Below, one piece after another: positions 1-64,000 of a stretch of 64,000 bases of DNA. The notes under the pieces were generated by a model. It ran no database searches, was not told where the DNA came from, and saw nothing but the letters and a program-made list of their open reading frames with translations. The stretch is taken from contig OY979719.1 in NCBI GenBank assembly GCA_963855995.1, forward strand, positions 17,145,312 through 17,209,311, given 5' to 3'. A program made the position numbers and the translations under genes. Position 1 is the stretch's first letter. The number at the start of each line of letters is the position of its first letter. The stretch is from Muricea muricata. Lineage: Eukaryota > Cnidaria > Anthozoa > Malacalcyonacea > Plexauridae.

Positions 1-199
1 CTTACGGTTAGCGTTACGGTTTCACACAATTTCATACCGGCATCGTGTGAACGCAACCACTAAACGTAAGAATTTCATACCGTTTTCAAACTCTGCCGGT
101 ATCGTGTGAACGGGGTCTTACTAAACACTTTGTAAGTCTGCAGAAACCTCATGTTTTCGATGTTCAATAATTTTTCTACTTGCATGGCTTGACTTTTGA
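1..199. other. Intergenic, short repeated motif
   Basis: No gene is visible. Two related stretches (about 29-54 and 73-113) both carry the words TTTCATACCG and CGTGTGAACG, with a spacer inserted in the second, which suggests a fragment of a dispersed repeat. The right edge at about 199 is where homology to the LINE begins. Confidence 0.4.
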
Positions 200-1752
200 C
201 CAAAGTTGGATAACTATAGACCGATTTCAATCCTTCCTGTAGTAAGTAAACTTATAGAACGAATTTTATACGACCAAATTTATGAATATTTCAATCAGGA
301 GAAACTTTTTTCAAAACAACAATTTGGATTTAGGCCCTGTCATTCTACTACTACTACATTGTTGGATTGTACGAACGAATGGTATGCCAACATGGACCGT
401 GGGCTTTATAGCTTAGTTGTTTTTCTCGACCTGAAAAAAGCATTTGATACTGTTAATCATGAAATTATGTTAAGCAAGTTTCAAATGTATGGCTTCAAAG
501 AGAAAGCGATAAATCTTTCGCGTTGTTATTTGACGCATCGAACACTAAGATGTCAATTGAATGATAAGCTCTCGGGGGAGAAAGAAGTCATTTGTGGCAT
601 TCCTCAGGGGAGCATTCTAGGCCCTCTTCTATTCCTCATCTATATTAACGATTTGCCAAACTGTCTTAATGGCACAACTTCTAGGTTATTTGTTGACGAT
701 ACCAACTTAACGGCAGTTGGTGAAACAGTGGATGAGGTGGAAGGGAGGGCGGATATTGATGTGGGGAATGTCCGGGAATGGCTGTGTGCAAATAAGCTTA
801 GTTTAAATATTGGGAAAACCGAGTATATTTTAATTGGATCAAGGCATAAAACAAATAGTATAGATACCGAACGAGGGATTAAAGTAGAAAACCAAGTGAT
901 TAAGAAAGTGAGAAACACCGAAGTACTTGGAGTTAAACTAGATGAAAATTTGAGTTGGGAAAAGCATATTGACCATATCAGCAGTAAAATAACATCAGGT
1001 ATAGGAGCAATTATGAGGATAAACGATTATGTTGAGCAAAGCACTCTGGTAACAGTTTATAATGCCTTAATTCAACCTTATTTCGATTATTGCTGCGAAA
1101 TATGGGATACATGTAATAAAGGACTAAGTGAACGTCTACAAAAACTCCAAAATAGAGCGGCTAGAGTGATCATGAACCTGAATAATGAGCATGGTCAGTC
1201 TATCTTGGCTCGAAAATCCTTAGGTTGGGTAACTCTTGAAGAGCGCAGAGCTCAACTAAAAGCAAGGTTAATGTACAAAATAGTAAATGGTTTAGCCCCA
1301 CAACGACTATGTGAGGCTTTTCGTAAAGTAAATGAAATTCATGAATATGAATTAAGAGGCTCATCGACAAAGCTTCATATTCCAAGACCGAAAACAGAGT
1401 TTTTAAAAAACAGTTTTCAATATAGTGGGGCTAAGCTTTGGAATAAAATACCTGAAGAGATACGAAATTCGACATCCTATAACATCTTTATTAACAAACT
1501 TTCCTCCTCGACCTCAACCATAATTTAATTGTTTCCTAAGTTGTAATAATAACTTAGTTATGTAGAGATATGTCTACACGTACGTACAACAGAGTAATTT
1601 TAGTAGTTAATACATCTAAAAATTTGTTATTATTATTTCCATTATTTATAAAATGTAATAATTTTTATATGCACATCCCTTCTGGAAATCAGCTAATGTT
1701 GAGAAGATTAATGTGTTTAAATAAAGGTTTATCTATCTATCTATCTATCTAA
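200..1752 (+). mobile_element. 5'-truncated Jockey/CR1-like non-LTR retrotransposon
   Basis: The element starts abruptly inside the reverse-transcriptase domain (a stop codon lies in frame just upstream at 197-199) and ends in a short 3' UTR and a TATC tetranucleotide tail at about 1728-1752. This is the usual shape of a LINE copy truncated during target-primed reverse transcription. The endonuclease domain and ORF1 are absent. Simple-repeat tails of this kind are known for CR1/L2-type LINEs; the exact clade is not resolved here. Confidence 0.85.
206..1528 (+). CDS. Non-LTR retrotransposon reverse transcriptase (partial)
   Basis: Open frame of 440 codons read from a TTG, so there is no true start; the protein is the C-terminal part of a LINE ORF2. 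Visible reverse-transcriptase blocks in order are NYRPISIL at the very start, the motif A aspartate in FLDLKKAFD near residue 74, GIPQGSILGP near 131, and the catalytic FVDD near 161 (F in place of the usual Y/F-A-D-D). A thumb and C-terminal region follow, with the typical IQPYFDYCCEIWD and RAARVI words. The frame is intact, so this insertion may be young. It cannot be autonomous because the endonuclease and 5' end are missing. Confidence 0.88.
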   Translation: MDNYRPISILPVVSKLIERILYDQIYEYFNQEKLFSKQQFGFRPCHSTTTTLLDCTNEWYANMDRGLYSLVVFLDLKKAFDTVNHEIMLSKFQMYGFKEKAINLSRCYLTHRTLRCQLNDKLSGEKEVICGIPQGSILGPLLFLIYINDLPNCLNGTTSRLFVDDTNLTAVGETVDEVEGRADIDVGNVREWLCANKLSLNIGKTEYILIGSRHKTNSIDTERGIKVENQVIKKVRNTEVLGVKLDENLSWEKHIDHISSKITSGIGAIMRINDYVEQSTLVTVYNALIQPYFDYCCEIWDTCNKGLSERLQKLQNRAARVIMNLNNEHGQSILARKSLGWVTLEERRAQLKARLMYKIVNGLAPQRLCEAFRKVNEIHEYELRGSSTKLHIPRPKTEFLKNSFQYSGAKLWNKIPEEIRNSTSYNIFINKLSSSTSTII

Positions 1753-2567
1753 AGGCGTTTGACGTTTGCGGTTTGCAATTAATTTTACGCCTCTAGACAT
1801 GCTGACAGCGCCTCACTACAAACGACACGAGTCGGTAAACTCGAACGTCAAGCGATTGTGGCGTTGAGATATTTGCAGCCACAGACAAAGTGCCTTAGAC
1901 TTAGTGCAACATCTTAAACTCATTTAAAGAACGTAAAGGAAGAGACATGGATCTCTAACCATTAACCACTAATCGTAATTGCTCTACGAAGTCTCAACTC
2001 TGCGCTTTCGAGAACGCATTGGCGTGGGCAGGCCGGCGCCAATTATTAATGGCGGTTTTGCCATTAAAAAACAGCATTGAATACATGTACTTGACATTAT
2101 ATAACAAGTTTTCCTTTAATTCGCTTACTTGAAGGAGTTTGTTATGGTGGATGTTATCGCGTTGCTGTCTTGCATGCTGAGGGTCCGTAGAACCTCTAGT
2201 ACCATTTTCCGTACTGAATTCCCTCATCCATTTCTAGAGACGAAAATCCTCAATTAGGGTTCAAAAACGAACAAAGGTTCTTACAAGTTTTAGGAATTAG
2301 GAATCTGCTCACTCGACGCGAAGCAGAAACAAACAATATATTGATTGGTGGGCAGAAAAAAAGTCGAGTATCGAAAACCAAAGACTATATAAAGGCCTGT
2401 TCAAACGAAACCAACATGTTGGTCCAAAATCACCCAACATTGTTGGATGCAACATGTTGGCCTCGTTTGAACACCATGTTGGAAGGCCTTAAGTTCCGGC
2501 CATATCAGAGCAGAGCAAATTTTTTCAATAAAATCAAGTCAATAAGAACACATAGGAACACACCAAT
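1753..2567. other. Intergenic, no gene seen
   Basis: Only short spurious open frames. Positions 2409-2475 repeat the word CAACATGTTGG-like several times (ACCAACATGTTGG, CAACATTGTTGG, CAACATGTTGG), forming small palindromes. No coding similarity is recognised. Confidence 0.4.
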
Positions 2568-2958
2568 CAATGGACCATTCCCCAATTGTATAAACTTTTA
2601 AATTCGAAAACAATTTTAGCACAGTCGGAAATAGCTTCCTAAATTTAGTGAAATTGTGAAGTTTGGTTGCAAAATATTGCAAAATGTTGAAAATATAGTA
2701 ATTTAAAGTTTTCGAATTTTGTATATTTTTGTATCACGGACGGAAAAGCGTTATCACTATTTTGAGATGTGGTAACGCTTTTTCCCGCGTAATACAAAAG
2801 TATACAAAATTCGCAAACTTTAAATTACTATATTTTCGACATTTTACAATATTTTACAACCAAACTTCACAATTTCACAAAATTTAGGAAGCTCTTTCTA
2901 ACCATGCTAAAATTGTTTTCGAATTTAAAAATTTGTCTAATTGGGGAATGGTCCATTG
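2568..2958. mobile_element. Foldback MITE, about 390 bp
   Basis: Two long arms are near-perfect reverse complements. The left outer end CAATGGACCATTCCCCAATT pairs with the right outer end at about 2939-2958, and pairing continues through the blocks around AATTTTAGCA and AATTTAAAG to a centre near 2770. No open frame of note. A related but more diverged copy sits at 6200-6345. Confidence 0.85.
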
Positions 2959-3616
2959 AATAAGAATATATTTCTCATATATGACTATATGTGGCAAAAC
3001 ATATTTGTAGATAATTGCGGATAATAATAATAATAATTATTGTTTGATAGCTAGCATAGAGTGGCATATTATTAAAGTGCGTTCACAATAATTCGATAAA
3101 TTAAGCTAATGTAATTTGAGACTTTACACCGTGTATTTTTATTAAATGAATGCTGAACTTATATGAATTAATCAAATAATGCTACTCTTAAAAGTATTTA
3201 AATGTTCTGAAATCCGTGTTTAATATATTATATTCGGTCAAATTTGCACCGAATAACAAATTTTTAAAAAAATCGTCTGTTCTTTTATCACTTTCAGGGT
3301 GGCAGAGAATTGACATAGATGTTGTTTGTGAATTTATGTCTTTATTTTAATGTGTATGGTTATTTTATGTACAGTATACAAGTTTGTATATTAGTTGGAT
3401 GTCTTGAACGCACTTAAAGTTCTTAAATTTATCAAAAAAGTGCTTGAAAGTCCTTGATTTCATCTTTTTAAATATTTTTTTTTGTATATGGAATTTAATG
3501 GGGTCCGTTCATTTTTTATATTTTCTTCACACTGAAAAGATTACTTGAAGGACCTTCAATTTTACTCTTCTTGACCGACACGTACCCTGGGTCATTTATA
3601 GCCACGATGTGGTATA
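2959..3616. other. Intergenic, no gene seen
   Basis: AT-rich. An open frame at 3571-3876 on the plus strand lies antisense to the receptor gene's 3' end and shows no family resemblance. Nothing else is supported. Confidence 0.4.
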
Positions 3617-4825
3617 TCAAGGTAATTGAAATAGTGCATTTGTTAACGGTGCTGGTGCATTTTTTGTTGGTCTTGCTACGTTATTCAACCGTCCTGGCCC
3701 AGCGTTCTTTCTTTTCCTCCACCAATCTTTATAAAGGTTTACTGTCCTCTTGTTCAACAGGAACATTTGGCCGATGTAGACCCCTTGTAGACACACAAAA
3801 GCAACATACAGATAATCCAACTCTTCAACATCGGAAAATAACGTGGCAAAGAACGACAAGAAACACGGACAGCTAACAAGCACGGCTAATTTTGCACAGA
3901 CGAGAAGATTTTGTTTTCCTTTTCTACGTTGTATGGTCTGTGTCTGCTTGTAATGACGGGATAAGCTGACAGCTGTTTGGGTAAGCTTGAAAATATTATA
4001 CAGCATTATCATTGACAAGGGTATTATGTAAAAGTAGAGTGTCGCATTCGCGGTTCCAAACCAACAATTTGTTCCGTAATGTGCGAGGAAGACGTTAGTT
4101 TTGTCCAAGGTGACACAAATCGCAACAAACACGGCTGGAGCAAGCCACACGAAGATGGAATATTTGATGAATTTAGACCGTTGTCTAGTGGCTATTCTTC
4201 CAAAGAAAGGTTGTGAAAAAATTTTATAAGTATCGTACGAAATTACGGTGAGGGCCATAAATGATACTTTGTGAAGGTAATGTTCCAGTATTGCGCCGGC
4301 TTCGCATACTGTTGTCCCGACAAAAAGAGAGATTGCAATGGGCCACACAAGTTGCGACAAACCCAAAGAAAAGCACAAGTTCATCACATTCAATCCTGGG
4401 ACATTTCTCAATTGTCGAAATAATCCGTAAGTGATTAGAACTAGTGAATGGCAAGTCAGCGAGACACTGAAACAAATAAGTGTCGCAGTTCGTAATGCAT
4501 AATTGAATGATGTGTTCATAACGTGCAACGAAGCAGTGCCGGTTGTGTTCTCCGCCCTTTGAGTTGTTTTGTAGATTTCCCGTTTGTTCAAATTTTTATT
4601 TGTTATGTTGTCTTCATTCTGAGAAACGTGGCGTCGTCTTGCTTTTTCGTTAGGTCTTGATGTGAAGTTTATGGCACCGGTGCCTTTTGGTTCTTGATTA
4701 AATTTAGGAGCAAGTTTTCGCTCTGCTTCTTCGGCCTCGCTGCCTTGACCTTGTACAAGAAGAAGACAATACAAAAGCATACAAACTGAACATCGTAAAA
4801 AATAGGATAAATGTCTGTTAAACAT
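3617..4825 (-). CDS. Methuselah/adhesion-like class B GPCR, intronless
   Basis: A 402-residue single-exon seven-helix receptor. Residues 1-28 look like a signal peptide (hydrophobic run ending in QGQG). Residues 29-108 are a short, charged extracellular region with N-X-S/T sites near 55, 75, 93 and 104. Seven hydrophobic segments run from about 110 to 358. Cys174 at the top of helix 3 and Cys254 in the second extracellular loop (GTNCWFG) are placed for the conserved class B disulfide. The PGLNVMNLCFSLGLSQLVW and SFMALTVISYDTYKIF blocks resemble Methuselah-type and adhesion receptors. No GAIN or GPS cleavage motif and no recognisable ligand-binding ectodomain is seen, so ligand and function are unknown. 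The basic tail (KDWWRKRK) is cytoplasmic. The start was chosen because it creates the signal peptide. Confidence 0.82.
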   Translation of the reverse strand: MFNRHLSYFLRCSVCMLLYCLLLVQGQGSEAEEAERKLAPKFNQEPKGTGAINFTSRPNEKARRRHVSQNEDNITNKNLNKREIYKTTQRAENTTGTASLHVMNTSFNYALRTATLICFSVSLTCHSLVLITYGLFRQLRNVPGLNVMNLCFSLGLSQLVWPIAISLFVGTTVCEAGAILEHYLHKVSFMALTVISYDTYKIFSQPFFGRIATRQRSKFIKYSIFVWLAPAVFVAICVTLDKTNVFLAHYGTNCWFGTANATLYFYIIPLSMIMLYNIFKLTQTAVSLSRHYKQTQTIQRRKGKQNLLVCAKLAVLVSCPCFLSFFATLFSDVEELDYLYVAFVCLQGVYIGQMFLLNKRTVNLYKDWWRKRKNAGPGRLNNVARPTKNAPAPLTNALFQLP

Positions 4826-6199
4826 GACTGCTTTCCGTTTTGGTTTTAGTCCTCATAGGCTGATTCACCATAACGTTGCTTTCGTGTCCTTATCTTGGTG
4901 TTTTATATACTTTGATAAACATGATTACTACCTTTATACAGTCAAGTGCGTTTTGGTTTTGGTGAAAGAATTTCCGTAAACATGGACATTGGTCTGAGAT
5001 TAGGGTGTGGTATCCACGTCTTCAGTAGTACGCTCAGCCGACATTTCTTGGAATAAAGACTGTCACAGTTTCTTGTAATTAACACTTATACTAACGACAG
5101 ACTATCCATGCACTCATATGACAAGACATTTCCGTCGAAAAGACTTCTTGTCACGAAGTCTGTGAAACTGGTTTTCAGAAAATTGGAAAGATCTGAAATC
5201 CGTTCTGAAAAATTTCAAAGCACATGCATATAGTTGTTTTATCCAGGCAACCAGTCGTATATAGGCTCGCATAACATTTAAACTATTTAAAAATATTTTT
5301 GTGCAAAAAACGCCCACAGAAAACAAACTTGCCACCATTCAAATTCCTAAGGGAGAATTTTGATCTAATATTTCTATATATAACAGTATTATATGTTCAT
5401 ATACGTTTAACCCTGGATGTACACATGCCACGTAACACGATAAAAAAGAGCAATCGTTAGATCTGAAAAACTTTGAAACAGTCTTTCCCCGACAGAAACG
5501 TCTAATAATTTAGCTTCATTTCGGCCACACGCGTCATAAATTTATGTAAAATTGATAGCATATATAATCCTCGTTGTATCAGCTAAGCTATTAATCGAGA
5601 ACATTTTGTATTGTTTGGGTATCTCCACAAAATAAATTCGTGCTATCTTACAGTAACAAACACTTGTTTATATTGTTACAGGCTCTTGAATTTAATGACA
5701 ATGAAAGCAATCTTTAAAATCCTAGAATAATGCAAGAATTTTGCCTTCAGGGTACGAGATGTATACTTCTTGAAAGTAATCGAATATGTAAACGCTGTTA
5801 AAAGGTTTTAGAATTAATTATTGTTCCTTCAGTAAAATTGGAACATTCTTCATGCTATATGCTGAATGCTGTGATATAGTAGGTGCCACCTTAGTTAAAA
5901 CTCGAGCCACGGTCTGAAACACATTCATGAAACAATGTTGAAATTGATAAGTTCCTTGTATGTTTCCATGGTGATTATTAATCAAAGTATAATTTTGTGG
6001 AAAGCTCGGATCTTTATCAGTGCTGATGATCAAGCATTATCATATATTGATCAAAGAATTTACGTGCAGACAATCAAATGAAAATGGACCTTTAACCTTT
6101 TAGGCGAAATTTTGAAAAATTTCCAAACAGGCAAAAATATTACCACATCTTGAAAAACATTCTAAACTTAGTAAAATTGCAATGTTTGGTTGTGAAATG

Positions 6200-6345
6200 T
6201 TCAAGAAAATATATAGCCTTGCCAATTTGGCAAATTTTGTATACATTTGTATTACGGGTGGAAAATAATACCCAGTTGATCCCCTTGGGTATTCATTTCT
6301 CACGGATAATATGTAACTACAGAAAATTTGCCAACTTCGCAAGGC
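6200..6345. repeat. Foldback repeat related to the 2.6 kb MITE
   Basis: The left arm (TAGCCTTGCCAATTTGGCAA) and the right arm (TTGCCAACTTCGCAAGGCTG) are inverted around a small hairpin with ATACCCAG and CTTGGGTAT stems. It shares the TGTATACATTTGTATTACGG-type word with the element at 2568-2958. Confidence 0.6.
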
Positions 6346-7232
6346 TGTATTTTCTACAGTTTACAACAGTTTACAAGACGAAGACTAAGAGTAGCAGCAT
6401 AGAAATTTTTTACTGCTTCTAAAATGCCACTTTCTCAGCCAATTTTAAATAAAGCCTAATGAGACATTTTCCTCTGCTGCAGCCTCTCAGGCCAGTACCT
6501 CTAAGGTTATTGAACCGGCTAAATCTTTGCCCGCAGTGATTATGGACATAAACCTTGTAGACATAAAAGTTTAATAGTTGTGAATTTAATGTTTTTTTGT
6601 ATAGAGAGAAGGTCAAAGACATGAATACAGCTCAAATTAGTAATTTAATTAAGAATGTTTTCAAGCCAGACAAACAATTTCCCTTTACTAAAACTAATGG
6701 TAGAAGTTTTAGATGAAAAAGGGTAAAGATGGGCAAAGGGTTAGAACAGACTGGGATTGATCTGAAAACTGAGCACTTTCATGCCCATGAAATTTCCAAT
6801 ATAGTCACCCAATTCTAACCAAACTTCTTTTCCCATGTGGAAAAGGTGTGAGGGCAAGTCCTGGCACCTTAAAACCAGTTACTTAGGTCTTTCATTGCAT
6901 AAGACTGTCCATGTCGGAAACAACAATATATTTAATATCATAATATATGTTATCAAGTTATCAACATGTTTCTGAGGCATGCTGATGAGCCCTGAGATTG
7001 AGCGAAACAGCTACGCTTTGTAAATCAAAAAACTTTGTAATACAGCAGATGAGTAGCAATGGCGTAAAGTTAAAAACAATATAACAATATTGAGCCACGC
7101 CACCGGAGGAAGACACGCCCCCGGATGTTTTTAGTTTTGACCAACGTACGAAAAATCCTAGATCCACGCCTGGTATTGCTACTATGACTGGGCAAAATTT
7201 CCAGTAATGATAAAGCAGTTCCTTTTGCCGTC

Positions 7233-7833
7233 TTTTCAGCCGGCTAATTGTTCCTCCTTTGACTTTGTTAAGTATCATGTGGGCTTTACCGCGTACTCCG
7301 GATTTTTCCGACAGTACATGAGCGCTTAGAAACTAATCAACTACATATAGTCTTTTTGAAAATACTTCAAAGGCACTTTGTATATAATGTATGACCTACA
7401 TAATTGTTGATCTTTCAAGGGCATTTTCTGGATAAATACCAACCTTAAGTGATCAGCCTTCGTGATAGATAGATTTCGCGTACACAGGAATAAATAGAGC
7501 CTATTTACTTCGTCAAACAGACGCGTAAGTGAACTCGTCAAGAAACTTGCGAAGCCTCGTCTGTACGGCGCGTTGAGCCGGCTAATTGTTTCTCCTTTCT
7601 TAAGTATCATGTGGGCTTTGCCGCGTACTCCACATTTTTCCGACAGGAAATGTTGAAGCGATTAGGAACTAATCAACTACATAGTATATAATGTATGACC
7701 AATATAATTGTTAAATATATGTTATACACAAAGAGACATGGTCTAATTGATCGTTTTTGTGTGTGAATGTTGATTTTTCAAGGGCATTTTCTGGAAAGAT
7801 GCGAACCTTAAGTGATCAGGCTTCGTGATAGCG
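7233..7833. repeat. Tandem duplication of a roughly 240-260 bp block
   Basis: Segments 7233-7470 and 7573-7833 share long runs: AGCCGGCTAATTGTT, TAAGTATCATGTGGGCTTT, CCGCGTACTCC, AACTAATCAACTACATA, TCAAGGGCATTTTCTGGA and CCTTAAGTGATCAG. Divergence is modest, with indels. No coding content is recognised. Confidence 0.7.
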
Positions 7834-8043
7834 CATTTTTAGAAGATTTCTGTCATGTCATAGTATTGAGGGATTGGTCATTATTTATGGTGGAGGGGGT
7901 GGCACAGAAGAGAAAGTGGTTGGGAAATAAAATTTTGGGTCGATAAAAGGTTGGGTAAATGAATCATAAAACACTTCAAGAGTTAGTTAAACGAAAATTC
8001 ATTGTCATTTGTAAGGCTTGACTTCATGCAAATCTGTTAAGAA

Positions 8044-8462
8044 TTTATCGTCGATTTCAGATCACTTCTCACTGTAATATTCCGAACTTAGTTGCGAAGT
8101 TCGGACATTCGTTGCAAAGTTTAAAAGTTCATTTCACAATAGACCTTAGAAGTGCTTACGTCACGCGGTTTTCAATGCATATAAATACAAGGTAAATTTT
8201 TTACACATGTCTCCCACGTATGCATTGCATTGCAATTCATTGTTTAACTCTGGCGTGACGTAAGGGCATCTACTGGCAAGCCGGTTTGTAAAGCCGGTTT
8301 GCGTTTGATTGGCCTCTTTAAGTTTAGGAACCAGTCACAGCCTTTGTTTACAAACTTGCTTGCGAATTCTGAAACGAACTTTTGAACTTCGCAAGGAACT
8401 TCCGAACTTTGCAACAAAGTTCGGTATATTACAGCGAAAAGTGACCCGAAATCGACGATAAA
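8044..8462. mobile_element. Foldback MITE, about 420 bp
   Basis: TTTATCGTCGATTTC at the left end is the reverse complement of GAAATCGACGATAAA at the right. Pairing continues through TAATATTCCGAACTT and GTTGCGAAGTTCGG. An element of similar design lies at 47600-47795. Confidence 0.8.
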
Positions 8463-8938
8463 GCAATGTCGGCAGTCAATACAACAAACAAAGTTACAAG
8501 AGTCGCTATCGCTTATCTGATTTCTCAAGTACAGCTGCTCTCATCTGCAATATCTTTTTTCTCTTTTCATCTTTGCTACGCTGTTCTTTTTCTCCCTTGC
8601 ATGTGACAATTGTGAAATATTTTTTATGGGTGTTTGAGGTTAGGTCAAGGAAAAAATTGTCTTGTTGGTTGGGTAGTGAAAGTTCTTACCAATAGAACAT
8701 TTCTCTTCGGTGGCATCCCCTGCCATAAATAATGACTCGTTTTAAACTTTTTCTGAATTGAAAGTCTGGCATAATATATTCATTTATAATAATTTCTTGG
8801 AAACCAGAACAGCATCATATACTCAGTTTGTATATCAGTTTTGCAAATATAGGTCCCACTGCTCTCTCGATATTTCGACTTTTAAGGTATCCTATAAAGC
8901 CAAGACCCTTCATTTATGGGTTTTTTGCCACATTTTAG

Positions 8939-11900
8939 CTATGCACCAATCCTCTCACAACAGCGGTGTAATACATTCTGATATATACTACACCCCGGGA
9001 ACAATAAAGGCAAACCTGTGCGTTAAAGGACTCGATATGACGTATGCGTATTGCAAAAGTAAAGGAATTCCTTTCAAGAAATGTGGAAAGGTAACTGTGA
9101 TTGACATAACATTCACACTTTCACAGTCACACAGACGTATATAAATAAGCCGCGCTATAGAATTATTTCAATTCTATCTTAGCTCATCGTGGCAGTCGAG
9201 GACGAAGAAATTCCCAGACTCCAGAATTTATATGAAAGAGGACAGGAGAACGGCGCTAAAGATCTAAAACTGTTAGATAGACATGAAATAAAAGATGTGG
9301 AACCGAATTGTGAAGTAAGTAAAAGCTTGTTTGTTTGTTTGATTGTTTATTTATTTTTCCGTTTATTTTTGTTTATTTGCTGGAAGTTTGTTTGTTTGTT
9401 TACTTTTTTGTTTGTTTGTTTTTTTGTTTGTTTTTTGTTTGTTTGTTTACTTGCTTGTTTGGTTGGTTGGTTGACGCAATAAAGACCATGATAATATCAC
9501 AGTCTCATTTCGTTTGTATGACCAGAAACAACGTTGAACGTAAAAACTTAAACCTATCCTTATTAGGGTGTTCACGCGATTCACTCCCCTCATACCGGTA
9601 TAGTGGACTGGGCCGAGATTACTAGATCGTATGGAGAGGAATTTCAGAGGTCTGGGGGCGAAGTGAAACTTAACTTTCAAGTAAGAAGTTAAGAAATAAT
9701 AATACTTAAAGTGCGTTAATCCGAGTTCATGTCAGGACTTGTGATTAGGTTTCATTCAAATCATTCTATTTTGTTTAGGTAAGCAAGTTTGAGAGAAGTG
9801 CACGTAGGTCTAATATTTTTGCTTATTTTACGTGAGTCCACATCTTAGGAATTTTTCCATTCGATCTCAGAGAACCTCGAGAAACCAGGCAATGTAAAAA
9901 GTGACTTTAAAACCTGGACCACACTTGTCGAAGAATCAGGGATTTTCTCCTTTTCACGTATATGAATGGGACAAACAGATTGATTTTCCAATGGTACAGA
10001 CTTTACTCATTCCCATCGGCCAGAAGAAGCCGTTCACGACAAGTGTGAAGCAGACTTAAAGTTGTAGAGCTGTATGTCTCGAACTTGTTTTAGTCTTATA
10101 TTGCCAGAAAGGCGACAGACACGATGCAATGCACTTGGTTTAATGCAATGTACCGGCTTAATGCAATTTATCAAGTTGTCTCAAGTCCGAAAATCAGTCT
10201 TGATGCAACTTGATATTCGTAGACTTGCCGCGAGTCGTTGAAACAACTTTCATCAAGTTTGTGGATAAAAAGTCTTCACAATCAACTTGCATCAGGCCTA
10301 TTGACAACTTGCAGTAGACTTGTTATCATTGGGCGGGAGCAAGTGATGCGAACGCATCCTGATATCCGCTTGATGACTGAAAGTTAATAAATATGCATGA
10401 ACTTGCTGTGTTTTGCCTGTGTACCAGCTGATCTGACCGTGATAAAAGGCCTGGAACTAGCTACCGAATAAAAATCCATTTTGCTGTTTTTATCACTTAT
10501 ATCTTTTATTTTCCTTTATGAAACTTGTTGAAACTTTGCAATCACGTTCAGTAAAGAAAATTGTAAGTCTACCAGAGATTTGGAACAGGAGTAAATTATA
10601 CTGGATGAGAAATTTGCTGGTTTGGCTCGAAAAATGGATTTCTATTTGACAACTAGTGCCAGTATTTTTCCGTGGTTTCAGATCACCTAGTAGTTGATGG
10701 AAAAGATTGTTTTAGAAGGTAAAATAATTCATTAAACAAATAATTAATTTTTTCAAATTAATCAATAAATAATGTTAAATCCTAACATTGTAACTTGTAA
10801 GACTTTCCACATCTTCTATGAATTATATTTTGCCATCGTCGTGCCATTTCGTGGTGAATACCTGAAAGTGTCAGCGGAAAAAGGGAAGCAATTGGTTCAT
10901 GGAAATATCTATCCAGTAAGGACTGCTTATACATGAATACCATTGATTTTATTCTTTATAATAAAGTGGCTCAATAGCCAGAATTCATTAGAAATTTATC
11001 TCTTTACTATAGAATGTTTTATCGTGTATGCTTGGGCTTTATTTTTGGTCATTACACACTCTATAGTACTGTTCTTAGTATTTCAAAAGGAATTTCTTTA
11101 AAGTTTGCCTGAACATAGGAATCGTGTTTCCCGTTTGAACTAATTTTAAGTTTTGCATAAACCCCACACCTTATCCATGAAAAAATAACACCTCTCCAAT
11201 TATGAAGACAATCAGTAGCTCTACTGCAATGACCTAAACGTGCACTATAAAAGATTCTATGTCAAAAGAACTACAGTGTGCCATCTGCCAAGTAATCATG
11301 TTTAGTAATGAAAATTATAAGTCACCAGAAATTTATAAACCAGAAATTTATATTTCATAATAGTACGCTAGAGTTCAGCTTACCAATCATTGATATACAA
11401 TTTTTTCTTGTTTCTTTATGTCCCTGATCCAACGCTGCCTTTTCTTGGAGTTCATTTCACTCCACGTATGGACGGCAGCGTGTTACTGGGACCTAATGCT
11501 GTGTTAGCATTTGCAGGGGAGGGATACAAGATCGGTACTGTGAATGTTGGCGACTTCGTGGAGTCCATTGCTTTCAGGTGAGCTTGTTATGTTTTTGCTA
11601 TGTGCATGTTTGTAGCAGGCAACTCTTGCAGTATTATACTGGTTTTCTTTTTCACAATCATCCTCATTCCTCAAGGATATGAAAAACTACATTCATATTA
11701 ATCTGACACTGAAAAATTTTGGCTTAAAATAAGCACTGAAGATTGGCTAAAGTAAATAATTTGCATGCCGATACAAAAACGTGTGGTGTGTGGTGTACTT
11801 CACAATCTCATTGAATGCAAGAAGTCTGTTAAAAGTCTGTTGAAATCAGGCTAGCTTGCTCCAACTGATCACTTGCACACTTGTCACAATTTGTTGAAAC

Positions 11901-13662
11901 AACGTGTAGCAATCCTGTGAATAACAAGTTTTGACAATCAACTTGCAACAAGTCTGTTAACAACTTGCAACAACATGTCGTCAACAAGCTGTTGCACGCG
12001 TTGCGAACGCGTCTTGGTATCAGCTAATTGTTGATAACAAATTTCCCTTAAGATGTCAACAGAATTGTTGGCAGTTTCGTCGCTTTTGGCTGTATGCAAA
12101 CTATGAACCCTCAGTAAATTGGCTGCCGTGGCAGTATATGTTCTCTCAGTAAAAAGCAATTGTGGGGCAAAACCCTTGGTTCATGGGTTCATGACATGCC
12201 ATACTATTTGAAAATTGGGTATTTCTATTGAGTATTATATATTTACATTCATTCCAAATATCAAAGCCCAGACAACAGCTTTAAATAGAGCCATAACATA
12301 ACTGAACAAAACAAATTTTTTGAAAAATATTTAATGAAGCTAACGTTTCGTTGCCTATACTTGCAACATCTTCAAAGCAATTAAGGTATTATAATATGTA
12401 CAAAACCTTATATATACACACAAGTGTATATAGCACAAAATTCTAAGGTTACGAAAAACGGTTACAGATTTAATGTACAAAACCTTATATATACACACAA
12501 GTGTATATAGCACAAAATTCTAAGGTTACGAAAAACGGTTACAGATTTAAAATAGGATTATGATACCTTAATTGCTTTGAAGATGTTGCAAGTATAGGCA
12601 ACGAAACGTTAGCTTCATTAAATATTTTTATAAAAATTTGTTTTGTTCAGTTATGTTATGGCTCTATTTAAAGCTGTTGTCTGGGCTTTGATATTTCTAA
12701 CGAAGTTAAGATTTCCGCCCGGAGTATCTATTGCTATATTAACATTGTTTCACAGAGGTTTGAGGAAGCTGGCTAGGAAACACTGGAAGTTTGGTGCGAG
12801 TGAATTTTACCACGGTTTGAACAGACGGTCTCAAGTGAAACGATTACAGAAATATGTCCCAAGCTTACGGCAAGAAGATTTGACGAGGTAGGATTAGAAT
12901 TCAGAGTTAGTTTACATGAATCCTGATTGAGTTTCATTCCCGAGCGACTCTTCCGTGTTTAATCCTCGTTTAGATGAAAGATTGAGTCGAGGAATGAAAA
13001 ATTACACAAAATCAAAATCTCACTCTTGTACCGACTCTCTTTTTGTTCGGCGATTTTAGCACTTATACATTTAAGCACAGGAATGAAACTTGCGAGCAAC
13101 TTTTCTTTCAGTCATGATGAATGTCGATTTCAATCCGAGATTCATTCCTGGGTAAAATCCCGATCCAAGTTGACATGGTCATGATTATGGTCAATCAACA
13201 TTTTATTACTGATCGAGCGTTGAAATGTCGATTCAGCATGTCGATCAGGAATCAAAAATGGAATCAACTCTATCTGAAATTGAGTTGTAACTCAATTCGG
13301 ATTCATATATACAATTCAATCCCCTATGGTCACAACAAAAACGTAATGAGCTCAGACTCGATCCAGATTCATGTAAACGCCACCCCCCTAAAGAAGTGAT
13401 ATTTGTTTAGAAATAATACATCGCTAATATTTGTGCTTTCCACACTTTGCTTCCCAGGGGTCCAACTGGCGTGCGGGATCAGGCCTTGGATGTCGATGGT
13501 AAGTTGGTGGAAGACTTCATTGTAGATCAAGGTGAAGGTGAACTAAGCAGGCGATTACTTCATGTAAGAAATGCTCCATCGCCCGCGGCCACATCTTCGC
13601 TGCCAATTGCGAAAATGATTGTCGATCAAGTGGATGCACGTTTCGATTTCAATGAGGGTTGA
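8939..13662 (+). CDS. L2HGDH: L-2-hydroxyglutarate dehydrogenase (5' and a middle exon not found)
   Basis: FAD-dependent mitochondrial enzyme that oxidises L-2-hydroxyglutarate to 2-oxoglutarate. Exons supported: 8939-9090 ([12 protein letters not shown]), 9183-9314 ([20 protein letters not shown]), 9567-9680 ([10 protein letters not shown]), about 10832-10915 (VPFRGEYL to GNIYP), about 11420-11577 ([20 protein letters not shown]), 12756-12887, and 13458-13662 ([25 protein letters not shown], stop). Phases join without stops. Not found: the N-terminal FAD-binding exon and the segment that should hold the YVVTCAGLYSDR-type motif. A 29-nt open stretch at 9779-9807 with AG and GT flanks could be a small missing exon. 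The exons at 10832 and 11420 lack an adjacent AG acceptor. The gene converges with MDH1, 428 bp from stop to stop. Family identity is firm; whether this copy is intact is not. Confidence 0.87.
9328..9472. repeat. GTTT-rich simple repeat in L2HGDH intron
   Basis: An imperfect GTTT microsatellite immediately after a splice donor (GTAAGT at 9315). It produces leucine/phenylalanine/cysteine-rich phantom open frames in several phases. Confidence 0.85.
10140..10345. repeat. Dispersed CAACTTGC-type repeat, copy 1
   Basis: Rich in CAACTTGC, TTGTTGAAAC and GATGCGAACGCATC words on both strands. The same vocabulary recurs at about 11815-12010, 25655-25840, 26555-26720, 37425-37480, 48615-48905 and 53755-53900, always in introns or intergenic DNA. 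No coding capacity or clear termini were seen. Confidence 0.65.
11815..12010. repeat. Dispersed CAACTTGC-type repeat, copy 2
   Basis: Contains CAACTTGCAACAAGTCTGTT and GTTGCGAACGCGTC, matching the family at 10140-10345. It lies in an L2HGDH intron. Confidence 0.65.
12256..12696. mobile_element. Foldback MITE with internal 77-bp tandem duplication
   Basis: The left terminus AAATATCAAAGCCCAGACAA pairs with TTGTCTGGGCTTTGATATTT at the right. Arms extend about 140 bp, including AACGTTTCGTTGCCTATACT and its complement. The centre holds two copies of a 77-bp unit (12396-12550) containing TTATATATACACACAAGTG. It ends only 60 bp before an L2HGDH exon and so supplies most of that acceptor's upstream context. 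Confidence 0.88.
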
Positions 13663-14089
13663 AAAGGGTGAATAATTGATAACTAGGGTGGGCTAGTGGT
13701 CTTAGCGCAGGGTCCGTTAGGCTGAAGTGTGCAAGTGGAGTTCGGAAATTCAAAAGAGGAATGGGATCTAAAGGTAATGAATTAACCAAGTAGTAATTAA
13801 CGCAAAGGTAACAAATTAGGGCAAAGGTAACAAACTATCCAAATTATGTATCAAAGGGAACTAGGTAGCAATATAAACTACAAATTTGAAGAATTCTTAA
13901 TATATTTCGAGCCCTGGGCAACAAGGAGTATGTAATGGACGTTCATGTTATAAAAACACACACACGCACACTACAAACAAATTTTATCACAATTTAATTT
14001 CGCACTTTAATGCAATTGTTATCTAGTATTCTACTTGTAGTGCTGTTTAATTCTCGCACGCGCGCCGTTTATAGTCTGCTGTCAGCTAG
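13663..14089. other. Convergent gap between L2HGDH and MDH1; possible tRNA-derived SINE head
   Basis: At 13687-13750, GTGGGCTAGTGGTCTTAGCG resembles a tRNA-type A box, and GAGTTCGGAAATTC, about 50 bp later, resembles a B box. This suggests a tRNA-derived SINE head, but the cloverleaf was not verified and no tail was defined. The rest is AT-rich with an ACACAC run near 13960. Confidence 0.3.
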
Positions 14090-17000
14090 TCACGCGGACA
14101 GGAAAGCAAAAGCCGCTTCCTTTTCCTCGACCAGTTCTTGAGCGGTCAAATCCATTTTCTCACGAGAGAAATCATCGATGCCCAAGTCTGGCACAACTTT
14201 CCATTCGCGGTTTGCGTCAATCGTCACTGGCATCGAATAAATTATTCCAGCTGGTATGCCATACATAGAACCATCGGAATATACTCCCATCGACACCCAT
14301 TGGCCCTGAAGGAAAAAACAATGCAGTTATAACATTAACCGAGTTAAAAAGTAAAATTTGTAAGTACAGATACATTTACAACACGAGTCACCATGTTGTG
14401 TCGGATATACAAACTCGAGCGGAGTTGTTCATCTGATACAACACAAAGGCAAATGTTGTAAATGACTTGTAAAACTCCCCAACATTATAAACACCGCACA
14501 AAAAGAAAGCCCCCCCCCCCCCCTACATACATACATCAGAATACATTCTAAACAAATGAATCGCAGTTAATCAAACCTAGAACTAATTGGACCTATTCTG
14601 GGCATGATTTAAACGGCTTTACACGATTTCACTACGATTTTACTACGATTTTGTGTTTACCAATGAATGGTGAATGAGACGGATCACTCTAGCATATTCA
14701 GCATGTTAATTTTGACATCGGGTATTTTTGTATTTAATGGGGTTTAACTCATTATTGCACGCATGTGTGACCCAATTCTTCACTCACCATTAAGCAACCT
14801 ACCATTGGTCCAAGTAGTTCTAGGTTTGATTAACAGCAATTCATTTGTTTAGAATTTATTCTGATGTATTTAGGGGGGAACTTTCTTTTTGTGCGGTATT
14901 TAGATCTGTTTGTGAAGAAATTTTGAAAATACACCTTATATAAGACGAAGCTTAGACAAGTCAAGAGAAATCTGAATCACATAATATATACAGACTCGTG
15001 ATGTCTTTTGCGTGTTCTTAAAGAGTTTCGCAAGGAGTTATGTTGGCACTAAACTCAAGGCCTCTTTTTAGCACACTGGCTAAGCAGAGGATATGCATAA
15101 TTAATGAGAGGTTGAACCTTTGTATGCTCTGTGGTCGTGGTGGCTGTTTTGCCTAAATCTTCATCATATTCCCACTATCTATTGTTTTATCTATCAATGC
15201 ATGGAATCTGCCTTTTCCTAGCACAAAATACACAATTTCCAGCTCCCATTTTAACACCTTCACCCAACACCTTTTGCATACCTCAGACGTTCCAAACCAC
15301 CAGTTTCGCATGTGATCACAAGCAGCATTGGCTGCAGACATAGCACTTGACAATTTACGTGCGGCAATCACCGCTGCACCACGTTTTTGTACTGTCTGAG
15401 ATTGGAAGAAAAAAGACATTCTACCTTCTATGTTTGAACTTGACATCTCTGATAAGATTACAGGGAAGTTAAAAGGCAATTTTTTTTGTCATATTTCTGT
15501 TCAAGTTTGATAAGAAAACTTTGACTGAAACAACTTGCATCAAGATTGTAAATAAAAAGTCTCAAGTAGTTTATATATAAAAAAATTATCTACCGTGATG
15601 AATGCTCCACGTAACCAGTCGTCATCATTGACCACCTCTTTCACAGGTTTATAATTGGTGCCATCCAGTGTCACCGAGGCATGACACACATCTGGGTACT
15701 GGGTCGAGGAATGATTGCCCCATATTGTCACATTGCGAACGTTTTGTGCACTTGTTTTCAGACGCATTCCAATCTAGATCAGAAGTGCAGATTACTTTGT
15801 TGATTATGATTCTACAACACAAATACTGCATCCATCCTAGTTCATCATATACTATGCACAGTTTAGAGTAGCCGTTTTATTTGTTTTACATTTATTTGTA
15901 ACAGTTTTATCCTGTTACACCTTGACTGTGATACACATAGTGTTATATACTGTTAGAGCAGATTAGAGACTACAATATGTGCTGTAACAATTAATTTCTT
16001 CAAACAAAGACTCAACAAATACGACTATGCATCGTTATTACTAAATAGTTTTGCACCACCAGATTAGGCCATTTTATCTGGTGAGTGCCACATCTCCTAG
16101 TAAGAAACTAGCTGGTAATAAAGATGCCCAGGGGAATTTGTTGAGTCGTTGTTTGAATAAACAACATGCTAATAAGCTTACATGCTGTTGCATAAATTGC
16201 ACGACTGTATGTTACATAAATTCAATAATAAATTGAAGCAATTAGTTGCATAAAGCCGTAAAACACTTGGAAGATTGTTACAGTATACATATATATTTCC
16301 CAATATTGCATCATGTGGAAAGATATGGGTTCTCTCCAAGTACTCTGGTATCTTCAGCAGGGTCATTGAGAGCCCTTGGAGATTGTTTTTAATTAAGTTT
16401 AACCTGTTATGGCTTTCTGTCCATCTGAGAAATGTAAATTGCTAACTAAAGACTTTCAGATAAATATAGTATAATCACTTCAATATCTCTACCTGGGCAC
16501 ATGCACGGTTCTGGTCAAGCCGTGTCAGACACGAGAAGTTCTTAGCAGGAATACTTGGTGCAAAATGTTTAGCAATACAACAGTTTGTATTGGCAGGATT
16601 ACCTACAACCAAAACCTGCAGAAGAAAAAAATATCGCTTTTTAGGGCAGAACTTGCAATACAAAGTTTGGAACTGACTTTGGAAGTAAACAATTTACTTT
16701 TGGAGTCGTGTAGGAGGGAAATTACCCACAACTACTTCAGTGTGCACTTGTGGTAATAATTTTTGGGTAGTGAGGAAAACCCAGCCTGCCTCTAAGCCAA
16801 GGTAATCACCTCAGCCATTTACTGGGGTAGCAGCCAACTGCCACAAGGGATGCAGGGGTGTTTCAAAACGTAGTCAAGGGTAGGATTTAGTAACTGCAGT
16901 AAATTGCATGTTTGTTCTAATACGTGATAATTAGTAGATTATTAGAGACAATACCAGGGGTTGGTTGTATGAAAGCTGGATAGTGTCACCCATTAGATAG

Positions 17001-18539
17001 TGAATTCAACTGCCGCGAAAGGGTATAAAAAGCAGTGCGGCTAAGAATATTGACCTCACAAGAGATATAAAATGACCTTAACTTGAAAATGATGAACTTT
17101 AATATAACTTTTACAAGTTACCAAAAATGTTTAGAAAGTTGCAAAAAACATTATCCAGTGGATAACGCTATTAATCTTTCTTACAACCAACCCACGACAT
17201 ACATGGTATGCGGAATTGTAGATAGTAAGCTCTTGCAACTATACTGAATTCTAAAATGGGCAAATTGTACTGCTTAATGAGAGTCAGCATGGGAGTCTGT
17301 GTGATTCAGAATTAATATGATTGTGAGTTACACTTTGTCAACTTTTTGAAAGTGCTTTTAGAATGCTATGAGAAAGACCTTGACAGATTTTTTGGCATAT
17401 TGATCAAGCGATTTCCCTTGAGACTCGAAGATCTTGGCATTTCTTTGCAAAAGGTCCTTTCGTTCCATGCCCTGCTTTCTGGGAAAAGCTCCAACAAAAA
17501 TTGCTGCATCGATGTCAAGGAAAGCCTCTTTTTCATCTGCAGTGGGTACAGTTTCTAAACAACATAAATTCGAAACAAATTTTAAGTGTTTACCTTCACA
17601 GTCCGTGCACTTTGTGCAAAGGTACAAACCTTTCAACAAAGGGAAGGCACAATCTTGTAGTTCCATACAAACTCCTTCCAAAGCACCAAGCATTGGTTGG
17701 ATGTCCAAAAGTGTCAGTACCATTGGCTAAAATATAATTCAGAAAATTGGTAATTCCCCAAATCGTACACCATTGTGTGCCATTAGGAAGCTTAACATTT
17801 GTCATTGAAATTTGAAAAGGAAATTGTCTTTCCTACCTGATCTTTTCCAAAAACATCGCCCTTGGCCACAGAGTAAAGAAGAGAATATGCTATCTGTCCA
17901 GCAGCACCTGTGATGCACACTCTAATTGGATCTTTAGGCTGGAAAGGAAAGTGGATGTGAGCACCTGAGCGAGCGGAGTGATAAGAATGGAACCATTTGT
18001 CATGTGTGAGGTGTACCTTATCATATAAAGGATCTGCGGGTGGGTTGGGGTGCAATGAAACTATTTGTAGAGGTGAGGGGCAGCCTGTATATTTTGCACC
18101 ATTTGAGAGAGGAGATTGTAAAAAAATAAATACAATATGGTATAAAATAGTTGTCTTTGAAATTGACATGCATAACAATTCCTGGATGCAGGATGCGCTG
18201 GAGTAACTCTTCACGGAGATTCCAATCGAAATAATGCATTTTTGGAAATCTTTAGTGCTCACTTTATGTCGACTGATTACGGAAATTATATATATTTCTG
18301 ATTTATTAATAACGTAATAACAAAATATGAATATTTTGCAACAATCGAAACAACAATTCAAGTGCAAAGCTTCTATTTGCTGTCAATAGTACCAAATGAA
18401 AATTTCTGAAAAAGGTAAAATGTATCGCCTATCGAGTGGTTCTAATTACGTAATTTGTGTGCCAGCAAATAACCTTTGATTGTAGTATTTGTAGACAATG
18501 CAGTACATACTAAAAAGCTCTTACATAATGACATACCAT
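14090..18539 (-). CDS. MDH1: Cytosolic malate dehydrogenase
   Basis: NAD-dependent interconversion of malate and oxaloacetate in the cytosol. Exons in transcript order: proposed ATG-only exon 18537-18539 (ATG followed directly by GTATGT), then 17837-17938 ([18 protein letters not shown], the NAD-binding loop), 17630-17726, 17379-17554 ([12 protein letters not shown], substrate arginines), 16493-16615 ([19 protein letters not shown]), 15594-15773 ([13 protein letters not shown], catalytic His), 15282-15395 ([19 protein letters not shown]) and 14090-14305 ([12 protein letters not shown]-like end, TGA). All phases agree and the total is 336 residues against 334 for the mammalian enzyme. The first exon is inferred; all others are firm. 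A second in-frame donor (GTAAAC) lies 36 nt past the chosen one at 17630 and could add 12 residues, but family alignment favours the shorter form. Confidence 0.95.
14494..14896. mobile_element. Foldback MITE in MDH1 intron
   Basis: CCGCACAAAAAGAAAG at the left pairs with CTTTCTTTTTGTGCGG at the right. Inner arms contain TCAGAATACATTCTAAACAA and AACCTAGAACTA with their complements. The left arm carries a run of about 15 C (14508-14522), so this spot is prone to length errors. Confidence 0.83.
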
Positions 18540-21500
18540 TTTGTCGTTGTTCAAAGCTTAGTCCTGCAGTTACGGTCAAGACACAAGTTACTTCTGGAAG
18601 TGGCGAGTTTGTGTCAGCTTGCACGTTTGCAGAAAGGAACGAAAAAAAAACTCGTGCAGATCATGCAGATGAACCTGAGATGAACGTGCACTTTGCCACG
18701 AATTTCCTGTTTGCGAATCCGCGGAGAAAGAAATATTTTTTGGTCAGTGGTTGTGATCTGAGGGTACTTCGTGATATTTACAATATTCAAGATTGATACA
18801 AATTATGTTTTGGTGGGTTTAGTTCTAAATTTTTTAAAAGGAAAATAATTTAAAACAATTAAGAATCAGTTGAAATCCAATTTAAATCCACCATGCAGCA
18901 TATTCACTCAGCATTTGAGACCTACTAAAACGTACACTCAATATTGCATAAATTAGTCTAGTTATATTGATACAAATTCTGGTGCTAAAATCAGGTCGTA
19001 AATATATACGGTATAGACCCGATCCCCTAGGCATTGAGGAGGGAACAGAGAGAGTCACTCAGGCTTGAGAGAGAGTGAAAAACTGCACGTATCAAATGGT
19101 AGTCCAGTTATATAAAGGTCACAGTCAATTTAAAAAATGTAGGATTTATAAAGATTTCTAAGGATTCCAGGGTATCAATTGGGATTTTCAATCAATTTTA
19201 TCCACTATTATTTGCCTGTTACCCTCTTTCTGTGACCTGCACTGGCCCAAAAAGTCGGCCCGATTTCAAGGCATGACGAAAATAAATTCGCCATTGTTAC
19301 GTCTCTGCCGAGAAGTCAGCAAGAAAAGGTATAAACAAAGGCAATTTTAAAGCCTATTTTGTGCTTTTAATTGATAAAAAAATACTGAAGTACTTTGAAA
19401 ACGTTACTAAGAGAATATTAAGGTTATTTTAACGTGATGTTTATACTGTTTTGCTTCAGTTTTAGGGAAATTTTGCCTCGGACAGCACGTGTTGGTTTTG
19501 CCCAAACGTTTATTACATCAGAAATTTTTGACCACTTCAGAGGTTTTTTATGACGTTTTCGTGCTCTAAAGGTGAGGTAACTTCTTAGTTTTGAAGAAGG
19601 AGAACGTAGATTTGTTACCGTGAAATAAAATAAGGAATAGTTTGTTTATTTTTGCGAGGCTGATAGAAACTAAAATTTTTAGTTCGTTGCGAGTCTTGCG
19701 ACATCTCGTGTACTTCATTAATATTATTAAAATAAAGTACGGATGGATGTTTTATGTAGTAATGTAGAGAATATGAAAAGTTTTGATTTTAACCAAAGTT
19801 ATTGTTACAACAGATAATGTGGTACAAACTATAAAGTATAAAAATAAAGTATAACTACAAGCCCAAAGCCATTTAATAGGAGTTGTGGACTTTGAGACAA
19901 TTCATCAAGCATGACCCAATATATCAAGAACAACATGTAATGCTCGAAAATTGATGGAAGAGTTTGAGAAACCAAATTGGTTATCGATGTTCAGCAGTAA
20001 TTGGTATCTCGTCAAATTTTGCCCGTCGTTAAAATGCTTAGCTTCTCAAAGAGTTTGAGGTTGTTCTGCAAGTTCCAATGTTCATTTTCGAAAGAGGAAC
20101 AGATATCAGCCACACAGACATGTGTAGACAGTTGAAGTACACAATGTTTTTGAGAACACATATGTAACTAGCAACCAACTGGGTTGTCATAGAGACACTT
20201 AAAAGCTTTTTATGTTTGTTATTCCAAAAAATAATGAGGTTAGCTTCAGTTGGCATTTTTGTTAAAAGAATTGCTTAAGGGTGCAAAAATTGCTAAAACA
20301 ATCATTGCTTATTGTGTCTAAAGTTTTTGTGTTATCAAAGCTGAACCTTTCTGTAAAATACATGTTGGTCTTTGCCAGACCTATATTTTTGGAATGGAAT
20401 TTTGTAATAACAGTAATTATATCATGACCTTTAAAAAGGGGAAGATGACCTTGCAATTTTCTTTGTGTAGGAGGTATGAATATTTTTGTAGTTCTGGCTT
20501 TTTATTGGCCTGAAAATGCAATCAACTGGCTGGGATGATAGTAATGACATTATATGTAATAGGTTTGTCCAAAAACGATCTATAACCCACGGCACCCATG
20601 GTGTTGGCCAGGCGGCCATAGGACCACCCTAGGGATGCTCACTTATTAATTTGGGCAGCTATATTTTGATCGATGGGCACCTTTAAAATAGCAACTTAAA
20701 TTATTTTGATTTGAAGTCATATATGCTGGTTAATTTATCAATCACATATGTTTTCATTCCTTGTCCTGAAGACATGTCACAAAAAAAATCGCGGCAATGT
20801 CCCAAAACACATTTTTGGCCCACACCCAAAACATATTTTGGGCGACCAGATTTGAAATCCTTGCCTAACACCCTTTACCCGTGGAAGAAATTCGCACTGT
20901 CAAGAAATGGGGAGGGGGTGGGAGGGGAATGGTGTAAAGAATGTTTAAAATATGTGTAGGATCTCTAAGAGGGGGTATTGTTTGTTTCTTTTCTTGGGTA
21001 TGGACCTTTTCTGGAACGACCCAGTAATGATGACATGTGTATTGTAACATGCAAGGACACACAAACTTCTCTTGAGTAAATGTACTGTTGAAGTATATCT
21101 GAAAATTTTGTAACTTGTGGTGTTATTCTAAATTTGTATCCACATTACTCAGAGTTATGCCACAAACCTTGTTTTGAAGCCTGAGTACAATCAGTAGTAA
21201 TGGCAAAGTACATAGCTATTTGAAAAGTGGAATCACTGCTTGTTAAAAGCAAAACAACAGTTAGTCTTAACAATGTATTTAATGCAATTTTCAGAGAAGT
21301 TTGTGGCCATATTTTTTATTCCACTAATCTTTTTGATAAAACACCCATATCACTATAGTAAAATTCATACAAAACACATTATGAAAATTTTCCTTTGACT
21401 TTAATGGTTTTCAGAAAGCACTATTTTTGGAACACATGATTTTGTAAGGCCCTGTAAATTCATTGTGGCCATAACAGTTTTTGTAATAGATAAATGTGCT

Positions 21501-22262
21501 AGCCAGTCAGCAGTCATCTACTGGTATTGATCACAAGACAGCCAACCCTTTTATCGCCATACTTGGAGGAGATAAGGAATGAGTGTAATGAATGTAAACA
21601 CAAATATATTTCTCAGACCATTTTTGGTTTTTTAACCTACTTATGCACACAAATTGTGCAAACAGTAACACAGTGCCAGCAGATTAAAAAAATTAAGGAG
21701 GGGGGGGGTTGAATTGCTGCAACTTAAAGTAAGATGATAGTGGTGACAGTGCACTGCTGGGTACTGTTTGAGATGAACTGGAACAATCAATAAATCTAAA
21801 AAATAAATCAATTGATAAATCACCATCTGCTATACGCAGGCTAACATAATACTGCTAGTAGAATAATTGCGGCACCAGGAGGGGATTAGGCCAGGTGTGG
21901 GTGCCCCACTCACCATAGCACTGAAAAGATAATAGCAAGCTAGTAGAGTAAATTTCAAATGTCTGTGATTCACGTTGTGATTTGTGATGTTGTACAGGTA
22001 TCATTTAACATAAGTGGTGCCTAAAACAAATTCACATTTGCGATTGTGCTGATCCCATCTACATGTACTTTGCATTGACAGGTAAAGGGATCATCATTCC
22101 ACGAAGAAGGAAGATATATTTACAAGGCGTCCATCAGGCGAACTGTAAATTACAGCGGCTTTCTAACAGAAGTTGTATGAAAAAGTTCAAGAAAAAGTGT
22201 GGTACATTTGATCACAAACTGTGTTCGTCCACTAGTCGTACGTATTCTATAGAAATTTCATC
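18540..22262. other. Divergent intergenic region, MDH1 to EIF5
   Basis: No coding similarity is recognised in 3.7 kb. The region must hold both 5' ends, since MDH1 starts leftwards and EIF5 rightwards. A GC-richer patch near 19240-19330 ending in AAG-GTATAA could be a noncoding first exon of EIF5, but nothing confirms it. A repeat of RCCCAAAACAcattttggcc-like words occurs at about 20800-20840. No strong foldback was seen. Confidence 0.35.
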
Positions 22263-25200
22263 ATGGCAATGGTTAACGTTAACCGCAAGAACACCGATCA
22301 ATTTTACAGATATAAAATGCCAAAACTCTTAGCTAAGGTAGGTACATGTAGCACATTTTGAAAGACTAAGACTGGAATGCATGAGGCAACAAATCTGACA
22401 TTGATGCAACAAATTGCTTTGTGTGTACATTTGACGGACAAATCACAGATGCCCACTGCAGTGAGGTGATAGCAACAATTGTATTGCTGTGAACAGCAGA
22501 ATTTTATTATGATGTGTGGTGGCAATTTGTCATCTGCTGTGTTTTAGTCTTTTGATTTATTATGGGCCTTGATTTTTGGTCAGATAATTTTCCCAAGAGG
22601 CTATTATTGGCCAATTGTTGTGGGATTTGAGGTTACTACAGTCTTAACATGAAAACAAGAGGTCTTCTAATGTCAAATGACATATTCCTAGCCACGAAAT
22701 CCACCAGTAGGGTGAGTTTCCCTGGAGGGGGGGGGATATTACAACAGGACTAGTTTCCAGAGACACCAGTTCTCCTAGATTCACACAATTGCACACGATA
22801 ACCACATATGATGCATGCCTGTATATTTGGATTTTTTGCTGGTAGCCTAAAAAAATTGCAGTTAGTCCTGTGTGGTTCAAACTTGCCCACTTTGCTTGAT
22901 TTAGTTAAACCACACAACACTTGTTAGTTGAAACCAAGGATCTCAGTTAGCTTCAGGCCCTTGCAGGTAGTGCGGCTACCTAGGATCACAACATTTGACA
23001 GCCATGAATTATGATGTATTTGTTGACTGGATTCGCTATTCTGCATCTGATAATCAAAGGAAAATAGAAATTGTCAAATATAAAAGCATCATAACTTACC
23101 CTCATGATGATTTTTGAATTGTTCTTGGATAATTTTAGATTTGGTGTGTTAAATATACAATATGAAGTCCAAAAATGTCTAACATTGTTTAACACCCCCT
23201 TTGTATAATGTTATGTACAGTAATCAAACGCAGGTGTGTTATTTTTAACCAGAAATATTTTTTCCAGGTTGAAGGCAAAGGGAATGGCATTAAGACTGTA
23301 ATTGTAAACATGGTGGACATTGGGAAGTCTTTGAGGAGACCTCCTGCGTGTAAGTTGGTGAAATACTTTAACAATTATGAAATGAATGTTCAGGGTAGTT
23401 TAGCAAAATGGATTAATTGTGTGGTTGGGCTTGTCTATAAAATTACTTAGAGTCAAAACGCTGCTAAATTAGTTTACTGATTTCAATCTAAAATTGCTCA
23501 AATTTTATGTTTTGTGGAATTTAGCTACCGTTTGTTGGCAAAATTTTGTCGTGCATCTCCCCCTCCCCTCCCTTTGCCATTTACCATCACTGTGCCCCTG
23601 AGGATAGTATTTGTCTGTGGCCTTATAGAATAGGATAAACAGTGGATGATTTGATGGAGGAGAAGGCTAAATAAAGAGATAGTACTAATTTGCATCAGTG
23701 GTTTGAGGCAGAGAAAATATTGTTTATAATGATGCTAGGGTTAATATTGTGTTTTTCAGATCCCACAAAGTTTTTTGGATGTGAGTTGGGTGCTCAGACC
23801 CAAATTGATCTTAAGAATGAGCGTTATATTGTGAATGGCGCACACGATGGAGAGAAACTGCAGGAGATTTTAGATGACTTCATTCAGAAGTTTGTTCTTT
23901 GTCCTGAATGTGAAAATCCTGAGACAGTGCTGGTAAGCTTGCAAAATGAAATTATTTATCATACTTTTTTCCAAATGGTACATGTATTTTCCTGTTCAGG
24001 TATACCATGATAAGTTTCATAGATGATTCTGATGATAAACATGATGATAAGCATTATACATGACTCTTTATATAATAATACGTGTTCGTTCTGCATTTTC
24101 ATTGGTCGCGAGCTGTGTGTTATTAAAGTACACACGCACGGATGACGTCAACTGATGGCGTGATCTAATTTAGTGAATTTATTTCGCGTGTCTTCGCCTG
24201 AATTTTGTCAACTTTATTATAATATAAAACAAATAGATTTCATTTTTTTGTGCTTCTGTACTGTAATAGATCACAGATGACGCCATAGCGTGTGAAGAAC
24301 AAAAAGTCACGCACTCGACTGCGTCTCGTGCGTACTTTTTTGTTCTTCACACGCTATGACGTCATCTGTGATCTATTACAGTACAGACGCACGCAAAAAT
24401 GAAATCTATTGTTAAATATTACCCAGTATTTTGGGTATTTAAGTATCCAGGTTTCCTCCAAATTTAAGTATGTATATTGATATCTGATGCAAAAAGATAT
24501 TGGTCATTATGATATCACGGCGCCCCCTCCTCTCCCTGGTCAAGCCTGACCATTATCCTGTAACTTTACTTTTCAACGAAGCCAAACCTTTAGGAAACCA
24601 GTATGGATTATGCCGATTTTGCTTTCATCTGGCCAATGTCCGACCAAGAACACAGCTGCTTGAACATCGGCGAAGAATGGTCAACCAATATCTTCACTTC
24701 ATATTGTCTTGCCTGCGGGGTTAAAAGTATAGGCGTACAAACGTACGATTCTCAGTAGCCTCGTTTGGGAAATGCTGTGACCATATTGAGTACTTTGGCC
24801 CCTCTAATTAATGACATGACAATTTCGTGACTACGGTAGATGAAAAATTTGTTTGACCTCATGATAATGCAAGTAACAAATAATATGATATAGCGGAGAG
24901 CGTGCTAGTTTATGATGATTTGAGTTTAAATATCTTGAGGAGTACAGCAGACAATGATTACATAATCCCTGTAAAGTCTTTTAAATGAGACAAATCAAAA
25001 TTATACTGTCGTATTGCTTGAAGCCACTAGTGCTATTCGCTTATTCAATCTGATCGGTTACAACGTCGGTCATTTATTGTTTTTATTTGGCAAATCATCG
25101 TTTGCCGACGGACGGTTATGATCCACACTTAACCCGTGATGCGTATACCTAGAATCATCACGAAATGATCATTATTTACAGTACCATTCATATATTTTCT

Positions 25201-28200
25201 GTTGTTTAGCATGTTGAGACGAAGAAAGAAAGAATTGGTCAGAAATGCATCGCATGTGGATACTCGGGAATAATAGCACTTGCTCATCGTCTCATCACGT
25301 TTATCCTCAAGAATCCCCCAGGTCAAGAAGAAAATGTTACACCTTCAAAGAAGTAAGTACCGTTTGAAAAGTGGTAGTAAACTTTACAATGGCATTAGAA
25401 TTACATATTCAATCTGTGGGAAGCATAACAGGTGGAAGTGGTGGAGACAATTCTTATTGTGTCGTGTTGTTTAGGGACAAGAAAAATCGTCGCGAGAAGA
25501 AGGGACAAAACAATGCACAAACTGGTTCACAAAACGGCTGCACAAGTCCAAGTCATGATTCTAATGAAGCCGACCCCATGCCGGTGATAGACACATCAAA
25601 TACTCAGTCTGTAAGATGATGCTTTTTTTTGTGATATATGCACCGTTATTAGAAACACACGTTGCAGCAGGTCATCAAGTCGAGATGAGGATGCATCAGC
25701 ATGATGATAACACGTCTGTTGCATATTGTGCACAGGTTTGATGCAAGTTGATTTGCAAGACTTCTTATCTACAAGCTTGATGCAAGTTGTTTTCAACAAC
25801 AGATTTCAGCTTGATGATTGCAAGACAACAACCTGATCTACTGTTTACTGCTATAGACCTGTGAACTTATTTTAAACATTGTTCGCTTCTACCCCGTAAG
25901 GGTACCGACTGCAGAAAAAACAATCTGTTCAGAAAAAAACAATATAACAATATTGTCACAGTCATGATATAACAATATTGTCACAGTCATGATATAACAA
26001 TATTGTTACAGTCATGATATAACAATATTGTCACGGTCATGATATAACAATATTGTCACAGTCATGATATAACAATATTGTCACAGTCATGATATAACAT
26101 TATTGTCACAGTCATGATATAACATTATTGTTACAGTCATGTCTGTCATGATATAACAATATTGTTACAATCATGATATAACAATATTGTTACAACCTTG
26201 TGTTGTCAACTTTGTGGAAATCTTGTTACAGCAGGTCTGTATCAGAAAAAAACAATATAACAATATTGTCACAGTCATGATATAACAATATTGTCACAGT
26301 CATGATATAACAATATTGTTACAGTCATGATATAACAATATTGTCACGGTCATGATATAACAATATTGTCACAGTCATGATATAACAATATTGTCACAGT
26401 CATGATATAACATTATTGTCACAGTCATGATATAACATTATTGTTACAGTCATGTCTGTCATGATATAACAATATTGTTACAATCATGATATAACAATAT
26501 TGTTACAACCTTGTGTTGTCAACTTTGTGGAAATCTTGTTACAGCAGGTCTGTATCAGACTTGTTAGGACAACCTTGTAACAAGTCTCGTATTTCCGTCA
26601 AGCTCGTTGCAAGTTGCTGACAAGTTGCTCCAGACTTGTTGACAACTTCAAGACAAGCAATGCGAACAGATCTTGTTGACGGCGTGTTGATGTACTCGCT
26701 GCAAGTTGTGAGACGCGTGTGCTTTACTTATTTTGATAGGATGGTTTTGATGATGACTGGAGCGAGGACACGAGCGAGGCTGCAGTCAGAGCACGTGAAA
26801 TGGAAGGTTTATCCATGCGTACTAAAGGATTGACCATGACCGATGATCTCGAGTTGTCTGAACAGAAGAGACTTCAAATATTTTACAGTTTCGTCGAGGT
26901 TAGTGTTTTTGATACTAATATTGATGCTAATAATTTGATATACCTTGTTTTTGGGTAGGTACTTACAGCACTGGATTTTCTAAAACACGTTGTCTGGTAT
27001 TGGTTGTTTAGGATAAAAAGAAACTGAATGATCTTGGTGTAAAAGTTATCGTTGCCGAAGCGGAACGACTTGAAGTCATGGACAAGGCTGTGCTTGTTCT
27101 TGCTGAGTTGATCTTTAATGCAGACATGGGCAATCAAATATCAAAATATGCTGCTCTTTTCAAAAGGGTAATACACCTCTATCTTTGCTATGTCTTCAAC
27201 CCAATCAACATTACCTGTCACTCTAACTCTTTTTCAACCCATAACTGTCCTGACAGTACTTTCCTCACTATTTCTGCAATGTCTTCCACCTATTGTGTTC
27301 CCTTCATTCTTTAATGTGGCTAGCATGTGACAAGCTCTCCTCATTCCACGACAATACATATTCTTGTAGCTGTACCATCTTGCCTTTGCTTTCCTTGTCT
27401 TTCTTTTCCACCTAAACACTCCACTTTGTCTCATGTCCATTTTATCCCAAGCTTGCTTGCTTATCCTTAACCTTCACCTTTCCTGGGTGGCGATGTCTTC
27501 CACCTACATACCATCCATTCCTCATGTCTCATTTCCGTGCTGTCTCGATTTCGCTTTTCCTCAATCTTCACTCACCACATCTTCAGTGCACTTTGTTTCG
27601 TGTCCATACTATCATATCTGGACCTTGCTTTCCCTAACCTTCACATTTTCTGCAATACTTCCACCCGCATAACCATTCCATTATGTCCATACTGTATCGA
27701 GTTTGCTTTTCTCAATGCTCACCTCACTGTAATAGCTTCCACGCATATCCTGCATTCCACTATGTCTCATTTTCATCCTGGCCTTGCTTTCCTTCATCTT
27801 CTCTACCCCTGCCCGCTTTTACTTACTGTCGCGTTACCGCCTTCAGCTAGTAAAAAAGTGGGAATTCCTTCATTCTTTGCAGTTTTTAACCAACAACCAA
27901 AAAGCGCAGAAACATTTGCTGGGCGCGTTCGAGATGTTGGTTGGTAAATCGTTTCCAGAAAAACTGATGCCTAAAGTTCCAAGACTTCTACAACTACTTT
28001 ATGAAAAAGATTTTCTTGAAGAAGAAGTTCTGCTGGAGTGGGCTGCCAAGGTAGGATTAACTTCAACTTTGGCTATCAAAACTTCTCCACTGTCTTGCGG
28101 CAATTTTTTTTAGCGTAACAAGTGCAAATGACAAGTTTGTTTCAACAAGCGGGTAAAATGACTACAATTTGCAAAAAGTCTTTGTGTTACTCGTTTGTTG

Positions 28201-28480
28201 CCTACTGTTTATGCGTCAAGCGCTTGAGCCTTTCTTTCGTTTTCAGGTTTCTAAGAAGTATGTTAGCAAGGAAGTCAGCAGCCAGATTCATGAAAAGGCG
28301 GCGCCATTCATCAAATGGCTCCAAGAAGCTGAAGAGGAGTCGAGCGATGACGAGAGCGAAGAAGATGCAGCGGTCGAGGTGGTCTACGCTACAGCCGGGG
28401 AGAAAGCAAAAATGGAAGCAGAAGAAAAAGAGAAGAAGGATGCTGATGAAGATGATGATTTTGATATTGATGAAATATAA
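22263..28480 (+). CDS. EIF5: Eukaryotic translation initiation factor 5
   Basis: GTPase-activating protein for eIF2 in the 43S pre-initiation complex. Nine coding exons with consistent phases: 22263-22337, 23268-23349, 23760-23932, 25210-25352, 25475-25610, 26740-26898, 27012-27167, 27883-28050, 28247-28480; 441 residues in total against 431 in human. The N-terminal GAP domain contains DQFYRYKMP with the arginine finger, followed by [15 protein letters not shown]. The zinc ribbon is split between exon 3 (CPEC) and exon 4 (CIACGYSG). A lysine-rich linker (KKNRREKKG) follows, then an acidic DGFDDDW segment and the C-terminal W2/HEAT domain with the aromatic-acidic box [20 protein letters not shown] near the end. 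An AATAAA at 28624 is a plausible polyadenylation signal. The gene looks intact. The first ATG was chosen for its match to the family's short N-terminus. Confidence 0.97.
24232..24410. mobile_element. Short foldback MITE in EIF5 intron 3
   Basis: Near-perfect palindrome of about 180 bp. AATAGATTTC at the left pairs with GAAATCTATT at the right, and the arms share TGTAATAGATCACAGATGAC and GTGTGAAGAACAAAAAGT with their complements. The loop is CGCACTCGACTGCGTCTCG-like. Confidence 0.9.
25655..25840. repeat. Dispersed CAACTTGC-type repeat, copy 3
   Basis: Contains TTGATGCAAGTTG and TGATGCAAGTTGTTTTCAAC, from the family described at 10140-10345. It abuts the 25-bp satellite array in EIF5 intron 5. 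Confidence 0.6.
25930..26555. repeat. 25-bp satellite array inside an exact 313-bp duplication
   Basis: The basic unit is GTCATGATATAACAATATTG plus TCACA (25 bp), about nine copies per block with sporadic C/T and A/T variants. The whole block including its unique tail (TTGTGTTGTCAACTTTGTGG onwards) repeats at a spacing of exactly 313 bp: the same CAGAAAAAAAC start occurs at 25930 and 26243, and the following CAG at 26556. The same variants occur in the same order in both blocks, so the larger duplication is recent. Confidence 0.95.
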
Positions 28481-29568
28481 AAATTACACGCGACATTTTA
28501 TGTAGAATTGGCATTGCTGCCCTTATATTATGTAGAATTTAACATTATGTTGTGTGTAGAAGTCCTATTTTATTCGCTAGCGAGTATTATATTGCTTTAA
28601 ATTCATGCTTCATATTGATTGGAAATAAACGCTTTGTGCTTTACGTATTATCAGTGTTTGCTTACAGTGGGATAGCAGAGGCTTTTCAAAACTTTTAAAA
28701 TAAATACATTACACTGCACTTTACATGGCGGATCGACAACACTTCTTGGGCCGCTGAACAAAGGAGCGCAGGCGAAAGAGACGAAAGGCTTCTCTTCTCG
28801 CCTATTTTCTATTTTCGCCTATTTACACAGCAAAAAACGCACAAGCTGTTCTGGCCTGATGAAAACAGCATTAAACAATGTTGTGCTGCCCACTTTGTTC
28901 AATGTTGTCAACGATATTGTTCAACATTGTTACACCTGATTGCAAGCTAATTCAGGCTCATCAACTTGTTCAGTATTGTTGACAACATTGAACAATGTGG
29001 GCAGCACAACATTGTTCAATGCTGTTTTCATCAGGCCAGAACAGGTTGTGCGTTTTTTGCTGTGTATATCACAAAGTCACGTGGTCGTCTTTGCGGGTAC
29101 TTCATGTAAATTATAGCGTATGAACTATGAAGGTTCCTAGGCCTTGTTTTGGTTATTTTGTCTGAATAGGTCATTGGTGCTTAATTTGTGTTCTGTGGCT
29201 TAAAGATCTTCAGAGGTTGGTACTAAGCCCTGGTACATTAATACAGTAAATAACAGACGTTGTTAAATGATTTGAAATATACAAACATGTTTTATACTGA
29301 ACAGAGGCTTACAGAGCAGTGTAAAGAAAATCTGACTGACTTGCCTTTTAACAAATAGGTCAGTCTGGTACTCTGGAGTCTGGATGACTGTGGTAGACCC
29401 GTCAAGGTTTAGGATTGACAAAATTTTGGGAGAGTTTATGGTAGAGCTCTACAACGCTACACCAGTAGGCATTTTAGTCACACTAAAATACTGAGAAAAC
29501 GACTCTATTTGCTAAATGATTTATCATTTCCAGGTAATTTTGATCCGTTGTACACTGGTTGACAATAA
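28481..29568. other. Intergenic EIF5-PARK7, with a foldback MITE
   Basis: After the EIF5 polyadenylation signal at 28624 the region holds a foldback at 28825-29065 and otherwise no recognised gene. PARK7's 5' UTR probably lies within about 29300-29568. Confidence 0.5.
28825..29065. mobile_element. Foldback MITE, termini ACACAGCAAAAAACGC
   Basis: ACACAGCAAAAAACGCACAA at the left is the reverse complement of the right end. Arms continue through CTGTTCTGGCCTGATGAAAA and GTTGTGCTGCCCAC. A diverged relative sits at about 39525-39790. Confidence 0.88.
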
Positions 29569-32500
29569 ATGGCTGCCACAAAAGGTCGAGCATTGATAAT
29601 TTTAGCCGAGGGTGCAGAAGAGATGGAGGCAGTTATAACAGCTGATGTTCTCCGACGGGGCAAGGTGCGTTAATTTCTGTTGATGGTGAAGCTTTATGAT
29701 GTGTTATGCATAGGTGGGGCTCGTCAAGGAAAGAAATATTATGTCCATGCAAGCCCAGGGTGCATTCTGTGTAAAGTTCACGCCAAAGATTCATGATTGT
29801 ACGCCGACTTTTATTATAAATTATATTATGATTTTTGTACGTACGGGACTTCAAATGCACCCTGGATGCAAGCGCAGCAAGGGGGTGGGGTTGTTTATGT
29901 AGGTAGTGGAATGTTATAAAATGCAGGAAAATTTATGCCCCCATGCCCCAGCAGAAAATATCATCAAGTAATGGTTTCAGTAAGCCATGATTTGTAAAAT
30001 TGTTTGATAAATTGCAAATGGTGTTTTGTTCCATCCATTTGAATGTTTTTTTACAGCTTGAAACTGGTGTCGAAAGTTTAGGAAATGTCAATTGATGAAT
30101 GTATAGTTACACACTTGGTACCATACCATGGTACCATAGATTCACCTGGCAGTTTTTAGGGCTGCACATTTGCATGTACACATTTATGTTCTTTTGCCAA
30201 AAACTACAGCAATGGTGTTTTCAAAGTTATTCTGTCAACAACCTAGCTGACCCAATAGCTTTATATTTTAAAACAAACTAAGTAATTTTTGAGAAAGTAT
30301 TATTACTGAGCACTCGTTTACTTCATTTGTACATGTTTTGATTTAGGTTGACACAGTCATCGCTGGATTGTCTAGTTCTGATCCTGTGCAATGTAGCAGG
30401 CAGGTGGTCCTTAAACCTGACATAAGTTTAGATGAAGCTTGCAAGGTATTCACTTTCTGATCTAAGCTGGACAATAATTGTGTTGTTGTGTTGATCTGCA
30501 ATATGGTGCATTTCACTCCCTCTTTTTTGATTGCAGTATTTCATGTAAACTTTCTCTTGTCTTTAGCAATCGTTTGATGCAGTTATATTGCCAGGTGGTG
30601 GTGGTGGAGCAAAGAGATTAGCCCAGGTAGGGTAGGGTAGGGTAAATACAAACCTAAAATGATCAGGCTTTGTGCTAACAAAAGTCATCATTGTGATTTG
30701 TTCTTTGAAAATTTATTTCTATTGCGGTTTATTGCCTTTCATTGTTATAAACAGGCACTCACAAAGCCTGTTTGTATAAGTTTGTGCGACCAGTATGGTA
30801 TCATAATTATGGCTATATACCATGATTATGACTATTTGTGTGACTAGTATGCTACCATGAATATGACTATATTTGTGCAACCAGTATTAATGATACCATG
30901 AATATGACTATATATGTGTGACCAGTATGGTACTGTACCATGATTATGACTATATCTATGCGACCTGTATAGAACCATCATTATGACTATATATGTGTGA
31001 CCAGTATGGTACCATGATTATGACTATATATGTGCAACCAGTATGGTACCATGATTTTGACCATATACAGTATGTACAACCAGTATGGTACCATGATCAT
31101 GACTATATTTGTGCAACCAGTATGGTACCATGATTTAACGACTATATATGTGCAACCAGTATGGTACCATGATTATGACTATATATGTGCAACCAGTATG
31201 GTACGATGATTATGACTATATATGTGTGACCAGTGTGGTACCATGATTATGACAATATGAGCAACTAGTATGGTACCATGATTATGACTATATGTATGCA
31301 ACCAGTATGGTACCATGATTATGACTATATGTATGCAACCAGTATGGTACCATGATTATGACGATATATGTGCGACCAATGGTACCATGATTATGACGAT
31401 ATATGTGCAACCAGTAAGGTCACACTGGTATACTGATATAGGTATTGTATTTGATACCAGTATATCGGTATGACTTTTTCAGTACACCAATATACCAACA
31501 TTTCTGAAATACCGTAGTTTTTCCGTATACTGAAACTTGTGATACCATCATCATCATTGCTTCGTCACAGTTCAATGGCGGATTTTTAATAGCTCGAATT
31601 GAACAGAGATATGACTGAAATTCCTTCTAAAGAGCTTCTAAATCATTGTAGATTAGTTCTCTGTTGTGGACTGTTGGGTTTTTTTTCACGTTTCGAAACG
31701 GACATTCTTTGATATTCGCATTGAGAAATCTTCCTCTCTAATTACAACCAAAAAGTCCGTAGTTATAAAACTAAAAAGCCTCTGGGAGAAGGGAGAGTGC
31801 ATACTGAACATCCCTTGTCCAATAACAATGTTCATTGAATGCAAAGTTGTCTCGCAACGACTTTTAATACTTTAAGAATTGAAAGGCTAGGGCTTGGATC
31901 TATTTTTAAATAGCAAGTTTGTATTGGCTGTTGAACAGAAATACCATGCGAGACAAGTTGGAAGAGATATGTTACACTTTGTGTAATGGCCAAATACCAA
32001 AAACCTCAAAATACTTCGTGCAATGCCTCTTGCGACAAAAATGTTGCCTAACTGTCAGTTGCGAGGCATGTTATACCTCGTAATTTCGTTTACGGCTTGT
32101 GTCGCAGCAAAATTGCGAGTCAAGTTGAAAGACAAGCTGTAACCGCATCTTCAGTAACCAGTAACAGTGTGCAAGTTGCTGTTTTTTAGGATACACGGTT
32201 GATTTATGCATGTACCCTTCTAGTTAGTGTCCCTGGTTAATTTGTATCGTGTATTTTCCAAGCCCCATGTTCGAATTAACATTTATATTACGAGCTCGAT
32301 ATCACCGCAGAGAAATTGAGAGCGAGTAATCAAATTGTTTCACTAAAATCTGAAATAAAAAATAATTTCAAGCCATTTTGTTACAAAAATCGTCTACAAA
32401 TTGTCCTTGAATTGAAAAAATACACCAGGAAAATTAATATTTTGCTACTCGCCGCTATCTCTCGAGGAGTAGATAGCGAGTAGAGTAGCCAATCAAATGA

Positions 32501-35500
32501 CAGCATTTTCATTAGTACGATTGTACTAATAATAAATATACTTTTTACATAGTCAACTGAAGTGAAAAAGATTTTAAAAGAGCAAGAAGAGCGCGACGGC
32601 TTTATCGCAGCTATTTCTGCCGGTAAGGTACACTGCATGCCAGTCGACCAAGACGTGATTTGATGGAAGCCGGACAGAATGTAATAAGTTCCTTGTATGG
32701 AAAGCCATAGCTGTCTTAAGTGATAAAACGTCATTTCATTAGGTGCTTTATACATTACATACGGTGCTTTAAACATGACATGCGGTGCTTTGAGTATTAT
32801 ATGCGGTGCTTTAAACATTATATGCGGTGCTTTGAGCATTATATGCGGTGCTTTAAGCATTATATGCGGTGCTTTAAACATTATATGCGGTGCTTTAAAC
32901 ATTATATGCTGTGCTTTGAGCATTATACGCAGTGCTTTCATCATTATACGCAGTTATTTCATCATTATACGCGGCGCTTTCATCATTATATGCGGTGCTT
33001 TCATCATTATACGCGGTGATTTCACCTTTGTACGCGGTGCTGTCATTATATGCGTTGCTTTCACCTTTATACGCAGTGCTTTGAACATTATACGCGGTGG
33101 TTTAAGCGTCATTATACTCAGTGAGCCAGTACCTTTGGTCAGCGTTGTGGAATGTTACACGATTCTGCTATACGTCATGTCATCAAGAATATCTAAACAC
33201 TCATCGAATATTCATAGGGCGATTACGTGTCATTTCCTGCTTCGAAATTTACAAGTTGAGCGCAGTTATAAAACGGTAAAATATATAAGACTTTTCTGGC
33301 GTTTTAAATCGAAAGTAAACCCGGGGGGTTTGAAATATGGAACAAATACTGCAATCTTTAAGGGGGTCCAATAGTAAAAAAAAATTTGTGTGTTTTAATG
33401 CTATGCAGTTCATCTTTGGTCAGGTGTTAGGACATGGTACCACAAACATAAAAATAAGTTTTTCAAAGTTACCATTGCCATGGTTACCATGTTAATTACT
33501 CCCTGATGGTGAAAAATTCATATATTTGTAAACATGATATCTCAACAACTATGAATGATAAAAATCTAAAATAACTTTATTTCAATAGTATATCACACGC
33601 TCTTGGAGATGAACCAAAACTATGGTGATTGAGGCAAAAATAAATTTTTCGCGGACAAATTATTGAAACTAGATATTATCGAGATGATACTGACTATCAT
33701 AACTTGCATGCTATTGCAAATATTTTTATGATTCTGGTTCATCTCCAAGAGAATTTAACACAGAACACGCACTGAAAGTTTGAAGTCAATAGCTTACATA
33801 CTTCTTGAGATATTGCGCATGCAATAATGCCGATTGGTGGTTTTCGGCAATTTGAGAAAAACTGCTTTGAAGTTTTTGCGCATGCATGCATTAAAATAAC
33901 ATTAATCGAACAATGCTATGGAAAAGCCCACAATAGAGTAAACCAATTGCATACCATTATTTGCTCTGGGTAAAATCATGGTTTTACGCTAACACGTTGT
34001 AGAATTTGCTGAATTTCTCCGTTTTTCTCTGTTTGAAATTTTGGATATGTTTAGAGAACGCCGTTAACAATATTTTGTAAAATTTTTGAAAACCGAGGAA
34101 TTTTGAAATTATTTACTGTTGGACCCTCTTAAATTTGGGGACTTTGCGTGGCCGATTTGAAGCACAGTGAATAGAACCGCAGGAAGTTTTAAATTTAATG
34201 GAAAATTTTGAAAAAAATTTTGGAAAAAAATTTTGAAAAAAAAATTTGGGAAAAAATTCTGAAAAAAAATTTGGGAAAAAAATTTGAAAAAAAATTTAGG
34301 AAAAAGTTTTGACAAAAAATTTTTCCCAATTTCTTTTTCAAATTTTTTTCCCAAATTTTTTTTCAAAATTTTTTCCCAAATTTTTTTTTCAAAATTTTTT
34401 TCCAAAAATTTTTTCAAAATTTCCCAAAAAAATTTGGGAAAAAATTTCGAAAAAAAATTTGGGAAAAAAGTTTGAAAAAAAATTTGGGAAAAAATTCTGA
34501 AAAAAAAATTTGGAAAAAGAATTTAAAAAAAAATTGGGAAAAAAATTTGAAAAAAAATTCGGGAAAAAATTTTCACAAAAAACTTTGACAAAAAATTTTG
34601 AAAAAAATTTGGGAAAAAATCTTGAAAAAAAATTCTGGAAAAAATTTTGAAAAAAAAATTGGGAAATTCATGAATATTCATGATTTTTCAGGAAAAAATC
34701 TTGAAAAAAAATTCAGGAAAAAATTTTGCAAAAGAAATTGGGAAAAAATTTTTTGTCAAAACTTTTTCCTAAATTTTTTTTTCAAATTTTTTTTCCAAAT
34801 TTTTTTTCAGAATTTTTTTTTTCAAAAATTTTTTTCAAATATTGTTCCATATTTCAACCCCCCCCCCGGGTTTACTTTCGATTTAATACGCCAGAAAAGT
34901 CTTATATATTTTACCGTTTTATAACTGCGCTCAACTTGTAAATTTCGAAGCAGGAAATGACACGTGATCGTCTATGAATATTCGATGAGTGTTTAGATAT
35001 TCTTAATGACATGACGTATAGCAGAATCGTGTAACATTCCACAACGCTGACCAAAGGTACTGGCTCACTGAGTATAATGACGCTTAAACCACCGCGTATA
35101 ATGTTCAAAGCACTGCGTATAAAGGTGAAAGCACCGCATATAATGATGAAAGCGCCGCGTATAATGATGAAATAACTGCATATAATGATGAAAGCACTGC
35201 GTATAATGCTCAAAGCACAGCATATAATGTTCAAAGCACCGCATATAATGTTTAAAGCACCGCATATGTTTAAAGCACCGCATATAATATTTAAAGCAAC
35301 GCATATAATGTTTAAAGCAACGCATATAATTATAATGTTTAAAGCACCGCATATAATGCTCAAAGCACCGCAAATAATGTTTAAAAAAAATTGGGAAAAA
35401 AAAATAATTCATGAATTTTCCAGGAAAAAATCTTGAAAAAAGGTTCAGGAAAAAATTTTGAAAAAGAAATTGGGAAAAAATTTTTTGTCAAAACTTTTTC

Positions 35501-37668
35501 CTAAATTTTTTTTTCAAATTTTTTTTCCAAATTTTTTTTCAGAATTTTTTTTTCAAAAATTTTTTCCCAAATTTTTTTCAAATTTTTTTTTCCCAAATTT
35601 TTTTTCAAAATTTTTTCCTAAAATTTTTTTTAAATTCTTTTTCCAAATTTTTTTTTCAGAATTTTTTTCCCAAATTTTTTTGGGAAATTTTGAAAAAATT
35701 TGGAAAAAAAAAATTTGGAAAAAGAATTTTAAAAAAAATTGGGAAAAAAATTTGAAAAAAAATTCGGGAAAAAATTTTCACAAAAAACTTTGACAAAAAA
35801 TTCTGAAAAAAATTTGGGAAAAAATCGTGAAAAAAAATTCTGGAAAAAATTTTGAAAAAAAATTTGGGAAATCATGAATATTCATGATTTTTCAGGAAAA
35901 AATCTTGAAAAAAATTCAGGAAAAAATTTTGAATAAGAAGTTCGGAAAAATTTTTTTGTCAAAACTTTTTTTTTGTCAAAACTTTTTCCCAATTTTTTTT
36001 TCAAATTTTTTTCAAATTTTTTTTCCCAAATTTTTTTTCAAAATTTTTTCCTAAAATTTGTCTTTAAAAAATTTTTCCGAAAAAAATTTGGGAAATCATG
36101 AATAATCATGAATATTCATGAATATTTCAGGAAAAAATTTTGAAAAAAAGTTCAGGAAAAAATTTTGAAAAAGAAATTGGGAAAAAATTTTTTGTCAAAA
36201 CTTTTTCCTAAATTTTTTTTTCAAATTTTTTTTCCAAATTTTTTTTCAGAATTTTTTTTTCAAAATTTTTTCCCAAATTTTTTTCAAATATTGTTCCATA
36301 TTTCAACCCCCCCGGGTTTACTTTCGATTTAATACGCCAGAAAAGTCTTATATATTTTACCGTTTTATAACTGCGCTCAACTTGTAAATTTCGAAGCAGG
36401 AAATGACACGTGATCGTCCATGAATATTCCATGAGTGTTTAGATATTCTTGATGACATGACGTATAGCAGAATCGTGTAACATTCCACAACGCTGACCAA
36501 AGGTACTGGCTCACTGAGTATAATGACGTAACCACCGCGTATAATGTTCAAAGCACTGCGTATAAAGGTGAAAGCAACGCATATAATGATGAAAGCACTG
36601 CGTATAATGCTCAAAGCACTGCGTATAATGCTCAAAGCACAGCATATAATGTTCAAAGCACCGCATATAATGTTTAAAGCACCGCATATAATGTTTAAAG
36701 CACCGCATATAATGTTTAAAGCACCGCATATAATGTTTAAAGCACCGCATATAATGCTCAAAGCACCGCATATAATGTTTAAAGCACCGCATATAATACT
36801 CAAAGCACCGCATGTCATGTTTAAAGCACCGTATATAATGTATAAAGCACCTAATGAAATGACGTTTTATCACTTAAGACAGCTATGGCTTTCCATATTC
36901 CTTGTATGCTTGCATGGCGATTATCAATGAAAGTATAATTTTGTGGAAACACCGCGTAAGTTTACTATCGCAAAGCTTTCGATCCGTAAGCTCGGATCTT
37001 CATCAGTGCTAATAATAATATCAGTATTTTTAATATTAGTGCCAATAGTATTATTAGCACTGATGAAGATCCGAGCTTACGGATCGAAAGCTTTGCGATA
37101 ATAAACTTACGCGGTGTTTCCGCAAAATTATATTTTAATTAGAATGTAATAAGTTCCTTGCATGCTTGCATGGCGATTATCAATCAAAGTATAATTTCGT
37201 GGAGTTGCTAAATTTTTATATGTTTTTGTTTTCACCTTCTCAGGCCCTACAGCGCTTGTCGCTCATGGCATAGGAGTGGGCAAAACTGTGACATCATATC
37301 CGTCAGTGAAAGACAAATTTAAAGGTAGTCTGAATAGAAGTTTTCAACCCTCGATAAGTTAATTGTGTCTGTAAAAATCACTTTTTTTGACTTGCAACTT
37401 TAGTTAGTATTTAGTATTGTATACTTGCTGCAAGTTGTTTAAACAACTTTCATAAGTTTGTGGATACGAGGTCTTGCGAATCCATCTTCAAAACATCTTT
37501 ATACTGCCAGATTACAAATACTCCGAGGAGAGAGTTGTACAAGATGGAAAGCTAATCACCAGCCGTGGTCCTGGGACAGCGTTCCAGTTTGCCATAGAGA
37601 TCGTACGTGCTGTGCGAGGTAACGATGGCGTGGCAGATGGTCTGGCCGCGCCCATGTTGCTGGAGTGA
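29569..37668 (+). CDS. PARK7: DJ-1/PARK7 homologue lacking the reactive cysteine
   Basis: Six exons, 187 residues (human 189): 29569-29664, 30347-30445, 30567-30626, 32553-32622, 37244-37324, 37511-37668. Conserved blocks are [27 protein letters not shown] (position of human Cys46 kept), [39 protein letters not shown], and [18 protein letters not shown] at the end. The nucleophile elbow, AAICAG in human DJ-1, reads AAISAG here (Ser107), and the residue matching human His126 is Tyr127. The acidic partner Glu18 is kept as Glu20. All splice sites are canonical and the frame is open, so the change is not a sign of decay. DJ-1 proteins are redox sensors and glyoxalase/metabolite-repair enzymes that depend on that cysteine, so this copy is probably catalytically altered or a paralogue. 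Introns 3 and 4 are loaded with repeats. Confidence 0.93.
30780..31420. repeat. 37-bp minisatellite in PARK7 intron 3
   Basis: About 17 imperfect copies of a unit built from CCAGTATGGTACCATGATTA followed by TGACTATATATGTGCAA. Variation is mainly in the TATATRTGYG part. The GGTACC core is self-complementary. No coding role is likely. Confidence 0.93.
32280..32520. mobile_element. Double-hairpin repeat family, copy 1 (partial)
   Basis: Shares GAGAGCGAGTAATCAAATTG, CTACTCGCCGCTATCT, GATAGCGAGTAGAGTAGCCA and ACAGCATTT with copies at 39010-39300 and 56528-56825. The first hairpin is eroded here and the second (CTCGCCGCTATCT / AGATAGCGAG) is intact. It ends about 30 bp before PARK7 exon 4. Confidence 0.75.
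32741..33110. repeat. 21-bp satellite, left arm
   Basis: Unit GCGGTGCTTTAAACATTATA plus T. The array drifts towards CGCAGTGCTTTCATCATTAT at its inner end. Because 21 is a multiple of 3 and the unit lacks stops, it gives long phantom open frames on both strands (KAPHIMF- and CGALNII-type heptads). Confidence 0.95.
33357..34131. mobile_element. Nested TIR element inside the foldback element
   Basis: AAGGGGGTCCAATAGTAAA at the left and its near complement TTTACTGTTGGACCCTCTT at the right bound about 775 bp of otherwise unique DNA. TTAA-like flanks lie on both sides (CTTTAA / TTAAAT). No transposase is seen, so this is probably a nonautonomous DNA transposon. Confidence 0.6.
34195..34842. repeat. 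A/T hairpin-forming array 1
   Basis: Low-complexity repeats of about 12 bp around AAAAATTTGGGA and, further along, their complement TCCCAAATTTTT, so the array can fold on itself. It carries phantom open frames rich in K-F-E-N. Confidence 0.9.
34843..35385. repeat. Internal inverted copy of the foldback arm with 21-bp units
   Basis: Begins with TGTTCCATATTTCAACCCCC, followed by the arm's unique part, then about 13 units complementary to the left-arm satellite (GCATATAATGTTTAAAGCAC). It is truncated relative to the outer right arm, lacking the terminal GGCTTTCC end. Confidence 0.9.
35386..36290. repeat. A/T hairpin-forming array 2
   Basis: Same composition as the array at 34195-34842, including repeated TCATGAATATTCATGA palindromes near 35872 and 36095. 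Long runs pair internally (AAAATTTGGGAAA with TTTCCCAAATTTT). Confidence 0.9.
36291..36894. repeat. Right arm of the foldback element
   Basis: Reverse complement of 32699-33340, including the unique section (CACGTGATCG, AGGTACTGGCTCACTGAGTA) and about 15 copies of the 21-bp unit, ending in CAGCTATGGCTTTCC. Confidence 0.93.
36933..37135. mobile_element. Foldback MITE carrying the FB-like insertion
   Basis: Palindrome: TTTGTGGAAACACCGCGTAA and ATCGCAAAGCTTTCGATCCG in the left arm pair with the right arm, around an AATATTAGTGCC-like loop. Its flank TTCCTTGTATGCTTGCATGG is where the 4.2 kb element inserted. Relatives occur at 5948-6030, 51225-51300, 60521-60630, and as a second flank copy at 37140-37205. 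Confidence 0.87.
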
Positions 37669-38481
37669 TATTTTAAAGATCTGTTATGTAGTGTGCAGGT
37701 AAAATAATGTCGTGTGTCATGCAAGTGCTTTGAGGGTGGAGTTGCGTAGAGCCTGTATTGGTTTACAAAACCGTTGAAATTGTGTCAAAACTGTAGTTTT
37801 TGAAAAGAAATATAGTTAATATGTTAAAGAAAGGTAATGCGGACTTTGAAGCATTTCGGTTTGATAAAACTTGAAAGGGCAATGTCATAGACATGGCAAG
37901 GAAATATCGTCCATTCACGGTTGATCTCAAATAAAATATCCTTCCTAACATTCGATTCAGTTTCTCGATATCTTATGTTGTTCTCGAGATATCCGAAATG
38001 ATATTAACTAAACAAGTACTAGAAAGAACTAAGGTATCGCCGATAGAACAACTGAAAGACAATTTTGTACGAATTTGTACCTATAGTATAGTATACTATA
38101 TATTAATATACCACATGCAAGATCGTGCAAAGATTTATTATAAATTCTATTTCTGTCGGAATTTGCGTACCGCCGACTTAGTGTAAAAAGAGTTGGTTAA
38201 CGCGATTGACGAAAGTTTTCAAAGAGTTTTTGTGATTTCAAAAACCTTTGGACAGCTTTGTTGATCAGCCTTCTCCGTGAACTTTATTAACTACATGGCA
38301 TAGTGATAAATTAAATTGCTACCCCCTCCCCCTCCCTTAATTACCTCAGTCAATTAACACACCATTAAATACAATGCTTGATTTATACTTCAACGCAACT
38401 TGTCTACGAAAAATACACACAAAAATATAAACATTTGGAAGCCTAGGATATTTTATGCTGTTTCATTATTTTGTCCCAGTT
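37669..38481. other. Convergent gap between PARK7 and ABHD12
   Basis: No gene is seen. AATAAA at 37930 is a plausible PARK7 polyadenylation signal, and TTTATT at 38283 (AATAAA on the minus strand) is a plausible one for ABHD12. Confidence 0.45.
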
Positions 38482-41400
38482 TCACTCTGTCTTTAATTTC
38501 ATGAAGTCCCTGAGAAGAAAAATAGTAAAGCTCATTAACACTGAGCGTTTGCAGCATTTGAACAGTTAGTTGGCAATGTGCACTTTTTGTCGTGTTCATG
38601 TATTGAACAAAGATTAGAAGTAACGAGAATTGACAAACGATAGTAATGATAGTAATTACAAATTTCTAATAGAAAGGGAATGTTGCGAGGTGTACAGTAC
38701 AGTAGTTGCATTACGTTAAACTCGTCCGTGCGCATAGCTATAGTTTTATAACGCCCGCTGCTAAGCAATGAAAAATATCCTTAAATCCTCTTAAATCGAG
38801 AATTAGAAAGATTACTACACCACTACTGACATTGCGGATTCAGAAGATCATCTCGAATGATAAATATTTTCAAATCGAGAGCCGTCAAGAATATAATGCC
38901 GCTCGCTTCGCTCGCAGCAATTATCACAAGCGAGAGTTTATGCGAGTCTTTAGTCTTTGATGACAGTCAATCAAAGACGAGCGAGATTTGAGTAACTCTA
39001 ATAATATACTAATTAGCCATTAGATTACGAGCTCGAGATTTCTATGCGGTCATAGTTTATGAGGGTGAAGCCCTAATCAGTTATCACCGCATAGAATTCG
39101 AGAGCGAGTAATTTAATTGTGGTAGAATGAGAGATAAAAAAATCATTTTAAAGTGATTTACCAAAAAATACTACGAAATTGTCTTTGAATTGAAGAAAAA
39201 TACACTAGGAAAATTATTCACATTTTGCTACTTGCTATCAGCTATCGAGAAAAAGATAGCGAGTAGAGTAGCCAATTAAGTAACAGCATTTGCAATATAT
39301 GATTCCCTAAATACTTTATTTAAAATTTTACCTTAATATTTCTGGCAAGTCCTCCGATTCATGTAAAGTAGTATGACTAAACCCAGTGAACTCTTTAAAT
39401 TCTATCAATTGGTTTTCGTTTTTATGTTTCATCGCAGCTTCATATAGCTATAGAAATGTGAAAATATTGATGAGTTTTATCTTGTACATAGAAGGCTCAA
39501 AGTGATAAAACCGCGTTCTCTCATAGCATACACGGCAAAGAATCACGAGTTTTTGAAAACAGGATTGAACAAGGTTGTGCTGTCCATATTGTTCAATGTT
39601 GTCAACAATATTGTTCAGCATTGTTACACCCGATTGCGGGATGGATTCAGGATCAACAACTTGTATTGTTGATAACATCACAGATTAAGTATATACTTAA
39701 TCTGTGATAATATTGAACAATGTAGGCAGCACAACATTGTTCAATCCCGTTTTCAACAACCTTTAACAACTCGTAATTTTTACGCATTTCAACATGCAAG
39801 CCTTGATAGACATTTGCTGCTTTTTTGGCACATTTTATTAAACATTATTTATTGTTTAAAAGGTTAATAATCACCTTTTTTCCAGACTCGAACTTAACTA
39901 TTTTGTCATCCTGGTCGTGTAAAATTAATATGTCATATTTTACATCGGCGATTCTGAAAAAGAAGGTGTGGTTAAGCTAAATTTGGTGAAAAAAAGTTGT
40001 CAAAATTTTTGTACAAAATAATGTCAAATGTTACTCACAGCTCGTCGCTTTTAAACATGTCATTTAGTTCTTTTAATGTATTTTGGAAAAAGGGCAAAAT
40101 CCTATATGGCTGAAAGATAAAAAATTTTGCATAATTACTTTTCAATACACACATACATTTCAATATACACTATCCTAAAGTTTTGTGTATTAATCTAACT
40201 ATTACTTACTGCGGCTAATGGATGATTAAATGCAGCTTCTTTCATATTATTGAAAGGTGCTTCAAGAATCACTCCCTTGACTGAGTCAGACAGGTCATCT
40301 TTAAAAAACAGAAAGAAATAACTTTAGAATGACAATGTTTTGGGGTTGAACTCCGAAGCAAAAAATATGAAACACGCTTCATTACCTGTTTCCGTTAAGT
40401 GTTTTGACATTGCAACGGTTACACTATAGAATGTGTGAGACATGTGTCTTAAGTTGAATGGTCGAGTGACACATTTAGAGTGTACAATATCAGTATTTAT
40501 ATACGTACGCTGATCCTAACGAATGTCCCCATGTGTAAATGCGACTGTCCTCAGTCTCGGCCAAAATCCAGTGGAAAACTGCCAAACTGTCATCAAGCAA
40601 ACCTTAAGAGGTGAACAAGAAAAATGACCATGAAGATGTAATGGAATTCTGACGGTATTCTGACTGGCCTATATTTTGGTGGAATAAATTCTAGTAACAA
40701 TTAACGTAGCTAGAACTAACGTCACTGCCGTCTAAAGTACAGGAAATGTGTAGGTTATTTCATTACCTAAAGCGATAAGACAGAATTCGAGGGAAACTCT
40801 TCCTCGGGAGATTAGCAGTGAAGAAAAGCCTTCCTGCTACGAAGGACTTTCGCTGGAAACATCGAATTTTGTTTCATCGCTTCATGTAGTGAAAGAATCT
40901 TAAAGTTTACCATTCGTGTACCAGTTATACCTTGTTCTGATGGAGTTCCATCTGAATCACCGAATCCTGTTGAAAAAAATTTAAATAGACACAAATCTCA
41001 GGTGATTAAGTTTTCAAAATGTCATGATCGATGCATTGTCTGTTTTGTACCTCTATAATCATGAGTAACCACATGACATCCCAGTGCTGACAACACCTTC
41101 GTAAACAAATGTTCAGTGTCAAATTATTTTAACTTATTTAATGGTCAAATATTATATATCAGTTTACATTTTGTCAAATATTATGTAACAGTTTACATGA
41201 TACAGTGATTTACCTTGTATGTTGCAACCCTATTCTTGCCAGCTCTAAAGACAAAACAAATTTTACTGCTTAGGGTATGGTTGCAACACACATTATTCTC
41301 CGTGCTGTGAGTAACTTCGTTACAAGTAATGAAATTACAAGTAATATCGTTACCTTTTCAAGTTATTGCAAGGATAATTAGTTGCATTTCCAAAACAGGC

Positions 41401-44400
41401 AACTGTATGTATTACGATAACTAGTTAATTCTTTGCAGGAAAGGAACTAAACTCGTTACTGAAACTACATGCGTTTCATGCACATTTACTACTATTTCAC
41501 ACAGTAACATTGTCCTCGGTAATGTTTGATTTGTAATAGTTTTTGTTAATTTTGTAGTTTTTATCAGCTCATTGTGTTTTTTTTTTTTGAGACAAAATAT
41601 TGGCGTATACGGAAGCTTAAAAATTGAAATCATAAAATGGTAAAACCTGGAAAAGCAACTTTCGGCACCCTAAGTGATAAAAACTTAATTGTAACTTTGT
41701 AATGGCAACTAGTTGAACTTTTCTAATGTAACACAGGATGAAAAATCGGATTTGCAATACATTTTCAATCCAGTCCCAAAATGCAAATGCCGTGAAGGCA
41801 ACGAATTTGCTATTGTGCAAATTTGATCATTTGAAGACACATACACAGAATAAAAACTAGATTTGCACTAAATTTGTACCTTGGTGCCAAAGTGCAAATG
41901 CCAGTACAAATGCATCAAATGTGCACAAATAATTCAAATGTGTCGCAAATTTTTGAAGCAATATCTGTTTAAAAGATGTTTACCTACACTCGATGCAACT
42001 CTACTATTTAAAATCCCGTCACATAAAATTATTTACAAGTGAAGAATATATGTGTTTTCAAATGATCAAATTTGCACTATAGCAAATTTGTTGCCTTCAC
42101 AGCATTTACATTTTGGAACTGAGTTGAGAAAATGTATTGCAAATCTGGTTTTTATCCTGTGTAACTTTAACCAGAAACTTAGAGTTCCTTTTTTGAGCAT
42201 GTAAGTGTAACTGTAATTAGTTCGAAAAAAGTAACTGTAGTAGTGCAGTAACTGTACTGTACTTATACTGTACTCATGGAACTCTACTGTTCTAGATTTT
42301 CAACATCCGACAGACTGTGGATTTATTCATTATTAGCAATTTAATTTTCCTTGCACCTTGAATAAGCATTGCCGTGCAGGTATAAGACTACTGGCTTCCC
42401 ATCATTTATTTCAGTCGAGTCCTTGGCAGGAATGTACCTGATAAAATAGAGGGTTTAGCTAAACGATAGTCATGGGGGAGGGGGTACAAAATAAATACAT
42501 ATTTAATCAATATTCTGTAAATTGGATAAAGATTTTGCCCAGATTTACATTTTCTAATCAAATAGACCTTATGCATTGTGATTGGGAGTGATTGGTATAA
42601 CCTAAGAAACAGGAATTTACGCATTGTTAGTGGTCACTCCTTGCAAACAGTGACCAAAACAATTAATGAATTTCTGTTTCCTAGGATACACGGTCCAGAT
42701 CATGATTTATACATAAGGTCTATATCATTCATTTTTTTGAGATCATGAAAAAATATGAACATAATATCACTTTTCCTTGTTTACTTGATTCTGATTGGCT
42801 AAGAACTGTGCCGATTAATCATTAATCGGCATAGTGTGCCAATTAAAAACTAATCGGCACGGATTGCAAGCCCCGCGAGGCGCAGGATTTTTAAAAACTA
42901 ACAACATAAACAAATTGGTGAAACATTTTTTTAAAAAAAATGATATTAATAGGAAATATTATTAATACTTCTCGGACCGTGCAATTTCCTGTATTAATTT
43001 TCATCTATTAGTAAACATTTCACAAGTACAGTGAAGCACATCTGATCTGTATCTGATTAATAACCACTTGCCTTCGGCTTGGGTAATTGTAAGATTGGCT
43101 GTTTATGTATAATTACTTATTTACAGTTCATTCATTAACAAGTGGAGATAATTTACCATACACCCAGCTTTCCATTATCACCATTAATGTGAAATGCCCT
43201 TGCACCTGTCAATCCATATGATTCTGGATGATCATAACTCACAAATGGAATATTTACTAGAAATCACCATAAATGGTCAAATATATAAATATCAATATTA
43301 ATTATTACCTACTAATTAAGCTTACCTAGTATATATAATTATTACTACTACTGTAATTATTTCGATACTTTAAAAGAATTATAATTTGTAGAGTGATACA
43401 TTATAATTAAGACTTTTTGGAACTACAAGTTTTTGGAACTGGTAGTAACCACAAACAGATGTGGTGCCCTTGGTTTAAAAAAATTCAGTTATAAGGATTT
43501 AGTGCAGAACTTTGCATCTACTGAATGGTGTGAAAGATAGATCTATATGTTATACTGATCAATGTACTGGATATTTTTGGAGTTGGGTGCAACTCTATTA
43601 CCAAGGTCACTAGGCATGTTTTAAGTGTAGGGAAAGGGAGGCAAACAAAATTGATGTGACACTGTACTTGAAGAACATTTGCAAGGTAATGCTAACCCTC
43701 TACCAGTAGCGCGGCCATCCCGACGATTCTGTCCCACTATGCAAATATTTTTAGTTCACTGAGTGTAAAAACAACAATTTCTAAAGAAGTAAATAATGAA
43801 AACAATTTAAATTTGGATAGCGGGACTAAATTGTCAGGCTGGTTATTTCATTGCCCTCGTCACATCTTTGGTTCTGATAGTCATGAATACTTGTGATGAT
43901 GCATTTAGGTGAGGGGTGGGATCAAGATGTTTGCCACTCCTTTGGCAACGTGCCACTCTCACCCAAAACATCGATAACATGCACTGAATAAAAAATTACA
44001 CACACTGAATGATACATTACACTCAGCATTAATACTACTCACAGTAATTTACAAAAACAAGCTGACGTCTGATAGTTTTGCTAAGATATACCAACATTAA
44101 CAACGAACAATAGACACCCAGAGCACCAACCAGTATCATCTTTATCGATTTTCCAAAAGTTCTATGTCTAAACATAAGTAAATTAGATGGCAAACAGAGG
44201 TCATTAATTTATGCCATGTAATTATATCCTTTTCCTGATGGGCTTCCGCGATATTCAATAAGTTTTTCCTTTGCAGAAGGTCATACTCTGGGAGGGGAGG
44301 ATGGGTCACAATATAATAGATGGGTAAACTTTGTACGTTTTACGTCATGTTTTGGCAGACAAAAATGCTCTTGAGTATATGTCATATTGTGTTTTGCATT

Positions 44401-45757
44401 ATTCTGTATTGTTCTATATCACACATCCTTGCCTGTTTTAGCATGCAAACAAGGATAAGTGATTTAGAACAATACAGACTAATGCAAAACACAATATGCA
44501 TATTCTCAAGAGCACTTTTGGCTGCCTAAACATGAATTAAAACATAAACAAAGTTTAGCCGTATATAAAACTATGTTATTCAGCCAGTCTTCATATATTC
44601 ATTGTTACTCTTTTCTTCCTGCAAGGACTACAGTATCTAACACTTTGTGGAAGCATTATTACTGTATTCTTGGAAGCATTATGATATCATACTAACCTTC
44701 AGATTGTGAAATATATTGAGTGTGTTTGAGCTGAATTTATTCCTTTCAAATAGACCTTTCCTAAATATGCTTTGATATTTATGAAACAGTAGTCTCAAGT
44801 CAAGCTCTTATAGACTGAATTTGAGATGAATCAAGTTCATAATTTTCCAAGAATCATAATCCAAGTAAATTGGGAAGGTCTATTTAGTTTCATTTTGGGG
44901 GGGGGAGGTTAACTTTTTTTGTTTTTTGGAATGCTCTTTGAGTGGGAAGTATATAAAGTATTGCATAAAGTATTGCTAGTCTGTCGTGAAATTAGGGGCA
45001 TTTATAAGGATTCACTCATTAATTGTATTTCATGAAGTATAGATTAGTATCAATCAAATCCCAATTACGTGCAGTGTCATGTTAATATGAAGCTAGTTTT
45101 CAATATCTATGAGTTTGCATGATTCTAAAAAAGTATAATAGTGAATAGAAAGATATATAGATGTAAATATAGAAGTATATAGTCAAGTATTGTCAAAGTA
45201 CCTTATACAACCGACGAAGACATTTTAAATTTTGCACATTAATTTAACCCGTCGAGTCGTTACGAGGGAAGGGTGGAGTGCATATTTAAACCATACTGTT
45301 ATAAAGTTCTATTAGTTAGTAATTATAAAATATTACCTGGTCGAAGAGAAAATATATTGAGGTCCAAACATTTGATTCCTAGCTATAGTGCAGCAATTAA
45401 TGCTATTTAGAAGTAATTTCGACAATTTGTATGAACAGTTATCATTGCAGATTGTAAACAAACAAAAAACAATACGATGCAGCATTAAATGTTGCTCATA
45501 CAGTCATACTTAATACAAAAGGCTATTCCAAGTTTATACAGCAAAGAACATCCTACAATATTTGCACTGAAAACTTGAAGGGGCGGAACTTGCTGGGCAG
45601 CTTGTATTCTTTGGAAAATACAAATATTTCTTCCTATCAAGATGTATTTACTAGACCGGTACCTTTTAGTAGCCTCTTGGTTAGCTGTTTTTGGCAACGT
45701 GGGCGAATTATTATACTCTAAATCTTCTACAGCGCCGTGTCTACGCTGTCTAGACAT
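38482..45757 (-). CDS. ABHD12: ABHD12-like membrane alpha/beta hydrolase
   Basis: Lysophosphatidylserine lipase family. Fourteen exons with canonical ends and agreeing phases: 45663-45757 (ATG), 44043-44161, 43157-43256, 42357-42437, 41214-41244, 41051-41096, 40922-40966, 40509-40602, 40386-40423, 40210-40298, 40039-40109, 39875-39953, 39332-39447, 38482-38509. The protein is 343 residues. A short basic N-tail is followed by one membrane helix (MILVGALGVYCSLLMLVYL), a type II topology. The hydrolase core has VVLYLHGNA (oxyanion side), HDYRGFGDSDGTPSEQG, the nucleophile in YTWGHSLGSA, the acid in LILHDQDDKIVKF and the histidine in GFSHTTL. In exon 7 the donor at 40922 was preferred over one 11 nt downstream because only it joins the frame of exon 8. 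ABHD12 and ABHD12B cannot be separated by eye. Confidence 0.92.
39010..39300. mobile_element. Double-hairpin repeat family, copy 2
   Basis: Hairpin 1 pairs CGAGATTTCTATGCGGTCAT with its downstream complement around GAGGGTGAAGCCCTAATC. Hairpin 2 pairs TATCAGCTATCGA with AGATAGCGAG, ending in GTAGCCAATTAAGTAACAGC. It lies in an ABHD12 intron. Confidence 0.8.
39525..39790. mobile_element. Foldback repeat, relative of the 28.8 kb MITE
   Basis: Shares GTTGTGCTGTCCATATTGTT, TTGTCAACAATATTGTTCAG and GGCAGCACAACATTGTTCAA with 28825-29065. It also contains a perfect 28-bp palindrome at 39679-39706 (core TTAAGTATATACTTAA). Intronic in ABHD12. Confidence 0.72.
41731..42163. mobile_element. Foldback MITE in ABHD12 intron 4
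   Basis: ACACAGGAT at the left pairs with ATCCTGTGT at the right. The arms share GATTTGCAATACATTTTC and GTGCAAATTTGATCATTTGA with their complements. Confidence 0.8.
44325..44558. mobile_element. Foldback MITE in ABHD12 intron 1
   Basis: Arms with TAAACTTTG / CAAAGTTTA ends. Inner matches are GTGCTCTTGAG-like and ATTGTGTTTTGCATTA with TAATGCAAAACACAAT, and CTGTATTGTTCTA with TAGAACAATACAG. A smaller inverted pair (AAATAGACCTTTCC / GGAAGGTCTATTT) follows at 44748-44886. Confidence 0.82.
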
Positions 45758-46817
45758 TTTAGCACAAATACAACGGTTTTGTACACGTAGAATACTCCAT
45801 AATAAATAACCAATAAATATTTTTTTTCTGGAAGACTGAAATATAATCAATATTGGAACATATCCAAAAGAGCAAAGGTCAATTTGGCTTTCCGTTTGTA
45901 CGCGCGCAATTTATGCGGTGCTTTTGCGCTCGTCATTACTTGCGGTGCGATGTCTTTCTGTTTATTATATAAACTGCAGTCTTTTGTGGAAAAGCGATAA
46001 TTTATCAGTGCCTGAAATGCCTATAAAGCACAAGTACTATGCTTTAAATAATGATAATGATTGATATATTATGAATCTGGAGAACAGTAATGTTCTAGTT
46101 TATTCCCCTAAAACCTCCCATAAAACATTACATTATTATAATGGTGCATTTAATACATCACATTACATAGACATTTGATCAAACTTATTAGAGGTATACT
46201 GTGACATCGCCGCCGATTCAGCAGCATCGAAACAATTCATATTTTTTCAAGTATTGGATACTTCTCTTCAAAACTCTGGTATCGTTAGTATCGAACATTT
46301 GGTAACGATAGTATCGAGCATTTGGTATCGATAGTATCGAGCATTTGGTAACGATAGTATCGAGCATTTGGTATCGATAGTATCGAGCATTTGGTATCGA
46401 TATTATCGAGTATTTGGTATTGATATCGGCCGATACCTACCAAGCACAAGGTTAACATTACTATGACCATATAATAATACACTCTAACTGATAACTAGTT
46501 CTGTGTTTCAATTCAGAGTTGAATCCTCATGTTGAATCCATAAATGTTCCAATTAGACAACTTTTAATAAGGTTGTTGGCGATTAGATTGTAGTCCTAAT
46601 TAGCGTAATCAGTCCTAATTACAAAACAAGATGGCAGACAGCTACTGTCTTTTATCTATCAATATTTCAGAAACAAAACTTGTTACTATGAATTTAACAA
46701 CGTTCTTATCGATAAGTCCAAAAAGCACATATTACCGTATCACTTTATGTCATTACATAATACAGCATACAGAATTACAGCTAACATGTTATCACACCAC
46801 AGTATACAGAATTACAA
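45758..46817. other. Intergenic ABHD12 to cobalamin-carrier gene 1
   Basis: No gene is recognised. The main content is the 23-bp minisatellite at 46275-46440. The ABHD12 promoter should lie just right of 45757, where a GC-richer patch (45895-45960) is seen. Confidence 0.45.
46275..46440. repeat. 23-bp minisatellite
   Basis: About seven copies of a unit built from GTATCGAGCATTTGGTAACG plus ATA, with A/T variation at the AACG/ATCG position. It causes a phantom minus-strand open frame with repeated YQMLDTIDTK-type residues. Confidence 0.92.
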
Positions 46818-49800
46818 CTAGAATGTAATCTTCACGTACTTAAAGGTGATAAGATAACCATCTTTTGGCCTCAGACCATCGACACCATATTGTGCTCTTT
46901 TACCATTGACACGAATTAACCAATATTGGCCCAGGAGGGGTTTTCTCTTAATGCCACATATACTTGTCACGGACCTACCCCAGGCCAATTTCTGATAAGT
47001 GGCCTTGTAGCAAGGATTTTGTAATTTCGCCAATTCCAGAAGATTATACACTGTTTTTCCAAGAGTCATCTGGACAGTTACCGTAGGCTCAGTTCTGGTC
47101 AGGTTCGTTACGTTAAACACAAGCTGAACATGAACTGTGATTATCTGGAATACAAAAAATAAGAGCTATCATTATGATAAAATCTCTGGTATGCTCCTCG
47201 TAAATGTCCCTGACACATATGTCCACGCTGCTTCTTAGGTTGAGAAAATTTACACCGTCCCCCCACTCTTCATTTACATAAGCAATTGTTTTTTTTCCAC
47301 AAACATGACTCTTCCTTAGAATTGTGACAAGTCTCTCTTTTTAAACAGAATTATATATATTTTCTTCATATCCTGTCATTTTTAAAGGTAATTTCGGATA
47401 AAAGTACCGTTGTTTTTACACTTTTCTCCCTCCAATAATCTCAATCCCATCCCGCAAAAAGAAATGTGTGCATGGAATAAATATGTCCAGATATACAGCC
47501 ACGCGTGAACAATTTAATTTTATTTAATTGTATGCTTAGCTTTCCTTCTGAAGATTACTAGAATTTACAGTCGAAACGTTAGAGTCAATTTCAGATTGCT
47601 TTTCCGCGAGTGGTTGCGAACTTCATCGCAAAGCTCATAATTCACAAGCAGTTTGCAAACAAAACCTATGATTGGCTACTAAATAAAACCAGCCAATCAT
47701 ATGCTCAGTTCACAAACCTGCTTGTGAATTCATTATGAACTTTGCAACAAATTTGTAGAGTTTGCAACTAAGTTCACAACCCCTCGCAGAAAAACGGTAC
47801 AGGTGCGAACGAGATTTAATTATAAGTAATACCATGATATGAGGGAAATTGGTGATTAAATGTCCCCGAAAGCCGAGGGAGGTTTGTGGAATTCCTGAGG
47901 GCGCAGCCCGCGGGAATTCCACAAACCTCCCGAGAGTGAGGGACATTTAATCACTAATTTCCCGACATATCATGGTATTAGTTTGTAATACCATGATTAA
48001 CGAAAATATACTGTATAATTTCTAATTTTCCCCGTTTTGGGGGAAAATTGGAGAAAATTCGCTCTTCTGAGTAATTTAGCGATTAAATATCACTCTGAGA
48101 ACAATAGAAACCGAGTTGATCATGGTATTATTTAAAAAAAACTACCCAGGCGAGGCACCTGTCCGAATATTTGATATTATTATAACACTTACAAAACAAC
48201 AATACAACATTAAATACAAAACACAATAAATAACAAAAGAATAATTTAAACCCATAAGGAATTCAACTTCGATGACAAAGGAACAAATTAACATCAAACA
48301 CAGAACGTGTTAAATTTGTATAATGAGTAAGAAGAAAGTTTTTGAATATTCTTAAAGAGGAAAAAGTATCTGGTGTAGCTGATCTGCAAATACAGTTCCA
48401 CAGTTTAACAATTCGATTGAAGTAAAATGCCTGATAGGTGTTAAAATACTCAATGACAACCGAAACTTATATGCTTACCGGTGGTGGTTCCGTTGTTGGT
48501 GGCTGTTCTAAAAAAAGAAGAAGAAAGATGTTATGATCGAGTTCTTTGTACTTTTGCTTCGTCATTGTGTGACTTTCCGTGCGGTTAATTCCTAGAGTTA
48601 TGGTTTGGTGCACGTGTAAAAACACACAAGTTGTAACAAGTCTGTACACAAGGTGTTTGCAAGTTGTGTTCGTACTGCTTGTTCAAAGTTGTTGGAACAA
48701 AGTTGTTGATGGGCTATCAAACTTGTTACAAAGTTGTTTGCAGCACGACTAATACAAACATGTTATAACAATATTGTCACTGACAACATTGTCAACTTTG
48801 TTTCAAACAGGTCTGTCTCAGAGTTTTTAGAACAGCTTTGCAACAAGTCGTATAGCTTCTTGCAAGCTGTCAACAAATTTTTGCAATGTTGTTGACAACA
48901 TGGACCAACCAGTTCAAACGTTACTTGTTGGCGATTTGTTTTCATAATTGCTACAATGGTAAGATGTTTGTGTGTACTTCAACAGTATGGGCGTCGTATT
49001 GCTCTCCTTACCTACGGGGCAAGGGTAATTCTTCAAACTGATTAAAGACTCTCCTAGAAGTGCTGGAGTGACTCGAATGTTGGCCAGAATTGTTCCAAAG
49101 GAGCCTTCTTCATCTTGATATGTGAGAATATTCCTCATTGCTTTCTCACAGAGATACTCATCCGTGTGCACACGAGCTGCTTGAAGGGCCTGGAATACAA
49201 TGCACACAAAAATGGGTTGTTTTAAACACCGGAACATATGCAATGGTTGGATCTGGAGTTATTGTACAAGATGTCATTTTTTTGGTGCTCTGTGGGATTC
49301 CGCTTAGTTCGTATGGGATATGCTTGCAGGAAAAATAACTCTGATCATGATTCAACAGCAGATTCAAATGAATTAAACTTTAAGAAATGAAAATGCGAAT
49401 TGGAAAATGTTGGAGCACAGTATTGGGGCTGAGGAACACAGAATTAGCATGCTTGGCAAACAAAACATGAGTTGGGCCTACCATTATAACATGCGCCGTG
49501 GAATATTGGTTACCAAAGGCTCCAGTTGTTTTATTTTGCTTTCTCATCAACTGTCCTGCAATTTTCACAGAGGCTTGATCTACTTCCTCTAGGCGAGAAC
49601 TGTTGGTAATGCACGATAGAGCTTGTAAGATCAACGAGTTGATGTCACCTGAATGAACGCTAACTTTTCTGTTAACTTTGTTTAGAAGTTCTTGTACGAC
49701 ATTGTCAGGCACGCGTTGACCAGCATTGCACAGAGCAATTACAGCTAAGCTGTACCCAAAATAATTATTAAAATTTGGGATCTTCTTAAACAATTTGAAG

Positions 49801-50769
49801 CCTGACAAAAGAGGCGGAATCAGGTCATACCCTTGAAAGTTCCTTGGATCTTCACACAGTGAAATCACAGCTTGGATTATAAGGGCCATATGAGGATTCG
49901 CAATGCCCGATAGGTTTCCATCTGTGGCGTTCTTTGAATCAAGGAAATCCTTCAACGTTTTTGTAATGTTCATGCCCCGTCTGTCTTTGAAATCTGACAG
50001 TAGATTCTTCGGTTTATGTCCAACTAATCTCATGATTGTAATGAGCGAGGCAGCTCGGTATTGGTACAGTTTGGTATTGTTGTCTTGGTATATGTGTTTC
50101 ATCCAGTCAGAAGAACGAAGGACAGCTCGTGTTAAGTCGGCATGCAAAGTTTCGCTCGACAAGGCTGAAAATAGATAAATTTTAAGTTTAGTATATCATT
50201 TTAAAGTTCTCCCGTTGGGTAATTCAGAGACCGCAAACTTCTACTTTCTGCATATTTTTCGCACAAAATGTTGGTGCCTAATAGTAATACTACCATGATC
50301 CTGACCAAATTTTTGAAGAAATAATTGCAAGCTTATATGAACAGGCTGTTGGAATTTTTTTTTTAATTTTACCCTCAATAGCCGAGGGTTAAGCTTCCGG
50401 CTTTTGATAACCGCCCCCTGTTGAAACATGAGAAAACTATATTGTCTGTGTAGACAATTCATCCGACGTTAAACGACTAAAGCAGGGCCGGCAACAGTAT
50501 TTTGCTCTGGTTAACTTAACTGTAGTAGATCACTCCACAAAGAGAAGAAATGATAACTAGATAGGCGAAAGAGCATAAGCAATGCCACTGCATGTCAACT
50601 ATCAGTAATGTAGGGTACAATGTAGCTCTATAGCATGAAGAAAACAGTGTAACAATGCCCTTGTGACTGTAGTTTAGAATATGAAATTCTTACCACAAAA
50701 GGTATCAACTCTGCCAAAGAAAGAACCAAGGTATATAATCACGCCGAAGAAGAAAAATCGTGTCTTCAT
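46818..50769 (-). CDS. Intrinsic factor/transcobalamin-like secreted cobalamin-binding protein (cluster gene 1)
   Basis: Complete five-exon gene of 430 residues (human TCN2 427, intrinsic factor 417). 50694-50769 encodes the signal peptide (MKTRFFFFGVIIYLGSFF). 49482-50164 and 49012-49189 encode the alpha-alpha barrel with NPHMALIIQAVISLC, NNYFGYSLAVIALCNAG, VHSGDINSLILQALSC, TTGAFGNQYSTAHVIM, ALQAARVHTDEYLCEKAM and VTPALLGESLISL. 48479-48507 is a 29-nt micro-exon for a Thr/Pro hinge (QPPTTEPPP). 46818-47144 is the beta domain (DUF4430): NPCYKATYQKLAWGRSVTSI, then QYWLIRVNGKRAQYGVDG. All phases agree. The family binds vitamin B12 between the two domains for transport or uptake. Orthology to a particular vertebrate carrier cannot be assigned, so no symbol is given. 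Confidence 0.92.
47600..47795. mobile_element. Foldback MITE in cluster gene 1 intron
   Basis: CCGCGAGTGGTTGCGAACTT pairs imperfectly with AAGTTCACAACCCCTCGC. The inner arms are AATTCACAAGCAG / CTGCTTGTGAATT and ATGATTGGCT / AGCCAATCAT. The design resembles 8044-8462. Confidence 0.8.
47827..47980. mobile_element. GC-cored foldback MITE
   Basis: TAATACCATGATATG pairs with CATATCATGGTATTA. The arms TTGGTGATTAAATGTCCC and GGAGGTTTGTGGAATTCC have exact or near-exact complements. The loop is GAGGGCGCAGCCCGCG-like. Confidence 0.92.
48263..48436 (-). pseudogene. LINE reverse-transcriptase 3' end fragment
   Basis: 57 open codons ending in TGA read YFNRIVKLWNCI, then TPDTFSSLRIFKNFLL, the usual C-terminal 'LWN...S...FK..L' end of a Jockey/CR1-type RT ORF. 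No RT core is present, so this is a strongly 5'-truncated LINE copy in an intron of cluster gene 1. It is followed leftwards by an AT-rich tail to about 48170. Confidence 0.65.
48615..48905. repeat. Dispersed CAACTTGC-type repeat, long copy
   Basis: Repeated AAGTTGT / ACAAGTTGTAACAAG words, AGTTGTTTGCAGCACGA and GCAATGTTGTTGACAACAT, from the family at 10140-10345. Intronic in cluster gene 1. Confidence 0.6.
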
Positions 50770-51494
50770 GATGTTGTTTACTACTGTATTAAATATCTGC
50801 GTTCCTTCGCTCTGGAATATGATTGTCAATGCTTGGGTTGCGCAGTTATCCTTGTATTGCTCGATTTTCTTTGTCTGGACACGTCCCGGTTGAAATGGGA
50901 ATTAACTCAAGTGTTCGTGTGGGGGTGATGCTAGAGCGAACTCCCGGTATTGAATATACTTCTTCGAGGCTCTTTCAAGGTCAATAAGTTATTTTTAAAC
51001 AGTGTTGATAGATTTAGTTTTGCTTGCTTGGCCCAAAATTGAGTTTGTAATGGGAATTATCCGGTACAGGACAACACTGCTAAATATGCTTTGTCACCTT
51101 TGTGAAACTTCTAAGAAACACCGTTTTAGTTTGTTCTAGACATCTCTAGAGAAAAATGTTTCCTGGTTTGCTCAACTTTAGGATTAGAAGTGTAACTTGA
51201 AAGCAATCGAAGATTTATAAGTTCAATTTTGTGGAAACACATTTATTAATGCGAAGTTTTAAATCTGTAAGGTCGGATCTTCGTCAGTGGTAACAACGCG
51301 ACTTGTTTAAATATACACACGTCCCTTATATAGATGAAGTGTCATGATTTGTGTGCTCGCGAGGCTATTGAAAGGTCTGTAATATACTACTTGATTTATT
51401 GGTATATACTTCTTACGTACAGTACATTGAGACTTTATTTCATTGGGACTTAATTACTTGACCGTTAGTTTTGTACAGTCTATCCTGCTTGTGA
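50770..51494. other. Upstream region of cluster gene 1
   Basis: No gene. 50990-51230 resembles 52778-53040 (shared GATAGATT, AAATATGCTTT, TGTTTCCTGGTTTG, CAACTTTAG, GTGTAACTTGAAA), a duplicated noncoding block. 51225-51300 is a half copy of the GTGGAAACAC...GGATCTTCGTCAG foldback family. Confidence 0.55.
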
Positions 51495-51738
51495 CGCAAT
51501 GCCCGATAGGTTTCCATCCTTGGTGTTCTTTGAATCAAGGAAATCCTTCAACGTTTCTGTCATGTTCATGCCCCGCCTGTCTTTGAAATCTGACAGTAGG
51601 GTCTTCCGTTTGTGTCCAGCTAATCTCAAGATGGTGATAAGCGAGGTAACACGGTATGGGTACAGCTCTGTGTGGTTGCGTTGGTATATATGTCTTATCC
51701 AGTCAGAAGAACGAAGGACAACTCTTGTTAAGATAACC
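51495..51738 (-). pseudogene. Truncated alpha-barrel exon fragment of a cobalamin-carrier gene
   Basis: About 80 codons nearly identical to the start of the barrel exon of cluster gene 1: VVLRSSDWIRHIYQ, PYRVTSLITILRLAGHKRKT, MTETLKDFLDSKN and DGNLSGIA. Homology stops abruptly at GGCATTGCG, where gene 1 continues with NPHMALII; here SQAG and then a stop follow. No signal exon, second barrel exon or beta domain is attached. It is a recent partial duplicate. Confidence 0.9.
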
Positions 51739-52469
51739 AATTTATGAATGGCGATAGAAGTAAATTGTGTAGCGATATTTTGTTTTGTGTGCATTAATAA
51801 ATTTGTTTATGTCACATTTTACTTGCCAAAATGAAATTATTTTTACTATCAGCATGTGAAGATCTGCGCGTGAGTACTTCCTGTTTCAAGGGTTAGTTGC
51901 ATTTCATGATCAATAATCCAAGAGAATATCAGTCAACATTGCGAGGTAAGACCTACAATAAGTCAGGCACCTGGGCATCAGACCTCGCCTTGACATTACC
52001 ACAATTTTCTGTCAGAATGATCACAGATATTTGAGAATGCACCGATGCAGCAAGATTATTTTGTCAAAGGCTACATGAATTTTTGCTAATTGTGCAGTGA
52101 CGAATGGAAGTGCAGCTAACACCACTTGATATACGCTGGATTATTTAAAGATATTTTATCTACGACACCAGGAAGTTACATTGTCTTACCTTTGACCATC
52201 GTACTATGTGCTGTGATTATATGTCAGTTGAAAACTTTAGCTTCCAGTTTGTCTATTGTTAGTACTCACAAATTTGTCAACCAAAAAATTACATAATCTT
52301 ATTATGCTCAATTTCCAGTTCTTTACTACTTTCATTTTAGGATTGCTTGACAAAGCAAATAAGCTTTGATCCTAGGTAGTCCAAAACTCGGTGATGCTCA
52401 AAATATGCAACTGAATGGATGTTTGATTTTTTAAAAAACACCGAGTTTTGGGCTCTTAGGCTTTGACTG
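51739..52469. other. Intergenic, no gene seen
   Basis: No coding similarity. A short inverted pair (CCAAAACTCGGTG at 52381 and CACCGAGTTTTGG at 52439) makes a hairpin directly downstream of the next pseudogene's stop. Confidence 0.4.
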
Positions 52470-55345
52470 TTAAAAATTCAACTTTTTGTATATAAACGTG
52501 ATGATGTCTCCATCTCCTGGCTGCAATCCATCGACGCCACGCTGGGCCGATTTCCCGTTGATGTAGATCATCCAGTACTGCTTTTTCTTCCATTCCCTAG
52601 CTACACAACAGATACTTGTAATAGAATGGCCGAATGAATGCTTCTCGTATGTCGCTCTGTAACAAGGGTTTTGTAGTTTGGCTTTTTCCAAAATTTCGTA
52701 AACCGTTCGCGCCTTCTAGTATGTTAAAATAATGTTGTCAGTTACGGGAACTTTTTCATCTTACTAATTTTAAGGTTCTCTTTTTAACTGTGCTGATAGA
52801 TTCGGTATTCTTGCCCGGGTGGATTGTCCATTACGAGAGAATATTCCCAAATATGCTTTCAATTGTCACTACTGGCAATGAAACTTCGAAAAAGCAAGGT
52901 TTTGGTCTGCCCGCCTTTTGGAAATACGACAAAAGATATTAATGTTTCCTGGTTTGTTCAACTTTAGAACGTGTAACTTGAAAACTTTCAAAGATTTGCC
53001 GCTTTCCTCAAATTCGTTCAATTGCAACGTTTGAATTTTGTGAATGGTTAAATCGAAAATATGGTATACAATAATGCAAACTGACCTGTGGAGAAGGAGT
53101 GGTTGACGGCTCTAAAAAATAAAAATATCAAAGAACTAAACGATGAAAACTATAAAAGGTGATATGTTGTATCATTTAAAGAGTGTGCTGCACTACTCGG
53201 TCAAGGCTATTTCAGATACCTTGAAGCAGATCGGTCCCAGTACTTTCGTTAATTTCACACGGCCAACACAGTGGACTTAGACGTAAGCGTACTGTTTTGC
53301 TATGTTAAACTTTACCAGCAAAAGATATTATATTTAAGACTATTCTCACTCAATGGGACTGTGTATCTACTTCACCAAATTTAGCTAAAGAGGGAGCGCG
53401 TAGCGCGACAATCATTACTCGCCCTTCAGGCTCGCGCTTTAGCTAAATTTGGTGAAGTAGATAAAGTCCCAGTGAGTGAGAAGTCTTAAATATAATACCT
53501 TTTGCTAGTAAAGTTTAATATAGCAAAACAGATCGCTTACGTCTAAGTCCACTGTGTTGGCCGTGTGAAATTAACGAAAGTACTGGGACCGATCTGCTTC
53601 AAGGTATCTGAAATAGCCTTGACCGCACTACTCATGTAAATTTTTACCGAGTACTCTTGATTCCTGAAATAGAACATATTGTTAACGATCTGGATGTGAC
53701 TTTCCATCTGAGTAATCGTTCAACCGTTTGCTGTGCCACACAGTCGGAAGCGCGAACTCCATGCAAACCTGCATCAAACCGATATCAGGATGCGTTCGCA
53801 TCGCTTGCTCTGGATTGATGATAACAAGTCTTGCAAGTTTTCAACAAGCTTGTTGCAAGTTGATTGATATAAGTGGTAACAAGACCATAAGCTTGACACA
53901 AGAAGATGTTTTAACAACTATATCTCAACTATATCTATGGCTATGCAGTAAACACTACGTGAGCACGTGGAAGCCTTGTTTCTTACCTACTGGACAAGCG
54001 TATCTTTTCAAATTGATCAATGATATTCCCAAGAGCGATGGCGTTATTTGAGTATTTGCCAGAATTGAACCGAACTATCCTTTTTTATCTTGATACGACA
54101 AAATATGTCTCATTGCTTTCTCACAGAGATAGACATCTGTCGAAATGCGAGCTGCTTGAAAGGCCTTGAATATAAATTTCGGAAATTGATTTTGCAGTCC
54201 CGCAGATACTACTGTTGTGAGCGAAAAGAAAACAATCTGTTGGCCGGAAAGTCAATGTTTCTTGGTATTGTTAGTTTGCATAATTACCTCGACAACTACA
54301 GCTGTTGAAATGTGATTTCCAAACGCCCCATTGGTCGTATTTTGTTTTGAGATTAAGCTTTGAACGAGTTTAGCCGAGGCCTGGTGCACTTGACGTTGTT
54401 GAAAGCTATTTGAACTTAAAACACAAGATAGAGCGGTCAAAATCAAAGCGTCTATATCAACTATATAGTAACTAACTTTTCTGTTCGCTCCCTTAAGTAA
54501 TTCTCTAATGACAAAATCTGGTATTTCTTCGCCTGAATTGCAAAGAGCGATCACGGCTAAACTATACCCAAAATAATTATTGAATCTCGGATATGTTCTG
54601 TACTTAGGGAAACCGGAAACAAGAGCCTGGATTAGATCGTGTCCGTGAAAATTTCTCGGATCTTTGCAAATTGTTATCACTCCTTGAATAATGAGACCAA
54701 GATGAGGTGTGGGAATAGTTGATAGGTCTCCGTTTGGCATAGAGTCTAGTTTTTTTTTCGGAGTTTCCTCGATGGAGTTGTCTTTAGCATCTTTGAAATC
54801 AGTGGGTAATGTTGTGGAGTGGTGTCCGGCAATTCTGAGAGTGGCAAAAATTGAACCTGCGCGATATGCTTCCATAGGTGGATTTGTGTTGTTGTTCTTA
54901 TAGGTTTGTGTCAACCAGTCAGAGGAACGAATGTAGCTCATCGGTAGGTTCGCATGTAGCTCATCGCTGGATGAAGCTTAAAAATAATACATCAAAGAAG
55001 ATCTGATTAATGTTCACTCTGATCAGTGAAAGCAAGGGATCTTATCTCGTCATCCCGCTTGTCTGTACGTGCAATTTATTCATACAGAGAAATGTCATTT
55101 AAAGAAATTGAATACAACATTATTGTACCAAATTTCAAGTATCCTTGACTAGGACAAATTTTGCCACATAATAAAAGAAACGATATTGTGGTATACTGTA
55201 AAATGTGATATTGAGCAATGCTGCCATTTGTAGTGACTCAAGCGACTCATCTATGTGACTGTAGTTTATTATAAAGAAGTACTTACCACAAAATGAATTA
55301 AACTCTTCCACAAAACAAAATCAAGTAAATAAGGCATATTTTCAT
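52470..55345 (-). pseudogene. Cobalamin-carrier pseudogene (cluster gene 2)
   Basis: Same exon plan as gene 1 but broken. The signal exon (55287-55345) has an in-frame TAA at 55298-55300 and a length one base off the required phase. The barrel exon (54288-54976) is fully open: 229 codons with RSSDWLTQTYK, TPHLGLIIQGVITIC and NNYFGYSLAVIALCNSG. The second barrel exon (53987-54164) has a TAG at 54075-54077, where relatives have a serine codon in EEGSFGTI. The micro-exon is 53086-53111. The beta-domain exon is recognisable from 52470 to about 52757 (RTVYEILEKAKLQNPCYRAT, KQYWMIYINGKSAQRGVDG), but its 5' part is degraded and contains a TAG. Several independent lesions argue for a real pseudogene rather than one sequencing error. 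Confidence 0.9.
53198..53625. mobile_element. Foldback MITE, about 430 bp, with target duplication
   Basis: CGGTCAAGGCTATTTCAGAT pairs with the right end ATAGCCTTGACCG. Arms of about 190 bp are nearly perfect (TTGAAGCAGATCGGTCCCAG, AACACAGTGGACTTAGACGT). The loop is GC-rich around 53395-53435. CACTACT occurs on both sides (53191-53197 and 53626-53632). It sits in an intron of the pseudogene. Confidence 0.93.
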
Positions 55346-55572
55346 AATGTTGTTCTCTGCCACGTCGCAGAACAATCTATGATCGTCCACGCCGATGAGA
55401 CCCCTTTTAACATGACGGGGAGACATGTGCCTCCCTCCCCCAGTCACTTTTAGTCTTTCTCCCTCCTCTCCAGCTGTTAATCCTAAATCTCTTCACTTCA
55501 AAATATTTTCGTGGAAGGAGAAAAGCATAAATTTTTAACAATGCTTGCGGGGAACCACTGAGTACTTTACAC

Positions 55573-55769
55573 AAAATACAAAACAACGGTAGCTCCGAAA
55601 ATAAACATCTTGAATTTATTCTTTCGACCTTTTGAATTTATTCTTTCGATTTGAGCTTTCGACATGTTTCGACTATATTTTGGTCATCGTCATCATGACT
55701 AAAATATAGTCGAAAGCTAGAATAAATTCAAAATGTTTATTTTCGGAGTTACCTTTGTTTTGTATTTTG
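55573..55769. mobile_element. Foldback MITE
   Basis: ACAAAATACAAAACAACGGT pairs imperfectly with the right end ACCTTTGTTTTGTATTTTG. The arms include CCGAAAATAAACAT / ATGTTTATTTTCGG and CGACTATATTTTGGTCAT / ATGACTAAAATATAGTCG. Confidence 0.85.
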
Positions 55770-56527
55770 ACAATACTTGTTTTTGGAATGGAGCCATGCC
55801 TCATCCTTATTCATGCATTCTGTTGGTGCTTTTGTCACATATTTTAAATCATACATGCATGACAATCCAGTCTTGCCCTGTTTATGATGTCATACACAGA
55901 TTATCATATAGCTTCGCTTATTACACACATGACAAAATTAGTGCAATTTAATTTGTCGAGTGGAGTGCAATTTTTCATTGCTTGCACTCCTTGTGAATAT
56001 CAGTATTTTTTTCCTAATACAATAACTAAGTAATCCGACGGCTTACGCAGTTTTGGCATAGTTTTTGAAATGAATTACGCTCCATCCCGTATGTGATTGC
56101 GTATCCAACTCCTGGCACTTATAGATCTGTCCTTGCAGACTTACGACTAATAGTTTGATAATTAGGCCCCCTGGTTTCTCTCTGTTAGTTTCTCGCACAA
56201 GATGAGCCCTCATCCCAATACAATTCCTTATATAGAAGATGCCGTGATCCGGGGTAGTTAATCTTTATCCGGGTAGGTCCTAGCATGATTGTTACTTAAC
56301 TCCGATGTTCTTGTGGCGTTGAAAAGTAGCTACCTGGTATTGTTTACTTCTTCTAGTGAAGGTCACCAAAAATATGACGAACTTAATATATAGTCTTAAA
56401 TGGCAAATTGGCTGTGTCGCACATAAAGTGGCCTCTCGAAGGTCTTTAAACTCACGTTTTCATCCGTGCATTGTCGTTCCTCGCTAAGGGTTTCCTTACG
56501 TCTCCTCCAAAGGCATTATTCTATTTA

Positions 56528-56825
56528 ACCATTAGATTACGAGCTCAAGATTTCTATGCGGTGATAGTTGATGAGGGCGAAGCCCGAATCAACTATCACC
56601 GCATAGAAATCGAGAGCGAGTAATCTAATTGTTTTAGTAGAATCAGAGGTCAAACATGGAATATTCAACAAAAAATTTGATTTTTAAGCAATTTTTTTAA
56701 AAGAAATCTCTATAGGAAGATGATTGTTTCGCTACTCGCTATCTATCGAGGAATAGATAGCGAGTAGAGTAACCAATCAAATTACAGCATTTGCAATAGT
56801 ATACTAGTATGATTCTACTAAAAAT
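56528..56825. mobile_element. Double-hairpin repeat family, copy 3 (best preserved)
   Basis: Hairpin 1: ATTTCTATGCGGTGATAGTT with its complement around GATGAGGGCGAAGCCCGAAT, enclosed by ATTAGATTAC / GTAATCTAAT. Hairpin 2: CTACTCGCTATCTATCGA with AGATAGCGAGTAG. The outermost inner pair TTTTAGTAGAATCA / TGATTCTACTAAAA spans hairpin 2. There is no open frame. Confidence 0.9.
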
Positions 56826-57507
56826 TGTTATCATATGTATAAATTTATGCTTAATTTATTTTCGAGTCGGTTTTCTTTGATGTACCGTGCATTATATCCA
56901 GGTTATTAACCTTGAAAAAATAATTAGATGAAACTTGTGTGAAAATCTCGAATACCACAGATATACATTATATATACACCACAGATATACATTATATATT
57001 TATGTATGTGCACATTGTATATTTATGTATAATCACATAACAATATAAGAAGACAAACTTGAATCACTTGATTGAAACATTTATTCACTACAAACCCTTT
57101 ATAGCACAAGTAAAAATTGTTGGTTTTAAATCGTTTGCCCAGGATGTTGGCTTGCAAAGCAGAATTAATTATAGGAGGGAAAAAAGATTTTCAGATGCTT
57201 TTACAAAATGGTTTTTTTTATTACAAGTTGGCAGTAAACACCAAATAGGTTGTCATTTAATATGATTTTAATTACAACCCAATTAACATGAAAACATCGT
57301 TACATTTACTTTTTGACTACTCTAAATATTCAACTATCACAAATGAAATACATAAAGTAATATAGTCATAATGCAAGTTTAGCTGTAAATTGCGCTAAAC
57401 TTTTCATTAATTAATACTACTATAAGTTAACCCATGCAGAAATTACATAACCTTAAATAATTATGTTCTATTTGGTCCCATGCTTTAATGCAAACAAGCT
57501 TTGACTG

Positions 57508-58308
57508 TTAATAACTGACCTTTTCGTATACGAATGTAATGATGTCCTTATCTTTTGGCTTCAGTCCGTTGATATAATATTGGGCAAGTTTCCCGTTGAT
57601 GTAAATCATCCAATAATGCTGTTTCGGCCTGTCCTCCTTCACATCACAGATACTTGTAATGTAAAAACCGCCGATGTATGTGGCTTTGTAGCAAGGGTTT
57701 ATATATTTGGCTTTTTCCAGAATTTCATAACCTGTGGTACCTTGTGGGATGTTTCCGACTGTTACTGGTAGGGGGTCTGGTTTGTCCACAGTTGCCACTT
57801 TGAAAACAACCTTTAGCTGGACTGTTATTATCTGAAAAAAACAACTCTTATGAAGATATCGACGAAATATTGAGTGTTCTATGTGAAATAAAAATCCGAT
57901 GTCTCCTGTAAATCATGCTTAAAAACTTTGAGACAGGACTGCATAATATGGCGGACCGCGGAACCATTGGTCCCAGAAAAATTTTGACGTTGGCAGAAAA
58001 ATAGCAGGATAAAATTGTAAAATGTAAAAAAAGTACCAAAGGTAAAAATCAAGAGAAAATATTTTCATACATACATGCAGTCCTGCCTTGAGAAATTGAT
58101 ATGTTGTCTCAGTATAAAATACATGTTTACCTGAGGTGGAGCAATGGCTGTTGCATCTAAAAATAGAAACATTAAGGAATCAGCTTACCACAGAATTGCC
58201 TTACTATAGTTTAGCGCAGTTACAACAAGATTATAGCTCACCACAACACACATGCATCTTGGACGATAGCAAAGTAAAAAGCACCAGGAATATCAATTGA
58301 GCATTCAT
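57508..58308 (-). CDS. Secreted single-domain DUF4430 (cobalamin-carrier beta-domain-only) protein
   Basis: Three exons: 58242-58308 (signal peptide MNAQLIFLVLFTLLSS, donor GTGAGC), 58131-58156 (26-nt Thr/Pro-type micro-exon, DATAIAPPQ across the junction) and 57508-57831 (beta domain: PLPVTVGNIPQGTTGYEI, NPCYKATYIGGFYITSIC, HYWMIYINGKLAQYYINGLK, stop). Phases join exactly, giving 138 residues. No alpha-barrel exon is found between the signal and micro-exons, which lie only 85 bp apart, so the gene encodes the C-terminal domain alone. In full-length family members this domain closes over B12 bound to the barrel. Whether the lone domain binds cobalamin is unknown. It sits between the pseudogene and the third gene in the same orientation, which supports origin by internal exon loss after duplication. 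Confidence 0.85.
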
Positions 58309-58547
58309 GATGATATCGTTTTCACGGCGAGATTAAAAATATAGGATAGCGTTCTTCTTTAAATCTCTCGCGTTTGCTTGCAGGTTACGAATAACGACTG
58401 TAATTTGATTGGACCACTTGTATTGATTCTTGTAAAATGTTTGTGCTGAAAGAAAGTCACACAGCTTTGTTGTTTGCACAAATGGGCACTTGAAAAGCTG
58501 CGCTATTGTTCGAATGGAGATCTGTCTTATTTCAATCACCAAGATAA

Positions 58548-59340
58548 TCAGATTCGCTCCTGCAGTGCTAAAAACAAGTACAAGTCAGAACTTGATTGGA
58601 GTTTTTTGAAACTAGGCGTGTATAGTGATTGATAGTGTCTCGAAATGACATTACCCCATTGTCTGTAAACGTTTCTCTGATTCAGGCTCAATTAAAATGA
58701 ACTTTTGCCACGATGTTGGGATGATCTACGTTTTTAAGTTGTTGTCATAGTAACCGAGATTTACTGCGCATAAGGAAGAAAAATGGTAATATTTCCAAAA
58801 ATTATTGCTCCACAATGAAGCGTGATACTAATGCGAAAATGTCTATGCTGAGAGCTAGGATCTTCCTATTTCAGTTCAGGACAGCGGCAGGAAGGGTCGA
58901 CATTGATAAACAAACTACTTTTTCTAATTAATCAGATTCGCTCCTGCAGTGCTAAGAACAAGTACAAGTCAGGACTTGATTGGAATTTTTGTAAACTAGG
59001 CGTGTAGAGTGATTGATAATGTCTCGAAATGACATTACCAGTGTCTGTAGTGCAGTTAAAAGCTGCCTATACTGTCTGTTATTTTCATGGACCTAGTTAA
59101 AATCATATTAAGATAGTGTATACCACAAAAGAAAACCTCAATTTTTCTGATTCAAGCTCAATTAAAATAAACTTTTGCCGCGATGTTGGGGATGATTTAC
59201 GTTTCTAAGTTGTTGTCATAGTAACAGAGATTTACCGCACAAAGGAGAAAAATGGTTATATTTCCAAAAAATATTGCTTAAGAATGAAGCGTGATACAAG
59301 TGCGAAAATGTTTATGCTGTGACTAGGATCTTCCTATTCC
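58548..59340. repeat. Diverged tandem duplication upstream of the beta-domain-only gene
   Basis: Unit 1 begins at 58548 and unit 2 at about 58927. Both contain CGCTCCTGCAGTGCTAA, AACTAGGCGTGTA, TCTCGAAATGACATTACC, CTCAATTAAAAT, TTAAGTTGTTGTCATAGTAA-type, GAATGAAGCGTGATAC-type and AGGATCTTCCTATT. There is an insertion of about 70-100 bp in unit 2. Its position just 5' of the short gene raises the possibility of regulatory DNA, but nothing shows this directly. Confidence 0.78.
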
Positions 59341-60099
59341 AGTTCATACCCGGACTAAAATCAATGTATTAGTATTAGATCACAGTAACTGGACAACTAA
59401 ATAACTGTGCAAATACTGGAACTGAACCTAATCAGTCTTAAAGACAATTTATATACGATATAAATTGCAGTTAATGGGGCAATGCTTGGAACTTTGACAG
59501 GTGATAGTAACACGTACACAATCGCATTATTTTCTGTCCGTTGTTCAAAGGTCACTTTGATTACATGGTCTAAAAGATCAAAGTTCATATTTCGAGCTAT
59601 CATGCGTGCACATGCACAGGTTCGGCCTGGTTCCCAACAGCCAATGAAATTGCGAGATTTCCAGAGATACGATACAATAGATATTGCATGCTCGAAAAGG
59701 TCGCTTTGTCTCAAAGTTCCAACAAGAAGGCTATTACAAACGACGCAAAATTCTTTACCCACCCACCCACATCGCCTGTCGATGGCCCCTTGATCTCAAA
59801 CGAAATCATTGGAACACTTGGGATTAACATTGCAAACATTGGTGAACATTGCAACCAGGCGAATTTTATGCACACCAAGTATAGTAAAGTACATAGCGTA
59901 TTATTTATGTTACATGTATTTGTTCAATTTTTAACAATAAATAGAATGGTCCTGGGGTTGAAGTGCTCCCAAATGGTCACCTTCAGGCCCATAGACTCGG
60001 ATTATTTTGTAAATAAACATAGTCGAATCGTAGGGGCTACCCAAAGAGATTATCACCCTTTGGTTCAGGTTAATATCGGAGGGGATTATCACTCTTCTG

Positions 60100-60325
60100 C
60101 CATGGCTTTACTCCGGGATTATGACCCCTAGGGCCGCCCTACTCGGGGATTATGACCCGTAGGGCATTCACCCTGGCATGGCTCTACTCGGGGATTATGA
60201 CCCCTAGAGCCGCCCTACTCGGGGATTATCACCCCCAGGGCATTCAGCCTGGCATGGCTCTACTCGGGGATTATCACCCCTAGGGCCGCCCTACTCGGGG
60301 ATTATCACCCCCAGGGCATTTTTCT
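60100..60325. repeat. GC-rich minisatellite (CTACTCGGGGATTATgACCCC)
   Basis: Alternating short units built from CTACTCGGGGATTATGACCC and AGGGCCGCC or AGGGCATTCACCCTGGCATG. The higher-order period is about 85-90 bp. The GC content stands out sharply from the AT-rich surroundings. Confidence 0.88.
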
Positions 60326-60520
60326 AGCGGGTCTTATATATACCCCGCTAGATGAAAACATAAGGCCGTACGAGTCTCTTGGGTTAGACCACAATTAGAA
60401 CAGTTTATGTAACTGTATAACTGGAGTACTTCATCCCCACGACCCCTTATTCCACAATTATTCTGTGTGTCCGCGTTTGATTATTTATTTTCAGTCTAAA
60501 AAGCAATTGAAACATTGATT

Positions 60521-60630
60521 GAAATATAATTTTGGGGAAACACCACGTAAATTTATTATCGCAAAGCTTCATGGATCGGAAGCTTTGCGGTGGTAAATTT
60601 ACGTAGTGTTCCCACAAAATTATACTTTAA
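60521..60630. mobile_element. Short foldback, relative of the 36.9 kb MITE
   Basis: ATAATTTTGGGGAAACACCA at the left pairs with the right end GTGTTCCCACAAAATTATA. The centre, AAGCTTCATGGATCGGAAGCTT, is a deleted version of the longer family member at 36933-37135. Confidence 0.85.
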
Positions 60631-61421
60631 ATTGATATTCACCATGCAAACATACAAGGATCTTATTAATTAGTCTTCTAGTTTGTCGCATAGACCAGGC
60701 TCTGTACCATACGTTTTGAAAAGTTGGAAATCATGTAGTGAAAATCGTTATTGAGATAGTCACTTGGAACATGCTTTTGCGGTGACATTTTTATTCACCT
60801 GCGAAAAACGGCTTTAGCTATGTGTTTTTGCGTAAATAATCTACCTAAAACAATGATATTGAAAAATGAAAGCAAAAGATCAGTGGCGGTCCAGGGTAAG
60901 TCATAAATTATAGCAGCTCAACTTTAAATTCAAAATAACTTTATAACAGTGTAATAGGTTATGAATTTCAAAAGAATAAAATCTAACGAATGAAGTTGCT
61001 TTGAAGGTATTTTAAAATGTAAATATATCCTAGAATGAGCTGTGGTGATTTATTTTGACTTACGCTAGATCCGCCACTGCAAAAGATTATGAACTAATCG
61101 CTTATTGTCAAGATGTTTCACAACTTTTTGTAATGCAGCAAAACTTCCACAAATGGTCATTTAATATAATTTAAATTACAATTACTTACCCAATTAACAT
61201 ATAACACCTTTAACGTCATTATGCTTACTTTTTAGTACTTTAAGTGTAACTGTCAGCGATGAAACATATAGTAAATCTAGTTAATACATGTAGCTTTATA
61301 TGCAGCTATAAAACCATGAAATAACGCTTTTATTAATTAATACCCAGAAATTTCATGTAAATGATCTTATATAATTATGTTGTATTTTGCTCACTGCATC
61401 AATGCAAACTAGTTTTTGATG

Positions 61422-63777
61422 TTAAAAATTCAACTTTTTGTAAATAAATGTAATTTTGTCGCCATTTTTTGGTTTTAATCCATCGACGCCATATTGGGCA
61501 CTTTTTCCGTTGATGTAAATCATCCAATATTGCTTTTTGTCCCAGTCCTTTTCCACACCACAAATACTTGTAACGGAACGACCGAAGGAATACTTCTTGT
61601 ACGTTGCTTTGTAGCAAGAGTCTTTAGATTTGGCTTCTTCAAGAATTTCGTAAGCTGTGGTACCTTGTGGGATGTTTCCGACTGTTACTGGTTTAGGGTC
61701 TGTTTTGTTCACGTTTGTCACGTTGAAAAGAAGCTCCACAACAACTGCTATTATCTGAAAAAAAAGTCTTATTCAGATATCGACGAAATTTTGAGTTTCT
61801 CTGTCGAATAAAAATACCATATCATATCTCCTCAACTGAAGACATCGATGAAGTTCAACCGACACCAACAACAAGGAAAAAAGACACAAAGAAGATTTGT
61901 TTCTATTATCAAGATGATGATGAAGATGATAATGCTGATAATGTTGACCAACTAATATATTTAAGAACACACTTTTCGTTTTAGCAAAGGCTGGTTTCCA
62001 AAGAGGTGCGTTATATTTGTTAGATAGAGAATATTATATGGTTGCAAGAAAATATGAAACTTATTTCAAATGTTGAACAAGATATTTACAGAAAATACAT
62101 GTTTACCTCAGGTGGAGGAGTAGTTGGTGGTTCTACAAAATAAAAACATCAAGAAATTAAAAACGTTTTTACGAATTGAAATTCACTTTGCGGAAGCCTT
62201 GCTATTTTTTCTTACCTGCTGGACAAGGATATTTTTTCAAACTGATCAAAGATTCTCCAAGGAGTGCAGGAGTGACTTGAATATTTGCCAGAATTGTACC
62301 AAACGATCCTTCTTCATCTTGATACGATAGAATATGTCTCATTGCTTTCTCGCAGAGATATTCATCAGTGTGAATACGAGCGGCTTGGAGAGCCTGGAAT
62401 ATAGAGGAAAGGCGTGGAGACAAGCTTCTGGCTACGAGCTTTGGAAAGCATGTTTAGGAAACAAGCATAGAGTAACACCTAAATTAGCATAACACTAGCA
62501 CTTTACTGTTGTTTACCCCGCTAACTTTTCACAAGGAGACTGACAATTATACATTGCGTACTGCTCCCTGATGCTTTAACGGCCCTGCACAGTTTAAGAT
62601 CAGGTGGGATGGGATCACTGAAGTCTTACAGAATAGCAACAACATGGTATCGGAAAGATTACTGAAACTACATGGGGGATGGAAAGCAGACTTGCGAAGG
62701 ACATGTGTACGTGCAAGAGAGTATTTCCTACAGACGGAAAGTTACTCGTTGTTTGAACCATTAAACGGTATTGGTAAAGCAATATAAAGTTATATAGTGT
62801 AATTGTAAACGCGTGTAATTTGATAGCACGATAAGGCTTAATTAAGTTCCTTAGTTGTGAAGTGTAATGGGACAATAATCTGCTTGGAATTCCTGCGAAT
62901 CCACCCGTAACTTGTGTCAGTCTGGTTTATTACAGGAATTTAAGATGAAAATATTTTATGTTCGTTTGAACGCAGTGAATTAGAACATACAACCAATTAA
63001 GATATCTGAAAATCATGGGGATATGGTATGTAGATATAGTAAGGCTTATTTTCTGATATTTTCGGATTTGAATATTTACCTCGATAGCCAGTGCAGTTGA
63101 ATACTGATTTCCGAAAGCTCCAGTTTTGGTATTTTGCTTTGAGAGCAAGCCTTGAACAAGATATGACATTGCCTTGTCTTTCTCACTTTGCAGAGTGCTA
63201 TTTGGGCTTGCGACACAAGACAAGGCGGTCAAAATTAGCGCGTTGGTGTCAACTGAGTGATAGCTACCTTTCCTGTTCGCTCCCTTGATCAATTCTTTAA
63301 TGACATAATCCGGTGTTGGTTCGCCTGCATTGCACAGAGCAATCACTGCTAAACTATAGCCAAAATAATTGTTGAAACTTGAATACGTTTTGAAGTAGGG
63401 AAAACCGTCAAGAAGAGGTTGGGTTAGATCGTGTCCGTGAAAATCTCTTGGATTTTTGCAAATTGATATCACTCCTTGAATAATGAGGCCAAGGTGAGGT
63501 GTAGGAATAGTTGAAAGATTTCCGTTTGGCATAGAATCAAGTTTATTTTTCAGAGTTTCCTCAATGGAACTGTCTTTAGCATCTTTGAAATCGCTCAGTA
63601 ATGTCTTAGAGTTGTGTCCGGCGATCCTGAGGGTGGCAAAAATCGAGCCCGCGCGGTATGGTTTTAGCTCCGATGTGTTGTCCTTGTACGTTTTCCTCAA
63701 CCAGTCAGTGGAACGAACGGTTGCCCGAATGAGGTCCGCGGTTAGAGTATGTTTTGACCTCGGGTTTGACGGCGACA
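61422..63777 (-). CDS. Intrinsic factor/transcobalamin-like protein (cluster gene 3, signal exon beyond window)
   Basis: Four of five expected exons. 63080-63777 is the barrel (RATVRSTDWLRKTYK, TPHLGLIIQGVISIC, NNYFGYSLAVIALCNAG, YHSVDTNALILTALSC, TGAFGNQYSTALAIE). 62216-62393 continues it (ALQAARIHTDEYLCEKAM, TPALLGESLISLKKY). 62107-62132 is the 26-nt micro-exon (EPPTTPPPE across the junction). 61422-61754 is the beta domain (KPVTVGNIPQGTTAYEI, SCYKATYKKYSFGRSVTSIC, QYWMIYINGKSAQYGVDGLK, TAA). The 410 in-window residues are free of stops. The barrel exon starts in phase 1, matching the signal-exon end of the complete gene, and no signal exon is found between 63778 and 64000, so the true start lies past the right edge. 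Confidence 0.91.
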
Positions 63778-64000
63778 CTTCAAAATAATATATCAAAAGA
63801 GATTTAGTTCATTTTGAGAAACAAAAGATCAATTAGTAGTAAGCAGCCTTAAAAGTTGGGGGAGCACCCTCCGTGGCTACGCTCTTGAATGCATGAAGTG
63901 GTTACATGGGAAATTCATTTGACCCCGCCGGCCGAAGTAAATCAATTTTCAAAATTAAAATAAGCAAGTCCCGCTTAGGTTTCTGCGATAACAATCCCAA
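63778..64000. other. Intron end and right edge, no gene seen
   Basis: Probably the first intron of cluster gene 3. It contains no ATG-led hydrophobic exon with the TTTTGTG-GTAAG donor seen in gene 1. Confidence 0.5.

Follow-up and report, generated by a model that had tools for sequence, protein, structure and literature searches.

What do five related units on one strand of the Muricea muricata genome encode, and how did one of them come to lack a barrel domain? The window analysed here comprises 64,000 nucleotides of contig OY979719.1. This contig is called C4, and the window ends at C4 17,209,311; C1 and C14 are other contigs. The units, A to E, occupy positions 46,818–63,777 of the minus strand (Table 1). 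All five belong to the transcobalamin/intrinsic factor/haptocorrin (TC/IF/HC) family and fall within about 17 kb, as the original prediction stated. Our preferred reading, which we consider roughly 80% probable, is that secreted two-domain corrinoid carriers are arrayed here in tandem. In this array, D would be an E-like duplicate deleted for exons 2 and 3, and C and B would be dead.

Ten exon translations were scanned with the Pfam profiles PF01122 (cut-off 25 bits) and PF14478 (cut-off 23.8 bits). The barrel-1 exons of A, C and E matched PF01122 at 61.6, 67 and 70.4 bits. The beta exons of A, C, D and E matched PF14478 at 36.8, 44, 50.2 and 62.1 bits. Scanned singly, the barrel-2 exons of A and E scored 16.5 and 19 bits, under the PF01122 cut-off, and B scanned alone gave no Pfam match. 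Spliced A scored 87.5 bits with PF01122 and 33.7 bits with PF14478; the values for spliced E were 100.1 and 58.6 bits. Spliced D matched PF14478 only (50.2 bits). Hence, with both profiles above their cut-offs, the proposed family identity was confirmed. Among PDB proteins, those matched at E≤0.01 were transcobalamin, intrinsic factor and haptocorrin only. Spliced A and E also touched PF13243, far under its cut-off. A tblastn search with 11 exon queries (E≤1) gave a best match of E 0.28 in positions 1–46,000 of the window. A GFP-family match with three stops, together with the overall character of the window, suggests a cnidarian.

Gene A is complete and encodes 430 amino acids with both domains. 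Gene E, originally described as open at its 5' end, is complete as well; its signal exon is found 432–501 bases beyond the end of the window. A, D and E each have consistent splice sites and phases. The same five-exon layout, with phases conserved, is seen in genes A and E and again in three complete copies elsewhere on C4, and the idea of a common exon blueprint holds. The N-terminus of A is hydrophobic (best 8-mer hydropathy 3.0), as is exon 1 of E (hydropathy above 2.4). In both genes, exon 1 ends in Cys. Unit C is a pseudogene: exon 1 is frame-shifted, exon 3 carries a TAG and the 5' part of the beta exon has decayed. B would likewise be a dead copy.

Table 1. Exons and other features of units A to E (window positions unless C4 is given).
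Feature	Position	Strand	Description
Gene A exon 1	50694..50769	-	signal-like peptide MKTRFFFFGVIIYLGSFFGRVDTFC, donor GTAAGA, phase 1
Gene A exon 2	49482..50164	-	alpha-barrel part 1, PF01122
Gene A exon 3	49012..49189	-	alpha-barrel part 2; 90% aa identity to E exon 3
Gene A exon 4	48479..48507	-	micro-exon, Pro/Thr linker EQPPTTEPPP
Gene A exon 5	46818..47144	-	beta domain PF14478 + stop
B	51495..51732	-	isolated barrel-1 fragment; 87% DNA identity to gene A 49,899-50,136
C exon 1	55287..55345	-	signal-like, frame-shifted
C exon 2	54288..54976	-	barrel part 1, frame still open, PF01122
C exon 3	53987..54164	-	barrel part 2, in-frame TAG
C exon 4	53086..53111	-	micro-exon
C exon 5	52470..52712	-	beta domain PF14478; first ~30 codons degraded, with TAG
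Gene D exon 1	58242..58308	-	signal-like peptide MNAQLIFLVLFTLLSSKMHVCC, donor GTGAGC, phase 1
Gene D intron, 85 nt	58157..58241	-	probably fused; 3' part matches E intron 3
Gene D micro-exon	58131..58156	-	DATAIAPPQ
Gene D beta exon	57508..57831	-	PF14478 + stop; gene without barrel
D-upstream region	58372..59052	-	common with E upstream; three pieces, 75-81% identity; partly duplicated in D
Gene E exon 1	C4:17,209,743-17,209,812		outside window; signal-like
Gene E exon 2	63080..63777	-	barrel part 1, PF01122
Gene E exon 3	62216..62393	-	barrel part 2
Gene E exon 4	62107..62132	-	micro-exon EPPTTPPPE
Gene E exon 5	61422..61754	-	beta domain PF14478 + stop

Genes A and E would be intact carriers, consisting of a signal-like peptide, an alpha6/alpha6 barrel, a short Pro-rich hinge and a beta domain. 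If they are expressed and secreted, and if the family mechanism applies, the barrel and the beta domain would hold cobalamin between them for extracellular delivery. They resemble vertebrate TCN2, GIF and TCN1 in signal-like start, PF01122 barrel, linker, PF14478 domain and aligned cysteines. Briefly, Cys 103, 145, 184, 241 and 284 of A (numbered from exon 2) align with HC and IF cysteines. In TC chains, the last four align with cysteines and the first is outside the aligned range. Conversely, two beta-domain cysteines here have no aligned Cys in the TC/IF/HC chains. Vertebrate TC/IF/HC genes have nine exons, whereas A and E have five coding exons, including one large 0.68-kb barrel exon, and stand in a tandem array on one strand. 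Unlike TC, neither A nor E has the cobalt-coordinating His. In the alpha7/alpha8 loop, the corresponding site precedes the Ser of SVDT by two residues and is occupied by Tyr (E) or Val (A); in both, a His follows one residue after the cobalt-ligand position. Hence, upper-face binding should resemble that of intrinsic factor or haptocorrin. Both the His position (from rat residue numbers) and the disulphide pairing (from rat TC) were derived from the available text of PMC11107200. The two structure models reached mean pLDDT values of only 64.5 and 62.4, and Foldseek found no match reaching E 0.001 for either. For E exon 2, transcobalamin ranked first, short of that threshold. A plain Foldseek search yielded nothing meaningful for the D model, and phmmer with spliced D against PDB sequences (E≤10) returned no family member.

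Gene D is a complete, beta-only gene of 138 amino acids. No PF01122 match was found in the spliced protein, and the stretches between its exons showed no barrel match either. D and E have in common the upstream region, exon 1, the end of intron 3, the beta exon and the 3' flank. Judged from these sequences, D looks like a duplicate of an E-like gene minus exons 2 and 3. An E-like gene would have duplicated, and a deletion from intron 1 to intron 3, its exact ends placed provisionally, would then have taken out both exons. The new neighbouring exons would join in phase 1 to give a signal-hinge-beta protein. The frame would be kept because exons 2 and 3 together make up a phase 1-1 cassette. The likeness of the 5' part of the D intron to E intron 1 is suggestive only, since 80 of 500 shuffles reached the same score; comparison with intron 1 of A and of C gave 22/500 and 104/500. 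In the beta-domain tree, D is basal to the other nine C4 rows (84/80) on a long branch, not next to E. Grouping D with E was not rejected (p-AU 0.257). D lacks three residues in the loop expected to carry the clamp aromatic.

D subsequently changed quickly, with a branch omega of 2.4–6.9 against 0.14–0.18, although this is not significantly above 1 (2dlnL 1.4–2.4). The codon fit also improved when branch A was freed in place of D (2dlnL 12.7–13.8, omega 0.06). Hence, rates differ on more than one branch. Freeing branch E or C brought little gain (lnL ≤1.3). D and E share an identical run of 38 nt in the beta exon, which may be a conversion tract; the D rate result was unchanged when this run was excluded. 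In this reading, D evolves under relaxed or changed selection. Most likely, it is expressed as a half-clamp that would bind cobalamin weakly alone, or not at all.

The copies differ in age. A separated from C and E in an old split, with synonymous sites saturated in the barrel-1 exon. C and E are intermediate (dS 0.78). Two pairs are younger: D and E (0.39, beta exon) and A and B (0.29, barrel exon). The youngest copies lie on the same contig, 2.3–3.5 Mb off, and are 86–98% identical. Hence, "recent" diversification, as first proposed, is only partly right: it describes the younger copies but not the old split of A from C and E. Copies spaced at about 240 kb might belong to one large duplicated block. 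Between A and E, identity is 90% in exon 3 and 56–57% in exons 2 and 5. Synonymous divergence in exon 3 is about 1 and the pairwise maximum-likelihood (ML) omega is 0.044; for exon 2 and the beta exon, the A–E pairwise ML omegas sat at parameter bounds and are meaningless. The exon 3 values indicate strong constraint rather than gene conversion of this exon.

Could the units be something other than an array of separate carrier genes? That they are alleles, haplotigs or assembly duplicates has a negligible probability. Copies outside the window at C4 13.84 and 14.32 Mb are 98% identical and could be doublets. Within the window, however, coding DNA identity is 55–87% (a range excluding two misaligned C exon-3 rows), intron lengths are unlike, lesions are distinct and all five units share one 17-kb stretch of a 19-Mb contig. 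The allelic reading, raised with the original prediction as a check, is thereby refuted for the window copies. It is also very improbable that D is an old beta-only lineage common with the barrel-less C1 genes, rather than a product of local deletion. In its favour, a single clade of D and the six C1 rows was only marginally disfavoured (p-AU 0.053). Against it, the beta-domain tree places D with the C4 group (88/81). Moreover, D and E have upstream region, first exon and 3' flank in common, and the E upstream region has no match in any of the five C1 loci compared.

A dying D, inactivated by exon loss and intact in appearance since little time has passed, is a possibility we take seriously while holding it doubtful. 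Its omega at or above 1 is indistinguishable from neutral, and neutral simulations with 25–45 substitutions left the beta exon stop-free in 16–34% of cases. Hence, D may be a pseudogene at an early stage. It differs at eight of the 40 beta-domain positions that are invariant among A, C and E, and copy death at the locus is seen in C and B. However, D retains an intact signal-like exon, both introns, the micro-exon and an unbroken beta frame. The sole length change of the beta exon against E (9 nt) is in frame, and the E-like upstream region is retained. For the carriers as a group, a ligand other than cobalamin (another corrinoid or none), for example in defence or nutrient withholding, is unlikely. 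The alpha-domain motif is NNYFG against haptocorrin TNYYQ, with NNYFQ and NNYFR in other copies. One beta-domain position is Trp in A, Phe in E and a gap in D, so pocket residues differ between paralogues. Some family carriers also bind other corrinoids, according to excerpts of PMC4350170. Conversely, the overall architecture and the low barrel-exon omegas over A, C and E (0.21 and 0.10, with the stop in C exon 3 coded as X) argue for a conserved ligand.

The tandem units are part of a larger family. Genome-wide, we found 17 beta exons, eight without a barrel detected alongside, and barrel matches at 10 places. The PF14478 profile detected 11 of the 17 at E≤0.001 (four in the window, six on C1 and one on C14). 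The six dispersed C4 beta copies did not reach this threshold and were identified by similarity to the E beta exon. Hence, birth, death and domain reduction did occur at this locus, as envisaged, but the family exceeds it. The suggested tie to microbial symbionts or competition for B12 is speculative. Three of the eight barrel-less beta exons run into a hydrophobic tail. From their sequences, these three C1 beta-only genes appear membrane-tethered, two of them after a Thr-rich stretch. Besides the two-domain carriers, free-standing beta domains (a secreted D and the C1 genes, among them the three that look tethered) might capture corrinoid alone or act in trans with barrels of other carriers. 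Such a split B12 clamp in an animal, the cell-surface receiving half of a corrinoid relay, is a long shot.

Neither two-domain carriers nor beta-only ones (teleost TCNL) are new. The literature consulted places family carriers in vertebrates, amphioxus and an acorn worm, and beta-only ones in teleosts. Among the matches listed, the literature titles searched gave nothing on the family in cnidarians; viral and prokaryote collections gave pattern matches, none confirmed. Like D, TCNL of Eupercaria fish is beta-only without a barrel (PMC7918649 and PMC4350170, in part), and a zebrafish protein of 142 amino acids is similar in size (PMC3331988, in part). D has the TCNL-like signal-like exon and PF14478 domain and no barrel, a resemblance in architecture only. 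Excerpts of PMC4350170 call the origin of the fish genes unclear, and those of PMC7918649 describe TCNL as the top expressed gill gene of an icefish; the parts of the cited literature available report no binding test of TCNL. D differs in lacking the clamp-loop residues and in appearing to derive from its neighbour E by removal of two exons that together form a phase 1-1 unit. The isolated human TC beta domain (PDB 5no0, apo; 5np4, with cyanocobalamin) is 18–23% identical to D and is a fragment of a two-domain protein, not the product of its own gene. The bacterial protein RUMGNA_00854 (PDB 3u7z) is also among the closest known systems.

Here, the likely parent gene, missing exon pair, phase symmetry and rate shift are all visible in one 17-kb locus. 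Hence, D and E form a matched pair for studying half-clamp function. The phase 1-1 cassette mechanism predicts that intact carriers would also yield exon-skipped, beta-only isoforms. More broadly, the locus places carrier diversification via tandem and dispersed duplication in a non-vertebrate animal.

We searched the genome (453 Mb in 74 contigs), in which the window corresponds to C4:17,145,312-17,209,311. Its gene content points to an animal source. Five units of the transcobalamin/intrinsic factor/haptocorrin (TC/IF/HC) family, all on the minus strand, occupy positions 46,818-63,777. Transcription would run through them in the order E, D, C, B, A. The coding sequence of gene A is divided into five exons (76, 683, 178, 29 and 327 nt) bounded by GT-AG sites, and its product is 430 aa long. 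The plan is shared by gene E, of which exons 2-5 are inside the window. E had been read as open at its 5' end. In fact, exon 1 (70 nt, MNTQWIFLFICFISLSCETDAFC) is located 432-501 bases past the window end. Gene D consists of three exons (67, 26 and 324 nt) and encodes 138 aa. In unit C the first barrel exon is still open; exon 1 has a frame shift, exon 3 a TAG and the beta exon a degraded start. Unit B is a 238-base piece of barrel exon with 87% identity to A. No additional family unit was found at window positions 1-46,000 or in the ~15 kb beyond E. The original prediction of a one-strand cluster of related carrier units is confirmed and extended. A and E are new members of a known carrier family.

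Genome-wide, the beta exon of E identified 17 beta exons (19 candidates scored), 11 of which are reached by the PF14478 profile at E<=0.001. The E barrel exon gave 11 matches at 10 places (13 candidates scored). Six family copies, all minus strand with 86-98% DNA identity, fall within C4:13,735,000-14,855,000 (stretches L028-L033). The last five are spaced by ~238-283 kb. Three are complete genes, two are broken and one has no barrel in its 10 kb. The complete copies match A in the lengths of exons 1-3, and one ends one codon later. Only 5 bases differ between L029 and L031 across the compared coding exons. In the beta tree, the six copies are sister to A (100/100). A lone diverged two-domain carrier gene lies at C14:11,853,574-11,855,938; its barrel is about 31-34% identical to that of A or E, and it is possibly of the ancestral type.

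Six further beta exons, at four loci on contig C1, have no barrel. Our barrel HMM recovered the C14 gene, its positive control, at 4.7e-37. It found nothing at the 13.73-Mb C4 copy and nothing across the C1 loci, searched as four 10-kb stretches plus 4 kb. Genome-wide barrel searches also detected none on C1. Hence, 8 of 17 beta exons (D, the 13.73-Mb copy and the six on C1) have no barrel detected alongside. Three of the C1 exons, in L036, L037 and L035, read in the same frame into a hydrophobic C-terminus, weaker in L035. Preceding this tail are six Thr-rich repeats of 23 residues each in L036 (exon at 4,687) and a single unit in L037 (exon at 4,349). The three proteins look membrane-tethered.

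Other features of the window, and beta-domain exons on contig C1
Feature	Location	Strand	Evidence
Reverse transcriptase reading frame	200-1,528		PF00078, 113 bits
Secretin-family seven-transmembrane receptor reading frame	3,617-4,852	minus	PF00002, 68.3 bits
Lactate/malate dehydrogenase-like exon	17,358-17,726	minus	PF00056
eIF5-like gene exons	23,675-28,480	plus	PF01873, PF02020
L036 (C1:111,500,000-111,509,999), beta-domain exons	4,687-4,998; 6,795-7,058		DUF4430; no barrel detected
L037 (C1:111,543,500-111,553,499), beta-domain exons	4,349-4,660; 5,918-6,181		DUF4430; no barrel detected
L035 (C1:90,788,000-90,797,999), beta-domain exon	3,472-3,780		DUF4430; no barrel detected

The window also contains a tandem repeat with a 76-base unit (60,097-60,320; 90-93% identical). 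A 0.2-kb element at 60,881-61,079 looks like a young dispersed repeat; a 94.6% identical copy is within L028, ~3.5 Mb away.

The simplest account of D is that E was duplicated and the duplicate then lost the segment from intron 1 to intron 3. Exons 2 and 3 both start and finish in phase 1, so joining exon 1 to the micro-exon keeps the frame. The regions upstream of D and E resemble each other: they score 221, whereas shuffles average 43.8 and 0/500 reached the observed value. When the window and 16 fetched loci were searched with the E upstream region, it matched only itself and the one upstream of D. Exon 1 (0/500) and the end of intron 3 (1/500) are also shared by the two genes, and their beta exons align together with the 3' flanks at 73% over 687 columns. 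The 5' half of the D intron resembles intron 1 only suggestively, with the score reached by 22/500 (A), 104/500 (C) and 80/500 (E) shuffles. Against an E-derived D, D is the basal member of the C4 group in the beta tree (84/80), but a D+E grouping is not rejected (p-AU 0.257). Upstream of D, at 58,545-59,346, is a ~330-base tandem duplication, split into two pieces with 89 and 92% identity, which may be a doubled promoter region.

Selection was assessed with a self-written codon model (three topologies by three column sets, 77-110 codon columns). Omega was 2.4-6.9 on the D branch compared with 0.14-0.18 on the remaining branches (2dlnL 18.4-22.0). Across the nine fits, the D value was not distinguishable from 1 (2dlnL 1.4-2.4). 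Freed in turn, other branches gave 0.23-0.43 (E), 0.16-0.19 (C) and 0.06 (A). Freeing A clearly improved the fit (2dlnL 12.7-13.8), though the gain from freeing D was larger. In neutral simulations, the beta exon remained stop-free in 1362/4000 runs at 25 substitutions and 651/4000 at 45, so the open frame of D is by itself little proof. Over A, C and E, barrel omega was 0.21 (exon 2) and 0.10 (exon 3). NG86 dS in exon 2 was saturated for A-C and A-E and 0.78 for C-E; D-E (beta exon) and A-B gave 0.39 and 0.29. This spread indicates an old array with ongoing turnover. Diversification had been called recent, which is only partly right.

Family carriers have been reported from vertebrates, amphioxus and one acorn worm (PMC4350170). 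In alignments to family chains, the haptocorrin motif TNYYQ (PMC4350170) corresponds to NNYFG in A and E, and to NNYFQ and NNYFR in copies elsewhere in the genome. The cobalt-coordinating His of TC (PMC11107200) aligns, at an inferred position, with Val in A; E has Tyr there. Haptocorrin and IF carry a beta-domain Trp (PMC3331988); by its inferred placement, A also has Trp, E has Phe and D has a three-residue gap. From these pocket residues, A and E should bind the upper corrin face, as in IF or HC. Any link between the cluster and symbiosis is speculation.

Beta-only relatives are already described. Teleost examples are reported as DUF4430-only proteins (PMC4350170), and one, TCNL, as the top-expressed gill gene of an icefish (PMC7918649). 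A zebrafish paper set aside a 142-aa sequence (PMC3331988). IF split into two fragments reportedly still binds cyanocobalamin tightly (PMC6257451), and PDB 5np4 is titled as the isolated human TC beta domain solved with cyanocobalamin. By analogy, it is plausible that D is a free beta domain that binds weakly. Like the teleost proteins, D is beta-only, and this type of reduction is known. D is a fresh case of it, the path of which is largely traceable.
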